Assembly: GCF_000012985.1 (NCBI RefSeq)
Contig: NC_007645.1
Coordinates: 2,758,501-2,822,500, forward strand
DNA length: 64,000 bases
Source: Hahella chejuensis KCTC 2396
Lineage (GTDB): Bacteria; Pseudomonadota; Gammaproteobacteria; Pseudomonadales; Oleiphilaceae
Direction: 5' to 3'
A program made the translations under genes and the position numbers. Under the pieces are notes generated by a model, which saw nothing but the letters and a program-made list of their open reading frames with translations, did not search any database and had not been told where the DNA came from. Numbering within the stretch: position 1 is the stretch's first letter; every line of letters begins with the position of its first letter. Positions 1 through 64,000 of this stretch are shown here, in pieces.

Positions 1-48
1 GGTCCTATTCTTCGCGATAGCCTCACTCGCATTGAGAAAGAGGGTTGA
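1..48 (+). CDS. nqrA: NqrA C-terminus (partial), Na+-NQR subunit A
   Basis: The window opens inside a reading frame whose last 15 codons end in RIEKEG before a TGA at 46-48. This matches the usual C-terminal end of NqrA, the cytoplasmic, quinone-associated subunit of Na+-translocating NADH:quinone reductase. Only the tail is visible, so the call leans on nqrB starting four bases later, as in standard nqrABCDEF operons. Confidence 0.8.
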   Translation, partial: GPILRDSLTRIEKEG

Positions 49-51
49 TGC

Positions 52-1251
52 ATGGGAATGAGAGAATTTCTTGACAAGATTGAGCCGCAATTTGAGAAAG
101 GCGGCAAATACGAAAAGTGGTACGCGCTGTTTGAAGCAGTCGACACCATTTTCTATACGCCTTCCAAGGTAACCTCCGCCAATACGCATGTGCGCGACGG
201 CGTTGACTTGAAGCGTATCATGATCACCGTGTGGTTCTGCGTATTCCCCGCCATGTTTTTCGGCATGTACAACGTGGGGTACCAGTCCAATACCTATCTC
301 GCCGCCAACGGTCTGACAATGGACATGGACTGGCATGGCGTCATTATCGCCATGCTGGCGGGCAATGACGCCGCGAGTATTTGGGATAACTTCATCTATG
401 GCGCGGTTTACTTCCTGCCTATCTACGCTGTCACCTTCGTTGTAGGCGGCTTCTGGGAAGTCGTATTTGCGACCATCAGAAAGCATGAAGTCAATGAAGG
501 CTTCTTTGTTACCTCTATTCTGTTCGCTTTGGTATGCCCGCCGACCATTCCCTTGTGGCAGGTGGCTCTGGGCATCAGCTTCGGCGTCGTGATTGGTAAA
601 GAAGTTTTTGGCGGTACAGGTAAGAACTTCCTGAACCCTGCTTTGACGGGTCGTGCGTTTTTGTACTTCGCCTATCCGGCGCAGATCTCTGGCGACGCCG
701 TCTGGACTGCGGTTGATGGCTTTAGTGGCGCTACGCCCTTGAGCGTCGCGGCTTCAGGCGGAATGGACGCGCTTAACACCAGCATCACTTGGATGGACGC
801 CTTCCTGGGGTTCCAGCAGGGGAGCGTAGGTGAAACCTCCACTCTGGCGATTTTAATAGGCGGCGCTGTGCTATTGGTTATGGGGATTGCATCCTGGCGT
901 ATTGTCGCTGGTGTTTTCCTGGGAATGGCGGCGACGGCCACATTGTTGAACATGATTGGCTCTGACACCAACCCGATGTTCCAGGTGCCTGCGCACTGGC
1001 ATTTTGTGTTGGGCGGCTTTGCGTTCGGCATGATGTTTATGGCGACTGACCCTGTTTCCGCTTCCATGACCAATACCGGTAAATGGGCGTTCGGTATATT
1101 AGTGGGTTTGATGACGGTGCTGATTCGCGTGATCAACCCGGCCTTCCCCGAAGGCATCATGTTGGCGATTTTGTTCGCGAACCTGTTTGCGCCGTTTATC
1201 GACCATCTGGTGGTTCAGGCCAATATCAAACGGAGGCTGGCGCGTGTCTAA
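52..1251 (+). CDS. nqrB: Na+-translocating NADH:quinone reductase subunit B
   Basis: NqrB is the large membrane subunit of the Na+ pump. It carries a covalent FMN and riboflavin and takes part in sodium translocation and quinone reduction. The 399-residue protein is close to the usual length (about 410), opens with a cytoplasmic N-terminus and then has about ten hydrophobic segments. The flavinylation motif SGATPLS is present, with the acceptor threonine at residue 228, to be modified by the ApbE encoded downstream. The ATG at 52 lies just behind the nqrA stop. The 3' end overlaps nqrC by eight bases, which suggests translational coupling. Confidence 0.97.
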
Positions 1252-2053
1252 GTCAAATGATTCCATTCAAAAGACGGTCATCGTCGCGCTGGCGCTGTGT
1301 ATCGTCTGTTCGATTTTCGTATCCGCCTCAGTTGTTCTGCTGAAGCCGATACAGGTTCAAAATAAAACATTGAACCTGAAGGAAAATATTCTGCGCGCCG
1401 CAGGTATGTTGAGTGCGGCTCCCACCAAGAAAGAGGTTGAGGAGAAATTTGCGCAAATCACCCCCAAAATCGTCGATCTTGACACAGGTAAGTATGTAGA
1501 GCCTAAAGACATCGGTTTTGAGAGCGTAGATGCGTTTGATCAGAAAAAATCCTCCCAAAACCCTGCGCTTTCCAAAGTGTTGCCGTCAGGTGAAGACCTG
1601 GCCGGGATCAAGCGTCGTGAGCGCTACGCGAAAGTGTATCTGGTTAAGGAAGGCGATAAGCTGACCCGGGTGATTCTGCCCATAAAAGGTTATGGTCTGT
1701 GGTCCACCCTGTACGGCTTCCTTGCTCTGAAGGCGGACGGCGACAGCGTGGTCGGGCTTGGCTTCTATGAGCATGGCGAAACGCCTGGCCTGGGTGGAGA
1801 AGTGGATAATCCCAACTGGAAATCGCAGTGGCCTGGTAAAGAAGTCTATGACGACAACTTTGATGTAGCCGTGCGATTGGTGAAAGGGGGTGTGAATCCG
1901 TCGGCGTCCGACGCTAAGTACTCTGTGGACGCCTTGTCTGGCGCCAGTCTCACCAGCCGTGGCGTAGAAAATCTGCTCCACTATTGGTTGAGCGAGAGCG
2001 GGTTCAAAACGTATTTGGAAAGGGTAAGATCCGGGGAGGCAGGAAATGTCTGA
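1244..2053 (+). CDS. nqrC: Na+-translocating NADH:quinone reductase subunit C
   Basis: NqrC is a periplasmic subunit on one N-terminal membrane helix, carrying the second phosphoester-linked FMN. I place the start at GTG 1244, with GGAGG at 1232-1236. This gives 269 residues beginning with a polar stretch and a helix at about 10-30, like known NqrC; the more upstream in-frame start would add residues not seen in the family. The flavin attachment motif reads [10 protein letters not shown], so the expected acceptor (residue 235) is serine where the well-studied Vibrio protein has threonine. It overlaps nqrB by 8 bp and nqrD by 8 bp. Confidence 0.95.
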
Positions 2054-2711
2054 CGCAACGCCGAAGAAGGTTCTTCTAGAGCCAATTTTCTCCAACAACC
2101 CGATTGCTTTGCAGATCCTGGGCATCTGCTCTGCTTTGGCGGTAACGACCAGTTTGCAGTTGTCGCTGGTTATGGCTATCGCCGTATCGCTGGTAACCGC
2201 TTTTTCAAGCTTTTTTATCGCAATGATCCGTTCACATATTCCGAGCAACATCCGGATTATCGTGCAGATGACTATCATCGCTTCACTGGTAATTGTGGTG
2301 GATCAGGTGCTGAAAGCGTACGCGTACGAAATCAGTAAGCAGCTCTCGGTATTTGTTGGTTTGATTATCACCAACTGTATCGTAATGGGGCGTGCGGAAG
2401 CTTTCGCTATGCAGAATGGCCCAGTGTTGAGCTTTTTGGACGGGATTGGCAACGGCGCTGGATACGGCGCTATTTTGCTGATCGTCGCCACAGTTCGCGA
2501 ACTGTTCGGCGCTGGTAAGCTGTTCGGTGCGGAAATCCTGCCGACTGTAGCTAATGGCGGGTGGTATCAGCCGAACGGTCTGCTGCTGTTGCCTCCAAGC
2601 GCATTCTTTATCATCGGTTTGATCATCTGGGGCTTGCGTTCCTGGAAGAAAGAGCAGGTGGAAGCGCCGGAGTACAAGCTTTCCGCGCACAAAGTTAAGG
2701 AGGCGTTTTAA
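2046..2711 (+). CDS. nqrD: Na+-translocating NADH:quinone reductase subunit D
   Basis: NqrD is an integral membrane subunit of the Na+ pump that, with NqrE, holds the intramembrane iron centre and the ion path. The 221-residue protein has about six hydrophobic helices and the family stretch around [16 protein letters not shown], which includes the cysteine that with its NqrE counterpart ligates iron. The ATG at 2046 follows a purine-rich GGGGAGG and overlaps nqrC. A two-base gap separates it from nqrE. Confidence 0.96.
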
Positions 2712-2713
2712 GC

Positions 2714-3325
2714 ATGTTTGAGCATTACCTGAGCCTCCTTATTAAGGCGGTATTCGTCGAAAACATGGCCTTGGCCTTCTTCCTGGGAATGTGTACGTTT
2801 CTGGCTCTGTCCAAAAAGATGGAGGCGGCTATTGGTCTCGGGATTGCGGTGGTGGTCGTTCTTTCCGTCACCGTTCCTGTTAACAACGCCATTTACAACG
2901 GCTTGCTGCGCGAAGGCGCGCTGAGCTGGGCGGGCTTGCCGAACGTGGATCTGAGTTTCCTTGGATTGCTGACCTATATCGGCGTTATCGCCGCTATCGT
3001 ACAGATACTGGAGATGGTGCTGGATAAGTTCTTCCCTGCGCTTTATAACGCGCTGGGGGTATTTCTCCCGCTGATTACCGTTAACTGTGCGATCATGGGC
3101 GCTTCCTTGTTCATGGTTGAGCGTGATTACACATTCGGAGAGAGTCTGGTGTATGGCTTTGGCGCTGGATTGGGTTGGGCGCTGGCGATCATCGCTCTGG
3201 CCGGAATCAGAGAGAAGCTGAAATACAGTGACGTTCCAGAAGGCCTGCGTGGTCTGGGCATCACCTTCATCACCGTTGGTCTGATGTCGCTTGGCTTTAT
3301 GTCTTTCTCAGGCATTTCTCTGTAA
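2714..3325 (+). CDS. nqrE: Na+-translocating NADH:quinone reductase subunit E
   Basis: NqrE is homologous to NqrD and inserted with inverted topology; together they form the core of the Na+ channel and hold the intramembrane iron centre. The 203-residue protein has six hydrophobic segments and the conserved [12 protein letters not shown] region containing the metal-binding cysteine. AAGGAGG at 2699-2705 lies just before the ATG. The length is normal for the family (about 198). Confidence 0.96.
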
Positions 3326-3355
3326 TCGGTCCGAACAGGTGAAGGTTGATAACAA

Positions 3356-4582
3356 ATGAACACTGAAATCATATTGGGCGTAGTCATGTTCACCGCCATA
3401 GTGCTATCACTAGTGGCGGTGATCCTGGCGGCGCGCGCAAGACTGGTCAGCTCGGGCGACGTCTCCATTGAGGTGAACGGCGATCCCAAACACACAATCA
3501 AAACGCCGGCTGGCGGCAAGCTGCTGCAGACTCTGGCTGGAGAGGGCGTGTTCTTATCGTCCGCCTGTGGTGGCGGCGGTAGCTGCGCGCAGTGTAAGTG
3601 TAAGGTTTTTGACGGCGGCGGCTCTATGTTGCCGACGGAGAGAGCGCACTTTACGCGTCGCGAAGAAAAAGAAGGCTGGCGCTTGTCCTGTCAGGTTGCT
3701 GTTAAGCAGGACATGAAAATCGAGGTGCCGGAAGAGGTCTTTGGCGTGAAGAAGTGGGAGTGCGAGGTGGTTTCCAATCACAACGTCGCCACTTTCATCA
3801 AAGAGCTGGTATTGAAACTGCCTGACGGCGAAGTCGTAGACTTCCGCGCTGGCGGTTACGTACAGCTGGAAACCCCGGCATACGACGTCACTTTCGATAA
3901 GTTTGAGATTGAAGAGCGCTTCCGCGAAGACTGGGACAAGCACAATCTGTGGCGCTTCCGTTCCGTCGTGAAAGAGCCGGTCATCCGTGCTTACTCTATG
4001 GCGAACTATCCAGAAGAGCGTGGCGTATTGAAGTTCAACATCCGTATTGCCACACCGCCTCCAGGCACTAACTTCCCGCCTGGCCAAATGTCTTCCTGGG
4101 TTTTCTCTTTGAAGCCTGGCGACAAGGTAACGGTATACGGACCCTTTGGTGAGTTCTTCGCCAAGGAAACTGATGCGGAAATGGTATTTGTTGGCGGCGG
4201 CGCCGGTATGGCTCCAATGCGCGCGCATATCTTCGATCAGTTGAAGCGCATCAAGACCAGTCGCAAGATGTCGTTCTGGTACGGCGCTCGCAGCCGTCGT
4301 GAAATGTTCTATGTAGACGACTTTGACGGCCTGGCGGCGGAAAACGACAACTTCCAGTGGCATGTGGCTCTGTCTGACCCGTTGCCCGACGATAACTGGA
4401 CGGGTTACAAAGGCTTCATCCACAACGTACTGTATGAAAACTACCTCAAGGAGCATCCAGCGCCGGAAGACTGTGAGTTCTACATGTGCGGTCCGCCTAT
4501 GATGAACGCTGCAGTTATCAAGATGCTGAAAGATCTAGGGGTTGAGGACGAGAATATTCTGTTAGACGATTTTGGTGGTTAA
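3356..4582 (+). CDS. nqrF: Na+-translocating NADH:quinone reductase subunit F (NADH dehydrogenase)
   Basis: NqrF is the electron entry subunit: NADH reduces FAD, which passes electrons to a [2Fe-2S] cluster and on to the pump. The 408-residue protein has an N-terminal membrane helix (about 5-25), a ferredoxin domain with cluster ligands C71, C77, C80 and C112, an FAD-binding domain with the RAYSMANY motif, and an NADH-binding domain with [10 protein letters not shown]. All key motifs are intact. The stop at 4580-4582 overlaps the beginning of apbE. Confidence 0.97.
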
Positions 4583-5627
4583 CATTACTTTTTCGTTCCT
4601 TAAAATCAGAAAGCCCGCCAGTGCCTTACTGCTCTCAAGCAGTCTCGCATTGGCGGGCTGCTTTCATTCTGGCCCGGAGTTGCACTCTTCTGAGGGCAAG
4701 ATCATGGGTACGACCTATCATGTTAAATGGGTGTCTGATTCGGGCGATTCGGAGCAGGAGCTGGCGGCAGGCGTTTTGGCGCAACTGCAACTCGTTGATC
4801 GCCTAATGTCGACTTATAAGCCCGAGTCGGAGTTAAGTCGCTTTAATCAGTCTGAGCCTGGAAACTGGTTTGACTTCTCGCCTCAAACGTTTGAAGTATT
4901 TCAAATTGCACAAGGCGTGAGCGATATCAGTGGCGGCGCTTTTGACATTACGGTGGGTAAGTTGGTGAATCTGTGGGGCTTCGGTCCTGATCTTCGTCCA
5001 ATTAAGATTCCGGATGACGCCTTGCTATCCAGCGGGTTGTCCAAAGTCGGCTATCAACATCTCAAATATCAGGCGGAAGGCGACAAAGTCCTCAAAGAGA
5101 CGGCGATGTACGTTGATCTCTCAGCCGTCGCCAAAGGCTATTCCGTTGACTTGGCGGCCAAGTACCTAGAGTCGCAGGGAGTTACTGATTATCTGGTCGA
5201 GGTCGGCGGAGAAGTCATGCTGAGTGGTCATAAACCAGACGGCCAGCCCTGGCGGATAGCCATAGAGTCGCCGATAGTGGGTGAAAGGCGGACTCAGAAC
5301 GTGCTGGAAATGGATAGAGGCGCGGTTGCCACTTCCGGAGACTATCGTAATTACTTCGAAGAAGATGGCGTACGTTACTCCCACACTATTGACCCCCGTA
5401 CCGGCAAACCGATTGGCCACAACCTGGCCTCCGTGACAGTCATCGACGATACAGTGGCGCGCGCGGACGCATTGGCGACTTCCTTTATGGTGATGGGACC
5501 GGAACAAGGCATGGACGTTGCTGTCAATAACGATATCGCTGTGTTGTTTATTGTTCGGCGGGACGGTAAGTTTGTAGAAGAAACGTCTCCCGCGTTTTTG
5601 AAACGTATCAAACGATTGGAGGAGTAG
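4572..5627 (+). CDS. apbE: FAD:protein FMN transferase (ApbE lipoprotein)
   Basis: ApbE transfers FMN from FAD to threonine/serine residues of NqrB and NqrC in the periplasm. The N-terminus is a lipoprotein signal: basic KIRK, a hydrophobic run, then LALAGC with the lipidated cysteine at residue 30. Family motifs are present: [11 protein letters not shown] near the mature start, [30 protein letters not shown] and a C-terminal [12 protein letters not shown] metal-binding stretch. The start is either TTG 4572 or GTG 4575, both overlapping nqrF, and no strong ribosome site is visible. A long hairpin lies inside the signal-peptide coding part (4612-4659). Confidence 0.95.
4612..4659 (+). promoter_or_regulatory. 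Long RNA hairpin at the nqrF-apbE boundary
   Basis: The outer arms 4612-4624 and 4647-4659 pair over 13 positions with one G.U. A symmetric 3x3 internal loop follows, then a perfect 6-bp inner stem (4628-4633 with 4638-4643) closed by a CTCA loop. It starts 30 bases after the nqrF stop, inside the apbE signal peptide. The downstream GCTTTCATTCT is only weakly T-rich, so it could be a partial terminator or an mRNA-stability element that lowers apbE relative to nqr. Confidence 0.5.
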
Positions 5628-5631
5628 AGCA

Positions 5632-5874
5632 ATGTATGTGTTCCTTGTTGTGTTCGGCGTCATGCTGCTCATCGTTTTGGCCATGTCCATTGGAGTCATC
5701 CTTGGCCGCAAGCCTATTTCAGGTTCGTGTGGCGGTATGAGCGCATTAGGTATGGAAGTCGCCTGCGATATTTGCGGCGGCGACAAAAACAAATGTGAAA
5801 AAGAGACGGAGGCCGCCAAGCAATCTCAGGCGCAGGCCGAAGATCTCGCATACGACGCCACCCGTAAGGGGTGA
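5632..5874 (+). CDS. nqrM: NqrM, Na+-NQR maturation protein (DUF539)
   Basis: NqrM is a small membrane protein required for Na+-NQR assembly, thought to deliver iron to the NqrD/E site. The 80-residue product has one N-terminal helix (about 2-22) followed by a cysteine-rich stretch, SCGG then CDICGGDKNKCE, giving the four conserved cysteines of the family. It begins four bases after the apbE stop, behind GGAGGAGTAG, and closes the operon. Confidence 0.95.
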   Translation: MYVFLVVFGVMLLIVLAMSIGVILGRKPISGSCGGMSALGMEVACDICGGDKNKCEKETEAAKQSQAQAEDLAYDATRKG

Positions 5875-5898
5875 TGCGCTTACCATATAGAAGCAAAT

Positions 5899-5927
5899 CC
5901 GCCGAATGCCTCTTTGGCGTTCAGCGG
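5899..5927 (+). terminator. Hairpin after nqrM, possible terminator
   Basis: A 12-bp stem (5899-5910 with 5916-5927, two G.U pairs) and a 5-base loop stand 24 bases after the nqrM stop. No good T-tract follows, so the terminator role is uncertain. The remaining space up to sthA shows no gene. Confidence 0.4.
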
Positions 5928-6064
5928 GTTGCGATTAAGTTGTCGCACGCGACGATGCGCTTATCTGGCGTCGCGATTTAAGTCGTTAATTATAAAGATG
6001 TTCCGTCTGGCGGCCTGCGGCGGCTGCGATCCGGCGGAATAGGGTTTCAGGAGACCGATAGCGC

Positions 6065-7459
6065 ATGGCTGAATATCGTTATGATGTGGTTGTAATTGGC
6101 GCCGGGCCGGCCGGGGAAGGCGCGGCGATGAATGCTGCGAAGCACGGCAAGCGCGTTGCAGTGATTGAGGATAAAAGTCAGGTTGGCGGTAACTGCACCC
6201 ATATGGGCACGATTCCGTCGAAAGCGTTGCGTCACGCAGTCAAGCAAATCATCCAGTTCAATACCAATACCATGTTCCGGGATATCGGGGAGCCGCGTTG
6301 GTTTTCTTTTCCCAGAGTCCTGCAAAACGCGGAGCGGGTAATCGGCAAGCAGGTAAAAATCCGTACCCAGTTTTACGCCCGCAACAGAGTGGATCTGTAT
6401 CGCGGTCGAGCCAGTTTTATTGATGAAAATCGCATTGAAGTACGGGGCGGCCTCAACGGCAAAGAAGTCTTATATGGCAAGCAGATTGTCATCGCGACAG
6501 GCTCCAGGCCCTATCTGCCTGAAGACGTAGATTTCACGCATCGTCGTATTTATAACAGCGATAGTATTCTCAAGCTGAGTCATACTCCCAGAACGCTGAT
6601 TATTTACGGGGCCGGGGTAATCGGTTGTGAATACGCCTCCATTTTTGTCGGGTTGGGCGTCAAAGTGGACCTTATTAATCCTGGCGAGCGCTTGCTGTCT
6701 TTCCTTGATGGGGAAATTTCGGACGCATTGAGTTATCACCTGAGGGATAACGGGGTGTTGGTGCGTCATAATGAGCAATACGATAGTGTGGTCGGCGATG
6801 ATCATGGCGTTGTATTGACGATGAAATCCGGCAAGCGTATTCGCGCTGACGCCTTCCTTTGGTGTAACGGTCGCACCGGCAATACCGATAATTTGGGGCT
6901 GGAGAATATCGGACTGGAGCCTAATGCTCGCGGACAATTGGCGGTGGATAACCATTACCGCACCAAGATCCCTCACGTATTTGCGGCGGGCGATGTGATC
7001 GGCTGGCCAAGCCTGGCCAGCGCCGCCTATGATCAGGGGCGTTCAGCGTCGTCGGAAATAGTGAAAGACGATTTTTTCCGCTTTATTACCGATGTGCCTA
7101 CAGGGATTTACACGATTCCTGAAATTAGTTCGGTTGGTCGGACAGAAGCGGAACTGACGGAAGCCAAGGTGCCATACGAAGTGGGGCAGGCGTTTTTCAA
7201 GGATCTGGCGCGCGCGCAGATTACTGGCGACACGGTCGGTATGCTGAAGCTGCTATTCCATCGCGAAACCATGGAGTTGCTGGGGATTCACTGCTTCGGC
7301 GACCAGGCTTCTGAGATCGTGCATATCGGACAGGCGATCATGAATCAGCCTGGCGAACTGAATACCATCGAGTATTTTGTAAACACGACATTCAATTATC
7401 CCACTATGGCGGAAGCCTATCGGGTTGCGGCGTTAAACGGCCTTAATCGGATATTTTGA
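6065..7459 (+). CDS. sthA: Soluble pyridine nucleotide transhydrogenase
   Basis: SthA moves hydride between NADPH and NAD+, draining excess NADPH. The 464-residue flavoprotein has the FAD dinucleotide motif GAGPAGEG at about 11-18, a second Rossmann motif [11 protein letters not shown] near 180, the FAD motif FAAGDVIG and a C-terminal dimerisation domain. The site that is a disulfide in related lipoamide dehydrogenases reads [15 protein letters not shown], with only one cysteine, which is the mark of SthA as opposed to Lpd or Gor. AGGAGACC precedes the ATG. It is convergent with the GDPD gene. Confidence 0.95.
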
Positions 7460-7467
7460 TCGGGCTT

Positions 7468-7498
7468 AGGCGAGGGGGATTGTGCGTCCCGCTCGCCT
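7468..7498. terminator. Hairpin between convergent sthA and GDPD genes
   Basis: AGGCGAG (7468-7474) pairs with CTCGCCT (7492-7498), with partial inner GGGA/TCCC pairing. It sits in the 55-bp convergent gap, followed on the plus strand by a short T-rich stretch. It plausibly serves both genes. Confidence 0.5.
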
Positions 7499-7514
7499 TC
7501 TGTCGTAAAAGCGA

Positions 7515-8261
7515 CTACTGCGCGTGGGTGAGATGCGGCTGCTGGGTTTTCAAGTATTTGAGAACATGGCAGGGGTAATCGGTGATCACGCTGTGTACGC
7601 CCAGTTCCTGCAGGCGTAACACGTCAGGAATCATATTCACCGTCCAGGTTGAGACTTCCAGTCCGGCTTTTCTGGCGTCAGCCATCAGCTCTTCATCGGC
7701 CAGCTTGTAATACAGCACCAGCATTCGACAGTTTAGCTTGAGTGCAGTTTGTACCGGTCCTGGAAAGCGTTTCTCCGCGACATATCCCGTGTCGATGGAG
7801 GCATTCAGTCGTTTGATCTGCTGCAGCACCCAAGAGTTGGATGACGTAACGACGACGCGCCCAAACAGCTTTTCATGTTGGATCAGCTCCACCAGTCTAT
7901 TACAGAGTATGTTCAGTCTGGGTTTGGTGTCGGTCTTGATTTCCAGCTGTATCGACTGGAACTCGGGACAAACCGCCAGGATATCCTGTAGCGTCGGTAC
8001 GGGAGCTGGCTCGTGCCAGGGTGGGATATGAAGTCCGGCGTCCAAATCGCCCAATTCCGCCGCCGTTAGCTCCGCCACTTTGGCTGAGTGGCCGGTGGTG
8101 CGATTAGTGGTTTTATCATGAATGACCATTAAGTGGCCGTCCTTGCTGAGCTGAAGATCCAGCTCAAAATTGCGGATGCCTTCCCGATAGGGATGAACAA
8201 AGCCGGCGACGGTATTTTCCGGCGCTTCGCCCTTGGCGCCCCGATGACCCACAATAATCAT
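7515..8261 (-). CDS. Glycerophosphodiester phosphodiesterase
   Basis: A cytosolic-type GDPD that hydrolyses glycerophosphodiesters to glycerol 3-phosphate and an alcohol. The N-terminus has the family signature GHRGAKGEAPENT with catalytic histidine and arginine, followed by FELDLQLSKDG (metal ligands) and HDKTTNRTTG (second catalytic histidine). At 248 residues with no signal peptide, it resembles UgpQ more than periplasmic GlpQ. It lies 12 bases downstream of the DAHP synthase gene on the same strand and is probably co-transcribed, although no metabolic link between the two is obvious. Confidence 0.9.
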   Translation of the reverse strand: MIIVGHRGAKGEAPENTVAGFVHPYREGIRNFELDLQLSKDGHLMVIHDKTTNRTTGHSAKVAELTAAELGDLDAGLHIPPWHEPAPVPTLQDILAVCPEFQSIQLEIKTDTKPRLNILCNRLVELIQHEKLFGRVVVTSSNSWVLQQIKRLNASIDTGYVAEKRFPGPVQTALKLNCRMLVLYYKLADEELMADARKAGLEVSTWTVNMIPDVLRLQELGVHSVITDYPCHVLKYLKTQQPHLTHAQ

Positions 8262-8273
8262 ATTAAGTTTCCG

Positions 8274-9386
8274 TTAAATGATCTTTTTATAGATTGCTTG
8301 GCGTTTAAGATAGGTTTCCCTGCATAAGTTCGCATCCTCCAGAAAGGCTGGCAAATCCGGCAGGGTCAGAGCCTGGGGGCCATCCACCAGCGCTTTGGAT
8401 GGGTGAGGGTGGAAGTCCACCAGAACCATATTGGCGCCCGCGATGATTCCCTGGGCAGTGGCGTGGGTGACTTCCAGTATTCCGTCAGGCGCGCGCTCAT
8501 GATTGCCAACAGAATGCGACGGGTCCACGCAAACAGGCATGCGGGTCAGGCGTTTGATGACAGGGACATGAGCGAAATCCACCAGGTTGCGATGGGGCGC
8601 GCCGCCGTCCGTTTTCATTCCGCGCAGACAGAAGACGACATTGGCGTTGCCTTCGCTTGCGAGGTACTCCGCTGCGTTAAGGGATTCATTCAGAGAGATG
8701 CCGAATCCTCTTTTCAGAAGCGCTGGATATTCTTTTTGTCTGCCAATGGCTTTGAGAAGTTCAAAGTTTTGCGTATTGCGAGTTCCAATTTGCAGCATGA
8801 CGCCTGTAGGACGACCGGTTTTCTCCAGGCATTCGTCAATTTCTTCGATGTGGCTTTCGTGGGTAATCTCCATAGCGATTACTTTAATGCCGTACTTGCC
8901 CGCCAGTTCGAATACATAAGGCAGACAGTCTTTGCCGTGGCCTTGAAACGTGTACGGATTGGTGCGCGGCTTATAAGCGCCCATACGGGTGCATTGCTGA
9001 CCGTTCTCTTTAAGGGCGCGCATCATTTCCTCGACATGAGTCGGATTGTCCACCGCACAAAGACCCGCGAATACATGGAAGCTCTCTTGATCGAAAGTCA
9101 GTCCATTATAGTGAAATCCGGTGGTGCGCTTGCTGTCCGCGTGGCGGCCAAGAATGCGGTATTCTTCAGAAATACGTACGACTCTCTCAACGGCGGGTAG
9201 GGCTTCTAACTCTTCTGCGTTCAGCTTTTTGGTGTCGCCAAGAAGATAAATTTCCGTCAGCTTCTGCTGCCTGCCCTGAATTTCATGCACTTTGCTGGCG
9301 ACGCCTGGCAACGCGTCAATAAAGTTCAGAGTTTCTCTATAAGCTTCCGAGGAGATGTCGGTATCAGGGTGAAGAATGATCAGCAT
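8274..9386 (-). CDS. 3-deoxy-7-phosphoheptulonate (DAHP) synthase, type I-beta
   Basis: Catalyses PEP + erythrose 4-phosphate to DAHP, the first step of aromatic biosynthesis. The first ~70 residues form a ferredoxin-like/ACT-type regulatory domain (MLIILHPDTD onward), the hallmark of the I-beta class. The KDO8P/DAHP synthase TIM barrel follows, with the metal cysteine in FAGLCAVDNP, MGAYKPRTNPY, CLRGMKTDGG, VCVDPSHSVG and the metal histidine in DFHPHPSKA. CAGGAAA lies ahead of the ATG. The 370-residue length fits the class. Confidence 0.92.
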   Translation of the reverse strand: MLIILHPDTDISSEAYRETLNFIDALPGVASKVHEIQGRQQKLTEIYLLGDTKKLNAEELEALPAVERVVRISEEYRILGRHADSKRTTGFHYNGLTFDQESFHVFAGLCAVDNPTHVEEMMRALKENGQQCTRMGAYKPRTNPYTFQGHGKDCLPYVFELAGKYGIKVIAMEITHESHIEEIDECLEKTGRPTGVMLQIGTRNTQNFELLKAIGRQKEYPALLKRGFGISLNESLNAAEYLASEGNANVVFCLRGMKTDGGAPHRNLVDFAHVPVIKRLTRMPVCVDPSHSVGNHERAPDGILEVTHATAQGIIAGANMVLVDFHPHPSKALVDGPQALTLPDLPAFLEDANLCRETYLKRQAIYKKII

Positions 9387-9446
9387 TGCGGTTTCCTGAG
9401 GTATGGGTGGACTCTTGGGGTGGACGGGGTCCGGTGCTTATTGTTT

Positions 9447-9462
9447 CGCCGCTGAGGCGGCG
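9447..9462 (-). terminator. GC-rich hairpin downstream of the DUF2062 gene
   Basis: CGCCGC-TGAG-GCGGCG forms a perfect 6-bp stem with a 4-base loop, just past the stop of the minus-strand DUF2062 gene. There is no T-tract, so it may be an RNA 3'-end stabiliser instead of an intrinsic terminator. Confidence 0.35.
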
Positions 9463-9469
9463 ATATTCC

Positions 9470-10030
9470 TTATTGGGCTTTGGTGTTTTGGCAGGCCATG
9501 CCAGATGCGCGACGCGCAGCGCGTTTTTCTTGTCGTTTGCGCCAGTCATGCCTGATTTTTCGGCGCCACAGGTACTCAACGACAACATATCCCAGCACGG
9601 AAAAGAATAGCCCGCATATGAATGAGCCGAAATAGAGCGGCAGCCCAATCTGATAGAGCTTCTCTCCCAGCCAGGCGAAACTGAGTTCAAATTCAAAGTG
9701 AACTTTAGGCATGCCTAAAATATGCGCGCCAACCAAATAATTGAAATAAAAAATAGGCGGCATGGTGACGGGGTTACTAATCCATACAAGTGCGACAGCC
9801 AGAGGTAGGTTGCAATTCACCCAGACAGCGATGAAGGCGGCCACCACCATCTGAAAAGGCATGGGAATAAAGCTGCAAAACACGCCGACCAGAACGGCCT
9901 TGGCGACGGCGTGGCGGTTGATATGCCAGAGATTGGGCTCGTGTAAGATATCGCCTAAAAAGTGCAGTGACTTGTTTTCTCTGAGCTTGTGTGGATTTGG
10001 CATCCACTTCTTGATGAAATCTTTAGGCAT
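9470..10030 (-). CDS. DUF2062 family membrane protein
   Basis: A small inner-membrane protein of the DUF2062 family, of unknown function. The start is set at ATG 10030 because family members begin MPKxxIKxW and then have a charged stretch with NLWHINRHAVA, as here; the frame stays open upstream but that part has no family character. Two to three hydrophobic segments (VLVGVFCSFIPMPFQMVVAA, and a C-terminal pair) end in a strongly basic tail. It is divergent from comEC with about 95 bp between. Confidence 0.8.
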   Translation of the reverse strand: MPKDFIKKWMPNPHKLRENKSLHFLGDILHEPNLWHINRHAVAKAVLVGVFCSFIPMPFQMVVAAFIAVWVNCNLPLAVALVWISNPVTMPPIFYFNYLVGAHILGMPKVHFEFELSFAWLGEKLYQIGLPLYFGSFICGLFFSVLGYVVVEYLWRRKIRHDWRKRQEKRAARRASGMACQNTKAQ

Positions 10031-10123
10031 TTGCTGGTTACAACCGCGTGAAAGTCGTATAGAGTGCTGCTCCGAAAAAAGCCGCCATATATTAGAGTGT
10101 AATGTAAATTTAGGGAACAACCG

Positions 10124-12448
10124 ATGCGCACATGGATGCTCGCGCTAACAGCCGGATGGCTAACAGTTTTTTTATTCGGCCATCACTGGCTTTCATTCAT
10201 TTCCCGATATGTCTGGATATTCCCCTTTCTAAGCATTTTAGCCTTGCTGGGCATTATTGCGGGGAGTCTCAGCGGCCGAGGTCGCTATTATACCCCGGCA
10301 TTGTTTCTGTTTGGGGTCATTTTCGCCGGATTTCGATTACAAAATATTGCGGAACCCCTGCCTCCGTCACTGCTTGGCGAATCGTTGCAACTGCATGGCA
10401 GGGTATGTGGTCCCGTGCGCGCCGGTAACGTGCAGTCCTTTTCCTTCTGTGTCGTTGAAGCTCGTGAGGGTGGCGTTTTGCTGCCTGAGTTAGCGGGCAG
10501 GGTGGTGCGTTTAACTTGCTATTATTGCGACATGGCGTTGCATGAATCCATGCGCTATTCCCTTCGGGCGAAGTTAAAAGACCTTCGGCCATTACAAAAC
10601 TTTCATGAACCGTGGGCTTGGCAGAAACTATGGCGGTCTGGTCTGTACGCCAGAGGCTCCATTGTTCAGGGTTCCATTGAATCCTGGAGGATAAATCAGG
10701 CGGATGGGGTTATGGATAGTTTGACTAACCTCCGATCCCGTATACGAGACCAAGTCCGTTCGATAACGGAGTCGATGGCGCGTCAGCGAAGCTTCTTGGC
10801 GCTATTTCTGGGGGTTCGCTCCGAGCTGGATGAGTCGCAATGGGATGTGCTGAGGCGCTCGGGTTTAACGCATCTATTGGTGATATCAGGCCTTCATATC
10901 GGGCTGATAGCCATGTTGGTTATGTTCACCCTTCGCTGGATGTTTTGCTGGCTCCCGCGACAGTTCGCCGACTGGATTGCATGTGGCCTGACCATACTGA
11001 CGATACTTTCCTATGTCGCTCTGATCGATTACGGCCTGCCTGCTTTGCGAGCCTCGTTGGCTGTGTCTTTCGCACTGCTTATGCTGCGATTGCGTCGCCG
11101 GATATTGCCATCGACCTTCTTTATCGCCGTTCTTTCCTGCAGTTTATTACTGGACCCTCTCGCGCCTTGGAGCGCAGGGTTTTGGCTGTCCTTTGTGGCG
11201 GTTGGGTTGCTATTTGCCGCGTTTAGTCATCGGCCGCTGCAGTCCTTTTCAAAATGGGGAGCGCTATGGCGGTCGCAAATGGTTTTGACCATTGGGCTTG
11301 CGGGGTTTCTTGCAATAAGTTTTCAGCAGATCCCGTCGTCGGCTCCATTGGCTAACCTCATTGCAACTCCGTTAATTACGCTAATTGTGGTTCCCTTGGG
11401 ATTGCTGGCGCTTGTCGTGGGTCTGGTTTGGCCGTCGGGTGGGGAGGTGCTGCTGCGGATGACGGATGTCTGCCTGGATGGATTCTGGCGGGTGGCTGAG
11501 ATGGCCTCGCTGGGTCCCATTTTGCAGGCTCCTTTGGAGGCGACGCTGGCGTCAGTCGGGTTCATCTTTGTCGGAATCTGTACGGCGGCGGCTATGCGGG
11601 CGCCGGGCGCCGTCTGGTTCGTCGGACTGCTCGCTCTGCTTGGAATGGGGATGCGCGAGCAAGATGAACCGGTTTGGTTCCGCTATACCTTGCTGGATGT
11701 GGGGCAGGGATTGGCGTCTGTTATAGAAAGCCGCGGTGAGACGGTTTTGTATGATGCTGGGCCAGGGTTCGTTGATGGATGGAGCGCCGGCGAGGCTGTG
11801 GTCGGGCCCTATTTGCGGTCTGTTGGCGTCGAAGGGCTGAAGTACGCTGTCATCAGTCATGGAGATAGCGATCACGCTGGCGGTTGGGATGCTGTGCGTT
11901 CAACTTTCGCCGTAGCGTCCGCGTTATCTGGCGAGCCGGAGAGAGTGGCGGGAACCAGTCTCTGTGTCGCAGGGGCCGATTATTGGGTCGGCGCGGCGAA
12001 AATGGAGGTCCTTTGGCCCCTGAAGGAAGTGAGTGGGAAAAGCAATAATCGCTCCTGCGTTATACGCTTGACGGTGGGAGAGTTGGGCATACTGATGACA
12101 GGAGACATTGAAGCGTCAGCGCAACGGGCGCTATTGACCGAAGCTAAAAGCAAACTGGCGTCTGACATAATGGTGTCGCCGCATCATGGTAGCGCCTCCA
12201 GCTTTTTGCCTGAGTTTGCGTCCGCTGTGTCGCCCCGGGTCGTTATCGCCTCTGCAGGTTATCTCAATCCCTTTGGGCATCCGCACAAGTTGGTGCGAGA
12301 TTGGTTTGTACGCAGAGATGCGATTTTCTATAACACGGCTCAGGTCGGTGCTGTTCAGGTGTCGATCGAAGAAGCCGGAGGCGCAATTAAAATACAGTTT
12401 GGCGGACCTTTGGACGAGGTTTGGATGACGCTGGATAAGAATCGCTGA
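10124..12448 (+). CDS. comEC: ComEC/Rec2 DNA uptake channel
   Basis: ComEC is the inner-membrane channel that imports single-stranded DNA during natural transformation. The 774-residue protein has N-terminal membrane helices and a DUF4131/OB-like region, a multi-helix Competence domain with the conserved LLVISGLHIG, and a C-terminal metallo-beta-lactamase-like domain. That domain carries DVGQGLA, the metal motif SHGDSDHAGG, MTGDIE and PHHGS. It heads the comEC-exbB-exbD-msbA-lpxK block known from Pseudomonas and relatives. Whether the organism is competent cannot be told from this window. Confidence 0.93.
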   Translation: MRTWMLALTAGWLTVFLFGHHWLSFISRYVWIFPFLSILALLGIIAGSLSGRGRYYTPALFLFGVIFAGFRLQNIAEPLPPSLLGESLQLHGRVCGPVRAGNVQSFSFCVVEAREGGVLLPELAGRVVRLTCYYCDMALHESMRYSLRAKLKDLRPLQNFHEPWAWQKLWRSGLYARGSIVQGSIESWRINQADGVMDSLTNLRSRIRDQVRSITESMARQRSFLALFLGVRSELDESQWDVLRRSGLTHLLVISGLHIGLIAMLVMFTLRWMFCWLPRQFADWIACGLTILTILSYVALIDYGLPALRASLAVSFALLMLRLRRRILPSTFFIAVLSCSLLLDPLAPWSAGFWLSFVAVGLLFAAFSHRPLQSFSKWGALWRSQMVLTIGLAGFLAISFQQIPSSAPLANLIATPLITLIVVPLGLLALVVGLVWPSGGEVLLRMTDVCLDGFWRVAEMASLGPILQAPLEATLASVGFIFVGICTAAAMRAPGAVWFVGLLALLGMGMREQDEPVWFRYTLLDVGQGLASVIESRGETVLYDAGPGFVDGWSAGEAVVGPYLRSVGVEGLKYAVISHGDSDHAGGWDAVRSTFAVASALSGEPERVAGTSLCVAGADYWVGAAKMEVLWPLKEVSGKSNNRSCVIRLTVGELGILMTGDIEASAQRALLTEAKSKLASDIMVSPHHGSASSFLPEFASAVSPRVVIASAGYLNPFGHPHKLVRDWFVRRDAIFYNTAQVGAVQVSIEEAGGAIKIQFGGPLDEVWMTLDKNR

Positions 12449-12458
12449 TTCTGTGAAC

Positions 12459-12480
12459 AGCCCCGTGCTTTTAAGGGGCT
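12459..12480 (+). terminator. Hairpin after comEC, weak terminator
   Basis: AGCCCC (12459-12464) pairs with GGGGCT (12475-12480) ten bases after the comEC stop; a T-containing but not T-rich stretch follows. About 85 bp then remain before exbB, AT-rich enough to hold that operon's promoter. Confidence 0.4.
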
Positions 12481-12566
12481 AAGATTACTTTCCTATAAGC
12501 TTTTGCTGTTACGGTTTGTTTATAGGCTGTGGTAAAGTATGGCAATTTTTTTGAGGAGACAGATGC

Positions 12567-13202
12567 GTGTACGAGTTGTTAAAGGCCGGCGGCTTGATAA
12601 TGATCCCTATTTTGCTGTGTTCAGTGGTGGCTTTAGCGATCATTATTGAAAGATTCTGGACTCTGCGGCCGCAAAAAGTTGCGCCGCGCTCAATTGTTAA
12701 CGATTTGATGGCGCGCCTTAAGAAAAAAGAGCTTAATGGCAAAACCCTGAAAGACCTTCAACAATCCACACCCTTAGGGCGCGTTCTCGCCGCTGGTCTG
12801 ATCAACGCCAAGCATGGCCGTGAGATCATGAAAGAAAGTATTGAGGAGGAAGCCAGTCATGTTGTGCATGAACTGGAGCGTTTCCTGACGGCGTTGGGTT
12901 CGGTTGCGGCGATTACGCCGCTGTTGGGACTGTTGGGTACGGTCATCGGGATGATTGACGTGTTCGCCGAAATTCAAATCGCGGGAACGGGCAATACGCA
13001 GGCGTTGGCGGGCGGTATTTCCAAGGCGCTGATCACTACTGCAGTTGGTCTGACGATCGCGATCCCTGCGCTGGTATGCCACCGTTACTTCCAGCGTCGC
13101 GTTGATGAGCTGGTGGTTGAGATGGAGCAGCAGGCGCTAAAGCTGGTTGAAGTCGTACACGGCGATCGTGACGTCGACATGAGCGGAGTAAAAAGCAAGT
13201 GA
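12567..13202 (+). CDS. exbB: ExbB/TolQ/MotA family proton channel protein
   Basis: ExbB-type subunit of an energy-transducing complex that uses the proton gradient through ExbD. The start is GTG 12567, behind TTGAGGAG; the nearby ATG is out of frame. The 211-residue protein has an N-terminal helix (about 10-28) and two C-terminal helices, LGSVAAITPLLGLLGTVIGM and KALITTAVGLTIAIPALV, which are the MotA_ExbB signature. No tonB is adjacent. This is the ExbBD pair usually linked to msbA/lpxK, so the partner and cargo are uncertain. Confidence 0.88.
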   Translation: MYELLKAGGLIMIPILLCSVVALAIIIERFWTLRPQKVAPRSIVNDLMARLKKKELNGKTLKDLQQSTPLGRVLAAGLINAKHGREIMKESIEEEASHVVHELERFLTALGSVAAITPLLGLLGTVIGMIDVFAEIQIAGTGNTQALAGGISKALITTAVGLTIAIPALVCHRYFQRRVDELVVEMEQQALKLVEVVHGDRDVDMSGVKSK

Positions 13203-13618
13203 AATTCCGGCGCCAATCCAGAGAAGAGTTGTCAGTAAACGTAACGCCTCTGATTGACGTTGTTTTTCTGCTGCTGATCTTCTTTATGGTCTCGACCACG
13301 TTCACCAAGGAAAGTCGTCTTGCGGTGGAGCTGCCGAAGGCTTCTGGCGAAGCGTCTGAAAACCTGGTGGATCAGATTGAGGTCGTGATCAACAAAGATG
13401 GTCAGTACACCGTTAATCAGCGAGTGCTGATCAATAGTCAGATCGCTACCTTGAAAAGGGCGGTGGAGCAGTTGTCTCAAGGCAAGAATGACCTTCCGTT
13501 CATCGTAACGGCGGACGCCAAGACCCCCCACGAGTATGTCGTTCGGGCAATGGACGTCGCCGGTCAGCTTGGATATCAGAAGTTGAGCATCACCACTCAA
13601 CGCACCGAAGCCGAATAA
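13199..13618 (+). CDS. exbD: ExbD/TolR family biopolymer transport protein
   Basis: Partner of the preceding ExbB: a single-helix protein whose membrane aspartate carries protons. The N-terminus shows ELSVNVTPLIDVVFLLLIFFMVST with the conserved aspartate, followed by a periplasmic domain. The GTG at 13199 overlaps the exbB stop in a GTGA arrangement, indicating coupled translation. At 139 residues it is normal for the family. Confidence 0.9.
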   Translation: MKFRRQSREELSVNVTPLIDVVFLLLIFFMVSTTFTKESRLAVELPKASGEASENLVDQIEVVINKDGQYTVNQRVLINSQIATLKRAVEQLSQGKNDLPFIVTADAKTPHEYVVRAMDVAGQLGYQKLSITTQRTEAE

Positions 13619-13641
13619 CGTTATCCTGACTAAGGGCTGAC

Positions 13642-15399
13642 ATGTCAAAAGTCGCAAAGCAGTATGCCGGCGCGCAAGTGTACGGCAGGCTGCTGTCTTA
13701 TTTGAAGCCGTTATGGAAGGTCTTCGCTTTAGCGGTTCTGGGTAATGTGATTTATGCATTGGCCAGCGCCGCAATGGCGGACGCCACCAAATACATCGTC
13801 GCGGCGATCGAAACTCCAAGCCCGGAAGGGCGGTTGCTGGTTCCCATGCTGATCATTGGTATTTTCGCATTGCGCGGCTTGGGGTCATTCTGCGGTGGTT
13901 ATTTCATGGCCCGAGTGGCCAGAGGTATTGTTCACAGGATGCGCCTGGAGCTATTTCGCCATCTGACTGTATTGCCGTGTCGCTTCTTCGACTCCAATTC
14001 AACCGGGCATTTGGTGTCCCGAATTACCTACAACGTGGATCAAGTGACAGGCGCCGCCACCAATGCGATTACTGTTGTCTTGCGTGAAGGGTTCACCGTC
14101 ATCGGGTTGATGGGGTATATGATCTATGTAAGCTGGAAGCTGACGCTTTTATTTCTTGTCCTTGGCCCTATCATTGGCGTTCTCATCGGTTACGTCTCCA
14201 AGCGCTTTCGGCGCATTAGCCGCCGCATACAGAGCAGTATGGGGGATGTTACGCATGTGGCCTCAGAATCCATTGGCGGATATCGCGTCATGCGCACTTT
14301 TGGCGGTGAGGAATACGAGTTCAACCGTTTCATGAAAGCTAGTGAGTACAACATCACGCAGGCGTTGAAGATGTCGCTCACTCAGGCGCTATCGACGCCA
14401 ATCATCCAGCTGGTTATCTCTGTATTTATTGCTCTGTTGGTCTGGTTGGCGCTCAGCCCCGAAGTCCGTGGGAATATGAGCACGGGTGAATTTTTGGCGT
14501 ATATTACTGCGGCGACCACCTGCGCTAAGCCAATCAGGCAGCTTACTGAGGTGAACGCTGTCATACAGCGAGGGATTTCAGCCGCGCAGGATGTGTTCAT
14601 GCAACTGGATGAGCCGGTAGAAAAGGATGAGGGCTCCTATGTGGCTGATAGGGTGCAGGGGCGACTGGAATTCAAAAGCCTGGGCTTTGCATACAGCGAT
14701 GAAGGCAAACCTGCGCTGCAGGAGATTAACCTCGTCATCGAACCCGGCGAAACCGTGGCGCTGGTTGGAAGGTCCGGCAGTGGAAAATCGACTTTGGTCA
14801 ACCTTCTGCCAAGATTTTATGATTATGAGCAGGGTGAAATCCTATTGGATGGGAAGCCGCTTAAGGACTTTGCTCTGACCTCTTTGAGGCGACAAATTTC
14901 CATCGTGACTCAGCAGGTCGTGCTGTTTAACGATACGGTTACCAATAATATCGCCTATGGCGCGTTGGCTGACGCTACGCCTGAACAGGTGCGGGAGGCT
15001 GCGAAATCTGCTGATGCGCTGGGCTTTATTGAGCAATTGGAGCAGGGGTTTGATACGTTGCTGGGTGAAAACGGGACGCGCTTGTCCGGAGGGCAGCGGC
15101 AGCGGATGGTTATTGCGCGGGCATTGCTGAAAGACTCGCCTATATTGATTCTCGATGAGGCCACTTCTGCGCTGGATACCCATGCGGAGCGGAATATTCA
15201 GAGCGCGCTGGAAACCTTGATGAAGGGGCGCACTACGTTGGTGGTCGCTCACAGGCTTTCCACGATTGAGAATGCAGATAAGATAGTGGTCATGGATCAG
15301 GGGCGTATTGTGGAAGTTGGTTCACATCGCGAATTGATAGAAAAGGACGGCGCATACGCGGCTTTGCACAAGCTGCAATTCAGTGAAGCGGACGCATGA
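13642..15399 (+). CDS. msbA: Lipid A export ATP-binding/permease MsbA
   Basis: MsbA flips core-lipid A across the inner membrane. The 585-residue half-transporter has a six-helix ABC transmembrane domain (about 25-330) and a nucleotide-binding domain with Walker A GRSGSGKS at 376-383, signature LSGGQRQR and Walker B ILILDEATSALD. Its place directly upstream of lpxK, overlapping it by four bases, supports the lipid A role over a generic exporter. Confidence 0.95.
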   Translation: MSKVAKQYAGAQVYGRLLSYLKPLWKVFALAVLGNVIYALASAAMADATKYIVAAIETPSPEGRLLVPMLIIGIFALRGLGSFCGGYFMARVARGIVHRMRLELFRHLTVLPCRFFDSNSTGHLVSRITYNVDQVTGAATNAITVVLREGFTVIGLMGYMIYVSWKLTLLFLVLGPIIGVLIGYVSKRFRRISRRIQSSMGDVTHVASESIGGYRVMRTFGGEEYEFNRFMKASEYNITQALKMSLTQALSTPIIQLVISVFIALLVWLALSPEVRGNMSTGEFLAYITAATTCAKPIRQLTEVNAVIQRGISAAQDVFMQLDEPVEKDEGSYVADRVQGRLEFKSLGFAYSDEGKPALQEINLVIEPGETVALVGRSGSGKSTLVNLLPRFYDYEQGEILLDGKPLKDFALTSLRRQISIVTQQVVLFNDTVTNNIAYGALADATPEQVREAAKSADALGFIEQLEQGFDTLLGENGTRLSGGQRQRMVIARALLKDSPILILDEATSALDTHAERNIQSALETLMKGRTTLVVAHRLSTIENADKIVVMDQGRIVEVGSHRELIEKDGAYAALHKLQFSEADA

Positions 15400-16412
15400 T
15401 CGCATGGGTTGAGCGAGTCTGGTATGGCGGCTCGCGCTGGAAATTTCTGCTGTGGCCATTGTCATGGCTCTATCTGTTGGTCGTCGCAATCAGAAAAACT
15501 CTCTTTGCTGTGATCAAGTCCTCGGCTTCTGAGGCTGGTTCGGCGTCCATACGTCCGCCAATAATTGTGGTGGGCAATCTGACGGTGGGGGGCGCTGGAA
15601 AAACCCCGTTGGTGGTGGCTTTGGTGGAGCACTTTCAGCGTCGAGGGTTGAGACCCGGCGTTGTAAGCCGGGGTTACGGGGGTGTAAGCGAGTCATACCC
15701 TGTCTTGGTGGAGCGTAACCCTGACCCAGGAGTTACGGGCGATGAGCCGGCCTTGATTTATATGCGCACCGGGTGCCCGGTTGTAGTGGCGCCCAAGCGG
15801 GCGCAAGCGTTGCAAACACTGTTGGATATGTATGATTGCGATGTGGTGATTAGCGACGATGGCTTACAGCATCTGGCGCTGCCCCGGGATATGGAGGTCG
15901 TGGTGGTGGACGCGCAACGGGGGTGGGGGAATGGACTTTGCCTTCCGGCTGGTCCTTTGAGGGAGCCTGTCAGGCGTTTGCAGTCGGTGGATCTGGTCGT
16001 CAGTAATGGTTTGCATGCGCAGGTCAACGCCGATTACACGATGCAATTGCGCCCTGGGCGCTGGAAAAAAGTCTCCGGCGACGAAGAGAGAGGCGTCAAT
16101 TACTTTGCTGGATATACTGCGCACGCTGTTGCGGCAATTGGCAACCCGGGTCGCTTTTTCGCGACGTTGGCGGATCTGGATGTCGCCTCTATTCAGCACG
16201 CATTCCCTGATCATTACAGTTACGCTCAGAAGGATATAGAATTCAACGATGACCTCCCTGTCTTGATGACGGAGAAAGATGCGGTCAAGTGTAAATCGTT
16301 CAATCTTGAAAACGCCTGGTACCTGGAAGTCGGCGCCGAGCTGAACTCTGCGTTTTATGAGAGGGTCGACGCCAGGCTAAACGAATTGCGGAGTCACAAA
16401 AAAGATGGATAA
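15396..16412 (+). CDS. lpxK: Tetraacyldisaccharide 4'-kinase
   Basis: LpxK phosphorylates the 4' position of the lipid A disaccharide at the inner membrane. The 338-residue protein has a short N-terminal membrane-associated segment, the P-loop [13 protein letters not shown] near residue 58, [14 protein letters not shown] and [11 protein letters not shown], all characteristic of the family. It starts within the ATGA overlap with msbA and overlaps the next gene by eight bases. Confidence 0.95.
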
Positions 16413-16587
16413 AAAACTATTGGCCATCCTTGCCTGTCCGGTTTGTAAGGGCGACTTGAAGTATGATCGGGAGAAGCAGGAATTGGTCTGTAAAAACGAT
16501 GGTATGGCTTTTCCTATTCGCGACGGTATTCCGGTGATGCTTGAAAAAGAAGCGCGTACGCTGACCACGGATGAGCGATTGGGTTGA
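16405..16587 (+). CDS. Trm112 family protein (YcaR-like)
   Basis: A 60-residue protein of the Trm112/UPF0434 family, as found between lpxK and kdsB in E. coli (ycaR). It starts [16 protein letters not shown], giving a CxxC pair, with one further cysteine (LVCKNDG) and the typical [11 protein letters not shown] ending. In archaea and eukaryotes Trm112 activates methyltransferases; the bacterial role is unclear. Confidence 0.88.
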
Positions 16588-16588
16588 T

Positions 16589-17356
16589 ATGAGCGCATTT
16601 ACGATAATTATTCCCGCCCGCTATGGTTCTTCAAGATTGCCAGGCAAGCCATTACTGGACATTGCCGGCAAGCCCATGATCGCACATGTGTACGATAGGG
16701 CGCGTGAGAGTTTGGCCAAGCGTATATATGTCGCTACGGACGATGCGAGAATTGCCGAGGCGGTGGAAGGTTTTGGCGGCTCTGTCCTGATGACTCGTGC
16801 GGATCATCCTTCTGGCACGGATCGCTTGGCGGAATGCGCGGATACTCTTGAGTTGGACGATGATGAAATTGTCGTCAATGTGCAAGGGGATGAACCGATG
16901 CTGCCAGCTGAGTTGATCTCACAGGTCGCCAACAATTTGGCGGCGAACCCGCAAGCGGGAATCGCAACCCTGTGTGAAAGAATTCATGACAGGGAAACCT
17001 TGTTTAATCCTAATGCGGTCAAAGTGGTGAAAAACGAGGCCGGCATGGCGTTGTATTTCTCACGGGCGCCGATTCCATGGGCGCGGGATTATTTTGCGGA
17101 TGCTGACGCTGGGTTGCCTCCCACATATGACTTCTATCGCCACATAGGCATCTACGCATACCGAGTTGGCTTTTTGCGCGATTATGTGACTTGGGGGAGC
17201 TGTCCTCTTGAGGGGATTGAAAGCCTTGAGCAGCTACGCGCCATGTGGCGAGGCGTGCCTATTCATGTGGATGTAGCGGCGAAGGCTCCGCCGGCGGGTG
17301 TGGATACGGAAGCTGACCTGCAGCGGGTGCGCGCAGTGATGGCCAAGTCATCATGA
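16589..17356 (+). CDS. kdsB: 3-deoxy-manno-octulosonate cytidylyltransferase
   Basis: KdsB makes CMP-Kdo from CTP and Kdo for the inner core of LPS. I choose ATG 16589 because the family begins almost directly with [17 protein letters not shown]; an in-frame ATG six codons upstream is possible. Further motifs are [28 protein letters not shown] and SLEQLRA. The 255-residue length is normal. It follows the Trm112 gene by one base and overlaps the next gene at ATGA. Confidence 0.95.
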
Positions 17357-17835
17357 TAAATATTTTGTTTGTGTGCATGGGCAATATCTGCCGGTCGCCC
17401 ACAGCGCATGGCGTATTTGAAGTATTCCTAGCGCGCGCAGGTCTGACTGACAGCGTGGCGGTGGATTCCGCCGGCACAGGCGGTTGGCATGCTGGTGAGC
17501 CGCCTGATCGTCGTGCTCGTGATTTTGCCGGGAAGCGTGGTTATTTCCTTGATCATATTCGTGCCCGCCAAGTGACCCCGGACGACTTTGAGCAGTTTGA
17601 TCTGGTGTTGGCGATGGACCGGGATAATCTCGCCAACTTGCAGCGTATGTGCCCCAAGAAGCACCAGAGTAAAGTGAGGTTGTTTTTGAGCTTCGCCTCG
17701 TCGAACGACGAGCGTGAAGTACCTGACCCCTACTACGGTGGTCCTCAAGGGTTTGAGCATGTGCTGGACTTGGTGGAAGACGCCTGTGAAGGGCTTGTAG
17801 AACATGTTCGAGAGCAATTAAAGCATCGTGGTTGA
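17353..17835 (+). CDS. Low-molecular-weight protein-tyrosine phosphatase
   Basis: Carries the complete active-site loop [10 protein letters not shown] (CX5R) near residue 8 and the general-acid motif VPDPYYGG near the C-terminus. At 160 residues it is typical. This gene is a regular member of the kdsB-murB block in pseudomonads. Its substrate is unknown; Wzb-like phosphatases act on BY-kinases, but none is encoded next to it. It overlaps kdsB by four bases and murB's first possible start codon. Confidence 0.9.
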
Positions 17836-17836
17836 T

Positions 17837-18850
17837 ATGCGTTGGGAATTGAATGCGGATCTGGCGATGCGCCACACCATGGGCTGCCCCGCTCGAGTGG
17901 CGCGTATGGTGTCTGTGACGAGTATTAATGATATTCGTTGTGTGTTGTCCGAGTTAAAGTCCGCATCTTCCCCTGCTTTTGTGCTTGGCGGCGGCAGTAA
18001 CGTCGTTTTCACCCGCGATCTTGCGGGTGTCGTCATTAAGATGGAGAATCGCGGCGTCAGTGTGGATGCTTCAGGTTCGGGCGACGATATCGTGCGGGCG
18101 GCTGCAGGAGAGAACTGGCATGAGTTTGTCTGGTGGACGTTGGCGCGAAGCTACGTCGGGCTGGAGAATCTGGCCCTGATACCGGGCACAGTTGGCGCCG
18201 CGCCTATTCAAAACATCGGCGCCTATGGCGTGGAGCTAAAGGATCGATTGCACTCTGTGCGGGCGGTCCATATGGATACGCTGGAGGAAAGAGAGTTTTC
18301 TCTTTCTGAGTGTTGCTTTGGTTATCGCGACAGCTTTTTTAAGTCGGAGCAGGGTAGGCGATGGCTTATTTGGGAGGTGGCTTTCAGGCTGTCGTCAGAT
18401 ACTCCATTGGTTCTTGAGTATGCGGAGTTGAGACGGCGCTGGGAATTGGCGGGCGCTCCGGCTGAAGCCAGCGCTGTCGCGAAAATAGTGGAAGCGATTA
18501 GAGCTGAGAAACTGCCTGATCCGGCGCAAGTGCCCAACTCCGGCAGCTTTTTCAAAAACCCCGTTGTGTCTGAGGCGCGCTTTCTTGCGTTGAGCGAGAA
18601 GTATCCTGAAATGGTATCTTTTCCCTTGCCGGACGGCTCACGCAAGTTGGCGGCGGGTTGGCTGATTCAGGCTTGTGGTTGGAAAGGGTTTCTTGAAAGC
18701 GGCGTCGGCGTATATCCCAAGCAGGCTTTAGTGCTTATCAATCCTGGCCATAAGCCTGGTAGTGAAGTGAAATTACTTGCCTCAAGAATACAGGCTTCTG
18801 TTGAGGAGCGTTTTGGCGTGTCCCTGGAAGTCGAGCCTCTCATTTTGTAA
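17837..18850 (+). CDS. murB: UDP-N-acetylenolpyruvoylglucosamine reductase
   Basis: MurB reduces UDP-GlcNAc-enolpyruvate to UDP-MurNAc with NADPH and FAD. Motifs: FVLGGGSNVVF (FAD), LALIPGTVGAAPIQNIGAYG, the type I stretch CCFGYRDSFFK, and PNSGSFFKNP with the catalytic serine. A glutamate in the C-terminal LEVEPL matches the second catalytic residue. ATG 17837 was chosen; GTG 17828, overlapping the phosphatase gene, is an alternative three codons upstream. It is the last gene of the block, and no terminator hairpin is evident behind it. Confidence 0.94.
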   Translation: MRWELNADLAMRHTMGCPARVARMVSVTSINDIRCVLSELKSASSPAFVLGGGSNVVFTRDLAGVVIKMENRGVSVDASGSGDDIVRAAAGENWHEFVWWTLARSYVGLENLALIPGTVGAAPIQNIGAYGVELKDRLHSVRAVHMDTLEEREFSLSECCFGYRDSFFKSEQGRRWLIWEVAFRLSSDTPLVLEYAELRRRWELAGAPAEASAVAKIVEAIRAEKLPDPAQVPNSGSFFKNPVVSEARFLALSEKYPEMVSFPLPDGSRKLAAGWLIQACGWKGFLESGVGVYPKQALVLINPGHKPGSEVKLLASRIQASVEERFGVSLEVEPLIL

Positions 18851-18855
18851 ACAAT
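18844..18855. promoter_or_regulatory. Possible GntR/PrpR operator (distal site)
   Basis: TTTGTAAACAAT overlaps the murB stop codon. It matches 11 of 12 positions of the palindrome found twice near the GntR gene. At about 345 bp from that gene it could support looping, or be a chance match. The 350-bp gap from here to 19200 holds no gene; a further weak, half-matching GTTGTCGACCAAG lies at about 18873. Confidence 0.4.
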
Positions 18856-19126
18856 CTATGTGTCATTTACTTGTTGTCGACCAAGTGGATGGCGTTTCCT
18901 TCTTCCTCTGCCTTGTTTTGCGTTCATTCTGCATCCCGCGTTAGTTTGAGTGCGCTATTTGTCGTGTTGTATGGGGCTATCAAAATTATCCGTAACTATA
19001 TGAAATAAAAAGACTTGGTAATCTGCTATAAATATTCATGATTCTGAGCGGCTAAGCCGGACCTGCTTTAGGGGTATTCCGCTATTGTAAAAAACAGCCT
19101 TAAGCCTCTTTCTCTTTGTCAGCGAA

Positions 19127-19138
19127 ATTGTTTACAAT
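19127..19138. promoter_or_regulatory. Palindromic operator, probable GntR/PrpR site
   Basis: ATTGTTTACAAT is a perfect inverted repeat of ATTGT/ACAAT apart from the two central bases. Its right half contains TACAAT, which could serve as a -10 box. Such ATTGTnnACAAT sites are the type bound by GntR-family propionate regulators. Confidence 0.65.
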
Positions 19139-19188
19139 CCTGTGGCATGCGCCTCTGCAATTATTGCGTTGTCGCCCTTTAGGAGAGA

Positions 19189-19200
19189 ATTGTAAACAAT
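19189..19200. promoter_or_regulatory. Palindromic operator abutting the GntR start codon
   Basis: ATTGTAAACAAT ends at the base before the ATG at 19201 and lies between AGGAGAG (19181-19187) and that start codon. It is the same palindrome as at 19127, with the central two bases changed. The position implies autorepression. Confidence 0.65.
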
Positions 19201-19875
19201 ATGGCTGCGCCTGACTCCCGAACTCTTGCTGATCAAGCTTTTGAGCGCCTGCAGACGGCTATTGTCAAAGGCGACATTCGAGCGGGGGAGAAAATAAGTG
19301 AAGCAGAGCTGTCCTCAAAATTTGGCTTTGGTAGAGGGCCTCTAAGAGAGGCGCTGCACAGGCTGGAAGGAAGGGGACTGATTGTCCGTAAGGCGCATTC
19401 CGGCGCCAGAGTGGTGGCGCTAACCTTCGAGGAGCTGATTGAGCTGTACGAAGTGCGCGAATCCTTGGAAGGTATGGCGATTCGATTGGCTTCAGAGCGT
19501 ATGTCGCAGGAAGAAATAGACGATTTAAAGCGTCTGATGGACATTCATGCAGAGCAAATCAAGGAAGAGAAGGGGCTCGCCTACTATCAGAAGGAAGGCG
19601 ATTTCGACTTTCATTTTCGAATTATTTCCGGCAGTAAGAATCGCAAACTCAGCAACATGCTGACAGGCGAGCTATATCACCTGCTGAGGCTATATCGATA
19701 TCGTCTCAGTACATTCAGCGGTCGACCCGAAAAAGCGTTTCATGAGCACTGGCGTATTATCGAGGCGCTTGAAGAGCGTGACGGCGACTTGGCTGAACTC
19801 CTAATGCGGCGGCACATTTCCGCTGCGAGAAACAATTTAATCAAGAAGTATCGCGATGGGGAGTTGCAGCTGTAG
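19201..19875 (+). CDS. GntR/FadR-family regulator of the prp genes
   Basis: A FCD-subfamily GntR repressor of 224 residues. The N-terminal winged helix (about 8-75) shows LREALHRLEGRGLI and the C-terminal FCD ligand-binding domain has the DFDFHFRII and HEHWRIIEALEERD metal/ligand motifs. It sits directly upstream of prpB-C-D in the same direction, as in Shewanella and Pseudomonas propionate loci, and has palindromic operators at its own start. The likely effector is a methylcitrate pathway intermediate (inferred). The ribosome site AGGAG is about 15 bases from the ATG, longer than usual. Confidence 0.85.
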   Translation: MAAPDSRTLADQAFERLQTAIVKGDIRAGEKISEAELSSKFGFGRGPLREALHRLEGRGLIVRKAHSGARVVALTFEELIELYEVRESLEGMAIRLASERMSQEEIDDLKRLMDIHAEQIKEEKGLAYYQKEGDFDFHFRIISGSKNRKLSNMLTGELYHLLRLYRYRLSTFSGRPEKAFHEHWRIIEALEERDGDLAELLMRRHISAARNNLIKKYRDGELQL

Positions 19876-19923
19876 CACGCTGTGAGTCGTCCGTCTCTCA
19901 ATGGTATGCAACAGGGGGCTTAT

Positions 19924-20802
19924 ATGTCAGCAGGACGTCGCTTTCGCAAAGCGCTAGAAGATAACCAGCCGCTGCAAATTGTCGGGGCTATCAACGCCTA
20001 TTGCGCAATGATGGCGGAAAGAGTGGGGCATCAGGCTATATATCTGTCAGGTGGTGGCGTGGCCAATGCGTCATTTGGGCTTCCTGACCTGGGAATGACC
20101 AGTATGAATGATGTCCTGGAGGATGTGCGCAGAATTACAGCGGCGTCAGAACTTCCCTTGTTGGTCGATATCGATACGGGGTGGGGCGGCGCTTTCAATA
20201 TCTCGCGTACGGTCAAAGAAATGATTCGCGCTGGCGCTGCGGCGGTTCACATCGAAGATCAGGTGGCGCAAAAACGCTGTGGGCACAGACCTAATAAAGA
20301 AATCGTCAGCCAGGAAGAAATGGTGGATCGTATAAAAGCCGCGGCGGACGCGCGTACGGATAAAGACTTCTTCATCATGGCGCGAACGGATGCGTTTGCT
20401 CAGGAAGGATTGCAGGCGGCGATTGATCGCGCAGGCGCCTGCCTGGAGGCGGGCGCTGACGGCATCTTCGCTGAAGCGGTGACGGAGCTGGAGCATTACC
20501 AGGCCTTCTCAAATGCGTTAAGCGCCCCGATTTTGGCCAACATTACCGAGTTCGGACAAACCCCGTTGTACAACAAGGCTGAGCTGGCCGCTGTTGGTGT
20601 GGCGATGGTTTTGTATCCACTGAGCGCTTTCAGGGCGATGAACCGCGCTGCTCTGAATGTCTATGAAAACATTTTGAGTAAGGGCGATCAGAAGGAAGTG
20701 GTCGATTCCATGCAGACCCGTATGGAGCTGTACGATTTTCTTGGGTATCACGATTACGAGAAGAAACTGGATGCGCTGTTTGCGGCGGGAAAAAACAAAT
20801 AA
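19924..20802 (+). CDS. prpB: 2-methylisocitrate lyase
   Basis: PrpB cleaves 2-methylisocitrate into succinate and pyruvate, the last step of the methylcitrate cycle. The start is ATG 19924 behind CAGGGGG, because family proteins begin a few residues before FRxAL; the frame is open upstream without family similarity. Motifs: [40 protein letters not shown] (the KRCGH signature with catalytic cysteine) and MARTDAFA. It has 292 residues, normal for the family. Confidence 0.95.
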
Positions 20803-20880
20803 CTCATTAATCGCTGCAAGCATTGAGTTTTCGCTTTGGCGGAACTCTTAAAACAGTCTGATGCAAGAGGAGAATTTACA

Positions 20881-22008
20881 ATGGCGGAAAAAAATATTGG
20901 AGGCGCAGGCCTGAGAGGTCAGGTCGCAGGACAGACGGCGCTATGCACAGTTGGGCAGTCGGGGCATGGTTTGACCTACCGGGGATACGGTATTGAGGTA
21001 CTTGCCGACAAGGCTGAATTTGAGGAAGTGGCCTACTTGCTGTTGCGAGGTAAGTTGCCTAATCAGGCGGAATTGGATGCATACAAAGCGAAACTGAAAT
21101 CGCTGCGGTCGCTGCCTCAGGCTTTGAGGGAGGTGCTGGAGCGCATTCCTGCTGATGCGCACCCCATGGACGTGATGAGAACCGGGTGTTCCATGTTGGG
21201 CGTATTGGAGACCGAAGCCGATTTTTCGCAGCAGGATGACCATATCGACCGCATGTTGGCGCTATTCCCGTCCATCATCTGTTATTGGCATCGTTTTAGT
21301 CAGGATGGTGTGCGAATTGAGACGGAAACTGATGATGACTCAATAGGCGCGCACTTCCTGCATATGCTGCACGGCCGCACACCTGACGCTCTGCATGAGA
21401 AGGTAATGCACGCCTCTCTTATTCTGTATGCAGAGCATGAGTTCAATGCGTCCACCTTCACTGCGAGGGTGTGCGCTTCCACGTTGTCGGATATCCACTC
21501 CTGCATTACCGGCGCCATTGGCTCGCTGCGCGGACCCTTGCACGGCGGCGCCAATGAAGCGGCGATGGCTATGATCGAGAAATTCAAGAGCCCTGACGAC
21601 GCGGAAGAGCAGATTATGGGCATGTTGGAGCGCAAGGAGAAAATCATGGGTTTCGGTCACGCCATCTATCGTGAGTCCGATCCCCGCAACGCCATTATTA
21701 AAAAATGGGCGCAGAAGCTGTCGGAAGAAGTGGGCGATAAGGTGCTCTATCCTGTTTCCGCGCGTTGTGAAGAAGTCATGTGGCGTGAGAAGAAACTGTT
21801 CTGCAATGCGGACTTTTTCCATGCTTCCGCCTACCACTTCATGGGCATTCCCACTGAGCTGTTTACGCCGATTTTTGTTATGTCGCGCCTGACAGGTTGG
21901 GCTGCGCATGTCAAAGAGCAACGTGAGAACAATCGCATCATTCGGCCTTCGGCGGATTATACCGGTCCGGAATCCGCGGAATGGACCCCGATTGAGCAGC
22001 GTCATTAA
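20881..22008 (+). CDS. prpC: 2-methylcitrate synthase
   Basis: PrpC condenses propionyl-CoA with oxaloacetate. The start is ATG 20881 with AGAGGAGAAT upstream; an in-frame upstream start would add 15 residues. Citrate-synthase motifs: GSLRGPLHGGANE, GFGHAIYRESDPR and a C-terminal RPSADYTG. The 375-residue length and the gene order between prpB and prpD point to the methylcitrate enzyme, not GltA. Confidence 0.94.
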   Translation: MAEKNIGGAGLRGQVAGQTALCTVGQSGHGLTYRGYGIEVLADKAEFEEVAYLLLRGKLPNQAELDAYKAKLKSLRSLPQALREVLERIPADAHPMDVMRTGCSMLGVLETEADFSQQDDHIDRMLALFPSIICYWHRFSQDGVRIETETDDDSIGAHFLHMLHGRTPDALHEKVMHASLILYAEHEFNASTFTARVCASTLSDIHSCITGAIGSLRGPLHGGANEAAMAMIEKFKSPDDAEEQIMGMLERKEKIMGFGHAIYRESDPRNAIIKKWAQKLSEEVGDKVLYPVSARCEEVMWREKKLFCNADFFHASAYHFMGIPTELFTPIFVMSRLTGWAAHVKEQRENNRIIRPSADYTGPESAEWTPIEQRH

Positions 22009-22038
22009 TACGAATAACCAAGTTGAGGAAGAAAGAGA

Positions 22039-23523
22039 ATGGGTGCGAATGTAGATCTGAATGATCGTCCTGATTATGACAAGGTCATTCAGGATATTGC
22101 CGACTATGTGCTGAATTTCAAAATCGAATCCCAGGAAGCGCTGGATACCGCAAGAAACTGCCTGATGGACACCCTTGGATGCGGTCTGTTGGCGCTGAGA
22201 TTTCCGGAGTGCACCAAGCACTTGGGGCCGATTGTGGAAGGTACGGTGGTGCCCAATGGCGCCCGTGTTCCTGGCACTCAATTCCGTTTGGACCCCGTAA
22301 AGGCGGCTTGGGATATTGGTTGTATCATTCGTTGGTTGGATTACAACGATACCTGGCTGGCGGCGGAGTGGGGGCATCCCTCCGATAACCTGGGCGGCAT
22401 CTTGGCGGTGGCGGACTATTTGTCTCAGAAGCGCGTCGCTGCAGGGAAAGAGCCTCTGACAATGCGTGATGTCCTGGAAGCCATGATTATGGCTCATGAA
22501 ATCCAGGGCGTCATTGCTCTTGATAACAGCTTCAACCGCGTAGGGCTGTGCCACGTGTTATTGGTGCGCATTGCTTCCACCGCTGTGGTGACCAAGCTGA
22601 AAGGCGGAGATAGAGAGCAAATTATGGCGGCGGTTTCGCAAGCTTGGGTAGATGGCTCTTCCTTGCGTACATACCGTCATGCGCCGAATGCCGGCTCCCG
22701 CAAGTCATGGGCCGCGGGCGACGCGACGTCGCGGGCGGTGCGTCTGGCTGATATCAGCATGCGAGGGGAAATGGGCATCCCTGGCGTTCTGACAGCGCCG
22801 CAGTGGGGCTTTTATGACGTTTCCTTCAGCAAGACCGTAGCGGACCAGAAAGTAAAAGCGCCTGAAGATCGCGTATTCAAGTTCCAGAGAGATTACGGTT
22901 CATACGTGATGGAAAACGTGCTGTTCAAGATCTCTTTCCCTGCGGAATTCCATTCCCAAACAGCGGCGGAGGCGGCGGTTACATTGCACCCTCAGGTTAA
23001 GGACCGTTTGCAGGATATCGATAAAATCGTCATTACGACTCACGAGTCCGCTATTCGCATCATCTCCAAAGTTGGGCCTCTGGCGAACGCGGCGGATCGT
23101 GACCACTGTCTGCAGTACATGACAGCGGTGCCCCTGGCGTTCGGTAATCTGGTGGCGGAGCATTATGAGGATGATTTCCATGCGGCGAACCCGATTATCG
23201 ATGAGCTGCGCAACAAAATGGAAATCGTAGAGGATAAGCGCTACAGCCAGGAGTATCACGAGCCGGACAAGCGTTCCATCGCCAATGCGTTGCAGGTGTT
23301 CTTTAAAGACGGAACTTCCACGGATAAGGTTGAAGTGGAATATCCGATTGGGCACCGCCGTCGTCGCGAGGAAGGTATTCCTTTATTGGAGAAAAAATTC
23401 CGCGCCAATCTGGCGACGCGTTTTCCTGGTAAACGTTGCGAGGATATCTTCGCCTTGTGTAAGGATCAGCAAAAACTGGAGGCGACTCCCGTTAACGAAT
23501 TCATGGATCTATTCGTTATCTAG
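22039..23523 (+). CDS. prpD: 2-methylcitrate dehydratase
   Basis: PrpD dehydrates 2-methylcitrate to 2-methyl-cis-aconitate. The 494-residue protein has the MmgE/PrpD fold features: [12 protein letters not shown] near the N-terminus, [28 protein letters not shown] and [26 protein letters not shown] precedes the ATG. This is the cofactor-independent E. coli-type enzyme; no acnD or prpF lies beside it. A strong terminator follows. Confidence 0.95.
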
Positions 23524-23571
23524 TTCTTGTGAATATGCGCCGCCCGGGTTAGAAGAGGGCGGCGTCAAAAT

Positions 23572-23599
23572 AAAAAAGCGCGAGAATCCGCGCTTTTTT
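23572..23599. terminator. Bidirectional intrinsic terminator
   Basis: A perfect 11-bp stem (23572-23582 with 23589-23599) with a 6-base loop. The arms end in runs of six A and six T, so both strands give a GC stem followed by U residues. It separates prpD from the convergent nucleotide-sugar dehydrogenase gene. Confidence 0.9.
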
Positions 23600-23620
23600 G
23601 TGTGCTGGTTTCAGCTAGCC

Positions 23621-24898
23621 CTACAGGCGCCCGTCCACCGCGTCTTTCGGCAGTACGTATTTGACGTCGAAGAGGACATGGTTGTCTTTGCCGAGTTTGC
23701 GGATATTTTCTATACCCATGTCTTTAAATTGCTTGTGCGCCACAGTGAGAATGATGGCGTCGTAATGATTTTCTTTTAATTCTGGAATGACGCGAATGCC
23801 ATATTCGTGTTCCGCCTCCGCGGGGCTGGCCCATGGGTCGTAGACATCCACGTTGGCGTTATATGACTTAAACGCGCTGATAACGTCGACTACGCGAGTG
23901 TTGCGGATGTCTGGGCAGTTCTCTTTGAAGGTCAATCCCAATACCAGGATATTGGCTTCCGCCACATGTTGTTTGCGTTGCGTCATCATGCGGATGACGC
24001 GCTCCGCTACATGCTGGCCCATGCCGTCGTTAATGCGACGGCCGGATAGTATGATTTCGGGGTGGTGGCCGACCGCCTGGGCTTTGTAGGTCAGGTAGTA
24101 AGGATCGACGCCAATGCAATGACCTCCTACCAAACCGGGACGGAAGGGGAGAAAGTTCCACTTGGTGCCGGCGGCTTCCAATACTTCTAAAGTGTCGATG
24201 CCAAGCTTTTCGAAAATCAATGACAGCTCATTGATCAGCGCAATATTGACGTCGCGCTGCGTGTTCTCGATGACCTTGGCCGCTTCCGCCACTTTGATGC
24301 TGCTTGCTTTGTGGGTGCCGGCGATAATAATGGATGCGTAGAGTTCGTCTATGTACTGTGCAACCTCGGGAGTAGAGCCGGAGGTAACCTTCAAGATGTT
24401 AATGACCCTGTGCTCTTTATCCCCGGGGTTGATGCGCTCGGGGCTGTAGCCGGCGAAAAAGTCCTGGTTGAACGTCAATCCAGAAACTTCTTCAAGTATG
24501 GGAACGCAGACTTCTTCTGTTGCGCCAGGATAAACGGTGGATTCGTAAATGACGACGTCATCTTTTTTCAGCACTTTGCCGATTGCGCGGCTGGCTGATT
24601 GTAATGGTCTTAGATCGGGTGTTTTGAAGTCGTCGATAGGGGTTGGGACGGTGACAATGTAAACATTACAGGATTGTATATCTTCAAGTTTGCTGCTGTA
24701 GGAAAGTTTGTTTGCTTCAGCAAGCAGTTCGGGTTCCACTTCCAATGTGCTGTCTTTACCGGATTTCAGCTCCTCAATACGGGCGGCGTTGATGTCAAAG
24801 CCTACGGTGGAGAACTTCTTGCCGAACTCGACGGCCAGTGGCAGGCCAACATAACCCAGGCCCACAACTGCAATTTTTGCGTTCCTCAAATCTGTCAT
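23621..24898 (-). CDS. Nucleotide-sugar 6-dehydrogenase (UDP-HexNAc type, TviB/WbpO-like)
   Basis: Oxidises a UDP-N-acetylhexosamine to its uronic acid with two NAD+. The 425-residue protein has the NAD motif [12 protein letters not shown] near residue 11, the middle-domain catalytic cysteine C261 in [15 protein letters not shown], and the C-terminal domain with [15 protein letters not shown]. The PYYLTYKA pattern and the length resemble TviB/WbpO (UDP-GalNAc or GlcNAc) more than UDP-glucose dehydrogenases. It stands at the edge of the exopolysaccharide region, divergent from the main operon, and should supply an acidic amino sugar. Exact substrate uncertain. Confidence 0.88.
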
Positions 24899-24961
24899 TG
24901 GAAACCCTTTAAGCGAGATAGTAGTAGTATTTTATTTAATAAATCGAACTATAATGAGCGT

Positions 24962-25005
24962 CCGTCGTTAGACGGTCTCCCCGGAAGCCCTTGGCGGTTC
25001 CGGGG
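24962..25005. promoter_or_regulatory. Tandem hairpins in the leader of the exopolysaccharide operon
   Basis: CCGTC-GTTA-GACGG (24962-24975) is followed by a perfect 8-bp stem CCCCGGAA/TTCCGGGG (24979-24986 with 24998-25005) over an 11-base loop. They lie in the ~400-bp divergent gap (24899-25306), which holds no gene. A perfect palindrome AACTTAAGTT stands at 25224-25233 in the AT-rich part nearer the operon start. I could not place a convincing -35/-10 pair. Confidence 0.4.
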
Positions 25006-25306
25006 AAACTCAGGAAACAGCCCGCGCATTCGTTATCGGATCATGCGCTTAAGGCTAAATCATTCAAGACTTCGTTTGAGCTGATTCGCGCATATCGACC
25101 ATGGCGACAATATCAAGCGAACTCTTGAGAAATTTAGCCGAAGCGCGTCGCCGCGCAAGTATATCGGAAAATACGCGCCAAGATATTTGAATTTAGTTTA
25201 ACAATACTCTTTTGTATTTGCTTAACTTAAGTTGTCCGAAAAAATTTGATAGCATGAGCGGCCCTCAAGTCTAGGCTGCAAGTCCGTGTTGGTAAGGAGA
25301 AAAGGC

Positions 25307-26716
25307 TTGGCCCACGTACGTATATTCCGGCATTACATACATTTGCCCTACATTATTATGGGCGTCGCGGACCTGGTGGTCTTAGGCGCAGTATTTTACT
25401 GTGGCGTTTTCTTTCGTTATTTCGGCGAAATCAATTTTTTCCTCGATAACTATCAGGTCGCTATTCCCGAGGCGCTGACCTTTGCGTTGGTTAACCTTAT
25501 CATCATGATCGCAATGGGGGTCTATCCCGCCAAAACCCAAGAGGGTATGTCCGGCATGATGTTGAGAACGATATTTTCGATTCTCATGTCCGCCGCAGGT
25601 TTGTCCTTTTTATTTTACGTAACTGAATCCTGGTTATGGTATTTCGGCAAGGGCGTTTTGGCGCTTTCCTCGGTCCTGGCGATTTTTATCCTGGGCATCT
25701 CCCGCAGTCTGTTCCTGTTTTTCGCTAATGAACAAAGCTTCAAGCGCAATGTTTTAGTGCTCGGCGCAGGAAACCGCGCGAGCAATCTTTACGAGGACTT
25801 AAAGGAGCCCCTGGATCGCCGAGGCGTTGAGTTAATGGGGTTTGTGCCGGGGCTGGACGAAGAGCTCAAGGTGCCTGAGCCGAAAGTGTTGAGAATTCCT
25901 GGAACTCTGAAGGATTATATTTTGAATCATCCGGTCGATGAGATTGTTATCGCCCTGGATGACCGCAGAAAGAAGCTGCCGCTGGATGACTTGCTTGAAT
26001 GCAAGATGGAAGGCGTGCATATCGTGGACGCCCCTACGTTTCTGGAGCGCGAAGGCCGTAAGGTGGCGCTTGATCTGATTCAGCCAAGCTGGATGATCTT
26101 TGCTGATGGATTCGGGGCGGTTTCCACTCGCAGCATCACCAAGCGCGGCTTTGATATTTTATCCAGCCTGAGCCTGTTGCTCGTGACTTGGCCTATTATG
26201 TTACTGACGGTGCTCGCTATTAAGCTTGAGGAAGGCTGGTCTGCTCCAGTGTTGTATAAGCAAGAGCGGGTTGGGCTAAACGGTCGTCCGTTCCCAGTCA
26301 TGAAGTTTCGTAGCATGAGGGTTGATGCGGAGAAGCATGGCGCCGTCTGGGCGCAGAAAAACGACACTCGCGTGACCCGTGTTGGCGGTTTTATTCGTAA
26401 AGTGCGTATCGACGAGCTGCCGCAAATTTTTAATGTTTTGTTAGGAGATATGGCTGTGGTTGGGCCGCGTCCAGAGAGGCCCATTTTTGTGGAAAAGCTT
26501 TCGGAAAAGATTCCTTACTATAACGAAAGGCATAGAGTGAAGCCCGGTATCACCGGTTGGGCGCAACTCTGTTTCGCTTACGCCGATAGTGAGGAGGACA
26601 CCAAGGAGAAGCTGCGGTATGATTTATACTACATTAAGAATCAGAGTCTACTGCTTGATTTAATTGTATTAATTCAGACCGTTGAGGTTATTTTGTTTAA
26701 GAAAGGCTCCCGGTAA
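25307..26716 (+). CDS. Priming sugar transferase, XrtA/PEP-CTERM-associated (EpsB-like)
   Basis: Membrane phosphoglycosyl transferase that starts the repeat unit by moving a sugar phosphate to undecaprenyl phosphate. I choose TTG 25307, preceded by AAGGAGA at the right distance and giving the family-like beginning AHVRIFRHYI; GTG 25286 is the longer option. N-terminal helices and a CoA-binding-like middle domain (VLVLGAGNRASNL) precede the bacterial sugar transferase domain with KRGFDI, YKQERVGLNGRPFPVMKFRSM and DELPQIFNVLLGDMAVVGPRPERP. It resembles the sugar transferase class tied to exosortase A loci and heads a long operon. Confidence 0.88.
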   Translation: MAHVRIFRHYIHLPYIIMGVADLVVLGAVFYCGVFFRYFGEINFFLDNYQVAIPEALTFALVNLIIMIAMGVYPAKTQEGMSGMMLRTIFSILMSAAGLSFLFYVTESWLWYFGKGVLALSSVLAIFILGISRSLFLFFANEQSFKRNVLVLGAGNRASNLYEDLKEPLDRRGVELMGFVPGLDEELKVPEPKVLRIPGTLKDYILNHPVDEIVIALDDRRKKLPLDDLLECKMEGVHIVDAPTFLEREGRKVALDLIQPSWMIFADGFGAVSTRSITKRGFDILSSLSLLLVTWPIMLLTVLAIKLEEGWSAPVLYKQERVGLNGRPFPVMKFRSMRVDAEKHGAVWAQKNDTRVTRVGGFIRKVRIDELPQIFNVLLGDMAVVGPRPERPIFVEKLSEKIPYYNERHRVKPGITGWAQLCFAYADSEEDTKEKLRYDLYYIKNQSLLLDLIVLIQTVEVILFKKGSR

Positions 26717-26852
26717 GCGGGCGCTCGGGTTTTTAACATTGGCATCATTGTTTTGAAGTATTTAGCAGGGCGTAATGTTGGAAAACTATCCGGAAAACCC
26801 TGGCTGCTGAAGAGCCGCATTGGATTCAACTGCTGATTAACTTGGGATACTA

Positions 26853-27491
26853 ATGATGAATATTAACGCCTTGAAAATATGCGTTCTGGCATTACTGGCT
26901 GTGCTGTTCAGCGCCTGCAGCACGGTTAAGCCTTCCGATAATGCTCTGGTTAGCGCCGCTCTGAAAGATCGGCCTAAGATGCTGGAGTCGTATATTCTGG
27001 GGCCTGGCGATGTGGTTAACATTAATGTTTGGCGTAACCCTGAGCTATCAGGAAGCGTGCCAATTAGGCCGGATGGCAAATTGTCTACGACGCTGGTTGG
27101 CGATATCGTAGCGTCCGGAAAAACTCCGGCTCAGTTGGCTGAGGAAATCAAGCAAAAGCTGTCGGTATATATCCGTGAGCCTCAAGTCAGCGTTGTCGTC
27201 ACTGGAATGCAGAGCTATGAGTTTTCCAGTCGCGTACGTGTGACCGGCGCGGTGAAGTCGCCCATTTCCATTCCTTATCGTCATGGAATGACCGTCATGG
27301 ATGTTGTGCTGACGGCTGGCGGGCTGAATGATTTCGCAAATGGAGACAGCAGCGTGCTGTATAGACAGTACCAAGGGAAGAGCGTGATCATTCCTGTAAA
27401 ATTAAATGAAATCTTTCAGGAAGGCGACGTGACCACCAACTACGAGTTGAACCCTGGGGATATAATTACTGTTCCTGAGAAGGTGTTGTAA
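26853..27491 (+). CDS. Short OPX polysaccharide export lipoprotein (Wza-like, XrtA-associated)
   Basis: A periplasmic outer-membrane-polysaccharide-export protein of 212 residues. It has a lipoprotein signal with VLFSACS (lipidation cysteine near residue 24), a Poly_export domain starting YILGPGDVVNINVW, and one SLBB domain (VRVTGAVKSPISIPY). It is much shorter than Wza (about 380) and lacks the C-terminal amphipathic helix that forms Wza's outer-membrane pore, so it must rely on another protein to cross that membrane. The beta-barrel protein encoded at 29965 is the obvious candidate. The start is the first of two adjacent ATG codons. Confidence 0.9.
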   Translation: MMNINALKICVLALLAVLFSACSTVKPSDNALVSAALKDRPKMLESYILGPGDVVNINVWRNPELSGSVPIRPDGKLSTTLVGDIVASGKTPAQLAEEIKQKLSVYIREPQVSVVVTGMQSYEFSSRVRVTGAVKSPISIPYRHGMTVMDVVLTAGGLNDFANGDSSVLYRQYQGKSVIIPVKLNEIFQEGDVTTNYELNPGDIITVPEKVL

Positions 27492-27562
27492 TACGACGCG
27501 GTTGGGGGCGAAATTGAGTTTGAGACTGAACTTTTCTCTTATGACTATGCTGGTGCAATGAT

Positions 27563-29080
27563 ATGGCGGTTCCAATAGATCAGCTACCAAAAGAAGCCTT
27601 CAGGGAGATTCGTTCCCGGAAATGGCTGTCGTTCTTTGTTTTTCTTGCTGTCAGCTTCGGAACGCTTGTCGTGGGCGCATTTTGGCCGCAGCAGTTTACT
27701 TCGCGCGGAGTTATTTATGTGGACGATCAGAATATAATTCGACCACTGATGGAAGGCTCTGCTCTGACCACCAAAGTCAAAGATCACGTGGCTTCTGTAG
27801 AAGAAGTTATGCTATCGAGAAGAGTTCTAACGCGGCTCGCCGAAATGGAAGAAATTTGGGGGACGGTTAAAAGCGAAGCGGCGAAAGAAGGGATTATCAG
27901 CAAAATAAGGAATAATGTCGCTGTTAAGAAAACGGGCGCTCCCAACTTTATTGAGATTGAATATAAAGACTCAACTGCCCAAAGAGTGTTTGATGTAACT
28001 CGGGAGTTGAGTCAGCTATTTATAGATGAGACTGAAAGTAGCAAGCGGGAAGAAAGCCGCAACGCATACGAGTTCGTTGACAAGCAGGTTAAGGCTTATC
28101 AAACCCAACTGCAGGCCTCTGAAGAACGGCTGAAAAATTTCTTACAAGAAAACGTCGATGGTACGGCGGACACGGTTGGCTCCAGAATTTCCTCGCTTGA
28201 GCGTCAGCTTGAAGAGGCTGAGTTGGGAATTAAGGAGGCTATTGCGCAAAGGGACGCGTTACAGTCTCAACTGTCTGGTCAATCCAAAATCGTACGCAGG
28301 GAAGTTGCTGGAGACGCCTACGAGACGCGGATCGAGGAGCTGAATAAGAAGTTGGATTCTCTTAGGTTAATATACCTGGACAGCTATCCTGATATCATTG
28401 CGCTTAAGCAGCAAATCGCGGAGCTGGAAAGGCAGCGTACAGAGGCTCTGTCCAGTGGAAGCGCGTCTGGTTCGCGCTCTGAATCCTCTTTTAACCCAAT
28501 TTATCAAGAGTTGCAGAGTGAGCTGTCCAAAGCTCTGGCGAATATTGACACGCTGCGAACTAGACAGGCCTCCCTCACCGCATTGTTGGAGAGAGAGCGT
28601 ACCCGTATGCAGCGTATTCAGGAGAATGAAGCAAAAATCTCTGAGCTTACTCGGGATTATGAAGTCAACAAGAGCATATATGACGATTTGCTTAAAAGAC
28701 GTGAGAAAGCGCGTGTATCAATGAGGCTCGACGTTGAAGGGCATGGTCTTAGCTATAAGATCCATGAGGCCCCTGCGTATCCCTTGAAACCATCTGGCTT
28801 TACATTCCGGCACTTTGCAGTTGCTGGCCTGTTTTTAGGCATGTTGGCTCCTTTTGGTTTGGCTATTGCGTTTTGCCAAGTTGATCCGAGAGTGCGTACA
28901 GGATCTATTTTGCAGGAAAATACGGGTATCCCTGTGTTGGCGACCATCCCCTATATTTCCACTCCACTGGAACGGAGAATTGACCGACGCCGTACGAAAG
29001 TCATTTTATTCTTGGCTGTGTTGAGTATTGGCGTTTATTTATTGTACGGGTGGATGCGTTATACGGGAGTCGTCTTGTGA
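27563..29080 (+). CDS. Chain-length determinant protein (Wzz/PCP, XrtA-associated)
   Basis: Inner-membrane polysaccharide co-polymerase of 505 residues that sets chain length and links the synthesis and export machinery. N-terminal helix at about 22-42, a long periplasmic coiled-coil region (about 150-400, with heptad-like QASEERLKNFLQ and SLERQLEEAE), a GNVR-like ELTRDYEVNKSIYDDLLKRRE segment, and two C-terminal helices. It has no kinase domain; the ATPase-like partner follows as a separate gene whose GTG overlaps this stop. Confidence 0.88.
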   Translation: MAVPIDQLPKEAFREIRSRKWLSFFVFLAVSFGTLVVGAFWPQQFTSRGVIYVDDQNIIRPLMEGSALTTKVKDHVASVEEVMLSRRVLTRLAEMEEIWGTVKSEAAKEGIISKIRNNVAVKKTGAPNFIEIEYKDSTAQRVFDVTRELSQLFIDETESSKREESRNAYEFVDKQVKAYQTQLQASEERLKNFLQENVDGTADTVGSRISSLERQLEEAELGIKEAIAQRDALQSQLSGQSKIVRREVAGDAYETRIEELNKKLDSLRLIYLDSYPDIIALKQQIAELERQRTEALSSGSASGSRSESSFNPIYQELQSELSKALANIDTLRTRQASLTALLERERTRMQRIQENEAKISELTRDYEVNKSIYDDLLKRREKARVSMRLDVEGHGLSYKIHEAPAYPLKPSGFTFRHFAVAGLFLGMLAPFGLAIAFCQVDPRVRTGSILQENTGIPVLATIPYISTPLERRIDRRRTKVILFLAVLSIGVYLLYGWMRYTGVVL

Positions 29081-29907
29081 GTGATAAGCAAGAGAACACC
29101 AAAAATATCTATGATATCGACAAGGGCGTGGCTCGAACCCAGGATCAGTCTCAGAGTACATCTGCGGACAGAGTCTTAGTCCCGAGCTCTCTGGAAATCA
29201 AATCAGGTAGCGTAGAGCGCTATGTGATTAGCAAGCAAATCGCCAAAATGAGAGAGCCCTCTCTTTTGTCAGTGGATGACCTGAATCAAAAGAGGATAAT
29301 TCATCCAGAGTCCCCTGACCGCGCTATTATCGACAAGTTTAGAGAGCTTCGTACGCGTCTGTTGGAAATCAGTAAGGGAAATAACTTTACCTTGGCTGTT
29401 ACAGGCGTAACTGAAGGATGTGGGGCTTCTTTTGCGGCTGTAAACTTAGCTGCCGCATTTGCGCTGGATAGCAGTAAGACGGCTTTGATTATAGATTGCA
29501 ATTTGAGGGAGCCCTCGCTTCATAATATTCTCGATCTCATGCCTGACCTGGGCGTTACGGACTTTATCGAGGACCCCGATATGGATATAGCATCAGTTAT
29601 ATATCCAACGGGCATTAAAAGATTGCGCCTGATTCCAGCGGGTAGCAGGAGGGAATCTTCTGGGGAGTTTTTTACTTCTTTTCGTATGAGGCAGTTTCTG
29701 CACTCGCTAAGAAAGCGATATCCTGATCGCTTTATTATTCTGGACACACCTTCAATTGCAGTGTCGCCAGATGCGCGGATTATTTCCGAGCTGTGTGATT
29801 TGACATTGGTTGTCGTACCTCATGGAAGGGTTACAGAAAGTCAGATTGTATCCGCTGTGTCGTCGATTCCTTCGCAGAAATGCGCTGGAGTCCTAGTAAA
29901 TGGCTAA
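29077..29907 (+). CDS. BY-kinase-like ParA/CpsD family protein with degenerate P-loop
   Basis: Belongs to the CpsD/CapB/XrtA-associated tyrosine autokinase family by position and fold. The start is GTG 29077 (GGGAG at 29065-29069), within a GTGA overlap; an in-frame ATG nine codons upstream also exists. The Walker A region reads GVTEGCGAS (110-118): the catalytic lysine of the usual GEGKS/T is alanine 117. Walker A' is DCNLR (second acidic residue replaced by N142) and Walker B is FIILDTPS (D223). The C-terminus ends at GVLVNG with no tyrosine cluster. It is probably not an active autokinase but a structural regulator of the Wzz-like protein. Confidence 0.8.
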   Translation: MSDKQENTKNIYDIDKGVARTQDQSQSTSADRVLVPSSLEIKSGSVERYVISKQIAKMREPSLLSVDDLNQKRIIHPESPDRAIIDKFRELRTRLLEISKGNNFTLAVTGVTEGCGASFAAVNLAAAFALDSSKTALIIDCNLREPSLHNILDLMPDLGVTDFIEDPDMDIASVIYPTGIKRLRLIPAGSRRESSGEFFTSFRMRQFLHSLRKRYPDRFIILDTPSIAVSPDARIISELCDLTLVVVPHGRVTESQIVSAVSSIPSQKCAGVLVNG

Positions 29908-29964
29908 TTTTAGTTCAAAAAATCTGTCTTATTTCATGTAACCACCATAAGGATCTGTCCCTTC

Positions 29965-31251
29965 ATGGATTACCTTATTCCATTTAAAAAAAAGCCGACG
30001 CTCTTCGCTCTGGTTGGCGTAAATCTATTGTGTGCGCCATTGGCCTTACGTGCAGATCCGCTGGAGGTTCGCCTCAGCGCTACGCATGAGTATTCAGATA
30101 ATGTTACGAAGACGAAAGAAAAGAAAGATGACACCCTAACCAAAGTGGGCATCAACTTAGGCCAAACTCTTTCAAAAGGAGCGTATGCAAGCTCATTATC
30201 GGCGGACTTCGGTTTTGAGCACTATTGGGGAGACACCTTTGGCGATGAAGTCACCACAGAGGTTACTTATAGTGGAAAGTATAATTTCTCCCCCGCATTA
30301 TCATGGTCTCTCAAGGACGAGCTTACCGAAGATGTACTAAATAGCAGTACGCCAACTACTCCGGATTCAAGGGTGCGTAAGAATGTCCTTACTACCGGTC
30401 CAAGTTATCGAGTCGCGATGACCTCCGAGGACGATCTGGTTTTAGGGGCGAATTACAAACAGATTGACTTTGAAAGCAATACTGCCGTTGACAGTAAAAG
30501 GCAATCGGCTACGGCTGATTATATGCACCGCTTTGCCAGTGCTTTGACATTTACTTGGAGTAACAGTGGTGAATGGGCAAAGTTAGATAATGAGACGGAT
30601 CTTGAAACATTGGAGTCAGAGTTACGCTTTAGCAAGAAATATAATGACCTTACTACCAGTTTAGGGGTCGGTTTTACTAAGCTAAAAAGTGAGCGGGCTA
30701 ACGTTACCAATGAGTCAGAGGATGTTACAGGCTCATTTAATGCAAATTACCAGGCTTCAGCGGCTTTAGGGCTTTTCTATTCTTACAAGCGTACATTGAC
30801 TGACAGTGCTTCAGAAACGGTGTTTCAGCTTTTCGAACGACCTATTTCGTTTGGTTCCAGTGATAGCGTTCTCTTGCAAGAGCATGTTGCTGGAGCAAGT
30901 TACACTCCAAATGTCAGAGATACTTTTCAGTTAACAGGTGTTAGCAGCACTGAGGAAAACGAGGGTGCTAGTACTAAAGATAAAGAGCACTCTTTGTCTA
31001 TTAGTTGGTCACATAACGTCAACTCCACTTGGAGTTGGTTTGCTTCATCAGAGTATACGAATAAAGAGGTTGGCGTCCGTAATGCGGACGAAGACTCGTA
31101 CGATCATACGCTGAGGCTTAATCATAAATGGTTTAAGAACTTCAGCTCTCGTTACTACGCTGAGTATGAAGTTAAAGATTCTTCTGATGGAGCAAATGAG
31201 TACGATGCGCTGACCGTTGGAATCGGCGTGGACTACGTCCCCAATTTTTAA
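29965..31251 (+). CDS. Outer-membrane beta-barrel protein, PEP-CTERM system-associated
   Basis: A 428-residue protein with a signal peptide (hydrophobic VGVNLLCAPLALRADP, cleavage near residue 31). The body is made of alternating-polarity strands rich in aromatic ends, finishing GVDYVPNF with a C-terminal phenylalanine, as expected for an outer-membrane barrel. It resembles the uncharacterised barrel family found in exosortase A loci. Next to a short OPX protein it may form the outer-membrane exit for the polysaccharide. That role is inferred. Confidence 0.75.
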   Translation: MDYLIPFKKKPTLFALVGVNLLCAPLALRADPLEVRLSATHEYSDNVTKTKEKKDDTLTKVGINLGQTLSKGAYASSLSADFGFEHYWGDTFGDEVTTEVTYSGKYNFSPALSWSLKDELTEDVLNSSTPTTPDSRVRKNVLTTGPSYRVAMTSEDDLVLGANYKQIDFESNTAVDSKRQSATADYMHRFASALTFTWSNSGEWAKLDNETDLETLESELRFSKKYNDLTTSLGVGFTKLKSERANVTNESEDVTGSFNANYQASAALGLFYSYKRTLTDSASETVFQLFERPISFGSSDSVLLQEHVAGASYTPNVRDTFQLTGVSSTEENEGASTKDKEHSLSISWSHNVNSTWSWFASSEYTNKEVGVRNADEDSYDHTLRLNHKWFKNFSSRYYAEYEVKDSSDGANEYDALTVGIGVDYVPNF

Positions 31252-31268
31252 TCATATAGGTGGTTGTC

Positions 31269-32126
31269 TTGCAGAACGCCTTAACTATAGATGTAGAGGA
31301 TTATTTCCACGTTGCGGCGCTAGCGGAATCAATTAGCGTTGATGAGTGGTCGAATCGAGAGTGTCGCGTGGAAAAGAACACGCGAAATTTACTTGAGTTA
31401 TTTGACAAGAAAGGTGTGAAAGGCACTTTTTTTGTTTTGGGGTGGGTGGCGGAAAGATATCCTCATATTGTCACTGATATTCATCAGGCGGGCCACGAAG
31501 TGGCCTCACACGGCTACAGCCACCAATTGGTTTACTCGCAGACTCCAGAAGTATTCAGGGAAGAAACCGCCAAATCCAAAGATATTCTGGAAAATATCAT
31601 TCAGCAGCCAGTAGAGGGATATCGGGCGGCGAGTTATTCAATAACCGCCAAGTCCAAGTGGGCGCTGGATATTTTGTGTGACTTGGGGTTTAAGTGGGAT
31701 TCAAGTATTTTTCCGGTAAGGCACGATCGGTATGGGATGCCAAATACGCCGGAAGATCCCTACATACTGCAAGCGCCAAATGGCAAGCAGATTGTTGAGT
31801 TTCCCTTAACTACTTGCCCGATTGGTAAATATAGACTGCCTATTGCTGGCGGCGGCTACTTCAGGTTGTTTCCTTATTGGCTTACGCGTTGGGGACTAGG
31901 GCGGGTAAATAGTTTGGGACGAAGTTTTATCTTTTACTTGCATCCATGGGAAATTGATCCGAAACAGCCGCGAGTCAAGGCCAGTATGTTGTCTACGTTT
32001 AGGCACTACAATAACCTGGATGTGTGCTTTTCCAGGTTGGAGGCGTTGCTGGATGACTTTTCTTTTACTACGGTTTCAGAAGTACTTAAGGCCCAGTCTA
32101 TCGACTCAGTTCCAGTTGCGGTTTAA
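31269..32126 (+). CDS. Polysaccharide deacetylase, XrtA-associated
   Basis: NodB-fold deacetylase of about 285 residues with no signal peptide. TTG 31269 is favoured: AGGTGG lies five bases upstream and the protein then begins QNALTIDVEDYF, as in the family; GTG 31260 is the alternative. Motifs: TIDVEDYF (metal aspartate), HEVASHGYSHQ (metal histidines), SSIFPVRHDRYG, and the C-terminal DUF3473 part with YLHPWEIDP. It probably removes N-acetyl groups from the polysaccharide or its lipid-linked precursor. Confidence 0.9.
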   Translation: MQNALTIDVEDYFHVAALAESISVDEWSNRECRVEKNTRNLLELFDKKGVKGTFFVLGWVAERYPHIVTDIHQAGHEVASHGYSHQLVYSQTPEVFREETAKSKDILENIIQQPVEGYRAASYSITAKSKWALDILCDLGFKWDSSIFPVRHDRYGMPNTPEDPYILQAPNGKQIVEFPLTTCPIGKYRLPIAGGGYFRLFPYWLTRWGLGRVNSLGRSFIFYLHPWEIDPKQPRVKASMLSTFRHYNNLDVCFSRLEALLDDFSFTTVSEVLKAQSIDSVPVAV

Positions 32127-32134
32127 CGCCTGTT

Positions 32135-33508
32135 ATGAATGATACATATAACTTAGACAGCCTGAAGTCGAGAGAAGATCAACTTAAGGCGCGCAAAGGC
32201 GAGCTGTCGCGTTTAATTGGCGAAGCTAAGAAAAATGGCTCCGATGCGAATGAACTCATTGTTGAAATGGGGGCAATATCAGCCGAATTTAAAGAAGTAG
32301 CGGCTCATATCAAGACGCTTAAAAAAGCGCAACGCCAGCAGGGTGACTGGTCGAATGATGAAATGCTTACGGATGGCCAGCAAGATAAGGCTAAGCAGGC
32401 AGAGAAGCTACAACAGGTTATTGAAGAGGTTTCCTCTGCGCCACAGATCCTAAGTCTTGCAACAAAAGCATTTCGCGTCGTGGAAATAGACGCTGAACCG
32501 GGCTTGCGTGCATCTTGGGATGATTACGTTGACCAGCATCCGCAGTCTTCCCCGTATCACAAGATATGGGTGAAATCGTTCGTTGAGTCAGTGTACGGTC
32601 ACCCATGCCGCTTTATTTGTGCGCTTGACGAGACAGACAGGATCGTCGGTGTTCTGCCGCTTACTCAATTGAACAGTCGTCTATTTGGAAATTTTATTGT
32701 CTCTGCACCGTATTTTAACTATGGCGGTATTCTCGCGGACAGCAGGCAAGTCGCTCAAATACTGCTCGCTGATGCTGTGCGCTGGCGTGACCAAGTTGGA
32801 GCAGGGCATATTGAATTACGGCATTTGACGCCATCCAGCCTGAGGTTGCCGCAACGAACAGAAAAGCTGACATTCTGGCTTGCGTTACCACAGCAGGAAG
32901 ATGATTTGTGGTTGAGCTTTAAACCAAAGGTTCGAGCACAGATTAAGCGGCCGCAAAAGGAAGGCGCTGAAGTTACCATTGGTGGCGCCGAGTTACTAGA
33001 CGACTTTTATGCGGTGTTCTCAAGGAATATGAGAGATCTTGGTACGCCGGTTTATGGCAGAAACTTTTTTTATGGTTTCCTTAGTTCATACGGAGAATCT
33101 GCTAGAGTTGTCATAGGCAGGTTAAACAAGACTGTAGTCGCATGCGCAATTGTTATTGGACATGGGCGACGCATGGAAATTCCCTGGGCTTCTACGCTTC
33201 AGGAGGCTAATAGCTCTGGAATTAATATGCTGATGTACTGGGAAATACTTAAGTTCAGTATTCATCAGAAGTATCAAATATTTGATTTTGGGCGCTGCAC
33301 TGAAGGCAGTGGCACCTATAAGTTTAAACAGCAGTGGGGGGCGACTCCCGTCAGGTTGCATTGGGACTATTGCCTGGCGGAAGGTAGGGACGCGCCCAAA
33401 TTGAACCCGGATAATCCAAAGTTCAAGTTGGTTATAGCAGTTTGGAAGAGGCTTCCTGTTTGGCTCACTAATATGGTGGGCCCTTTGCTGGTCAAGTACT
33501 TGCCATAG
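32135..33508 (+). CDS. FemAB-family aminoacyl transferase with N-terminal SerRS-like coiled-coil arm
   Basis: A GNAT/FemAB protein of 457 residues. The C-terminal ~350 residues resemble the FemAB proteins of exosortase A loci (FICALDETDRIVGVLPL, YFNYGGIL, KVRAQIKRPQKEGAEV, DFGRCTEGSGTYKFKQQWGA). The N-terminal ~70 residues are an added helical hairpin, SREDQLKARKGELSRLIG then AKKNGSDANELIVEMGAI, closely resembling the tRNA-binding arm of seryl-tRNA synthetase. FemX/FemA enzymes use aminoacyl-tRNA to add amino acids to cell-wall precursors, so this arm suggests tRNA, perhaps Ser-tRNA, as donor. It lies nine bases after the deacetylase gene and about 50 bases before the NRPS start. Confidence 0.8.
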   Translation: MNDTYNLDSLKSREDQLKARKGELSRLIGEAKKNGSDANELIVEMGAISAEFKEVAAHIKTLKKAQRQQGDWSNDEMLTDGQQDKAKQAEKLQQVIEEVSSAPQILSLATKAFRVVEIDAEPGLRASWDDYVDQHPQSSPYHKIWVKSFVESVYGHPCRFICALDETDRIVGVLPLTQLNSRLFGNFIVSAPYFNYGGILADSRQVAQILLADAVRWRDQVGAGHIELRHLTPSSLRLPQRTEKLTFWLALPQQEDDLWLSFKPKVRAQIKRPQKEGAEVTIGGAELLDDFYAVFSRNMRDLGTPVYGRNFFYGFLSSYGESARVVIGRLNKTVVACAIVIGHGRRMEIPWASTLQEANSSGINMLMYWEILKFSIHQKYQIFDFGRCTEGSGTYKFKQQWGATPVRLHWDYCLAEGRDAPKLNPDNPKFKLVIAVWKRLPVWLTNMVGPLLVKYLP

Positions 33509-33557
33509 GCGGTTGAGAAACTTTTACCGCGTCGAACCTAAACTGCAGAGTAAAGTA

Positions 33558-36500
33558 ATGAGTAGCACTCTTGGGAATAGAGGGCGGAGGCGAGAGTTGT
33601 TCGCTATCGCCAAGCAAGAAGAGTGGGGGTTGCCGGAGGCTCTAATTGCTGCAGCCCAGCGCTTTCCTGACTGTCATGCAGTCAAATCGGAAGATGGTCA
33701 ATTCACTTATCTAGAGTTATTAAGTCAGTCTATATCCGTGGCTGAGCGGCTCAATATCTTGGGCGTAAAGCCTGGCGATAGGGTGGCTGTATGCGTTAAC
33801 AGAGACCATCATCTTCCTGCTTTGCTCCTGGGTGTTGGAATGTCGGGCGCCGCTTATGTCCCTGTGGACCCAGCTTTTCCTGCCGAGAGAATTGCAATTA
33901 TCCTTGAAGATGCGGATGTGTCAGCCGCGATTTATGAGCCTTCTACGCTTTCTTTGGTTGAAAGTACGCAAAACCTTCTTTTGCTTGATAGGTTTGAGTT
34001 GGATGCAGTGGGCGTTACGTTGCGTTCTTTCGATGCGCTCAGAGATGAGTATGTGCGCCTTTCCGAACGCAGGACCAATACGGCGGAGTTACTGGCTTAT
34101 ATCATTTTTACTTCAGGATCTACTGGAAGGCCTAAAGGCGTCCCAATTACGCATCGTGCGGCGATAAACTTTTTATATGGCGTTGATGAAAAGATAGGAA
34201 CGCAAGAGGGTGACCGGTTTCTTGGTCTAACCACTATTTCTTTTGACATCTCCGTGCTAGAGCTGTTTCTACCAATAGTTTTGGGGGGGTGCGTATATGT
34301 TTGTAAAAAAGGGGATGCGCTTTCTCCAGATCGACTGGCTGCAATTATCGAAGATAATGGCATCAACGTCTTACAGGCCACGCCAGCTACTTGGCGGTTG
34401 ATGCTGGAGCTAGGCTGGAAGCCGAATCAATATCAGAAAATCTTATGTGGAGGCGAAGCCTTTCCATCGGACTTGGCTGCCAAGCTGCTCTGTAGTGCTG
34501 GTGAAGTATGGAATATGTATGGGCCAACTGAAGCCACTGTTTGGGTAACTAGTCATAAGGTTGGCGCAGAAGATATTGAGGCTGGCTTCATTCCTTTAGG
34601 CGAGCCATACGCTAATATTGAACTCCGTGTGGTCAATGAGGCTTTGCAGTCGGTTGGCGCTGGCGGTTCTGGAGAGCTTTTAATCGGCGGAGAGTGCCTG
34701 TCGCCCGGTTACTTTAGGCGTCCTGAATTAAATTCTGATCGATTTATATCGCTGGTTGAAAATGGTCAAACCAAAACGTTCTATCGTACGGGAGACCTTG
34801 TCGAGCAGAGGCAAGATGGGAGTTTGCGTTATCTGGACCGTCTCGATAACCAAGTAAAGATACGCGGCTTTCGGATTGAGCTGGGAGAAGTTGAAGCAGT
34901 ATTGCGGCAGGTTCCAGGCATCGCAGACGCAGCTGTTGTCGCTGTTTCTAATGCGGCGGGTGATAACGTTCTGGTAGGTTGTGTTCGGTTTGTCGGTGAG
35001 AAACTGGCCTTTCCTGCAATTGAGAATGATCTACGGAAAGTTCTGCCGTTTTATATGGCGCCAGGATTGTGGCGGGCCTATGAATGTTTTCCGCAGACAC
35101 CAAATAAAAAGATAGATAAAAAGGCGCTAAAAAAAGATGTTGAAGCCAGTCTTGAGTCGACTGACGACACTGAGTCAGGCTTCGCTACAGATACGGAGCT
35201 GAGGCTTGCGAAAGTGTGGGGGGGGGTATTAGGTAGTGCGCCTAAAACCCCCTATGATCATTTTAATGAATTGGGAGGGCATTCCCTGGCCTCTGCTCGC
35301 CTCTCGGTAGAGATCCAAAAAGAGTTTGGCAAATTCGTAAGCATTAATCTTTTGATTGCCCATCCGCTCTTTATGGAGCAGTGTGACCTGATAACCTCTT
35401 TTTCCGAAGAAAGGAGTCTATCGGACGCACCTGCAAAAAATGATAGAAGCTTGACCGATGGGCAGAAGCGAATTTGGTTTATATGCCAGCTGGCGGGCTC
35501 CAGTAGTGTCTTCAACGAGTCTGAAGCTTTTATGCTGGAGGGGGGTTGTGAGCTTGACCTGTTAAAAGTGGCTATAGACGCTTTAATGAAAGCCACTCCA
35601 GCGATACGGCTACATTTAAACGCTGAAGATTTAAGCTGGGAGTTGCGAGAAGAGCCTGAAACGCCGCTGGAGGTTAGAGATCTGTATCTGGATTCCGGCT
35701 CCCTTGATAGCTATCTCCATCAGGAAGCGAAAAGAGAGTTTGATTTTGGCGAGGAGTTGTTAGTCCGCTTCGTAGCCTATGAAGCGGATGGAAAGTTGAT
35801 CGCCCTGCAAATGATTACTCATCATATTTTGCTGGATGGTATCTCTCAATTGTTGGTATGGAACCGTTTATTCGATTTGTACGAGCAATTGATGGAAGGT
35901 GCGGATTTGAGAGCGCAGACTTCGCTAGGTTGGGACAGTGTCAATTTAGTGAGAGAAAGCGATGGCTTGCGAGAATGTGCGGATTTCTGGGGTCAAAATC
36001 TAAAAGGGCCGTTGCCTGCCTTAAATCTTCCAACGGACTATCCGCGCCCAGACTACTTTGATTTTAAAGGGCGACAATACTCAGCTTTTCTTGGCGAAGA
36101 TATCACTGGACGTTTGCTCAGCGTTGCTCACTTAGTCCGTACCAGACCATTTGTCATATTGGTTTGCGCTTATGCGGCATGGTTGAGAAGAGTATCAGAT
36201 AGCGAAGACCTAGTATTGGGCACTGCTACAAGCGGTAGAGACTCCAAAGAGGGCCTTCAAGACTCTATAGGTATGTTCTTTAATACGATACCGCTTAGGT
36301 TGAATAGAGAGGAAAAGAACCTTTTTGAGCAAATTAAGTATGTAGAGCAAACTTTAAACCAAGCGCTTCTGCATGGAGGGTTGTCATTCGATAAAATAGT
36401 GTCCGCGGCGCACGCTGACCGGGATCCATCCAGGCCGACCTTAGCGCAGGCCTATATTACCTTTAATGATTTTTCTAGGCGAAAAAAAACAGTAAAAAGC

Positions 36501-37844
36501 ATTGGAAAGCTACGGCCGATTCATGTCGATGCCGGCTACACACAAGGAGAGATATTTCTATTTGTGGACTTCGATGGAAGTGACCTTACGTTCAGGTTCC
36601 AAACCAGCTCAGCGCTTTTCACTGAGCAAACCTCAAGAGCCATGATGTCTGACTTCACTCGTACTCTTACTAACCTGATAGAGAGTCTGGAAGTGGGTAA
36701 GTCTAAACTGGAGTTAGAAGGACAGGCTGGGTATTGGATTAATAAGGCTTCTCCGAAAGAAGGTTATGACCCAGATAAGATGGCGACTGACCTTATGGTG
36801 AACGAAGCTCTATTGGAAAAGGTCATTGGTGTATGGAAAGATGTTTTAGGACTAAGCAGTCTTGATGTGGACGCTAACTTTTTTGAAGTTGGCGGCCACT
36901 CTATAAAAGCCTTGCAGATTTTTGACCAGTTACACCGACAGTGTGGAATAAACGCACCGCTAGCACTGCTATTTAAAGCGCCAACGCCAAGATCTTTAGC
37001 AAAAGAATTGGGATGTATTTTGGCGGCCAATGATAATGTTCAAGAGACTGATGAAGACACATCTTCACAAGAAGGGGGCGACTCTCACTGGCGTAATATT
37101 GTTTCGCTGTCGCCAGGGGGAGCGAAAACGCCACTTATATGCGTTCACCCTATTGGTGGAAATGTGCTGGCCTACAAAGCTTTGATTGATTTTGAGGGGT
37201 TGAACCGGCCTGTATATGGAATCCAGTCCACGGGATTGGATGGCGTGAGTAAACCCTTCGAATCCATTCTGGAGATGGCTGCGCATTATGCGGTCCAGGT
37301 CGAGCGAACGCTTGCTAAAAAGCACGTTTGTCTCTTAGGAGGCTCTATGGGGGGAACTATCGCCATAGAGTTGGCCAATGAACTTTTGGCTAAAGGTTTT
37401 AAAGTTGATTGGGTAATCTTACTTGATACGATAGGTCCCTTTGCAAAAAGTGAACGTGAAAGTGCGGAGATAGATAGACGAGGCATTTGGGAAAAAGTGG
37501 TGCAAAGCTTTTCTGCTCGCTCCAAGTATTATCTTCAGGTGGCTAGAGTGAGTTTTTATCGCTCCTTTGGTCTTCGTTTACCCCAAACATTGAGAGTTTT
37601 CGAAGTCCGTAGGGCTAATAGAATTGCAATGGAGAGGCATCGTGAGCGGACCTATGGCGGCAGCGTTATATTGTTGCGTTTGCCAATAGAAAAAGCGGGG
37701 GCCTACAGTTTTCCATGGTTGGGTTGGGAGAAGCATCTGACGGGTAGAGTTGAAGTGGAGACGGTCGATGCGGAGCACGCGCAGTTTCTAGAGTCTGATG
37801 AAGCAAAACGGGTGCTTGCCGGTTTTCTTCGTGAACAAGAGTAG
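33558..37844 (+). CDS. Non-ribosomal peptide synthetase, A-T-C-T-TE, predicted glycine-activating
   Basis: A 1428-residue NRPS counted from ATG 33558; TTG 33513 is an alternative. Adenylation domain (about 20-525): SGSTGRPKG at 186-194, YGPTEAT, YRTGDLV. Aligned by eye to the PheA pocket, the specificity residues are D230 I231 L234 Q273 L296 G298 M320 V328 W329 K518, the glycine-type code as I remember it. Carrier domain 1 has LGGHSL with S576. Condensation domain (about 590-1030) has an intact HHILLDG at 755-761 and IGMFFNT. Carrier domain 2 has VGGHSI with S1115. The thioesterase has GGSMGG with S1263. Only one A domain serves two carriers, and no C domain precedes it. Lies in the exopolysaccharide operon. 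Confidence 0.88.
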   Translation: MSSTLGNRGRRRELFAIAKQEEWGLPEALIAAAQRFPDCHAVKSEDGQFTYLELLSQSISVAERLNILGVKPGDRVAVCVNRDHHLPALLLGVGMSGAAYVPVDPAFPAERIAIILEDADVSAAIYEPSTLSLVESTQNLLLLDRFELDAVGVTLRSFDALRDEYVRLSERRTNTAELLAYIIFTSGSTGRPKGVPITHRAAINFLYGVDEKIGTQEGDRFLGLTTISFDISVLELFLPIVLGGCVYVCKKGDALSPDRLAAIIEDNGINVLQATPATWRLMLELGWKPNQYQKILCGGEAFPSDLAAKLLCSAGEVWNMYGPTEATVWVTSHKVGAEDIEAGFIPLGEPYANIELRVVNEALQSVGAGGSGELLIGGECLSPGYFRRPELNSDRFISLVENGQTKTFYRTGDLVEQRQDGSLRYLDRLDNQVKIRGFRIELGEVEAVLRQVPGIADAAVVAVSNAAGDNVLVGCVRFVGEKLAFPAIENDLRKVLPFYMAPGLWRAYECFPQTPNKKIDKKALKKDVEASLESTDDTESGFATDTELRLAKVWGGVLGSAPKTPYDHFNELGGHSLASARLSVEIQKEFGKFVSINLLIAHPLFMEQCDLITSFSEERSLSDAPAKNDRSLTDGQKRIWFICQLAGSSSVFNESEAFMLEGGCELDLLKVAIDALMKATPAIRLHLNAEDLSWELREEPETPLEVRDLYLDSGSLDSYLHQEAKREFDFGEELLVRFVAYEADGKLIALQMITHHILLDGISQLLVWNRLFDLYEQLMEGADLRAQTSLGWDSVNLVRESDGLRECADFWGQNLKGPLPALNLPTDYPRPDYFDFKGRQYSAFLGEDITGRLLSVAHLVRTRPFVILVCAYAAWLRRVSDSEDLVLGTATSGRDSKEGLQDSIGMFFNTIPLRLNREEKNLFEQIKYVEQTLNQALLHGGLSFDKIVSAAHADRDPSRPTLAQAYITFNDFSRRKKTVKSIGKLRPIHVDAGYTQGEIFLFVDFDGSDLTFRFQTSSALFTEQTSRAMMSDFTRTLTNLIESLEVGKSKLELEGQAGYWINKASPKEGYDPDKMATDLMVNEALLEKVIGVWKDVLGLSSLDVDANFFEVGGHSIKALQIFDQLHRQCGINAPLALLFKAPTPRSLAKELGCILAANDNVQETDEDTSSQEGGDSHWRNIVSLSPGGAKTPLICVHPIGGNVLAYKALIDFEGLNRPVYGIQSTGLDGVSKPFESILEMAAHYAVQVERTLAKKHVCLLGGSMGGTIAIELANELLAKGFKVDWVILLDTIGPFAKSERESAEIDRRGIWEKVVQSFSARSKYYLQVARVSFYRSFGLRLPQTLRVFEVRRANRIAMERHRERTYGGSVILLRLPIEKAGAYSFPWLGWEKHLTGRVEVETVDAEHAQFLESDEAKRVLAGFLREQE

Positions 37845-37874
37845 AGTGTCGAGAGGGGTGGTTATAACTAGTTT

Positions 37875-38972
37875 ATGAAGAAGGTATTGCATTTAATCGA
37901 CACCACTGGTCCTGGCGGTGCAGAGACTGTTTTTATCCAATTATTAAGGAACTTGTCCAAAGACAAATATCAACACCACGTTATTCTGCGTGGAGAGGGA
38001 TGGGTTGCGGATCAAGTTCGTGAGTCTGGCCTGGAACCTGTATTCATTGACTCTAAGGGGAGCTTTAATCTTGGCTATGCTTGGGCGCTGGTGCAATTTG
38101 TCCGATCAAAGAAGATAGATGTGATTCATGCTCACTTAATGGGCTCCAATGTATATGGCGCTCTTGTCGCCATGCTAACGCGCAAGCCGATGATAGCCAC
38201 ATTTCATGGTGGTGTGGACGTAGCAAGACAGGAAAGATTGCTACGCATCAAGTTTAAGCTAATAAGTCTTGGAGCGGACTCAATCGTTTGTGTATCTAGA
38301 AAGCTGGAAGAGGAGTTAAAGCAAAGAGGGGAGCTTGAGAGTTGTAAGTTAAAGCTTATCTACAATGGCGTTGACCCTGGGCTCTTTTCGAGGCGAAGTG
38401 GGACATTAAAGAGTGAGCTTGGTTTATCTGACGACGCCATTGTTGTGCTTTCTGTGGGTAATATACGCCCTGCAAAAGGCTATGAATATCTGGTGGACGC
38501 AGCGGCCAAAATGAAGACTGCCCAAGAGTACCACTTTGTTGTTGTAGGGGATCAGAAAAAGAGCCTCTATGCGGAATTATTGAAACGAGTTGAAACTCAT
38601 GGTGGATTGCCTAATCTACACTTTCTTGGCTTTCGTTCAGATGTAAAGGAAATATTGGGGCAAGCGGATGTCTTTCTTTTAACCTCCATTAGTGAGGGGT
38701 TTTCTATCGCAACGGTCGAAGCCATGATGGCGGGTGTGACGGTGGTGGCGACGCGTAGTGGAGGGCCGGAAGAGATCGTCGAAGACGAGATTACGGGCCA
38801 GTTGATTCCCGTTGGGGATCCAGAAGCTGTTAAAACGGCCTTATTCAAACTTAGGGATAGAGCGTATGCTGAGAGGTTGCGCCAGGCGGCGCTAGACTCA
38901 GCAAGAGAGAGGTTTTCACTGGTAAACATGGTGCAAGCCTACGAAGGCCTATACGACAATCTCACTGTATAG
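37875..38972 (+). CDS. Glycosyltransferase family 4
   Basis: GT-B glycosyltransferase of 365 residues. It opens VLHLIDTTGPGGAETVFIQLL, typical of GT4, and has the C-terminal donor-binding part with LSVGNIRPAKGYEYLVDAA, FLLTSISEGFSIATVEAMMAG and RSGGPEEIVED. It is cytoplasmic and adds one sugar to the lipid-linked repeat unit. It follows the NRPS gene by 30 bases and appears to be the last gene of the first plus-strand operon; convergent with the ATP-grasp gene. Confidence 0.88.
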   Translation: MKKVLHLIDTTGPGGAETVFIQLLRNLSKDKYQHHVILRGEGWVADQVRESGLEPVFIDSKGSFNLGYAWALVQFVRSKKIDVIHAHLMGSNVYGALVAMLTRKPMIATFHGGVDVARQERLLRIKFKLISLGADSIVCVSRKLEEELKQRGELESCKLKLIYNGVDPGLFSRRSGTLKSELGLSDDAIVVLSVGNIRPAKGYEYLVDAAAKMKTAQEYHFVVVGDQKKSLYAELLKRVETHGGLPNLHFLGFRSDVKEILGQADVFLLTSISEGFSIATVEAMMAGVTVVATRSGGPEEIVEDEITGQLIPVGDPEAVKTALFKLRDRAYAERLRQAALDSARERFSLVNMVQAYEGLYDNLTV

Positions 38973-39049
38973 TCCCCTAGCTTAAAGGGGGGGGCATGCT
39001 CAGTCCTCTGTAAGATTCACTGGTGCGTTCTGAGTGTTTCGACGAGGCT

Positions 39050-40234
39050 CTAGCTGCGTAAATCGCGCAGGTATTTTTTTAGTTCGAATATAAATGGCTT
39101 GAAGTCGGATAGTCTGTTGACTTCATGCTTGGTTTTGCCATTTGGAAGAAAGAAGCGAAGTAATTCAACCAACTTTCGCCCTGCTGAATATTGATGAGCC
39201 GGGGACTTCAATACTAGGTACAAGCGATCTAGGTCGCCCAGTAACCAGCGCATTTTTTGTCCGACCACGAATGAGTTGACAGGAGTTGTTTCGCCGTTAA
39301 CAAAGGATGTTAGAAGTAGATAAGGAAAATCTACGCCTGAGTCGATAGCGAGTTGGAGTGAGCCCCAGAATCGAGGGTTGATTTCCATCAGGTACGGTGT
39401 GCCGTCATCTGCTACCTTGAATTCCACCATAGCTACTCCGTTCCAATTTGCGTGGTGGAGTAGAGTGTCAGAAATTTGCTTCATGCGAGTGTCGACCTCT
39501 TTTGATTCGCACAGCACGCTGACGCCTCCCGATGGCGGTTTTTCTCTGAGTCTGCGGTGGGAAAAGTGGCAAACAGGACTCCCTTGGGAATAAAGGGCGA
39601 ATAAACCCTGTCCCTCTCCTTTGATATATGACTGAATCATGAAGGGATAGTCACGGAAATAGCGCCTTTTAAGAGCCTCCTCAGCCTCTGCCCGGGAGTG
39701 AGCGATGATCACGGTAGTGCTGATGATTTCTCGGTCTGTAAGAATGCGCGATTTAAAAGGCTTTAATACGATAGGGTATTCAGTAATGTCGGATAACGCC
39801 TTCTGCGCCTGCTCTATACTTTCAATATACTGAGTATGTGGAGTTGGCAGTCCCAGAGACTGGGCGAGTTGAAACAGGCGATTTTTGTTAGCCAAATGCT
39901 CTATCGACTCTGCTTTGGAAAATGGCAGAATTAAGCCTTTTGGCAGCTTATCCCTGTTCTCCAGGATGACATAGGTTGAGGCTTCCGTAACGGGCAGAAG
40001 GAAGTTGATCTGCTTCTCGGATACTATTTTCAATATATCGTCAAAGAAGTTGGATGGCTTGGTGTAAGGGGATGCGTATACCCCCTTGTCAAGAGAGAAA
40101 CGGGAAGCTCCCGCCAGCGTTTCGAGGCTTTCGTCTGCGGTCATGACCCAAATGCCTTGAGCGCCCAAAGAGCGAGTAGCGGCGAGAGCTGAGCGTTGAT
40201 TGGCGTCTAGTACTAGGGCGCGAATGTTGGTCAT
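39050..40234 (-). CDS. ATP-grasp ligase (carbamoyl-phosphate-synthase-like fold)
   Basis: A 394-residue ATP-grasp enzyme: N-terminal pre-ATP-grasp domain (ALVLDANQRSALAATRSLG), ATP-grasp core with PIVLKPFKSR, PFMIQSYIKGEGQG and the metal-binding MEINPRFWGSL. ATP-grasp enzymes of this type join a carboxylate, as acyl phosphate, to an amine. In a locus with an amino-uronic acid and an NRPS, it could amidate a uronic acid or join an amino acid. Substrates are not deducible from sequence. Single gene on the minus strand, divergent from the phosphatase gene. Confidence 0.78.
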   Translation of the reverse strand: MTNIRALVLDANQRSALAATRSLGAQGIWVMTADESLETLAGASRFSLDKGVYASPYTKPSNFFDDILKIVSEKQINFLLPVTEASTYVILENRDKLPKGLILPFSKAESIEHLANKNRLFQLAQSLGLPTPHTQYIESIEQAQKALSDITEYPIVLKPFKSRILTDREIISTTVIIAHSRAEAEEALKRRYFRDYPFMIQSYIKGEGQGLFALYSQGSPVCHFSHRRLREKPPSGGVSVLCESKEVDTRMKQISDTLLHHANWNGVAMVEFKVADDGTPYLMEINPRFWGSLQLAIDSGVDFPYLLLTSFVNGETTPVNSFVVGQKMRWLLGDLDRLYLVLKSPAHQYSAGRKLVELLRFFLPNGKTKHEVNRLSDFKPFIFELKKYLRDLRS

Positions 40235-40334
40235 TGTGAATCAGTCACTTAGAAATTGAGTAGGGTTTCGTTGCTGAAATGCCAGTGATAGTAATTGTGT
40301 ATGTGTTGAACTGTCAAAAGTTGTCCACTGCGGT

Positions 40335-40362
40335 TTGAATAGCTTCGCGCAGTCTCTATAAT
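40335..40362 (+). promoter_or_regulatory. Sigma70 promoter of the phosphatase-ligase-flippase operon
   Basis: TTGAAT (40335-40340), a 16-base spacer, then a perfect TATAAT (40357-40362), about 40 bases ahead of the first possible start codon. It is the best vegetative promoter I could find in the exopolysaccharide region. Confidence 0.75.
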
Positions 40363-40401
40363 CGCGCTCCTAGAGCTAAATGCGCCAAGCGTTAGAATAA
40401 G

Positions 40402-40962
40402 GTGATTCATTTGGGTAAGCTAAAAAAAATATTGAAGTTTATGACTGAATATCTTTGTATGGTGGTGGGATTATATAAAAGATACTCAATTCTTCCCTTA
40501 GGATTTTCTCCAAAACGAGTAATTTTTATCTGTAAAGGGAATGTATGCCGTAGCGTATATGCAGAAGCTTATTTGAAAAACGTCTTATCAAAAGATGACT
40601 CTTCTGGCAAGGTTGAAATTATAAGCTGTGGTCTAGCTACTGACGGAAACACTCCTGCCAATCCGACCGCTAAAGATGTGGCTGCCGGCAGAAGGCTGGA
40701 TCTTCAAGGCCACAAAAGCACCCGGATACAAGATGTGGCGCTGAGAGAAAGTGATTTACTGGTGGTGATGGAGCCTTACATGGTGAAAGCTCTACAGCCC
40801 TACCAAAAAAACGGAAGTGGAACTCACATTCTGATTCTAGGGATGCTAGGGGAAAATAAAACTCCCAACATTCCAGATCCATACGGTAAGGAAGTGGCTG
40901 TTTTTAACGAGGTCTTCGACACTATTGAGTTGAAGCTCGATATCCTGCAGAAAAGCCTGTAA
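40402..40962 (+). CDS. Low-molecular-weight protein-tyrosine phosphatase, exopolysaccharide type
   Basis: Has the intact phosphatase loop FICKGNVCRS (CX5R) and general acid in NIPDPYGKE. The core is Wzb-like, with an N-terminal extension of about 40 residues containing a hydrophobic stretch. The start is uncertain: GTG 40402, TTG 40411 (AAGGTG six bases upstream) or ATG 40441. In polysaccharide loci these enzymes dephosphorylate the BY-kinase, yet the BY-kinase relative here lacks key residues, so the target may be elsewhere. Its stop touches the next start codon. Confidence 0.85.
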   Translation: MIHLGKLKKILKFMTEYLCMVVGLYKRYSILPLGFSPKRVIFICKGNVCRSVYAEAYLKNVLSKDDSSGKVEIISCGLATDGNTPANPTAKDVAAGRRLDLQGHKSTRIQDVALRESDLLVVMEPYMVKALQPYQKNGSGTHILILGMLGENKTPNIPDPYGKEVAVFNEVFDTIELKLDILQKSL

Positions 40963-42287
40963 TGAATTTCCCTCAACTTGAAAGCCCGGGTGGCGCTTTC
41001 CCTAAAAAGAAAGCAGAGACTTCCATAGACTCGGATATGGAAAGGCTTTACTCAATGGATTTGAAGTACTATTACCACACTATTCGTGCGGAAGGGATTG
41101 CCTTTATTGGTATTTGCGGATATCTATTTTTTGAGTATGTCCGCCCTCAGTCTATATATAACTGGTTAGATGTCCTTCCTTGGGTTCCTGTGTGTCTCCT
41201 AACTGCTATCATGGGGATTCTTTTTTTTGAGAAAAAGAAAATAAAAACGGCGCACCCTCTAAATAAATTGATGGTTGCATATTTTCTTGTTGTATTGTTG
41301 TCATCGGCTTTTTCTCAATACTCTTCTGTTTCTTTTGATAACTTATGGAAGTTTAGTGATTGGTTTATTATATATTTTCTTATTGTTAAAATAGTCAATA
41401 CGCCAAAAAGATTTTTTATATTCTTTCTGTCGTTTCTTATATACTCACTGAAAATGTCGCAACACGGTTTTATAAGTTGGGCTTCCAGAGGGTTTGGCTT
41501 TGCAAGTTGGGGAGTTACTGGCGCTCCTGGCTGGTTCCATAATAGCGGTGAAGTAGGTATACAGATGGCAATCTACGTCCCACTTGCCGTTGCATTTGTT
41601 ATGGCGTTGAAGAGCTATTGGAATAAAATCTGGAAGTACATATTCTTTTTTATGCCCTTTAGTGGAACTGGGACCATTATTGCCTCATCTTCCCGTGGTG
41701 CATTGGTTGGTTTAGCCGCTAGCGGGCTAATGGCTTTAAGTAAAACAAAGTATCTCATTCGGACACTGCTGGCAGTTACGATTATAGGTAGTATTATCTG
41801 GTATTTCGTTCCTGATGAGTCAAAGGCAAGGTTTCAGTCTTCTGGCGAAGACAAAACTTCTTTGCACCGAATGGAGCGCTGGCAGCACGGTTGGGAGACA
41901 TTGAATAACTATCCCCTTTTGGGAGTTGGTCATGATGCATGGACAACTTTCTACCCAAGAAACTTTACCCCTGAAGAAAAGGGAAGCAAGCTAGTCCATA
42001 ATATATTTGTTCAATGCGGAAGCGAGCTAGGATACTCAGGCCTTTTCGTCTTGTTTTTACTGCTTTTTGTTTCCTTTAAAACAAATAGGACTGTCAGGAA
42101 GCAAGCAGAGAAGTACGATGATAAATTTTATTACTATCTAAGCTATGGTATGGATTTAGGTTTGATCGGTTTGCTGATAAGCGCCTCGTTTGTGACGGTC
42201 CTTTACTATCCTTTTCTTTGGATTCATTTTGCCCTCACGACAACAATGCATAACTCATGGAATGTTAAGGTGAAATTAAAACAATGA
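40962..42287 (+). CDS. O-antigen ligase/polymerase-like membrane protein (Wzy_C), XrtA-associated
   Basis: Integral membrane protein of 441 residues with about ten helices. It opens with a polar ~40-residue tail, then GYLFFEYVRPQSIYNWLDVLPW, the pattern of the putative polymerase/O-glycosylation ligase found in exosortase A loci. The large periplasmic loop holds RMERWQHGWETLNNYPLLGVGHDAW, the conserved arginine/histidine region of Wzy and WaaL proteins. It is either the polymerase of the exopolysaccharide or the enzyme attaching glycans to PEP-CTERM proteins. Base composition is AT-rich relative to the flanks. Confidence 0.82.
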   Translation: MNFPQLESPGGAFPKKKAETSIDSDMERLYSMDLKYYYHTIRAEGIAFIGICGYLFFEYVRPQSIYNWLDVLPWVPVCLLTAIMGILFFEKKKIKTAHPLNKLMVAYFLVVLLSSAFSQYSSVSFDNLWKFSDWFIIYFLIVKIVNTPKRFFIFFLSFLIYSLKMSQHGFISWASRGFGFASWGVTGAPGWFHNSGEVGIQMAIYVPLAVAFVMALKSYWNKIWKYIFFFMPFSGTGTIIASSSRGALVGLAASGLMALSKTKYLIRTLLAVTIIGSIIWYFVPDESKARFQSSGEDKTSLHRMERWQHGWETLNNYPLLGVGHDAWTTFYPRNFTPEEKGSKLVHNIFVQCGSELGYSGLFVLFLLLFVSFKTNRTVRKQAEKYDDKFYYYLSYGMDLGLIGLLISASFVTVLYYPFLWIHFALTTTMHNSWNVKVKLKQ

Positions 42288-43540
42288 GCACAACTGATGT
42301 TAACCATTCTCGCGCTTCAGGAGGAAAAAATATCCTTTTAGTTGACCAGGGAGTATCATTTGGCGGTGCTTTAGTAGTCTTGGTTTCCATCGCGAAGAAT
42401 TTAAAAGCGGGGTATAACCCAACAATTGTGTCGGCAATTGAGGGGGATGTATCTAAATGGATTGATATTGGTGGTGATTTTGATGTTTTGTCACTCCGGC
42501 CCGCATATACTTATGTGGACAGGTTTAACGCGTATGAAAAAATACGCCGAGTCAGGTGGGGAGTTGTTAGAAAGTTAATAGTATATTTCCTCTCTCTTTA
42601 TGAGTTGGTTGTGAATCTAAGATATGTCTTGGATCTGTGTAAGATAATAAAAAAGAGAAAAATAGATGTTGTACATGTTAATAATAGCATTTATGTCTTG
42701 ATGGCGGCTGCAATCACCGGCACCCCGTGTGTTTGGCATATTCATGGAGTGGTTGAAGAAAGAAGATCATTTTTGCACAGGATTTTTGAGTCAAGCGTCG
42801 CATGCTATTTGGCCATTTCTAATTATGTTAGCGATTCGGCGGCTAAGCATGGATACCCTAAAAGTAAACTGGTTACTGTTTGGAATCCGGTTAGTGACCA
42901 GTTTGTTAGGGACGAGGGAAAACATGATAAAGAAAAAAACTCGGGTCTACGCGACCAGTATGGCTTAGTTAGCAATTCTTTTTTAATAGCTGTATTCGGC
43001 CGAATTATAGCGTGGAAAGGGCAGCTGGAAGCGGTTAAAGCGTTTGCTGAGGCTGAGCTGGGTAAAGATGTATACTTAGTCTTGGTGGGAGGCTCAACAG
43101 AGGGCTTTGGTAATGTCTATATTGAAGAAATAAAGAAACAGGCGGAGTTGCTTGGTGTTGAGAAAAATATAATTTGGGCCGGATTTATTCGTGATGTGCA
43201 TGAGGTATACAGGGATGTAGACTTGGTTCTTCACTCGTCAATAGAGCCGGAGCCTTTTGGACTTGTAGTTACAGAGGCGATGGCGTCTGACGTACCTATT
43301 ATTGCTTCTAAATTAGGGGCTCCAAAGGAATTGATCAACAATGGTGTCACAGGGCTCTTGGTTGATCCTAGAAACCCAAAAGAGTTTTCTATGGCGATTA
43401 AGAAGGTGGTGATGGATGCTGCATTCAGGGAGCTTGTAACCCAGAACGCAAAGGCGAGCGTCAAAGAACACTTTCTTCCAACACAATACGCTGATCGTAT
43501 ATGCGAAATATATGAGTCAACTATTTCACCTGAGAAATAA
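42284..43540 (+). CDS. Glycosyltransferase family 4
   Basis: GT-B enzyme of 418 residues: N-terminal ILLVDQGVSFGGALVVLVSIAKNL, central VVHVNNSIYVLMAAAITGTPCVWHIHG, and donor-binding VFGRIIAWKGQLEAVKAF, LHSSIEPEPFGLVVTEAMAS, SKLGAPKELINNGVTG. The ATG overlaps the ligase stop by four bases. Acceptor and donor sugar unknown. Confidence 0.87.
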   Translation: MSTTDVNHSRASGGKNILLVDQGVSFGGALVVLVSIAKNLKAGYNPTIVSAIEGDVSKWIDIGGDFDVLSLRPAYTYVDRFNAYEKIRRVRWGVVRKLIVYFLSLYELVVNLRYVLDLCKIIKKRKIDVVHVNNSIYVLMAAAITGTPCVWHIHGVVEERRSFLHRIFESSVACYLAISNYVSDSAAKHGYPKSKLVTVWNPVSDQFVRDEGKHDKEKNSGLRDQYGLVSNSFLIAVFGRIIAWKGQLEAVKAFAEAELGKDVYLVLVGGSTEGFGNVYIEEIKKQAELLGVEKNIIWAGFIRDVHEVYRDVDLVLHSSIEPEPFGLVVTEAMASDVPIIASKLGAPKELINNGVTGLLVDPRNPKEFSMAIKKVVMDAAFRELVTQNAKASVKEHFLPTQYADRICEIYESTISPEK

Positions 43541-43547
43541 GTAACAG

Positions 43548-45005
43548 ATGTCATCTTCTAAAGTTAAGAAGTTGTTTAGCGACTCCTTGATATATGGTGT
43601 TGCAATAATTGCTCGCTCTTTATCTAGCATTATCTTACTGCCACTATATACAAGATATTTATCCACAGAAGGGTATGGAGTTATAGAACTTCTATCGATG
43701 ATGGTGGATTTTACGGCTATATTTTTCGGCGCAAGGGTTGGGCAGTCGTTTCTTAGGTACTATGGGCTTGCTAATAACGAAAAAGAGAAAAGTGAAGTAT
43801 TTTCAACTTCTTTTTCGCTGTTGAGCTTTACACATTTGGTTGGCGCCCTTTTGCTTATATTGTTTTCTTCTTCAATTGGAATGTTGCTATTTGGTGGGCA
43901 GGAGTATAAAGCAGTTTTAATTGTCTTCTCTTTGAATTTGCTTTTTGGAGGTATGTCTGAAATACCTCTTGCTTGGTTGCGCGCCAACGGTAAGGCAGCG
44001 AGCGTCTTATTCTTTTCCTTGACTAAACTAGTATTGCAAATCTCTCTTTGTGTTGGGTTTCTGGTATATCTCGAATGGGGCGTCATGGGGGCTGCGCTAG
44101 CTTCCGTTTTGGCGCAAGGAACTATTGCGATTCTTCTAATGATATATTGCGTTAAGAGTAACAAAATTATCCTATCGAAGGAGATCGCAAAGAAGCTGGT
44201 AGGGTTCAGTTGGCCAATTATACTCGCTGCAGTCAGTATGTTTTTTATTACATATGGCGATAGGTTCTTCATAAGAACCTATTTAACTTTATCCGATGTT
44301 GGTATATATGCGTTAGCCTACAAATTTGGCTTCATTTTGTATGCAATTGGTTGGCAGCCGTTTCAGTCGATGTGGGAGGCGGAGCGGTATCGAATATATA
44401 GAGAAGAAAGCCAACATTATTTATTTCCTGCAATATTTAGCTTTATGTCGGTACTTTTGGTGTTTATGGCTTTTGGTTTGTCTGTATGGATAGGTTACTT
44501 TCTGCAAATTATGTCTGATAAGGAGTTCTGGCCTGCTGCTGAGTATGTGCCTATTATCATTCTAGGCTATGTTTTTCTGTCTTGGACCGGATATTGTAAC
44601 TTGGGAATATTTACTTCAGGCAATACCAAGGTGTTTGGCGTTAGTTCTATGTTTACTGCATTATTTTGCTTAGTGGCCTATTGGTTTTCGATTCCACAGT
44701 ATGGCTTGATGGGGGCAGCTGTAGTTACAGCTCTTGCTTTTTTTGTTCGCTTCTTTGTTATACATAGGTTGGCGAAAGCGAGATTTGATATGAAACTAAA
44801 TTGGTACCCTGCAATAAGCTCATTGTGTTTGGCTTCTGCTCTTTTTGGAGTTAATGAGGCTGGAGTGATTAAAATTGATAATTTATTTTTATCCAACATG
44901 ATCATTTGCCTTTTCTTTTTGGTAATGCTTTTTGTTCTGAAAATTGTGAAAGTCTCGGATTTAAAAACTGTATATTCAACTTTGGCGAAGAAAGCGGGCG
45001 CGTAA
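43548..45005 (+). CDS. Polysaccharide flippase (Wzx/MOP family)
   Basis: A 485-residue membrane protein with about 12-14 helices, opening KLFSDSLIYGVAIIARSLSS and with LPLYTRYLSTEGYGVIELLS, typical of Wzx-type oligosaccharide flippases (Polysacc_synt family). It moves the undecaprenyl-linked repeat unit to the periplasmic face. Very AT-rich, as often seen for Wzx genes. Confidence 0.88.
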   Translation: MSSSKVKKLFSDSLIYGVAIIARSLSSIILLPLYTRYLSTEGYGVIELLSMMVDFTAIFFGARVGQSFLRYYGLANNEKEKSEVFSTSFSLLSFTHLVGALLLILFSSSIGMLLFGGQEYKAVLIVFSLNLLFGGMSEIPLAWLRANGKAASVLFFSLTKLVLQISLCVGFLVYLEWGVMGAALASVLAQGTIAILLMIYCVKSNKIILSKEIAKKLVGFSWPIILAAVSMFFITYGDRFFIRTYLTLSDVGIYALAYKFGFILYAIGWQPFQSMWEAERYRIYREESQHYLFPAIFSFMSVLLVFMAFGLSVWIGYFLQIMSDKEFWPAAEYVPIIILGYVFLSWTGYCNLGIFTSGNTKVFGVSSMFTALFCLVAYWFSIPQYGLMGAAVVTALAFFVRFFVIHRLAKARFDMKLNWYPAISSLCLASALFGVNEAGVIKIDNLFLSNMIICLFFLVMLFVLKIVKVSDLKTVYSTLAKKAGA

Positions 45006-45008
45006 GTT

Positions 45009-45857
45009 ATGGTTAAAGCAAATTTGTTCCTAATTGGCGCTATGAAATCGGGATCTACTACCCTGCACGACTATTTGGCGCAACACCCTCAAATATTTAT
45101 GTCAGAGGAAAAGGAGCCAGGTTTTTTTGTGCCTGAGCTTTGGGGACAGCGTGATGATGGCGAATATCCTGCATTATTCGCGGAGGCGCGAGAAGAAAAG
45201 TATATCGGAGAGTCGAGTACGCATTATACAAAGCTTCCCAGATTTAAAGGAGTTGTAGAAAGAATAAAAGAATATAATCCTGATTCCAAGTTTATATACA
45301 TAATGCGAAATCCTATTGAGAGAACCATTAGCCACTACTTTCACTCGATAAGAAACTTAAAAGGGGCTGGTGAGACTAGAGATATTTTTTCGGCGATTAA
45401 GGAAGATCCAAACTATATAGCTTATTCGGATTATGCATATCAACTGGAGCCGTATTATGCTGCCTTTGGTAAAGGTAATATCTATACGGTTGTTTTTGAA
45501 GAGTTTAAGGAAGACGTTCATGCCGGATTAAGGGATCTATACCAATGGCTTGACGTCGATATGATGGCTCCAAAGGAAAACCTGGTTTCTAATAAGGCCC
45601 CGGAAGTTTATGTGAGGGCTAAAGGCAAAGGGTATCTAAACAGATTAAGGCATAGCGAAATGTGGGATAAGGTATCTCCCTTGATACCTAAGGCTCTTAA
45701 AAAGTTTGGGAATCAACTGTCGGAAGAAATTAGCGCTGAAAAGCTATCAGATCAGGAGCGTGCTGACGTTTATAGAGAACTGACACCTATCTTTAAAGAG
45801 AGGCTTTTGAAGCTGAAGGAAATTACTGGTCGGGATTATTCTACTTGGTCATTATGA
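45009..45857 (+). CDS. Sulfotransferase, PAPS-dependent
   Basis: A 282-residue cytosolic sulfotransferase. It has the 5'-phosphosulfate binding loop IGAMKSGSTTLHDYL near residue 8 and the 3'-phosphate motif YIMRNPIERTISHYFHSIR near residue 100, as in heparan sulfate sulfotransferases. It probably sulfates a sugar of the repeat unit. The PAPS donor would be made by the APS kinase encoded at 55150-55773. It is the last gene of the AT-rich operon, three bases after the flippase. Confidence 0.88.
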   Translation: MVKANLFLIGAMKSGSTTLHDYLAQHPQIFMSEEKEPGFFVPELWGQRDDGEYPALFAEAREEKYIGESSTHYTKLPRFKGVVERIKEYNPDSKFIYIMRNPIERTISHYFHSIRNLKGAGETRDIFSAIKEDPNYIAYSDYAYQLEPYYAAFGKGNIYTVVFEEFKEDVHAGLRDLYQWLDVDMMAPKENLVSNKAPEVYVRAKGKGYLNRLRHSEMWDKVSPLIPKALKKFGNQLSEEISAEKLSDQERADVYRELTPIFKERLLKLKEITGRDYSTWSL

Positions 45858-45864
45858 TATGTTT

Positions 45865-45900
45865 TGCACTAACACAAATAGGTTGCTCTGTGTTAGTGCA
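45865..45900. terminator. Bidirectional terminator
   Basis: A perfect 12-bp inverted repeat TGCACTAACACA/TGTGTTAGTGCA with a 12-base loop lies between the convergent sulfotransferase and pyruvyltransferase genes. T-rich sequence follows on the plus strand. Confidence 0.75.
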
Positions 45901-45907
45901 TTCATTG

Positions 45908-47209
45908 CTATTTTCTTTTAAGAAGCCTGATAAGTTTAATTAGTATAGGATTTTTACTGTTGACAAGCCAAAAATACAAAGAGTTAATTAGCAGGAATGG
46001 TATGGCTAGTGCGTAACTAGCTATAGTTGCTCTTTTTCTTGGGGCGTTTTTGATAATATCTTTTATGATGTCAGCATTCTTCAAAGCTTCACTATTTAGG
46101 CTGGACAACGAGGATTTGAGCTTCTCAGAGTTCAGAGTAGGAAGCTTTGAAATAGTTGTTTCGACTTTTTCTAATGAATCTAAGGCGCTTATTGGTATTA
46201 CTTGGTCGCCCACGCCTAACTCAGTCATTACTCTCGCTATCTTATCGGCATAATTTACGGCTATAAATTGAGTGCCAGCAAGTCCTGATAGAATTAGCGC
46301 ATGTAGTCTCATCGAAATTATATAATTAAGCTGAGCAAGCTTCTCAATAATCTCCTCAGGGTGTTCTAATGGTGCGTTCATCACAACCCTTTCTTTGTTG
46401 GGAAGAAGCTCGTATAGTTTATCCATGATAGCTTGGTCTGAATAAGGAAGCCCAAACTTAAACTCGTCATCAATTTCCAATTTACTACCGCTTGCGTCTG
46501 TGGCGTAGGGAATGAAGGGAAACAAGTGTATATCGCAATTCAATTCCTCAGATTGCTTGGTTATGTATTGTGCGAGTACTTCTAATCTTTCACGCGTCAG
46601 GGCTCTATCGTCTCTCTGTGTTGAGCGCAAGCAAACTCCAATACCTGACTTTGTCGGCTCGATAGGACGATCTTTGTATAGCGCAAATACAACGTCAGCC
46701 GTCACGTTAATTTTTTCAGATGGTGTATTGAACGACTTTATAACTTCGTAGGCGGAGTTATCTCTAACCAGTATTTTGTCTGCGAGTTTTAAAGTATGGC
46801 GAGTGTAGTTCTCTGTTAAAAAAGACATGCCATGTCGGTCAGCTCCGACACCTAAGAACACTATGGGGATTCTAAATATCTTTGCTAATGGAAGTAGCAT
46901 TAAATACTCCAACGCACCGCAGATTAGCTCCCCACCACCAATAACAACAAGATCTGCATTCTTGTACTCTTGAAGTAAGTTGATCCACTTTGAAGGGGAG
47001 TGAACTGTATACAGGTGCATGTAGTTCGTAACAAACTTTTCTCTACTTCTGTTGTCAGAGCAAAGAGTGGTGTAACTCAGGCTTTGGTCTGGATTTGCTC
47101 GCTGTAATATTTTTTGTATGGCGATAACGATCGCATCATCGCCAACATTTTCTCTTGAGGCATGAGCATGAAGTACGTGAAAATTCTTCTTTTCCATATT
47201 TTTTCTCAT
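45908..47209 (-). CDS. Polysaccharide pyruvyl transferase family protein
   Basis: A CsaB/WcaK-type protein of 433 residues that would add a ketal-linked pyruvate to a sugar. It has HASRENVGDDAIVIAIQ near the N-terminus, DLVVIGGGELI, LGVGADRHGMSF, and NYIISMRLHALILSGLAGT, all of the PF04230 fold. The C-terminus has a hydrophobic helix followed by a basic tail, suggesting membrane attachment. ATG 47209 or ATG 47197 may be the start. It is 34 bases downstream of the acyltransferase gene on the same strand. Confidence 0.82.
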   Translation of the reverse strand: MRKNMEKKNFHVLHAHASRENVGDDAIVIAIQKILQRANPDQSLSYTTLCSDNRSREKFVTNYMHLYTVHSPSKWINLLQEYKNADLVVIGGGELICGALEYLMLLPLAKIFRIPIVFLGVGADRHGMSFLTENYTRHTLKLADKILVRDNSAYEVIKSFNTPSEKINVTADVVFALYKDRPIEPTKSGIGVCLRSTQRDDRALTRERLEVLAQYITKQSEELNCDIHLFPFIPYATDASGSKLEIDDEFKFGLPYSDQAIMDKLYELLPNKERVVMNAPLEHPEEIIEKLAQLNYIISMRLHALILSGLAGTQFIAVNYADKIARVMTELGVGDQVIPISALDSLEKVETTISKLPTLNSEKLKSSLSSLNSEALKNADIIKDIIKNAPRKRATIASYALAIPFLLINSLYFWLVNSKNPILIKLIRLLKRK

Positions 47210-47243
47210 GGGTGCTAAAATTTAACAGGGCTGGCTAGGTTCA

Positions 47244-49226
47244 TTAATTAATTCTTTCTAGTATTGAAAGTGGTTGAATGAATATGTGAGCAATTTCTTC
47301 AGACATTGTACGAGTTATGTGATTCCCGTCTCTATAAATGGGTTTTTCGTCTTTTGCTATAGCACAGTTTGTCTCACTGCAAAAAACTGATTGTACGGAT
47401 ATAAGTCTGGCTAGATTGCTGTCTTCTGCTTCTTTGAATATCTCTCTTACCAGCTTTTGGCGCTCATTATATTCATTGACATTGGGTTCTATGTTTACGT
47501 TTTGATTAAGTAGTTTTGAGCGAGCCATATGTTCGGGGACGTCAAATCCAACTTCTGGCACCTGTTCCACAACGTAAACGGTTAATCCAAGTTCCTTTAG
47601 TTGACTTAGAGTCTTTAAAAATGATTCTTTGAAAATGACTTTATTGAGTTCAAGGGATGTTTGGATTGTGTCAGAAGTCCGAAGGTATACAGGTGAGCCA
47701 TGCTCATGTTCGTAACGAAGACCGTTTGCGTATAAGCTCCAACGCGAAGCAAGTATGACTGTCTTAAGATGAGGCATCTCGCTGATATAATTGAAAATTG
47801 CGTCGTTGATTTGGGGGCATTCAGAAAACCCTTCGGCTGCTTGATAGGCGTCAAGCAGGGGAATGCATCCGCCTCTGCCAACAAACTCTCCTTTGAGAGA
47901 CAGTTTGGTTAAAGCTTTATCTAGCGCGGGCATTAAAGCTTCTCCGTGAGAGTCTCCCCACATTAAGACTGATGTCTGCTTATTGTTGTCGCCCCCTAGA
48001 CTGCATTGATGAGAGTATGGGCCAAAGGCTTTTTCATCTTTGAGGCACTCCGATAAGTTTGGCTTATCATTGGCGGCTTCGGCTATGAATGAAATATTCT
48101 CATTAATACGGAACGGAAGTCCTTGGGAGGCTATGGTAATAAATGAAATGGCGCTAAACAGACATAGAGTCATGACGCTTGAGATTAGAATGTTTTTTCG
48201 ATTTCCAAGAATTGTCTTCTTTCTAAATGGAGTTTCGATATATTTCCAGTTTAGGTATGAAAGTGCAAATGTTGTTATAAAATATATGCCAAAATGAAAA
48301 TGGGTGATTGGGGTCATTACGTAAAGTTTTAGAAAGACTATAACTGGCCAATGAAATAGATATAGGGAATACGAGAGCTTTCCAATGAAGTTAATCGGGG
48401 ATAATGACAGTAAGTTAGACACGTAGACATCTTTGTATTGCCCTGCATAAATAATCAAAGCGGTGCCGATGCAGGGGGCCAGTGCGGCGTAACCGGGGAA
48501 CGGCGTTGCCGGAGTATAAGCGAAAATGCTGAAGGCTATTAAGCTAAATCCCGTCAGTGATAGCGCATTTGCGATAAGCCGAGAAAAATTTGCTCTGGGA
48601 ATAAACACTAGGATAGCTCCTATCATTAATTCCCAAATGCGTATGGGGGTGAAGAAAAAGGATGACTCTGGGTGACTCTTTGTTAGATATACGCTAAGTA
48701 CAAGAGAGCATAGGGAAATTGCTGCTAGTAGAGTAAGTATTTTTCTTCGACCGAGGCTGCATATGGCCATTAAAAAAGGGGGAAAGAAAATATAGAATTG
48801 TTCCTCTACAGCAAGAGACCAAGTGTGCAGCAATGCGTTGGTTTCTGCGGGAGCTGCAAAGTAGCCTATTTCAGTCATTAGATAGAGGTTTGAAGAAAAA
48901 AGCGTAGCTGATAAGGCGTTTTTACCCAAGTTCTCATATTCATTGGGTAATAAAATCAGGTATCCTGCCAACAAGGTTAAAGCAATAACTGTAAATAACG
49001 CTGGAAAGATTCGTCTAACTCTGCGCTCATAAAAAGTAAGTATGGAAAACTCCCCTTTCTCCATTTCGGCATAGATTATGCTTGTTATGAGGAAGCCTGA
49101 AATGACAAAAAATATATCTACACCAACGTACCCGCCAGAAAATCCTTGTACTGAACTGTGGAATAGAATTACGGGAACAACGGCAAGCGCCCGAAGGCCA
49201 TCAATGTCTGGTCTATAGCGAAGCAC
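47244..49226 (-). CDS. OafA-type acyltransferase with C-terminal SGNH domain
   Basis: A 660-residue acyltransferase 3 family protein. N-terminal YRPDIDGLRALAVVPVILFH carries the conserved arginine and histidine and is followed by about ten helices (to about residue 360). The periplasmic C-terminal SGNH domain has MWGDSHGEAL and the late DGNHIT motif, so the hydrolase-type triad looks intact. It probably O-acetylates the polysaccharide on the periplasmic side. AT-rich; operonic with the pyruvyl transferase. Confidence 0.88.
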   Translation of the reverse strand: MLRYRPDIDGLRALAVVPVILFHSSVQGFSGGYVGVDIFFVISGFLITSIIYAEMEKGEFSILTFYERRVRRIFPALFTVIALTLLAGYLILLPNEYENLGKNALSATLFSSNLYLMTEIGYFAAPAETNALLHTWSLAVEEQFYIFFPPFLMAICSLGRRKILTLLAAISLCSLVLSVYLTKSHPESSFFFTPIRIWELMIGAILVFIPRANFSRLIANALSLTGFSLIAFSIFAYTPATPFPGYAALAPCIGTALIIYAGQYKDVYVSNLLSLSPINFIGKLSYSLYLFHWPVIVFLKLYVMTPITHFHFGIYFITTFALSYLNWKYIETPFRKKTILGNRKNILISSVMTLCLFSAISFITIASQGLPFRINENISFIAEAANDKPNLSECLKDEKAFGPYSHQCSLGGDNNKQTSVLMWGDSHGEALMPALDKALTKLSLKGEFVGRGGCIPLLDAYQAAEGFSECPQINDAIFNYISEMPHLKTVILASRWSLYANGLRYEHEHGSPVYLRTSDTIQTSLELNKVIFKESFLKTLSQLKELGLTVYVVEQVPEVGFDVPEHMARSKLLNQNVNIEPNVNEYNERQKLVREIFKEAEDSNLARLISVQSVFCSETNCAIAKDEKPIYRDGNHITRTMSEEIAHIFIQPLSILERIN

Positions 49227-49370
49227 AGTAACCTCTGGAAAGGGGTGAGAAGGTTGAAGGTGAAAAATGGCGCTATTTTACACCGTTATCTACGATTTTT
49301 TAACTGTTGTGCTATGGTTCAGCTATCTTACTTGTGTGTAGTGAGCTGCTATGTGGAGAGACTAATTTTA

Positions 49371-49420
49371 CCGTGGTAGGTCTTAAGGACTAGGTCTTTG
49401 TAATTCTAAAAACTAGAATT
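49371..49420. repeat. Short direct and inverted repeats in a divergent promoter region
   Basis: Within the 270-bp gap 49227-49496, TAGGTCTT occurs twice (49377-49384 and 49391-49398, 14-bp period), followed by a 7-bp inverted repeat AATTCTA/TAGAATT (49402-49408 with 49414-49420). These could be binding sites for a regulator of the two divergent genes. The rest of the gap shows no gene and no clear promoter hexamers. Confidence 0.35.
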
Positions 49421-49496
49421 CCAAGTGTTACAGTGATTTAAAATAGGTGCTTTATCATTCGGATAGAGAGCTGTGAATATTTAATGTAGGAATAAT

Positions 49497-50762
49497 ATGG
49501 GGAACAGGTTGTCTTCAGAAAAACCAAGATTGCTATGGCTGTCTCATTTCATACCGTATCCACCGAAAGGCGGAGCGTTACAGCGAAGCTTTAATTTGTT
49601 GAAGGAAGCAAGTCGATATTTTGATATTGACTTATTTTCACTGGTTCAAAAGTTTCCGGTCGAAGAGAACTTTGGAAGCCTCGAAAAGGGGCTTGAAATC
49701 TGCAGGAAAGAGCTTTCAAAGTATACTAGTTCAATTGAGTTCTTTCCTATCAACGCAGAGAAAAAAGGCCCAAATAAAGCGTTAACTGCGATAAAGGCTG
49801 GCTTATCTTTATCGCCTTATATTGAGTATTGGCTGAGCTCCGACGAGCTATCAACTAGGTTGCTGGAAGTTGGCTCCGGCGGGAAGTATGCATTGGTTCA
49901 CTGTGATACTGTCGGAATTGCACGCTATGCAAGTAAGTTAGTTTCCGCTAAAAAGATTTTAAATCACCATAATATCGAGTCTCATATGCAATATCGCAGA
50001 GCGAAAGGAGAAAGTAATATAGCCAAGAAGCTATATTTTCTTCTTGACGCGATGAAGATTTCATATTTGGAAAAGCGATATTGCCATGAGTTTGATCTAA
50101 ATATCGTTTGCTCAGATTTGGATGGAGAAAGGCTCTCTAAGAGGTTGCACGTCAATACGCATGTGGTTCCTAACGGCGTGGATACAGAATACTTCGTGTC
50201 GTCAGATGGAGAAAGTGAGGTCAAGGATTCTCTTATTTTTGCGGGAGGAATGACTTGGTATCCTAATTATCAGGCCATGGAGTTCTTTATTAAGGAAGTT
50301 TGGCCCATATTAAAGGTTAAAAGGCCTACTGCAAGTATCACCATTGTTGGTAGGGGAGGGGAGAAACTGCGTCCAGTAGTTGGCGCCGACTCGACAATTA
50401 GCTTAACCGGCTTTGTCGATGATGTAAGGCCGTATATAGAGAGGGCAAGCGTCTACATATGCCCGATCTTTGTTGGTGGTGGCACAAAATTGAAGGTTCT
50501 TGATGCGTTATCTATGAGTAAAGCCATGGTGGCCCACCCTATCGCCTGCGAAGGGATTGAGGTCGAGCAGGGTAAGAATGTTGAACTCGCGCAAACTCCA
50601 GAAGCCATGGCTGATAAGATATTGTATTTGCTCGACAATCCTGAGGTTAGAGGGAGACTTGGCAGAGCAGGCAGAGAGCTTATCGAAAATTGCTATTCTT
50701 TCAGGGCGGTGGGTGATGATATGGCTGAAAGATACATAGGTTTACTGGGTGAGAGAGGGTAG
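49497..50762 (+). CDS. Glycosyltransferase family 4, PEP-CTERM/EpsH1-type sugar transferase
   Basis: A 421-residue GT-B protein opening RLLWLSHFIPYPPKGGALQRSFNLL, reminiscent of the sugar transferases tied to exosortase loci (IPYPPxxGxxxRxxxLL). The donor half has FAGGMTWYPNYQAMEFFI, ICPIFVGGGTKLKVLDALSMSKAMV and RAGRELIENCYSF. It is followed at once by the CapK-like gene. Confidence 0.82.
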   Translation: MGNRLSSEKPRLLWLSHFIPYPPKGGALQRSFNLLKEASRYFDIDLFSLVQKFPVEENFGSLEKGLEICRKELSKYTSSIEFFPINAEKKGPNKALTAIKAGLSLSPYIEYWLSSDELSTRLLEVGSGGKYALVHCDTVGIARYASKLVSAKKILNHHNIESHMQYRRAKGESNIAKKLYFLLDAMKISYLEKRYCHEFDLNIVCSDLDGERLSKRLHVNTHVVPNGVDTEYFVSSDGESEVKDSLIFAGGMTWYPNYQAMEFFIKEVWPILKVKRPTASITIVGRGGEKLRPVVGADSTISLTGFVDDVRPYIERASVYICPIFVGGGTKLKVLDALSMSKAMVAHPIACEGIEVEQGKNVELAQTPEAMADKILYLLDNPEVRGRLGRAGRELIENCYSFRAVGDDMAERYIGLLGERG

Positions 50763-50767
50763 TTTTG

Positions 50768-52141
50768 GTGGATAGAATTTATCAGATTATGCCCCCGTTT
50801 TTGCAGAACCTGGCGTTAAGTTTGTATGGGGTTCGACTAAGAGCAAATAGGTATGGAGGAGCCTACTCTGGTTACAAGAAAGAGTTAGACGGCTATATGG
50901 ACGGTATGGGAGATGCGGATAGGGTTAAGGAGTTTCAGTGTTCCAGCATAAGGCAGATAATGGGTTATGCTAGGAAGAATGTTCCTTACTATGCTGAGCA
51001 ATACAGAGAACTCCCAAGTGAGAGTAAAATATCGCTTGAGAGTTTTTCATCAATAGTTCCAGTTCTCGACAAAGCGACACTAAAGAGTAGGAGTTCTGAA
51101 TTTGTCTCTCGAGCGAGAAATGAAAGAGTTGTAGTTATAAATACAAGCGGCTCGACAGGATCTCCTTTGAGCATTGCATGTACGAAATCCTCGCTGCAGA
51201 AAAATTATGCACATTTTGAGTACTTCTTAAACTCAAATGGCATAACCAGCTTTGATCGTAGCGCAACTTTTGCTGGACGAAAAATCTTAAACCCCAACTC
51301 TGGAGCGCCTTTCTGCCGTAAAAATTTTGCGATGAATACTTTGCTGTGTTCATCTTACCATTTGAGCGAAAAAAATATTGTCAGCTATATAAACGAGTTA
51401 AATGCTTGGGCTCCACTATATATTGACTCGTACCCCTCCGCCGTCTATGACCTGGTTTGCTTGGCCAAAGCAAATGGATTAGCTTTTGGCAAGAGTCCCA
51501 AATGTATAGTGACGTCTAGTGAAACATTGTTCTCGTATCAGAGGCGGGAAATTGAAGATTTTTTTGGCTGCAAGGTGTATGACCAATACGGCCAAGCAGA
51601 AATGGCCGGAACATTAGCACAATACAACTCTGAGTCTCTATATACGGCCAATCCCTTTTATGGCCTGGTGGAAGTTCTTGATGATGAGGGGGAGCAGGTT
51701 AAGCCTGGCGAGTCAGGAGCATTAGTGCTTACGGGTTTTATAAATTCCTACATGCCTTTGATAAGATACAAGATAGGCGACAATGTAACAGTAGCAAATT
51801 CTGAAGGTGCGTTTATAGGAAATCACGCTTTAAAGATCAGTGAGATAATTGGTAGAGAGGATGATGTTGTCGTAACTCCCGAGGGTAAAAAGGTCGGTAG
51901 GCTGGACCCTGCATTTAAAGGTGTGGTCGGTATTGGTGGGTGCCAGATTGTACAGCACGCCCTTGATAGAATTGAGCTTAGGGTTGTGCCTCAAGGGGAA
52001 GCTACGGATAACGGCGTTGCTGAGTTAATTCGGAATCTGAAAGAACGATTAGGGGAGTCTATTGCATTTCAGGTAACAAAAGTCCAAGAGCTGGAAAAAA
52101 CGAAAAGTGGCAAGGTAAAGGGAGTAATATCAAAGCTTTGA
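50768..52141 (+). CDS. PaaK/CapK-like AMP-forming ligase
   Basis: A member of the phenylacetate-CoA ligase/CapK branch of adenylating enzymes, 457 residues. It has the P-loop-like INTSGSTGSPLSIA, YDQYGQAEMAG, LVLTGFINSYMPLIRYKIGDN and a C-terminal LEKTKSGKVKG with the catalytic lysine region. CapK relatives occur in many polysaccharide loci without an assigned substrate. It has no carrier domain of its own. Start GTG 50768 or TTG 50765, behind GAGAGAGGG. Possibly supplies an activated acid for decoration, or loads a carrier in trans (inference). Confidence 0.75.
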   Translation: MDRIYQIMPPFLQNLALSLYGVRLRANRYGGAYSGYKKELDGYMDGMGDADRVKEFQCSSIRQIMGYARKNVPYYAEQYRELPSESKISLESFSSIVPVLDKATLKSRSSEFVSRARNERVVVINTSGSTGSPLSIACTKSSLQKNYAHFEYFLNSNGITSFDRSATFAGRKILNPNSGAPFCRKNFAMNTLLCSSYHLSEKNIVSYINELNAWAPLYIDSYPSAVYDLVCLAKANGLAFGKSPKCIVTSSETLFSYQRREIEDFFGCKVYDQYGQAEMAGTLAQYNSESLYTANPFYGLVEVLDDEGEQVKPGESGALVLTGFINSYMPLIRYKIGDNVTVANSEGAFIGNHALKISEIIGREDDVVVTPEGKKVGRLDPAFKGVVGIGGCQIVQHALDRIELRVVPQGEATDNGVAELIRNLKERLGESIAFQVTKVQELEKTKSGKVKGVISKL

Positions 52142-52257
52142 CTCGTTAATCGTGTGCATCTGATTAGGTCTGCGGCGTACCTGCCGGTTAAGGCCGCTTT
52201 CATAGTTAATTAGGATGGCGGCCATGTTTGAAAAATGGTCTTTAAGGCTTGCAAGTT

Positions 52258-52863
52258 TTACTTGCCTGGCGACTCTTCCTGTCGGACAAGTACTTGGGCG
52301 GGGTTACCGGCGGCGATGCAGCCGGCGGGAATGTCGTTTCTAACAACGCTTCCTGCACCAATCACGCTGCCGTTGCCAATGGTGACGCCTGGCAAAATGA
52401 TAGTGTTTGCGCCAACCCATACATGATTGCCGATCACAATTGGTTTAGGTGTTCCTTTGGAATCAAGGCGCTCGTGGGGGGCGGTTAAGCAAATGTTATG
52501 TCCGCTGCAGTCCATAATTTGGCAGTTTGCTGCTATGAGACATCCTTCCCCTATTTCTATTGATTGATAGGCATGTAAGCAAGATCCGTGAATTCTCGTG
52601 TCTTTTCCTATACTTATGGTTGCGCCAGGCATATCGGCCATAAGTTTTACAGAAGAATGCATATTGATATGGTAACCTCTGTTCAAAGAGTTAACCGTGA
52701 CGTTGTCATGGAGGACAACTTTTGCTGAGGGGTGAAGCATGATGCTTGGAAGCCCTTTAAAGGTTACGTTTTCTCCGATTATCAAGCCTTTTTTGCGGCT
52801 TAGGATAAGCTTGGTGAGTCGAGTGTAAGCCTTTTTCAAGATTTTTTGAAAATTGTATTTCAT
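52258..52863 (-). CDS. Hexapeptide-repeat O-acetyltransferase (WcaF/LacA-like)
   Basis: A 201-residue left-handed beta-helix acyltransferase. Repeated hexapeptides ([IV]-G-x-x-x-x pattern) run through the second half, with IGNHVWVGANTIILPGVTIGNG and GAGSVVRNDIPAGCIAAGNPA at the end, the signature of CoA-dependent sugar acetyltransferases. Basic N-terminus. Probably acetylates a sugar precursor in the cytoplasm. Convergent with the CapK-like gene across a 116-bp gap that holds only a weak GCGGC/GCCGC hairpin. Confidence 0.85.
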   Translation of the reverse strand: MKYNFQKILKKAYTRLTKLILSRKKGLIIGENVTFKGLPSIMLHPSAKVVLHDNVTVNSLNRGYHINMHSSVKLMADMPGATISIGKDTRIHGSCLHAYQSIEIGEGCLIAANCQIMDCSGHNICLTAPHERLDSKGTPKPIVIGNHVWVGANTIILPGVTIGNGSVIGAGSVVRNDIPAGCIAAGNPAQVLVRQEESPGK

Positions 52864-53069
52864 TGACTGATTCCCAAGTTTTCCGGTCGTTAGACGGGTA
52901 TCTTTATCAAAGACGGCCGATCCTTAAAAGGAGTGGCTTAAAGATGTTGGCAAAAACTGCACTTGTACACCAAAACCTTGCTATTCTTAAAGAAGGCGTA
53001 TTTGGTAGTTACGTTGTAGTGGGCAGTTGTCTGCATTGATTTTAAGAGTTTTTTGAGGGTTTTACAGAC

Positions 53070-53978
53070 ATGAAACTTAAAAGCATGCGAAAAATTCCAG
53101 GGTTTATGGCTGGGCTTATGCTTTCTTGTTCGATGCTCACTACATCCGCGTTGGCGGAAGCAGAAGAATATGTTTATAAGGAGAATTTTACTGGGAGTGG
53201 CCTGTTGTATGATGAGTTTTTAGCTGCTGATGGTCAGGCGATCTTCAAGTGGTGGGGGCTTGGTACTACCGTTGGTGGCGAAGCTGAAAATTATGAGTAC
53301 ATGAATACTGATATCGATACCACTATTGGAAAGACGGACCAGAAAAAAAGCCTTAGGTTTCTGTTTAAGGGAGTCGAAGATGGCAAGGACTCTTCTGCAG
53401 AGCAACGTTTTCGTATTCTTAAATCGAATGTTTCGGTCATAAGTGTACAGTTTGACCTATATATACCTAGCAATTATTACCATAGAACTCAGTCGTCTAC
53501 AGCGAATAATAAGTTTTTTGTCCTGTGGTCTGGTAATTACGGTACAAGGGCTTCTCTTAACTCGGTAGCCTTTGAGTACTGGCCCGCTACTGTCAAAGGC
53601 GGTGCGGTAGGGGACTCGGTGCTATCATACCATTTGGGGCCAGGAGATCAGGATTGGGGGCATAAAATCCCTACTGCCACCCCAATATTTGGTTTAGCTG
53701 ACCGTGGCAAGTGGGTTAATTATCGAATCGAAATCAAGCTATCTGAGAAGGATAAGAATAATGGCTTTATTAAGGTTTATAAAAATAGTGCAGAGCACTT
53801 TATTATAGAGAACTTGGCTAATTACTCTAGTACGGGTAATTATTTGGATCAAGGGTACTTTTTAGGCTGGGCCAACAGTGGCTATTCCCAAGATACGGCC
53901 TTCTACATGGATAACCTGAAAATCACACTGGATGAGATAGCTAGTCGTCCAAACCCCCCATCGGTAGAGCTGCAATAG
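53070..53978 (+). CDS. Secreted protein, possible polysaccharide lyase
   Basis: A 302-residue protein with a clear signal peptide (basic start, hydrophobic GLMLSCSMLTTSALA, cleavage near residue 30). The mature part is rich in beta-strand and aromatic residues (SVISVQFDLYIPSNYYHR, NNKFFVLWSGNYG, GKWVNYRIEIKLSEKD, FYMDNLKITL), which looks like the jelly-roll of alginate/heparin-lyase-type or concanavalin-like proteins. I could not identify a family or catalytic residues with certainty. An enzyme that trims the exopolysaccharide is commonly found in such loci. No PEP-CTERM tail. The 206-bp gap upstream shows no clear promoter. Confidence 0.5.
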   Translation: MKLKSMRKIPGFMAGLMLSCSMLTTSALAEAEEYVYKENFTGSGLLYDEFLAADGQAIFKWWGLGTTVGGEAENYEYMNTDIDTTIGKTDQKKSLRFLFKGVEDGKDSSAEQRFRILKSNVSVISVQFDLYIPSNYYHRTQSSTANNKFFVLWSGNYGTRASLNSVAFEYWPATVKGGAVGDSVLSYHLGPGDQDWGHKIPTATPIFGLADRGKWVNYRIEIKLSEKDKNNGFIKVYKNSAEHFIIENLANYSSTGNYLDQGYFLGWANSGYSQDTAFYMDNLKITLDEIASRPNPPSVELQ

Positions 53979-53988
53979 CTAATTTAGA

Positions 53989-54022
53989 CAAAGAGTGTGG
54001 AGAGAACCCTCCACACTCTTTG
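53989..54022. terminator. Bidirectional terminator
   Basis: A perfect 13-bp stem CAAAGAGTGTGGA/TCCACACTCTTTG with an 8-base loop lies between the convergent secreted-protein gene and the glycosyltransferase gene ending at 54024. The A/T-rich stem ends give short U-runs on both strands. Confidence 0.75.
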
Positions 54023-54023
54023 C

Positions 54024-55157
54024 TTACAGAGTTTTATTAACGAGGTGTGTCAAATTTGTCACTTGGGCCTCATCGGAAAACATCTCAACGATTCTTTTTC
54101 TTGCGTAATCCGACATTGTATCCCTTTGACTTTTAGAAGCTAGTAGGTCATTGACTTTAAGTGAGAGTTGTTCCACGGAACCGGGCGGAAATAAATAGCC
54201 ACTTTTACCGTCAATAATTGTTTCACTTAACCCTTGAAGGTCGGAAACAAGTAAGGGCAGCCCTGAAGCCTGCATCTCAATGGATGACATTGTAAATGAG
54301 TCCCAGCCAACTGATGCGATTATGCCTGCGAAACAGCTTCTATGTATCTTTTCAAGATCATTGCGATACCCTCCAAATATGACTTGGTTTTTTGCCTTTT
54401 CTGTCAAGACAGCTTCATAAGGTACTGCTTCATCACGTTTGTTTCCGAACAGCAAGAATGTCACATCGCTTCTCTGTTCCGCTATGATATTGGCTGCTTC
54501 TGCGATAACTCTGACGCCCTTTCTTTCTTCAAAATGGCCTGAATAGAAGAAAAGCTTGTTCTCTCGTGGAAGATTGTAAAGGTCGTGTGCGTAAAAGCGG
54601 TCTTTGTTATCGGGGCGATATTTGTCTATGTCAACTCCGAGATAGCACACGGCAGTCTTGTTCTTGTTTATGCCGCGACCTAGGTAGCCTGACTTTTGCA
54701 TCGCAACCGATTCGAAAATATATAGGTTTGGCCCTTGCCGGTATCTAGAAGCGTCAAGTTTCTTTAGCAATAGCTTTACTCCTGAGTTGAGGCTGCTCAT
54801 AGGGGCGCCCCAGTAGGATATAAATGCTTTTATGCCTGCGGCTCTGGCTGCTTTGTAGTAGGGAAGCGATAGAGGCTGATCAAAGCCAAATAAGATAGTG
54901 ATGTCATTATCTTGTATATACTTGGCGAGTTTCGCTATGCTGCCGGCGTCTGTCTCTCTATCTGAAAACTCAAAATAGTTGTTGTAGCCCTCAGGAGGAT
55001 AAGATGGCATACCTTTTGAGAAGCTAGGGTAACAAAGATGGATGTTGTTGGGAGAGTTGACTAGGTTCAACCCCATCTTCCAAAATGCTCGCTCTAAAGA
55101 GCTAATTGCATATCCCGTATTGCTTTCGCAATGATACAAAATCAGTATATTACTCAT
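54024..55157 (-). CDS. Glycosyltransferase family 4
   Basis: A 377-residue GT-B enzyme; the start is placed at ATG 55157, giving SNILILYHCESNTGYAISSLE, with the open frame upstream overlapping cysC more than expected. The donor half has LFFYSGHFEERKGVRVIAEAA, IIASVGWDSFTMSSIEMQASGLPLLVSDLQG and GKSGYLFPPGS. It overlaps cysC by 8 bp and closes the minus-strand operon that begins with xrtA. Confidence 0.83.
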   Translation of the reverse strand: MSNILILYHCESNTGYAISSLERAFWKMGLNLVNSPNNIHLCYPSFSKGMPSYPPEGYNNYFEFSDRETDAGSIAKLAKYIQDNDITILFGFDQPLSLPYYKAARAAGIKAFISYWGAPMSSLNSGVKLLLKKLDASRYRQGPNLYIFESVAMQKSGYLGRGINKNKTAVCYLGVDIDKYRPDNKDRFYAHDLYNLPRENKLFFYSGHFEERKGVRVIAEAANIIAEQRSDVTFLLFGNKRDEAVPYEAVLTEKAKNQVIFGGYRNDLEKIHRSCFAGIIASVGWDSFTMSSIEMQASGLPLLVSDLQGLSETIIDGKSGYLFPPGSVEQLSLKVNDLLASKSQRDTMSDYARKRIVEMFSDEAQVTNLTHLVNKTL

Positions 55158-55773
55158 CTTCAAGGTTTCTGAGCGGGTTAATAATCTTCCTTTCTTCAAG
55201 ATAAGAAATTATTTTTGCAATTGACTCTTCTGTAGTTTCATTACTTGTATCTACCATTATGTCAGGGGATTCGGGTGGCTCGTATGGTGAGTCTATCCCT
55301 GTAAAATTCTTGATGTCGCCTCTTCTCGCTTTCTGGTACAGGCCTTTAGGGTCGCGCTGTTCGCAGATGTGTAGTGGGGTGTTGACGAAGACTTCCGTGA
55401 ATTCTCCCTCTCCAAATAAGGCTTTCACCATCTCGCGATCTGCTTTGAAAGGGGAGATAAATGCCGTCATCACTATAATTCCCGCGTCAACAAGAAGCTT
55501 ACTGGCTTCGGCAACTCGGCGAATGTTTTCTATTCTATCGCTATCTGAAAAGCTTAAGTCCTTGTTTAGGCCATGTCGTATATTGTCGCCATCGAGCACA
55601 TAGGTATGGTAATGCCTTTTATGAAGCTCTATGTCCAGGGCGTTTGACAGTGTTGATTTTCCTGACCCGCTCAGACCAGTAAACCATATAAGACAAGGTT
55701 TCTGTCCTTTAATTTGAGCACGATCCTGTCGTTGCAGTTTAAAATCCTGCCATACAATATTGGCGTCAACCAT
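55150..55773 (-). CDS. cysC: Adenylylsulfate (APS) kinase
   Basis: CysC phosphorylates APS to PAPS, the sulfate donor. The 207-residue protein has the Walker A GLSGSGKST at 33-41, the APS-binding DGDNIRHGLNKDLSFSDSDR, FISPFKADRE, and the C-terminal GIDSPYEPPESPDI stretch, all intact. It lies among glycosyltransferases, away from any cysDN, and overlaps both neighbours. That location argues it serves polysaccharide sulfation with the sulfotransferase at 45009 more than cysteine synthesis. Confidence 0.93.
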   Translation of the reverse strand: MVDANIVWQDFKLQRQDRAQIKGQKPCLIWFTGLSGSGKSTLSNALDIELHKRHYHTYVLDGDNIRHGLNKDLSFSDSDRIENIRRVAEASKLLVDAGIIVMTAFISPFKADREMVKALFGEGEFTEVFVNTPLHICEQRDPKGLYQKARRGDIKNFTGIDSPYEPPESPDIMVDTSNETTEESIAKIISYLEERKIINPLRNLEDE

Positions 55774-56911
55774 TCAGAATTCCTCCTGGCTTTATTAATT
55801 CAAAATAGAGTTTCAAGTATTTGGGGATGGTCGCGGATGCGTCAAAGTTCTTTATCAGATGGCTGTAGCCATGCTCAGCTATAGATGATAGTTGTTCCGG
55901 CTCTGAAACTAACTCGGCTAAAGCGTTGGCGTAACCTTGCTCTGAATGGTTGGCGACTAATACGCCTGCTTTCCCATGATCTAGTACTTCTGGTATTCCC
56001 CCTACGTCGTGGGCGACGATAGGTACGTGAAGAGCTAGCGCTTCAAGTAGGGTCATTGGGAGACCTTCATGGTCAGAAGGCATAAGTAAAATATCAAGCT
56101 TTCCAATTTCCAGTGTGGATGGGTCAATGAAACCTGTGAACTCGATAATACTCTGGAGCGCCTCATCAGCGACGAGTTTTTCCGCTGTTGATCTAAGCGG
56201 GCCGTCGCCAATAATCTTGGCTTTAATATTTAACTCTGGTAGGTGCTGAGTCAGAAGCTTTATAGCTTTAATAAAAAGGTCTATTCTTTTGACGCTGACG
56301 AGCCGTCCGACGAAACCTATTGTATATAAGTTTGTCTGCTGCTTGATTTCTTCTCTTTGAAGTTTTTGGATTTCAGTGCTGTTGATGAAATTAGAGATCT
56401 TAATAACTTTGGCTGAATATAGTGCTCGCAGAGATTGTTCCAGCTGTGTCGAAACTGCTATTACTCTGTTCTGATAGAACTTGGTAAGTAATCTGTCCAA
56501 GTAGTGAATTGCTGCCTTGTGAGGCTTGGCCCATGATAGTTGGGTTTCCTGGTTTCCATGGATTGTAGTGACTGACTTTCCAGTATTGCTGGCGATGCGA
56601 GCAAAAGAGCCTATGATGTTTTCTTTGAATCCATGAGTGTGTATGAGGTCTGTCTTTTGGGATAAAAGATGTAGTCTGGTTTGAGAGATTAAACGAGTAA
56701 AAGAAAGCTGGCTTTCGGGGGCAACAGTAACTGTTATTCCCAGATCTTTCAGTTTGCATGCAAGGACGCCCTCATTGAAGACTATAGCTGAGACTTCGAC
56801 TTGGTTGGTGGCAATTAAGGCCTTGCATAATTCATACAGTTGCTTCTCGGCGCCAGCCCATATATCGCCAGAAGCAATATGGGTTATATGAGGCGGTGTT
56901 TTCATAGACAA
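55766..56911 (-). CDS. Glycosyltransferase family 4
   Basis: A 381-residue GT-B enzyme: ITHIASGDIWAGAEKQLYELCKAL at the N-terminus, DLIHTHGFKENIIGSFARIA in the middle and donor-binding GFVGRLVSVKRIDLFIKAI, LLMPSDHEGLPMTLLEALAL, DVGGIPEVLDHGKAG. It overlaps cysC by eight bases and follows the deacetylase gene after two bases. Confidence 0.86.
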   Translation of the reverse strand: MSMKTPPHITHIASGDIWAGAEKQLYELCKALIATNQVEVSAIVFNEGVLACKLKDLGITVTVAPESQLSFTRLISQTRLHLLSQKTDLIHTHGFKENIIGSFARIASNTGKSVTTIHGNQETQLSWAKPHKAAIHYLDRLLTKFYQNRVIAVSTQLEQSLRALYSAKVIKISNFINSTEIQKLQREEIKQQTNLYTIGFVGRLVSVKRIDLFIKAIKLLTQHLPELNIKAKIIGDGPLRSTAEKLVADEALQSIIEFTGFIDPSTLEIGKLDILLMPSDHEGLPMTLLEALALHVPIVAHDVGGIPEVLDHGKAGVLVANHSEQGYANALAELVSEPEQLSSIAEHGYSHLIKNFDASATIPKYLKLYFELIKPGGILNG

Positions 56912-56913
56912 AA

Positions 56914-57942
56914 TTAGCCCTTGCTGAGAGTAGAGAAAAAGCTAAGCTTTGAGCTGGAATTTCCGTCATGGAGATTATGTCTTCGTAGGCGTAATAATGG
57001 AGTTGTCGCCTGATTATTGCCAACAACGGTTGTGCATGCTATTGCGTAACTTGCGTCTACAACAGCCTGTGACTCTGTAGACATGCTTCCATTTGGATAA
57101 CAGAATATCTCTGTGGGCATGTTCGTTAGGTTAGATATCTTTCTTTTAGATTCTTCTATCTCGTACCTTAATTCTTGTATTGAATGAAGTTTGTCCAATC
57201 GGGAGTGGCGGCAGGTATGGGACCCGAAGTGGATAAAGCCAGTGCTCAGCATTTGCGCAATGTCATTTGCATCAACTAATTGAGTTGGGCTGGATATGGC
57301 GGGGGAGCTTCCAAAAGTCGCGGAAAGCGTTGCATCTACATTTTGATGTATGGTGGCGTCATCTAGACTTTTGCATAAATTAACTACAGGGTCCAACTCT
57401 TCGGTGTCTGGCAGGCCTGCTGGCCATTCAAGCTTGGCCCCTAGCTCCTTTAACCAGTTAAACTGCGGCAGGGTAAAGGCTTCTGGCTTGCTAATGGCGG
57501 TTTCTTTTAGAAGGTATAAAAGTTTTTCTGGCCAGAATAAGAGGTCAGTGCCGATATAGTCCGCCACAAGAAATACAGTGCTGTGTATTTTCTGGCCGAC
57601 TAAGAACTCAGTAATAAATTCATGATTGTCTTTCCAGCCATCATCAAATGTAACCGCAAAATAAAGGCCTGGCTTTAGATTGGACTTCATTTGTCTCCAT
57701 TCAGTTAAAGATATGGGCTCGCCTCCAATCTCTTTCAGCCAGCGTATATGACTTTTTAGATGCTCAGGCGCAATCATCATACCAGGTTGCTCAAAATCTC
57801 GACGAGGGTCGCCTGACGGAAGTGTTCTATGGTAGGTCAGGACATATAGAGTTGGAGCGTTAAAAGACTTTGCTTTTAGCCTAAACTGTGCGTACTTGAC
57901 GGATTGTACTGCGTATTTGATGATGTTTTTTAATGCTTTCAT
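56914..57942 (-). CDS. Polysaccharide deacetylase family protein
   Basis: A second NodB-fold protein (342 residues), distinct from the one at 31269. It has YVLTYHRTLPSGD, FAVTFDDGWKDN with the metal-binding aspartates, and FGSHTCRHSRLDKL with the metal histidine, then FCYPNGSMS. No signal peptide; a weakly hydrophobic basic N-terminus. Proteins of this type occur in many exosortase A operons. Operonic with xrtA, 40 bases downstream of it. Confidence 0.85.
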   Translation of the reverse strand: MKALKNIIKYAVQSVKYAQFRLKAKSFNAPTLYVLTYHRTLPSGDPRRDFEQPGMMIAPEHLKSHIRWLKEIGGEPISLTEWRQMKSNLKPGLYFAVTFDDGWKDNHEFITEFLVGQKIHSTVFLVADYIGTDLLFWPEKLLYLLKETAISKPEAFTLPQFNWLKELGAKLEWPAGLPDTEELDPVVNLCKSLDDATIHQNVDATLSATFGSSPAISSPTQLVDANDIAQMLSTGFIHFGSHTCRHSRLDKLHSIQELRYEIEESKRKISNLTNMPTEIFCYPNGSMSTESQAVVDASYAIACTTVVGNNQATTPLLRLRRHNLHDGNSSSKLSFFSTLSKG

Positions 57943-57982
57943 TGCTTTGGGAGATATATGATTCTATCAGCGCTTGGTCGGT

Positions 57983-59491
57983 CTACTTAAAAAAACTGTG
58001 AACGTTCGCTGACAATGATAGAAGACTCTTTTTGTACTCTTGGCAGTTGCCAATAGATTTGCAGTATTTTGCTGTGGCTAACAATCCGCCAGAATCACTA
58101 CCTGTTAGTCTAGCGAGTGCACCAAATAACTTGGCCTTTAGGTTGGTGTTGGCTGTAAATTCGCCAATTTGGTACCAGTGATAAATAACTACATAGGAAT
58201 CCTGAATAGACTTGCTTTTTAATATCGTTTCTTTGGCGTCGAATGTTCCTGTACCAGCGGGTATGGCTATTTTTTCTGAGCTAACGAGGATCCACTCCTT
58301 TTCGTCGAATAAATGATTGTCGTAATAAACCAACTCTTTCCCTTGATGTTGTTCGTAGTACCAGCTAACGCTTAGCTGTAGACTTTCCCCTTCTGAGTTA
58401 ATATAAACGCCAGAAGCATCTAAGTCCGCATTGTGGAAGTTTGGTTTCCATGCGTTTTCCTTTAGAAGAGGCCCCTTCCAGTCTCCTTCGCCAGCAGGCA
58501 ATTCTCTATTAACTAAAACGCCGTTGCTTGAGGAGGCGGAAAGTAGGCTGGTCCAAATAGGAGATATGAGCATTATAGCCAGCGTCACGCAAAGGCCTGT
58601 ATAGGCGCGTTTGAACGAGTTTTGTGTTGAAGGCGGCGGCGGTATCGTGGCGGGTTCACTATTTGCCACAGGGGCGCCTTTTTCGATGCAGTGCGCAGCA
58701 ACAAATACTGGCAATAGACATACAACCGCAAAAATAATCCAGCCATAAACCTCGTGATCGTTAACAAGGGAGCTTTGCATATCTGTTTGGTATCCGGCAT
58801 AAATAATGCCAAAAACACGTATCCAGTTTGCAAGCATCGAAAAAAAGATGCTAAAGAAGAATAGCAATAAACTTCGTTTAATGTCTTTGAGATAAAGAAT
58901 TCCATAGACATTAGAAATGAACATGGCGACAAGCAAGTAGCGGGAGCCGCTGCAGCCTCCAGCGACAAAAAAGGTCCCTTGAGGGATCGTTATATATAGA
59001 TCTCTTATTATAGCAGGTATATCGAAAGCGCTAAGGAACAGCTGATTGGTGAATACAGTTATGTATTGCAGCAGTGGAGCAATGTCGTCCCATACAGGGA
59101 GAGCGAAAAATAACAGTGATAGCGTTGGTGCGACTTTTATAAAAAACTGCTTTCCATACAAGAATATACCTGTGAACAGCAGGAAGCACGGAAGGCTGAG
59201 GGTGGCGACAGTTTTAACATCGGCGGCTTTCGCTAATAAGTGGGCTGCTGCGGTTAGCATTAGGGCCGGTAAAAACATCCACCAACCATCTAGTTGAAGA
59301 GATAGGATTTCATTGCGCTTTGTGTAAAGAAGCCAAAGTGTAACAAAAAACACTAGAAAGCCATGTGTATAGTCGTAAGAGTCGTTCCACAACTGGAAAA
59401 GCGACAGCCATTCCTGCCAATAGCCTAAGGATATGGTCGCTAAAACAAGGAGAATTGTGACTAGATTGACTCTCTTTAACTCTGACCGCAT
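57983..59491 (-). CDS. xrtA: Exosortase A fused to an EpsI domain
   Basis: XrtA (EpsH) is the membrane transpeptidase that cleaves PEP-CTERM tails and hands proteins on to the cell surface. The N-terminal part (about residues 1-280) has eight or so helices and the full triad: C180 in GGCSGSRYLL, R225 in NWIRVFG and H246 in DHEVYGW. The C-terminal ~200 residues form the periplasmic EpsI domain (GEGDWKGPL, VSWYYEQHQGKEL, VVIYHWYQIG). ATG 59491 is preferred; GTG 59500 is also in frame. It heads a five-gene minus-strand operon. Confidence 0.92.
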   Translation of the reverse strand: MRSELKRVNLVTILLVLATISLGYWQEWLSLFQLWNDSYDYTHGFLVFFVTLWLLYTKRNEILSLQLDGWWMFLPALMLTAAAHLLAKAADVKTVATLSLPCFLLFTGIFLYGKQFFIKVAPTLSLLFFALPVWDDIAPLLQYITVFTNQLFLSAFDIPAIIRDLYITIPQGTFFVAGGCSGSRYLLVAMFISNVYGILYLKDIKRSLLLFFFSIFFSMLANWIRVFGIIYAGYQTDMQSSLVNDHEVYGWIIFAVVCLLPVFVAAHCIEKGAPVANSEPATIPPPPSTQNSFKRAYTGLCVTLAIMLISPIWTSLLSASSSNGVLVNRELPAGEGDWKGPLLKENAWKPNFHNADLDASGVYINSEGESLQLSVSWYYEQHQGKELVYYDNHLFDEKEWILVSSEKIAIPAGTGTFDAKETILKSKSIQDSYVVIYHWYQIGEFTANTNLKAKLFGALARLTGSDSGGLLATAKYCKSIGNCQEYKKSLLSLSANVHSFFK

Positions 59492-59637
59492 TGCTCGCAC
59501 AACTAAAATTCAGTGATTGCGCACTATAAAGAAGAATAAAAACTGAGATCAACAGGTTTTGTGTTCATGTGGCCATCTTGTCAGATTTTTTTACATTCCA
59601 ATAGGGTTTCTGAGATCGGTGTTGTTTTACGTGTTTG

Positions 59638-59660
59638 AAAAATAAAGATATTTTATTTTT
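59638..59660. repeat. AT-rich inverted repeat beside the sigma54 promoter
   Basis: Nine-base arms AAAAATAAA and TTTATTTTT around GATAT end at the base before the -24 GG. The run of A and T could bend DNA or bind IHF, as often seen near sigma54 promoters, or could be a weak terminator. Confidence 0.35.
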
Positions 59661-59677
59661 GGCATATATTGTGCTTT
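59657..59677 (+). promoter_or_regulatory. Sigma54 (RpoN) promoter of the PEP-CTERM protein gene
   Basis: TTGGCATATATTGTGCTTT has GG at 59661-59662 and GC at 59673-59674 with exactly ten bases between, the invariant spacing of -24/-12 promoters (TGGC-N8-TGC). It lies about 55 bases upstream of the start codon. PEP-CTERM genes in several bacteria are known to depend on RpoN with the PrsK/PrsR pair, which agrees. Confidence 0.7.
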
Positions 59678-59729
59678 TTTTGCTCCGGGTTTATCATCAC
59701 TTTCTTTCAAAAGAAAAAAGGAATCGGTT

Positions 59730-60464
59730 ATGAGTTCTTTTACTAAGTCAACTTTGGCGGCGCTGGCTATCGGTGTTGCTGCGGCTTCTGCAAATGCTGC
59801 TACTATCAATGACGGCTACAACGGTGCTGGTCTTTCCTATAACGGCGACGTCTATGGAAATGCAGACATTTACCAAGTGGACCGTATGGAAGTTTCCTAC
59901 GACGCAAACAACCTTTACGTCAACGTATACACCAACTTCTTTGAAGGCGCGGATAGCTTGGGTCATAAGTTTGGCGATCTTTTCATCAGCACTAACGGCT
60001 GGAATCCAAACGGCACTGCAGCAAACCGCTACGGCACCGACGATGTTAGCAATGGCGAGCATTGGGAATACGCATTAGATTCAACAACTGGCGATTTGTA
60101 CAGCTTGTCAGAAGTGGACTACGCGTCTCAGTTGGTTCTTTCTGGTCCTGGATCTGTGCGTGTAAATCAAGAAGTTGGCGTTAGAACAGATGCTGCTAGC
60201 CTGGTAGCTGGCGAAACTTCCAGTACTGATCTGAGTGGCGCAAGCAACACCATTGGTAACTTGGGTGTGCTGTCCTTCACCATTACTCTGGCTGACTTAG
60301 GTATCACTGACCTGAGCAAATCTACCGCTCTAGGTTTGCGTTGGACTATGACCTGCGCTAACGACGTTATCGAAGGCGGTTACAACGTTCCTGAACCAGG
60401 CACTCTGGCTATGCTGGGTCTAGGCTTGGTTGGTTTGGGTCTTTCTCGTCGTAAGAAAGCCTAA
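59730..60464 (+). CDS. PEP-CTERM surface protein, exosortase A substrate
   Basis: A 244-residue secreted protein. Signal peptide MSSFTKSTLAALAIGVAAAS with cleavage after ANA (about residue 23). The mature part is rich in Asn, Gly, Ser and Thr with repeated beta-type NLYVNVYTNFF motifs and no catalytic pattern. The C-terminus is a textbook sorting signal: VPEPGTLAML, a hydrophobic glycine-leucine helix, then SRRKKA. It is the only such protein in the window and lies divergent from xrtA. The start follows GGAATCGGTT. Confidence 0.93.
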   Translation: MSSFTKSTLAALAIGVAAASANAATINDGYNGAGLSYNGDVYGNADIYQVDRMEVSYDANNLYVNVYTNFFEGADSLGHKFGDLFISTNGWNPNGTAANRYGTDDVSNGEHWEYALDSTTGDLYSLSEVDYASQLVLSGPGSVRVNQEVGVRTDAASLVAGETSSTDLSGASNTIGNLGVLSFTITLADLGITDLSKSTALGLRWTMTCANDVIEGGYNVPEPGTLAMLGLGLVGLGLSRRKKA

Positions 60465-60492
60465 TTCAAACAGTCTGAAAGCTGAAGCAATT

Positions 60493-60530
60493 GGGGTGTA
60501 AAGTTTTCTTTACGCCCCTTTTGTTTGTTT
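60493..60530 (+). terminator. Intrinsic terminator after the PEP-CTERM gene
   Basis: GGGGTGTAAAG (60493-60503) pairs with CTTTACGCCCC (60508-60518), one G.U, TTTT loop, then TTTTGTTTGTTT. It is a strong rho-independent terminator. The following stretch to 60799 contains no gene and only an isolated TATAAT at 60557 without a matching -35 box. Confidence 0.88.
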
Positions 60531-60799
60531 GGTCCCCCTTATGCTCCTGTGAGCGCTATAATTAAACTCGCTGTTATCATTTCGGCTTGACTCTAATGTC
60601 TCATATATAAGTGGGATGGTTCTCTTTATGTCTTCATTAGTTAGGAGAGTCTCTCCTTAAAACGTGTCAAAGATCTCTCTTGGTTTTCCTGCCTATCAAA
60701 AATTAAGCGCTAAGCCTAAGCTAACTGCCGGTAATTGCAGGGGCTTAAAAGGTGTGGTGGAATGTGTTCTTTGATGGCTTATCTTAAATAGGAGATAGC

Positions 60800-62539
60800 G
60801 TGTTCGGCGAATTGGATCTTTGGCTATCCGCGCTGGTGGTTTTGTCTATCCTTGTCGCGCTAGCGGCTACATCCCTGCGTCCTGCGATGGTTTTCATTTT
60901 TGGTCTGGTTGTCCTGTATGCCTTGGGGCTAGTGGATCGTGAAAAAATGCTGGCGAATTTTACCAATACATCACTAGCTTCTTTGGTTTTATTACTTCTT
61001 TGCTCAGTTGCATTGGAAAAAACGCTGTTACTGCCACGAGTGGCAGGTTGGATAGTTGGAGAAACAGAGCGTAGCAGCTTGTTGAAGACTATCGGAGTTG
61101 CAGGGATTGTAAGTAGTTTTGCAAATAATACAGCAGTTGTTAGTTCGCTGATCGCTCCGCTGAAGAATAATAACTTTATTTCCCCTTCACGCTTATTGAT
61201 TCCTCTTTCCTATGCTTCGATTCTAGGGGGCGTTCTCACTCTCGTCGGCACTTCCACCAACCTTATCGTCGACGGATTTGTTCGAGAGGCAGGCTATCCT
61301 CCATTAGCATTACTTGATTTTGCGTGGGTTGGGTTGCCTGTATTTTTATGCGGCTGTGTATGTATTGTGTTTTTAAGCGTCCGCTCTTTGCCTAAGAATG
61401 GGAAAGCAAAGTCTGCGCTGCAGTCGGAGTACTTCCTTGAGTATACGGTGTTGCCGCAATCTTCTTTGATTGGTAAGACTGTGTCTGAGAATGGCTTCAG
61501 AAACCTGGAGCAGCTTTTTCTTGTTGAGATTATTCGGCGTGGTCACCTCATTACTCCGGTTACGCCTTCTGAATTGATTGAGCCGAACGATGTGCTCATT
61601 TTTGCCGGCGATATTTCCCAAGTCCAACTGCTAAGTCATTTTCCGGGCCTGGAGCCGTTTGACGATAAGCAAGATCTCGTCGAAAGAAATTTGGTTGAAG
61701 TTGTAGTGACTCAATCATCGCAGCTGAAGGGGAAAACTCTGAAAGAGGTGAACTTCCGGGCGATGTTTGATGCTGGTGTTGTAGCAATTCGTCGGGGGGA
61801 TGAGCGCTTAAAGGGCGGCTTGGGGAAAATCCGGATATTCCCGGGTGATGCGCTGGTTCTGGCTGTTGGCGACGACTTTATGAATATGCCGAATCTGGCT
61901 TCAAATTTACTTGTCGTCAGGGGGTTGCGTACAAATCAGAAGTTTTCTGGATTGAATAGCGCGCTTATTGTCATTGGCTTTCTCGGGATGTTGCTGGGAA
62001 GTGCGATGGGGATATATTCGCTTTTTGACGGCACATTGTTTTTGCTGCTTTTCTACATACTGATGCGCTTCATTAGTTTGAACGAGTTATTCAGGAAGTT
62101 GCCTGTAGAGCTTATTTTGATAATTGGCGCTGCGTTGGGTATTGCTCAGGCAATGACTCAGAGTGGGCTTGCTGCGGTTGTCGCCACTGGGATTATGTCG
62201 GTTTTTGGTGGGTTGGGCCCATGGGGGGCTCTGGCTGGAATATACTTGGTGACGTGGCTATTGACGGAGCTGATTACCAATAATGCCGCTGCAGCGCTGG
62301 CGTTCCCGATTGCGCTGGCGGCGGCCGAGAGTATGAATGTCGATCCAAAGCCTTTTTTCATGGTGGTGGCCTACGCTGCGAGTGCGAGCTTTCTCTCACC
62401 TTATGGCTACCAAACAAACTTGATGGTGTATTCTGCTGGCAACTATCGGTTTTTAGATTACATCCGGGCGGGGGCTCCTCTGGCATTAGTTTATGGTGTG
62501 CTGGTGGTTCTGCTTACGCCGTTGTTTTTCCCTTTTTAA
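60800..62539 (+). CDS. SLC13 family anion permease with two RCK_C (TrkA_C) domains
   Basis: A 579-residue membrane transporter. N-terminal and C-terminal helix bundles carry the paired motifs SSFANNTAVVSSL and TSTNLIV, then ITNNAAAALAFPIA and SFLSPYGYQTN, as in the sodium/dicarboxylate/sulfate (SLC13/DASS) family. Between them (about 200-370) lie two TrkA_C-like regulatory domains. The RCK-containing branch includes SAC1/SLT-type sulfate transporters, so sulfate is a reasonable but unproven substrate, fitting the sulfation genes nearby. The GTG at 60800 is preceded by GGAGA. Confidence 0.85.
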   Translation: MFGELDLWLSALVVLSILVALAATSLRPAMVFIFGLVVLYALGLVDREKMLANFTNTSLASLVLLLLCSVALEKTLLLPRVAGWIVGETERSSLLKTIGVAGIVSSFANNTAVVSSLIAPLKNNNFISPSRLLIPLSYASILGGVLTLVGTSTNLIVDGFVREAGYPPLALLDFAWVGLPVFLCGCVCIVFLSVRSLPKNGKAKSALQSEYFLEYTVLPQSSLIGKTVSENGFRNLEQLFLVEIIRRGHLITPVTPSELIEPNDVLIFAGDISQVQLLSHFPGLEPFDDKQDLVERNLVEVVVTQSSQLKGKTLKEVNFRAMFDAGVVAIRRGDERLKGGLGKIRIFPGDALVLAVGDDFMNMPNLASNLLVVRGLRTNQKFSGLNSALIVIGFLGMLLGSAMGIYSLFDGTLFLLLFYILMRFISLNELFRKLPVELILIIGAALGIAQAMTQSGLAAVVATGIMSVFGGLGPWGALAGIYLVTWLLTELITNNAAAALAFPIALAAAESMNVDPKPFFMVVAYAASASFLSPYGYQTNLMVYSAGNYRFLDYIRAGAPLALVYGVLVVLLTPLFFPF

Positions 62540-62691
62540 TGGTTGAATCCACAGCTAAAATCTCCCAACTTGCAGTTGGCGATATGCTAACATCCCGCGC
62601 CAAATATAGTGTTGACGGCAAGCTTCAGGATCAATGGGCGTCGTTAACTTCTATGGACGGGGATCGAGAAGAATTTCTGCTTAAATTTTAA
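62539..62691 (+). CDS. Small hypothetical ORF coupled to the permease gene
   Basis: A 50-codon frame (MVESTAKISQLAVGDML to EEFLLKF) whose ATG overlaps the permease stop as TAATG, the classic arrangement for translational re-initiation. It ends ten bases before the glycosyltransferase start. No family recognised; acidic, soluble, no helix or signal. It may be real or may be an open spacer; the perfect coupling and the absence of any other role for the 160 bp favour real. Confidence 0.4.
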   Translation: MVESTAKISQLAVGDMLTSRAKYSVDGKLQDQWASLTSMDGDREEFLLKF

Positions 62692-62701
62692 TAGGTGACC
62701 C

Positions 62702-63826
62702 ATGCTCAAGATACTATTCTGGGTGGCGTTGTTTGGCGCAGTGTATAGCTACTTTTTATATCCTTTTATTTTGAAATTGCTGCCAAAGAGAAGAATGAGT
62801 AGGGCGCAGGGAGTGGCCACAAGAAAAGTCTCGCTCATCATAACTGCGCATAATGAGAAAGATCGTATCCGGGAGAAGATAGAAAACAGCTTGGAGTTGG
62901 ATTACCCGGACATGGAGATCATTGTCGCCTCAGATTGCTCTACTGATGAAACCGACGATATCGTCAGGGAGTATGCTGATAAAGGGGTCAGGTTGGCTCG
63001 GGCGGAAGAGCGTAAAGGTAAAGAGTATGCTCAGCTGCAGGCGATCAACATTGCTGCTGGTGAGATACTGGTTTTTTCGGATGTGGCGACTAAGATTCCG
63101 GCGGATGCAATCAAAAAGCTGGAAAGCTACTTTGCTGATGAGCGGGTTGGGGCTGTATCCAGTGAGGACCGGTTTATCACCAATGATGATCAGGTTGCGG
63201 GAGAGGGCGCTTACGTCAAGTATGAAATGTGGTTGCGTCGTCTAGAGTCTGAGCGTTACGGGTTGGTGGGATTGAGCGGCTCTTTCTTTGCTGCTCGCAA
63301 GAAAGTGTGTGAGGAATGGGATATCTATTCTCCCAGCGACTTTAATACTGCGCTTAACTGTGTAAAAAAGGACCTGGTTGCAGTAACCGCTCCAGATGTG
63401 CTCGGGTTTTATAAGGATGTTGCTGATCCGCAGAAAGAATATCAGCGTAAGGTTCGGACAATTATCCGGGGGATTACTGCATTGTCGCGGCATCCTCAGG
63501 TATTAAGTCCCGTGCAGTTTGGTTGGTTCGCGGTGCAGGTATTGAGCCATAAAGTGATGCGTTGGGCTGTACCTTGGTTTTTGGCGGTATTATTGGCCCT
63601 GAGTTTATTGCTGAATTATCAGGGTGGGGTTTACTCTTTGATATTGCTGGGACAGATTGCGTTCTACTTGCTGGTCTTGGCTGGTCACTTTAAACCAGGC
63701 TTGCGCGACAAGGTTTATGTGAAGATTCCTTACTTTTTTGTCCAGGTGAATTTGGCTATCGCCAAGGCCACCATTGATTTTTTCCAAGGGACAAGAATGA
63801 CAGTTTGGACGCCATCCAAGAGATAG
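62702..63826 (+). CDS. Membrane-anchored glycosyltransferase family 2
   Basis: A 374-residue GT-A enzyme. An N-terminal helix (about 3-25) is followed by the catalytic domain: VSLIITAHNEKDRIREKIENSL, IVASDCSTDETDDIV, ILVFSDVATKIPADAI (DxD-like metal site as SDVAT) and VGAVSSEDRF; two to three helices follow at about 275-345. It resembles processive or lipid-linked GT2 enzymes of exopolysaccharide loci. AGGTGACC precedes the ATG. Confidence 0.85.
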   Translation: MLKILFWVALFGAVYSYFLYPFILKLLPKRRMSRAQGVATRKVSLIITAHNEKDRIREKIENSLELDYPDMEIIVASDCSTDETDDIVREYADKGVRLARAEERKGKEYAQLQAINIAAGEILVFSDVATKIPADAIKKLESYFADERVGAVSSEDRFITNDDQVAGEGAYVKYEMWLRRLESERYGLVGLSGSFFAARKKVCEEWDIYSPSDFNTALNCVKKDLVAVTAPDVLGFYKDVADPQKEYQRKVRTIIRGITALSRHPQVLSPVQFGWFAVQVLSHKVMRWAVPWFLAVLLALSLLLNYQGGVYSLILLGQIAFYLLVLAGHFKPGLRDKVYVKIPYFFVQVNLAIAKATIDFFQGTRMTVWTPSKR

Positions 63827-63835
63827 GAAGCAGAC

Positions 63836-64000
63836 GTGTTAGCTAAAATCAGGCCTGTAGGCGCAAAAGTCTATCAATCGCAAGATGTTCCGGCTGATAT
63901 CTCATGGAAGACTAATTATCAGTATATCTATACGAATAGTGGTACTGCGGCTTTGTCTCTGGCTGTTGCTGCGGCGATGAGAGAGAAGGCGGCGTCAATA
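63836..64000 (+). CDS. DegT/DnrJ/EryC1/StrS-type aminotransferase (partial, runs off the window)
   Basis: The frame opens at GTG 63836 behind AGGAAG, nine bases after the glycosyltransferase stop, and stays open to the window end (55 codons). It has VGAKVYQSQDVPADIS and YTNSGTAALSLAVAAAM, the latter matching the cofactor-binding SGTxAL stretch near the N-terminus of sugar aminotransferases. Such enzymes make amino sugars, or amino acid/sugar links, for polysaccharides. Only the beginning is visible. Confidence 0.7.
   Translation, partial: MLAKIRPVGAKVYQSQDVPADISWKTNYQYIYTNSGTAALSLAVAAAMREKAASI

Follow-up and report, generated by a model that had tools for sequence, protein, structure and literature searches.

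A gene of Hahella chejuensis KCTC 2396 is best explained, from its domains and surroundings, as encoding a working nonribosomal peptide synthetase (NRPS) that belongs to an exopolysaccharide locus of the exosortase XrtA kind, and we infer that its product is a unit of glycine, or of a peptide containing glycine as a glycyl-peptidyl group, destined for the polysaccharide or for the sugar that links it. More specifically, we put at about one in two the probability that the enzyme joins a glycyl-aminoacyl unit to a sugar of the XrtA-locus polysaccharide or of a lipid-linked precursor. The gene and its neighbours (Table 1) lie in a stretch of 64,000 nucleotides, referred to here as the window.

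The synthetase gene and its locus

The open reading frame (33513-37844, forward strand) would specify 1443 residues if opened by the TTG at 33513, but the ATG at 33558, which the earlier note had also chosen, is preferred because it is conserved in an 86% orthologue in another genome of the genus (G004); motif and residue positions are numbered on this 1428-residue form. Pfam recognized AMP-binding (E 8.6e-75), Condensation (1.3e-57) and Thioesterase (8.8e-16) domains, together with AMP-binding_C and two PP-binding stretches, and with the first carrier (T) domain placed by script the order of adenylation (A), carrier, condensation (C) and thioesterase (TE) domains is A-T-C-T-TE. The earlier note had claimed this order with all motifs intact, and Pfam, script placement and motif reading bear it out: the A (TSGSTGRPKG), T and C domains of a modular NRPS all have intact core motifs, and in the TE (GGSMGG) Ser1263, Asp1290 and His1407 are invariant across 11 aligned TE domains. 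An oddity that the earlier note did not mention is that no adenylation domain precedes the second carrier, so its loading in trans, or by a shared domain, must be assumed.

Comparison with the G004 orthologue gave dN/dS values of 0.082 overall, 0.025 for the second T domain and 0.045 for the TE, from which it follows that the gene is under purifying selection, ruling out a pseudogene (for the 64% orthologue of G001, dS was saturated over the whole gene). The genome has three matches to the ACPS family of carrier-activating enzymes and 28 C-domain matches, and so contains many other NRPS.

Table 1. Features of the window, with strand and the basis of each assignment
Feature	Position	Strand	Basis or remark
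UDP-GlcNAc C-6 dehydrogenase, TviB type	23621..24898	-	629 bits, cut-off 592
Priming glycosyltransferase EpsB_2	25286..26716	+	TIGR03013
Exopolysaccharide export protein	26853..27491	+	TIGR03027
Chain-length determinant, Wzz-like	27563..29080	+	TIGR03007
XrtA-associated tyrosine autokinase	29050..29907	+	TIGR03018
Protein common to many of these loci ('Barrel', a guessed label)	29965..31251	+	no family match
XrtA-system polysaccharide deacetylase, directly upstream of FemAB	31260..32126	+	TIGR03006
FemAB-family protein with N-terminal seryl-tRNA-synthetase-type helical arm	32135..33508	+	TIGR03019
NRPS gene, A-T-C-T-TE, 1428 residues	33558..37844	+	Pfam, script placement, motif reading
Adenylation domain, pocket DILQLGMVWK, glycine type	33651..35132	+	Pfam, pocket alignment
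First carrier (T) domain, GGHS	35166..35387	+	script placement, motif
Condensation domain, HHILLDG	35448..36716	+	Pfam, motif
Second carrier (T) domain, GGHS, no A domain ahead	36801..37016	+	Pfam, motif
Thioesterase domain	37110..37832	+	Pfam, TE alignment
GT4 glycosyltransferase	37875..38972	+	best NCBIfam match TIGR03088, below its cut-off
ATP-grasp protein common to many long-FemAB loci	39050..40234	-
Exosortase XrtA	57983..59500	-	TIGR03109, 242.8 bits, cut-off 208
PEP-CTERM protein adjoining XrtA	59730..60464	+	TIGR02595, 28.7 bits, cut-off 16

The locus is of the XrtA/PEP-CTERM kind, with XrtA, a PEP-CTERM protein, and TIGR03006, TIGR03007, TIGR03013, TIGR03018, TIGR03019 and TIGR03027 all above cut-off. 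From 25286 to 38972, a run that includes the priming transferase, Wzz, FemAB and glycosyltransferase genes with which the NRPS had been placed in the earlier note, the genes all share a strand and are spaced no more than about 140 bases apart; the NRPS gene is the penultimate one, and the run is likely to be a single transcript, to judge from this layout. A scan of the locus for promoters and terminators gave results no better than shuffles.

The pocket of the A domain, D-I-L-Q-L-G-M-V-W-K, had been read as close to the glycine code, and comparison upheld this: over the nine positions compared with PDB structures, eight are identical in AB3403 (4zxh/4zxi) and seven in DhbF (5u89), the tenth residue (K) lying outside that stretch and being read by eye, as this position was misaligned by one in most rows. 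Both proteins, whose architectures and contexts differ from those of the Hahella enzyme, are listed with glycine as substrate (PMC11253843, in the part drawn on here). The residues also fit the DhbF/AB3403-type pattern DILQLGxxW, and the A domain is predicted from its pocket to activate glycine. Module 2 of LgrA, also a glycine module, was dropped as a yardstick, its pocket residues being of another kind, and AB3403 and DhbF were used instead. The A domain is not a fused form of the AMP ligase that stands alone in XrtA loci (TIGR03098, ligase_PEP_1), as it scores 203.6 bits against a cut-off of 592.35 and falls on a different branch of the tree; lone AMP ligases near FemAB in other lineages score 355-497 bits with TIGR03098 (cut-off 592), and PRK06187 outscores it for seven of eight.

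In the model of the neighbouring FemAB protein (pLDDT 90.4) there is a FemX-like double-GNAT fold, and the first 11 Foldseek ranks are taken by FemX, the aminoacyl-tRNA-dependent peptide synthases Sbb17/Sba18, and FemA. The seryl-tRNA-synthetase (SerRS) character of its arm is drawn from sequence profiles and from the model helices (2-34 and 39-100), SerRS itself being absent from the 50 Foldseek matches listed. PF02403 was found in 27 of 29 long FemAB proteins and none of 21 short ones, and the arm suggests that FemAB uses aminoacyl-tRNA.

Relatives in the genus and in Marinobacter

That the NRPS might be unique to this genome was refuted by its orthologues. Full-length ones adjoin FemAB in four of the seven genomes of the genus (they are beside it in G001, G004 and G005), and all four keep the A-T-C-T-TE architecture. 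In Marinobacter, orthologues of what we call type 1 adjoin FemAB in five of 124 genomes (M. maroccanus N4, M. sp. CHS3-4, M. nitratireducens AK21, M. guineae M3B and M. sp. EhC06), always 14-76 bp from it. The earlier note had proposed a search for the same gene in other XrtA loci: it is indeed there, in some relatives at the same position, rather than absent from that position in all of them. These Marinobacter frames (1939-1951 residues) are like the Hahella gene in occupying the slot after FemAB and in their glycine-type first A domain (A1), whose pocket has the same nine residues in three of the five, and DILQIGCVY and DILQIGGVY in the other two; unlike it, they are dimodular (A-T-C-A-T-TE), with a second A domain that has the pocket DALWLGGTF in all five, which we take to be Val-like. 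Our literature search found no published description of them.

The A1 domains of both genera fall in one clade (100/99), and the Hahella C domain is in a clade with C domains from Marinobacter XrtA loci (100/98), that of M. guineae branching apart from a group made up of the window's genus and the remaining Marinobacter (97/81), and hence descent has not been simply vertical; the TE tree gave no resolved branching. Left out of these trees were L116 and L122, whose genomes are already represented by L043 and L045; L151 and L078, regarded as duplicates of L149 and L150; the partial copies L029-L032; and fragments no longer than 430 (A), 290 (C) or 100 (TE) residues. In the relatives' loci, genes (XrtA included) were labelled by their best BLAST match among the window's proteins and not by family tests; the T domains were identified by eye in L049, L077 and L246; and the loci from the FemAB scan of named genomes are a sample (the best 80 of 553). 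A scan of genome contigs with the NRPS as query found no relative.

Between FemAB and XrtA in Marinobacter, an NRPS is present in 22 of 31 intervals (five of type 1, 17 of another type, none with both) and lacking in nine. The type-2 genes are NRPS-PKS hybrids with a C-terminal aminotransferase domain. NRPS matches were found in 22 of 36 FemAB-positive Marinobacter genomes versus four of 88 others (Fisher p 2.3e-11, uncorrected for kinship). A multidomain NRPS was absent from the stretch fetched around TIGR03019 in 61 of 69 other genomes of the order; from this, and from the nine Marinobacter intervals lacking one, a polysaccharide of this sort can be made without an NRPS. Nevertheless, the expectation in the earlier note that exosortase A loci often hold a standalone ligase, and not a full NRPS, did not survive for Pseudomonadales, where several NRPS architectures recur in loci of the XrtA exopolysaccharide kind. 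Sister loci include A-T-TE forms, with no C domain. The TE subfamily (above 200 bits) occurs in eight of 390 genomes of the order, all in loci of the XrtA/FemAB polysaccharide kind, six of the eight being the search seeds and one nearly copying a seed.

What the enzyme may make

In the reading that we favour, the A domain would load glycine onto the first T domain, and the C domain would couple it with an amino acid carried on the second, whose charging would fall to the same A domain or to a separate enzyme. There is no N-acylating domain in front, so glycine would be the N-terminal residue, and the TE would pass the glycyl-aminoacyl unit, its glycine amine free, to a sugar, either in the polysaccharide itself or in its lipid-linked precursor. 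Because hydrolysis by the A-T-TE versions would be futile, aminoacyl transfer is the natural reading of the TE. The deacetylase and the aminoacyl-tRNA-transferase-like FemAB could be engaged on the same task, the aminoacylation of an amino sugar. The polymer of H. chejuensis, which may or may not come from the XrtA locus, has been reviewed as having Glc:Gal of 0.68:1; neither 'amino acid' nor 'glycine' occurs in that review. It should be added that the NRPS may simply have been carried along in a locus that varies.

A possible, though rather unlikely, alternative is that the product is a free small molecule, a linear or cyclized dipeptide, merely co-regulated with the polysaccharide and serving, for example, as a matrix signal or metal binder. 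Secreted small molecules are the usual role of NRPS genes, of which this genome has many others, and the type-2 Marinobacter loci, with their PKS and aminotransferase domains and in one case (G513) an ABC transporter gene about 8 kb away, have that look; but the type-1 gene is flanked by polysaccharide genes, its TE subfamily was found above 200 bits only in loci of this polysaccharide kind, and the A-T-TE forms also speak against such a product. We think it improbable that the gene is a functionally unrelated, chance insertion into a recombination-prone locus, as might be argued from its patchy presence, from the two NRPS types never sharing an interval, and from genes downstream in M. guineae that are unusually similar to those of the Hahella window ('Olig', 64%), which suggests cassette exchange: the same slot is used in two genera, very close to FemAB in Marinobacter, most of the intervals there have an NRPS, and the TE subfamily has the restricted distribution given above. 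It is very improbable that the gene is a decaying remnant of a dimodular enzyme, even with a second A domain in every Marinobacter orthologue and only about 30 residues between C and the second T domain in Hahella, given its low dN/dS, intact motifs and constant architecture in the genus, and trees that favour neither loss of the second A domain in Hahella nor its gain in Marinobacter.

An amino acid on the exosortase acceptor?

The favoured reading, transfer of a glycyl-aminoacyl unit to a sugar, has partial parallels. In the addition of glycine to lipid A by AlmE, AlmF and AlmG, an A domain likewise activates glycine for an envelope glycan, but the Alm system consists of separate small proteins, has no C or TE domain and uses another acceptor. 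AlmE of Vibrio cholerae is described as glycine-activating and LPS-modifying in the portion of PMC11253843 used. PacB, as presented in the consulted part of PMC12945691, is an aminoacyl-tRNA-dependent, FemX-like transferase within an NRPS pathway, and in this resembles the FemAB locus, but that pathway leads to a nucleoside antibiotic and not to a polysaccharide. In Porphyromonas and Tannerella, a putative deacetylase (VimE) and a TIGR03019-related transferase (VimA) place Ser or Gly on an amino sugar that receives the sorted proteins, and the authors speculate that the same linking-sugar scheme applies to PEP-CTERM systems; the parts of PMC7468200 used mention no NRPS, proteins there are sorted through the type IX secretion system and not by an exosortase, and VimA is likened here by its description.

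The partner of PEP-CTERM proteins in the exosortase reaction was described in the founding paper (PMC1569441) as a periplasmic nucleophile of unknown nature, and in 2020 it was still an unidentified compound, possibly a sugar modified with an amino acid (PMC7468200). It is a bold and improbable extension that FemAB and the glycine NRPS jointly build this acceptor, as a sugar bearing a seryl, glycyl or glycyl-peptidyl group. The acceptor would be an amino sugar or a sugar of the polysaccharide, and its free amine would attack the XrtA-PEP-CTERM thioester. In staphylococci, pentaglycine made by FemXAB serves sortase A in the same way. The NRPS, with glycine first and N-terminal, might then be a lineage-specific means of lengthening or replacing the amine that the SerRS-armed FemAB would make from aminoacyl-tRNA.

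Literature searches found no paper on a full NRPS in polysaccharide decoration, none on an NRPS with exosortase, FemAB with exosortase or FemAB with seryl-tRNA synthetase in such an arrangement, and none on a Marinobacter exopolysaccharide NRPS so arranged. The XrtA locus pairs two amino-acid-handling enzymes, whose residues we guess to be serine (from the FemAB arm) and glycine (from the NRPS), and does so in relatives of bacteria that are cultured in laboratories. Should the glycan be the target of the NRPS, this would be a full NRPS serving polysaccharide decoration, and its recurrence in marine relatives hints that amino acids or short peptides may be built onto the slime of these bacteria, or onto its protein anchor.

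The NRPS gene and its locus

The gene behind FemAB encodes a protein of the order A-T-C-T-TE (A, adenylation; T, carrier; C, condensation; TE, thioesterase), and domain and motif checks on the full reading frame, which opens at a TTG codon, upheld the earlier note's view of this order and of its intact core motifs. Curated NCBIfam cut-offs likewise identified the flanking genes as an XrtA/PEP-CTERM exopolysaccharide locus, confirming the proposed setting; exosortase genes are listed for this strain in PMC1569441. There are 28 condensation-domain matches in the whole genome (7,215,267 bases, single contig).

Features of the locus (window positions)
Feature	Position	Strand	Remark
FemAB (TIGR03019)	32135-33508	+	
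FemAB N-terminal arm	32135-32434		Seryl_tRNA_N PF02403, E 6.6e-7
NRPS gene	33558-37844	+	1428 aa
NRPS reading frame	33513-37844	+	A-T-C-T-TE
ATP-grasp gene	39050-40234		divergently oriented
Putative sulfotransferase	45009-45857		name guessed; no NCBIfam match
PaaK-like AMP ligase	50765-52141		under all cut-offs
Adenylyl-sulfate kinase	55150-55773		
XrtA exosortase	57983-59500	-	

The PaaK-like ligase, with low-identity counterparts in several XrtA loci, might charge in trans the second carrier, which has no A domain of its own. Counterparts of the ATP-grasp gene are found at many loci with a long FemAB, whether or not an NRPS is present. The putative sulfotransferase and the adenylyl-sulfate kinase together suggest a sulfated polymer. 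For the H. chejuensis polymer, a possible product of this locus, the reported sugar content is Glc:Gal 0.68:1 (PMC2901825, where no amino-acid data on it were seen).

The ten pocket positions of the A domain read DILQLGMVWK. The lysine at the tenth is general, and falls outside the nine positions covered by the PDB pocket alignments. Over these nine, eight residues are shared with AB3403 (4zxh/4zxi; DILQLGVVW) and seven with DhbF (5u89; DILQLGLIW), agreement that supports the near-glycine code of the earlier note. The structure table of PMC11253843 gives Gly for both enzymes, printing AB3403 as AB3404. According to the same source, a tryptophan that bonds to a glutamine occludes the DhbF pocket; the window enzyme has the same residues at the aligned positions. 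The glycine module of LgrA, in contrast, has a different pocket, which counts against the DILQLG type being the only glycine code.

Recurrence in Hahella, Marinobacter and the order

When the gene was sought at this position in relatives it was found in four of seven genus genomes (the present one included; 64-86% identity) and in five of 124 Marinobacter genomes. All four genus orthologues directly follow a TIGR03019 FemAB of at least 430 bits. A close orthologue is absent from the other three. In two of these FemAB scores lower (265 and 258 bits against a cut-off of 260), and in the third none was found at E 0.001.

The Marinobacter relatives, full-length to the 1939 aa enzyme of G320 (also in G355, G450, G453 and G480), directly follow FemAB with a gap of 14-76 bp. 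In the five named strains read, the architecture is A-T-C-A-T-TE (1939-1951 aa), whereas the window enzyme has about 30 residues in place of the second A domain (A2). Trees of the first A domain and of the C domain each place the two genera in an exclusive clade (support 100/99 and 100/98), with M. guineae outside all others of the clade in the C tree (97/81); the TE topology was unresolved. The Marinobacter A2 domains fall in a clade of their own, and all five have the code DALWLGGTF, which we take to be Val-like. Loss of A2 in Hahella is the simpler guess, the trees leaving the direction unpolarised. In M. guineae M3B, the genes downstream of the NRPS are unusually close to the window's ('LMWP' 48% and 'Olig' 64% identity, as labelled by best BLAST match, against about 27-41% in other Marinobacter loci read), which suggests cassette exchange.

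FemAB was found at E 1e-85 or better in 36 of 124 Marinobacter genomes, and shares a contig with an XrtA match in 31 (28 of these matches exceeding the family cut-off). An NRPS lies between the two in 22 of the 31 intervals (22/28 with above-cut-off XrtA). Five hold the enzyme just described (type 1), and 17 hold other NRPS genes (type 2), 22-33 kb from FemAB: 13 are related to a C-A-T-C-A-T protein of 2150 aa, paired in the loci read with an A, KS, AT and aminotransferase protein bearing carriers, and four are a shorter variant (G372, G471, G518, G523). No interval has both types. The other nine, fetched, gave no match to A and C profiles (G017 was covered partly by BLAST on L042, and G434 except for its last 1.3 kb). 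At the threshold of the NRPS search, matches occur in 22/36 FemAB-positive versus 4/88 other Marinobacter genomes (Fisher p 2.3e-11, ignoring shared ancestry); two of the latter four (G498, G501) are fragmented, and a type-2 piece on another contig of FemAB-positive G494 was left out of the count. Each type-2 locus read (G513, G466, G425, G372) has one A domain with the pocket DILQLGMVW. Two distinct assembly lines found at the same locus thus both include a glycine-type module. The type-2 pair (L044, L192-L202), which carries a class-III aminotransferase domain, lies between glycosyltransferase genes and XrtA; beside XrtA, G513 also has a GNAT gene and one resembling a formyltransferase gene.

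Across the order, TIGR03019 was matched at E 1e-40 or better in 70 of 390 genomes. In the surroundings of the 69 other than the window's (about 10 kb on either side, or less where a contig ended sooner), a multidomain NRPS was present in eight (G320, G355, G184, G132, G080, G226, G064, G286), a lower bound obtained by BLAST with the window's domains; the earlier note, which set a full NRPS apart from what exosortase A loci often hold, needs correcting to the extent that such enzymes recur in them. The G286 locus (L080) is not clearly of the XrtA polysaccharide type. When longer stretches were inspected, in a handful of genomes, G372, G063 and G177 were added. G063 (L050, L244, L245) has three NRPS-type genes, among them C-A-T-C-A-T-TE and A-T-TE, at the distal end of its polysaccharide locus, some 20-35 kb from FemAB and XrtA. 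Lone AMP ligases stand beside FemAB in Calditrichota and one gammaproteobacterium (L138, L149, L151, L170, L183); those tested (all but L151) score 362-401 bits against TIGR03098 (cut-off 592) and higher against PRK06187.

The thioesterase subfamily and the FemAB arm

A profile built from 11 TE domains gave nine matches above 200 bits, in eight of the 390 genomes. Six of the eight are seeds, and the A-T-TE protein of G246 is nearly identical to that of seed G226, so G063 alone is a truly independent test; its TE domains are at least 34 kb from FemAB, with polysaccharide genes between. The G246 gene has kinase, chain-length, export and priming genes as neighbours (at E 1e-40 no FemAB was found in this genome, and the stretch read held no XrtA). 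The next matches were an A-T-TE protein near an XrtA-like gene in G177 (131 bits) and another NRPS of the window's genome, outside this locus (127 bits). A class-wide search of 369 genomes, the window's included, returned only the window's own TE at E 1e-40. Without a C domain, an A-T-TE protein can do no more than load a single residue and release it, from which we infer that the natural function of these forms may be transfer of that residue to an acceptor.

FemAB begins with a seryl-tRNA-synthetase-type arm. When scanned for PF02403 at E 0.01, 27 of 29 long FemABs had the arm, against none of 21 short ones (from 39 long, the window's included, and 37 short fetched), and eight of nine matches of a long-FemAB profile to PDB sequences were seryl-tRNA synthetases. 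In the AlphaFold2 model (pLDDT 90.4), helices 2-34 and 39-100 precede the body; Foldseek ranked FemX, aminoacyl-tRNA-dependent peptide synthases and FemA highest, with no seryl-tRNA synthetase in its first 50 rows. The arm suggests that FemAB uses an aminoacyl-tRNA, perhaps Ser-tRNA. Since long FemABs occur with and without an NRPS, the functions of the two are separable.

A possible glycyl donor

For Porphyromonas and Tannerella it is proposed that VimE, a putative deacetylase, and the TIGR03019-related VimA attach serine or glycine to an amino sugar, to which sorted proteins are amide-bonded, and VimA-related proteins of PEP-CTERM systems are speculated to make a similar amino-acid-modified sugar (PMC7468200; its main text contains neither 'tRNA' nor 'aminoacyl'). 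The idea of such an acceptor is thus already published. In the window, likewise, a deacetylase gene adjoins that of FemAB, and a TviB-type UDP-GlcNAc dehydrogenase is present along with XrtA and the glycine NRPS. On this sequence evidence, we give about an even chance (0.5) that the NRPS would supply the polysaccharide, or its linking sugar, with a glycyl or glycyl-peptidyl unit; that the amine so supplied would itself be the exosortase acceptor seems improbable. Among the open-licence papers listed by our searches we found no description of an NRPS in these loci, its recurrence, its TE subfamily or the seryl-tRNA-synthetase-type arm, and it is these that are added here to the published proposal.
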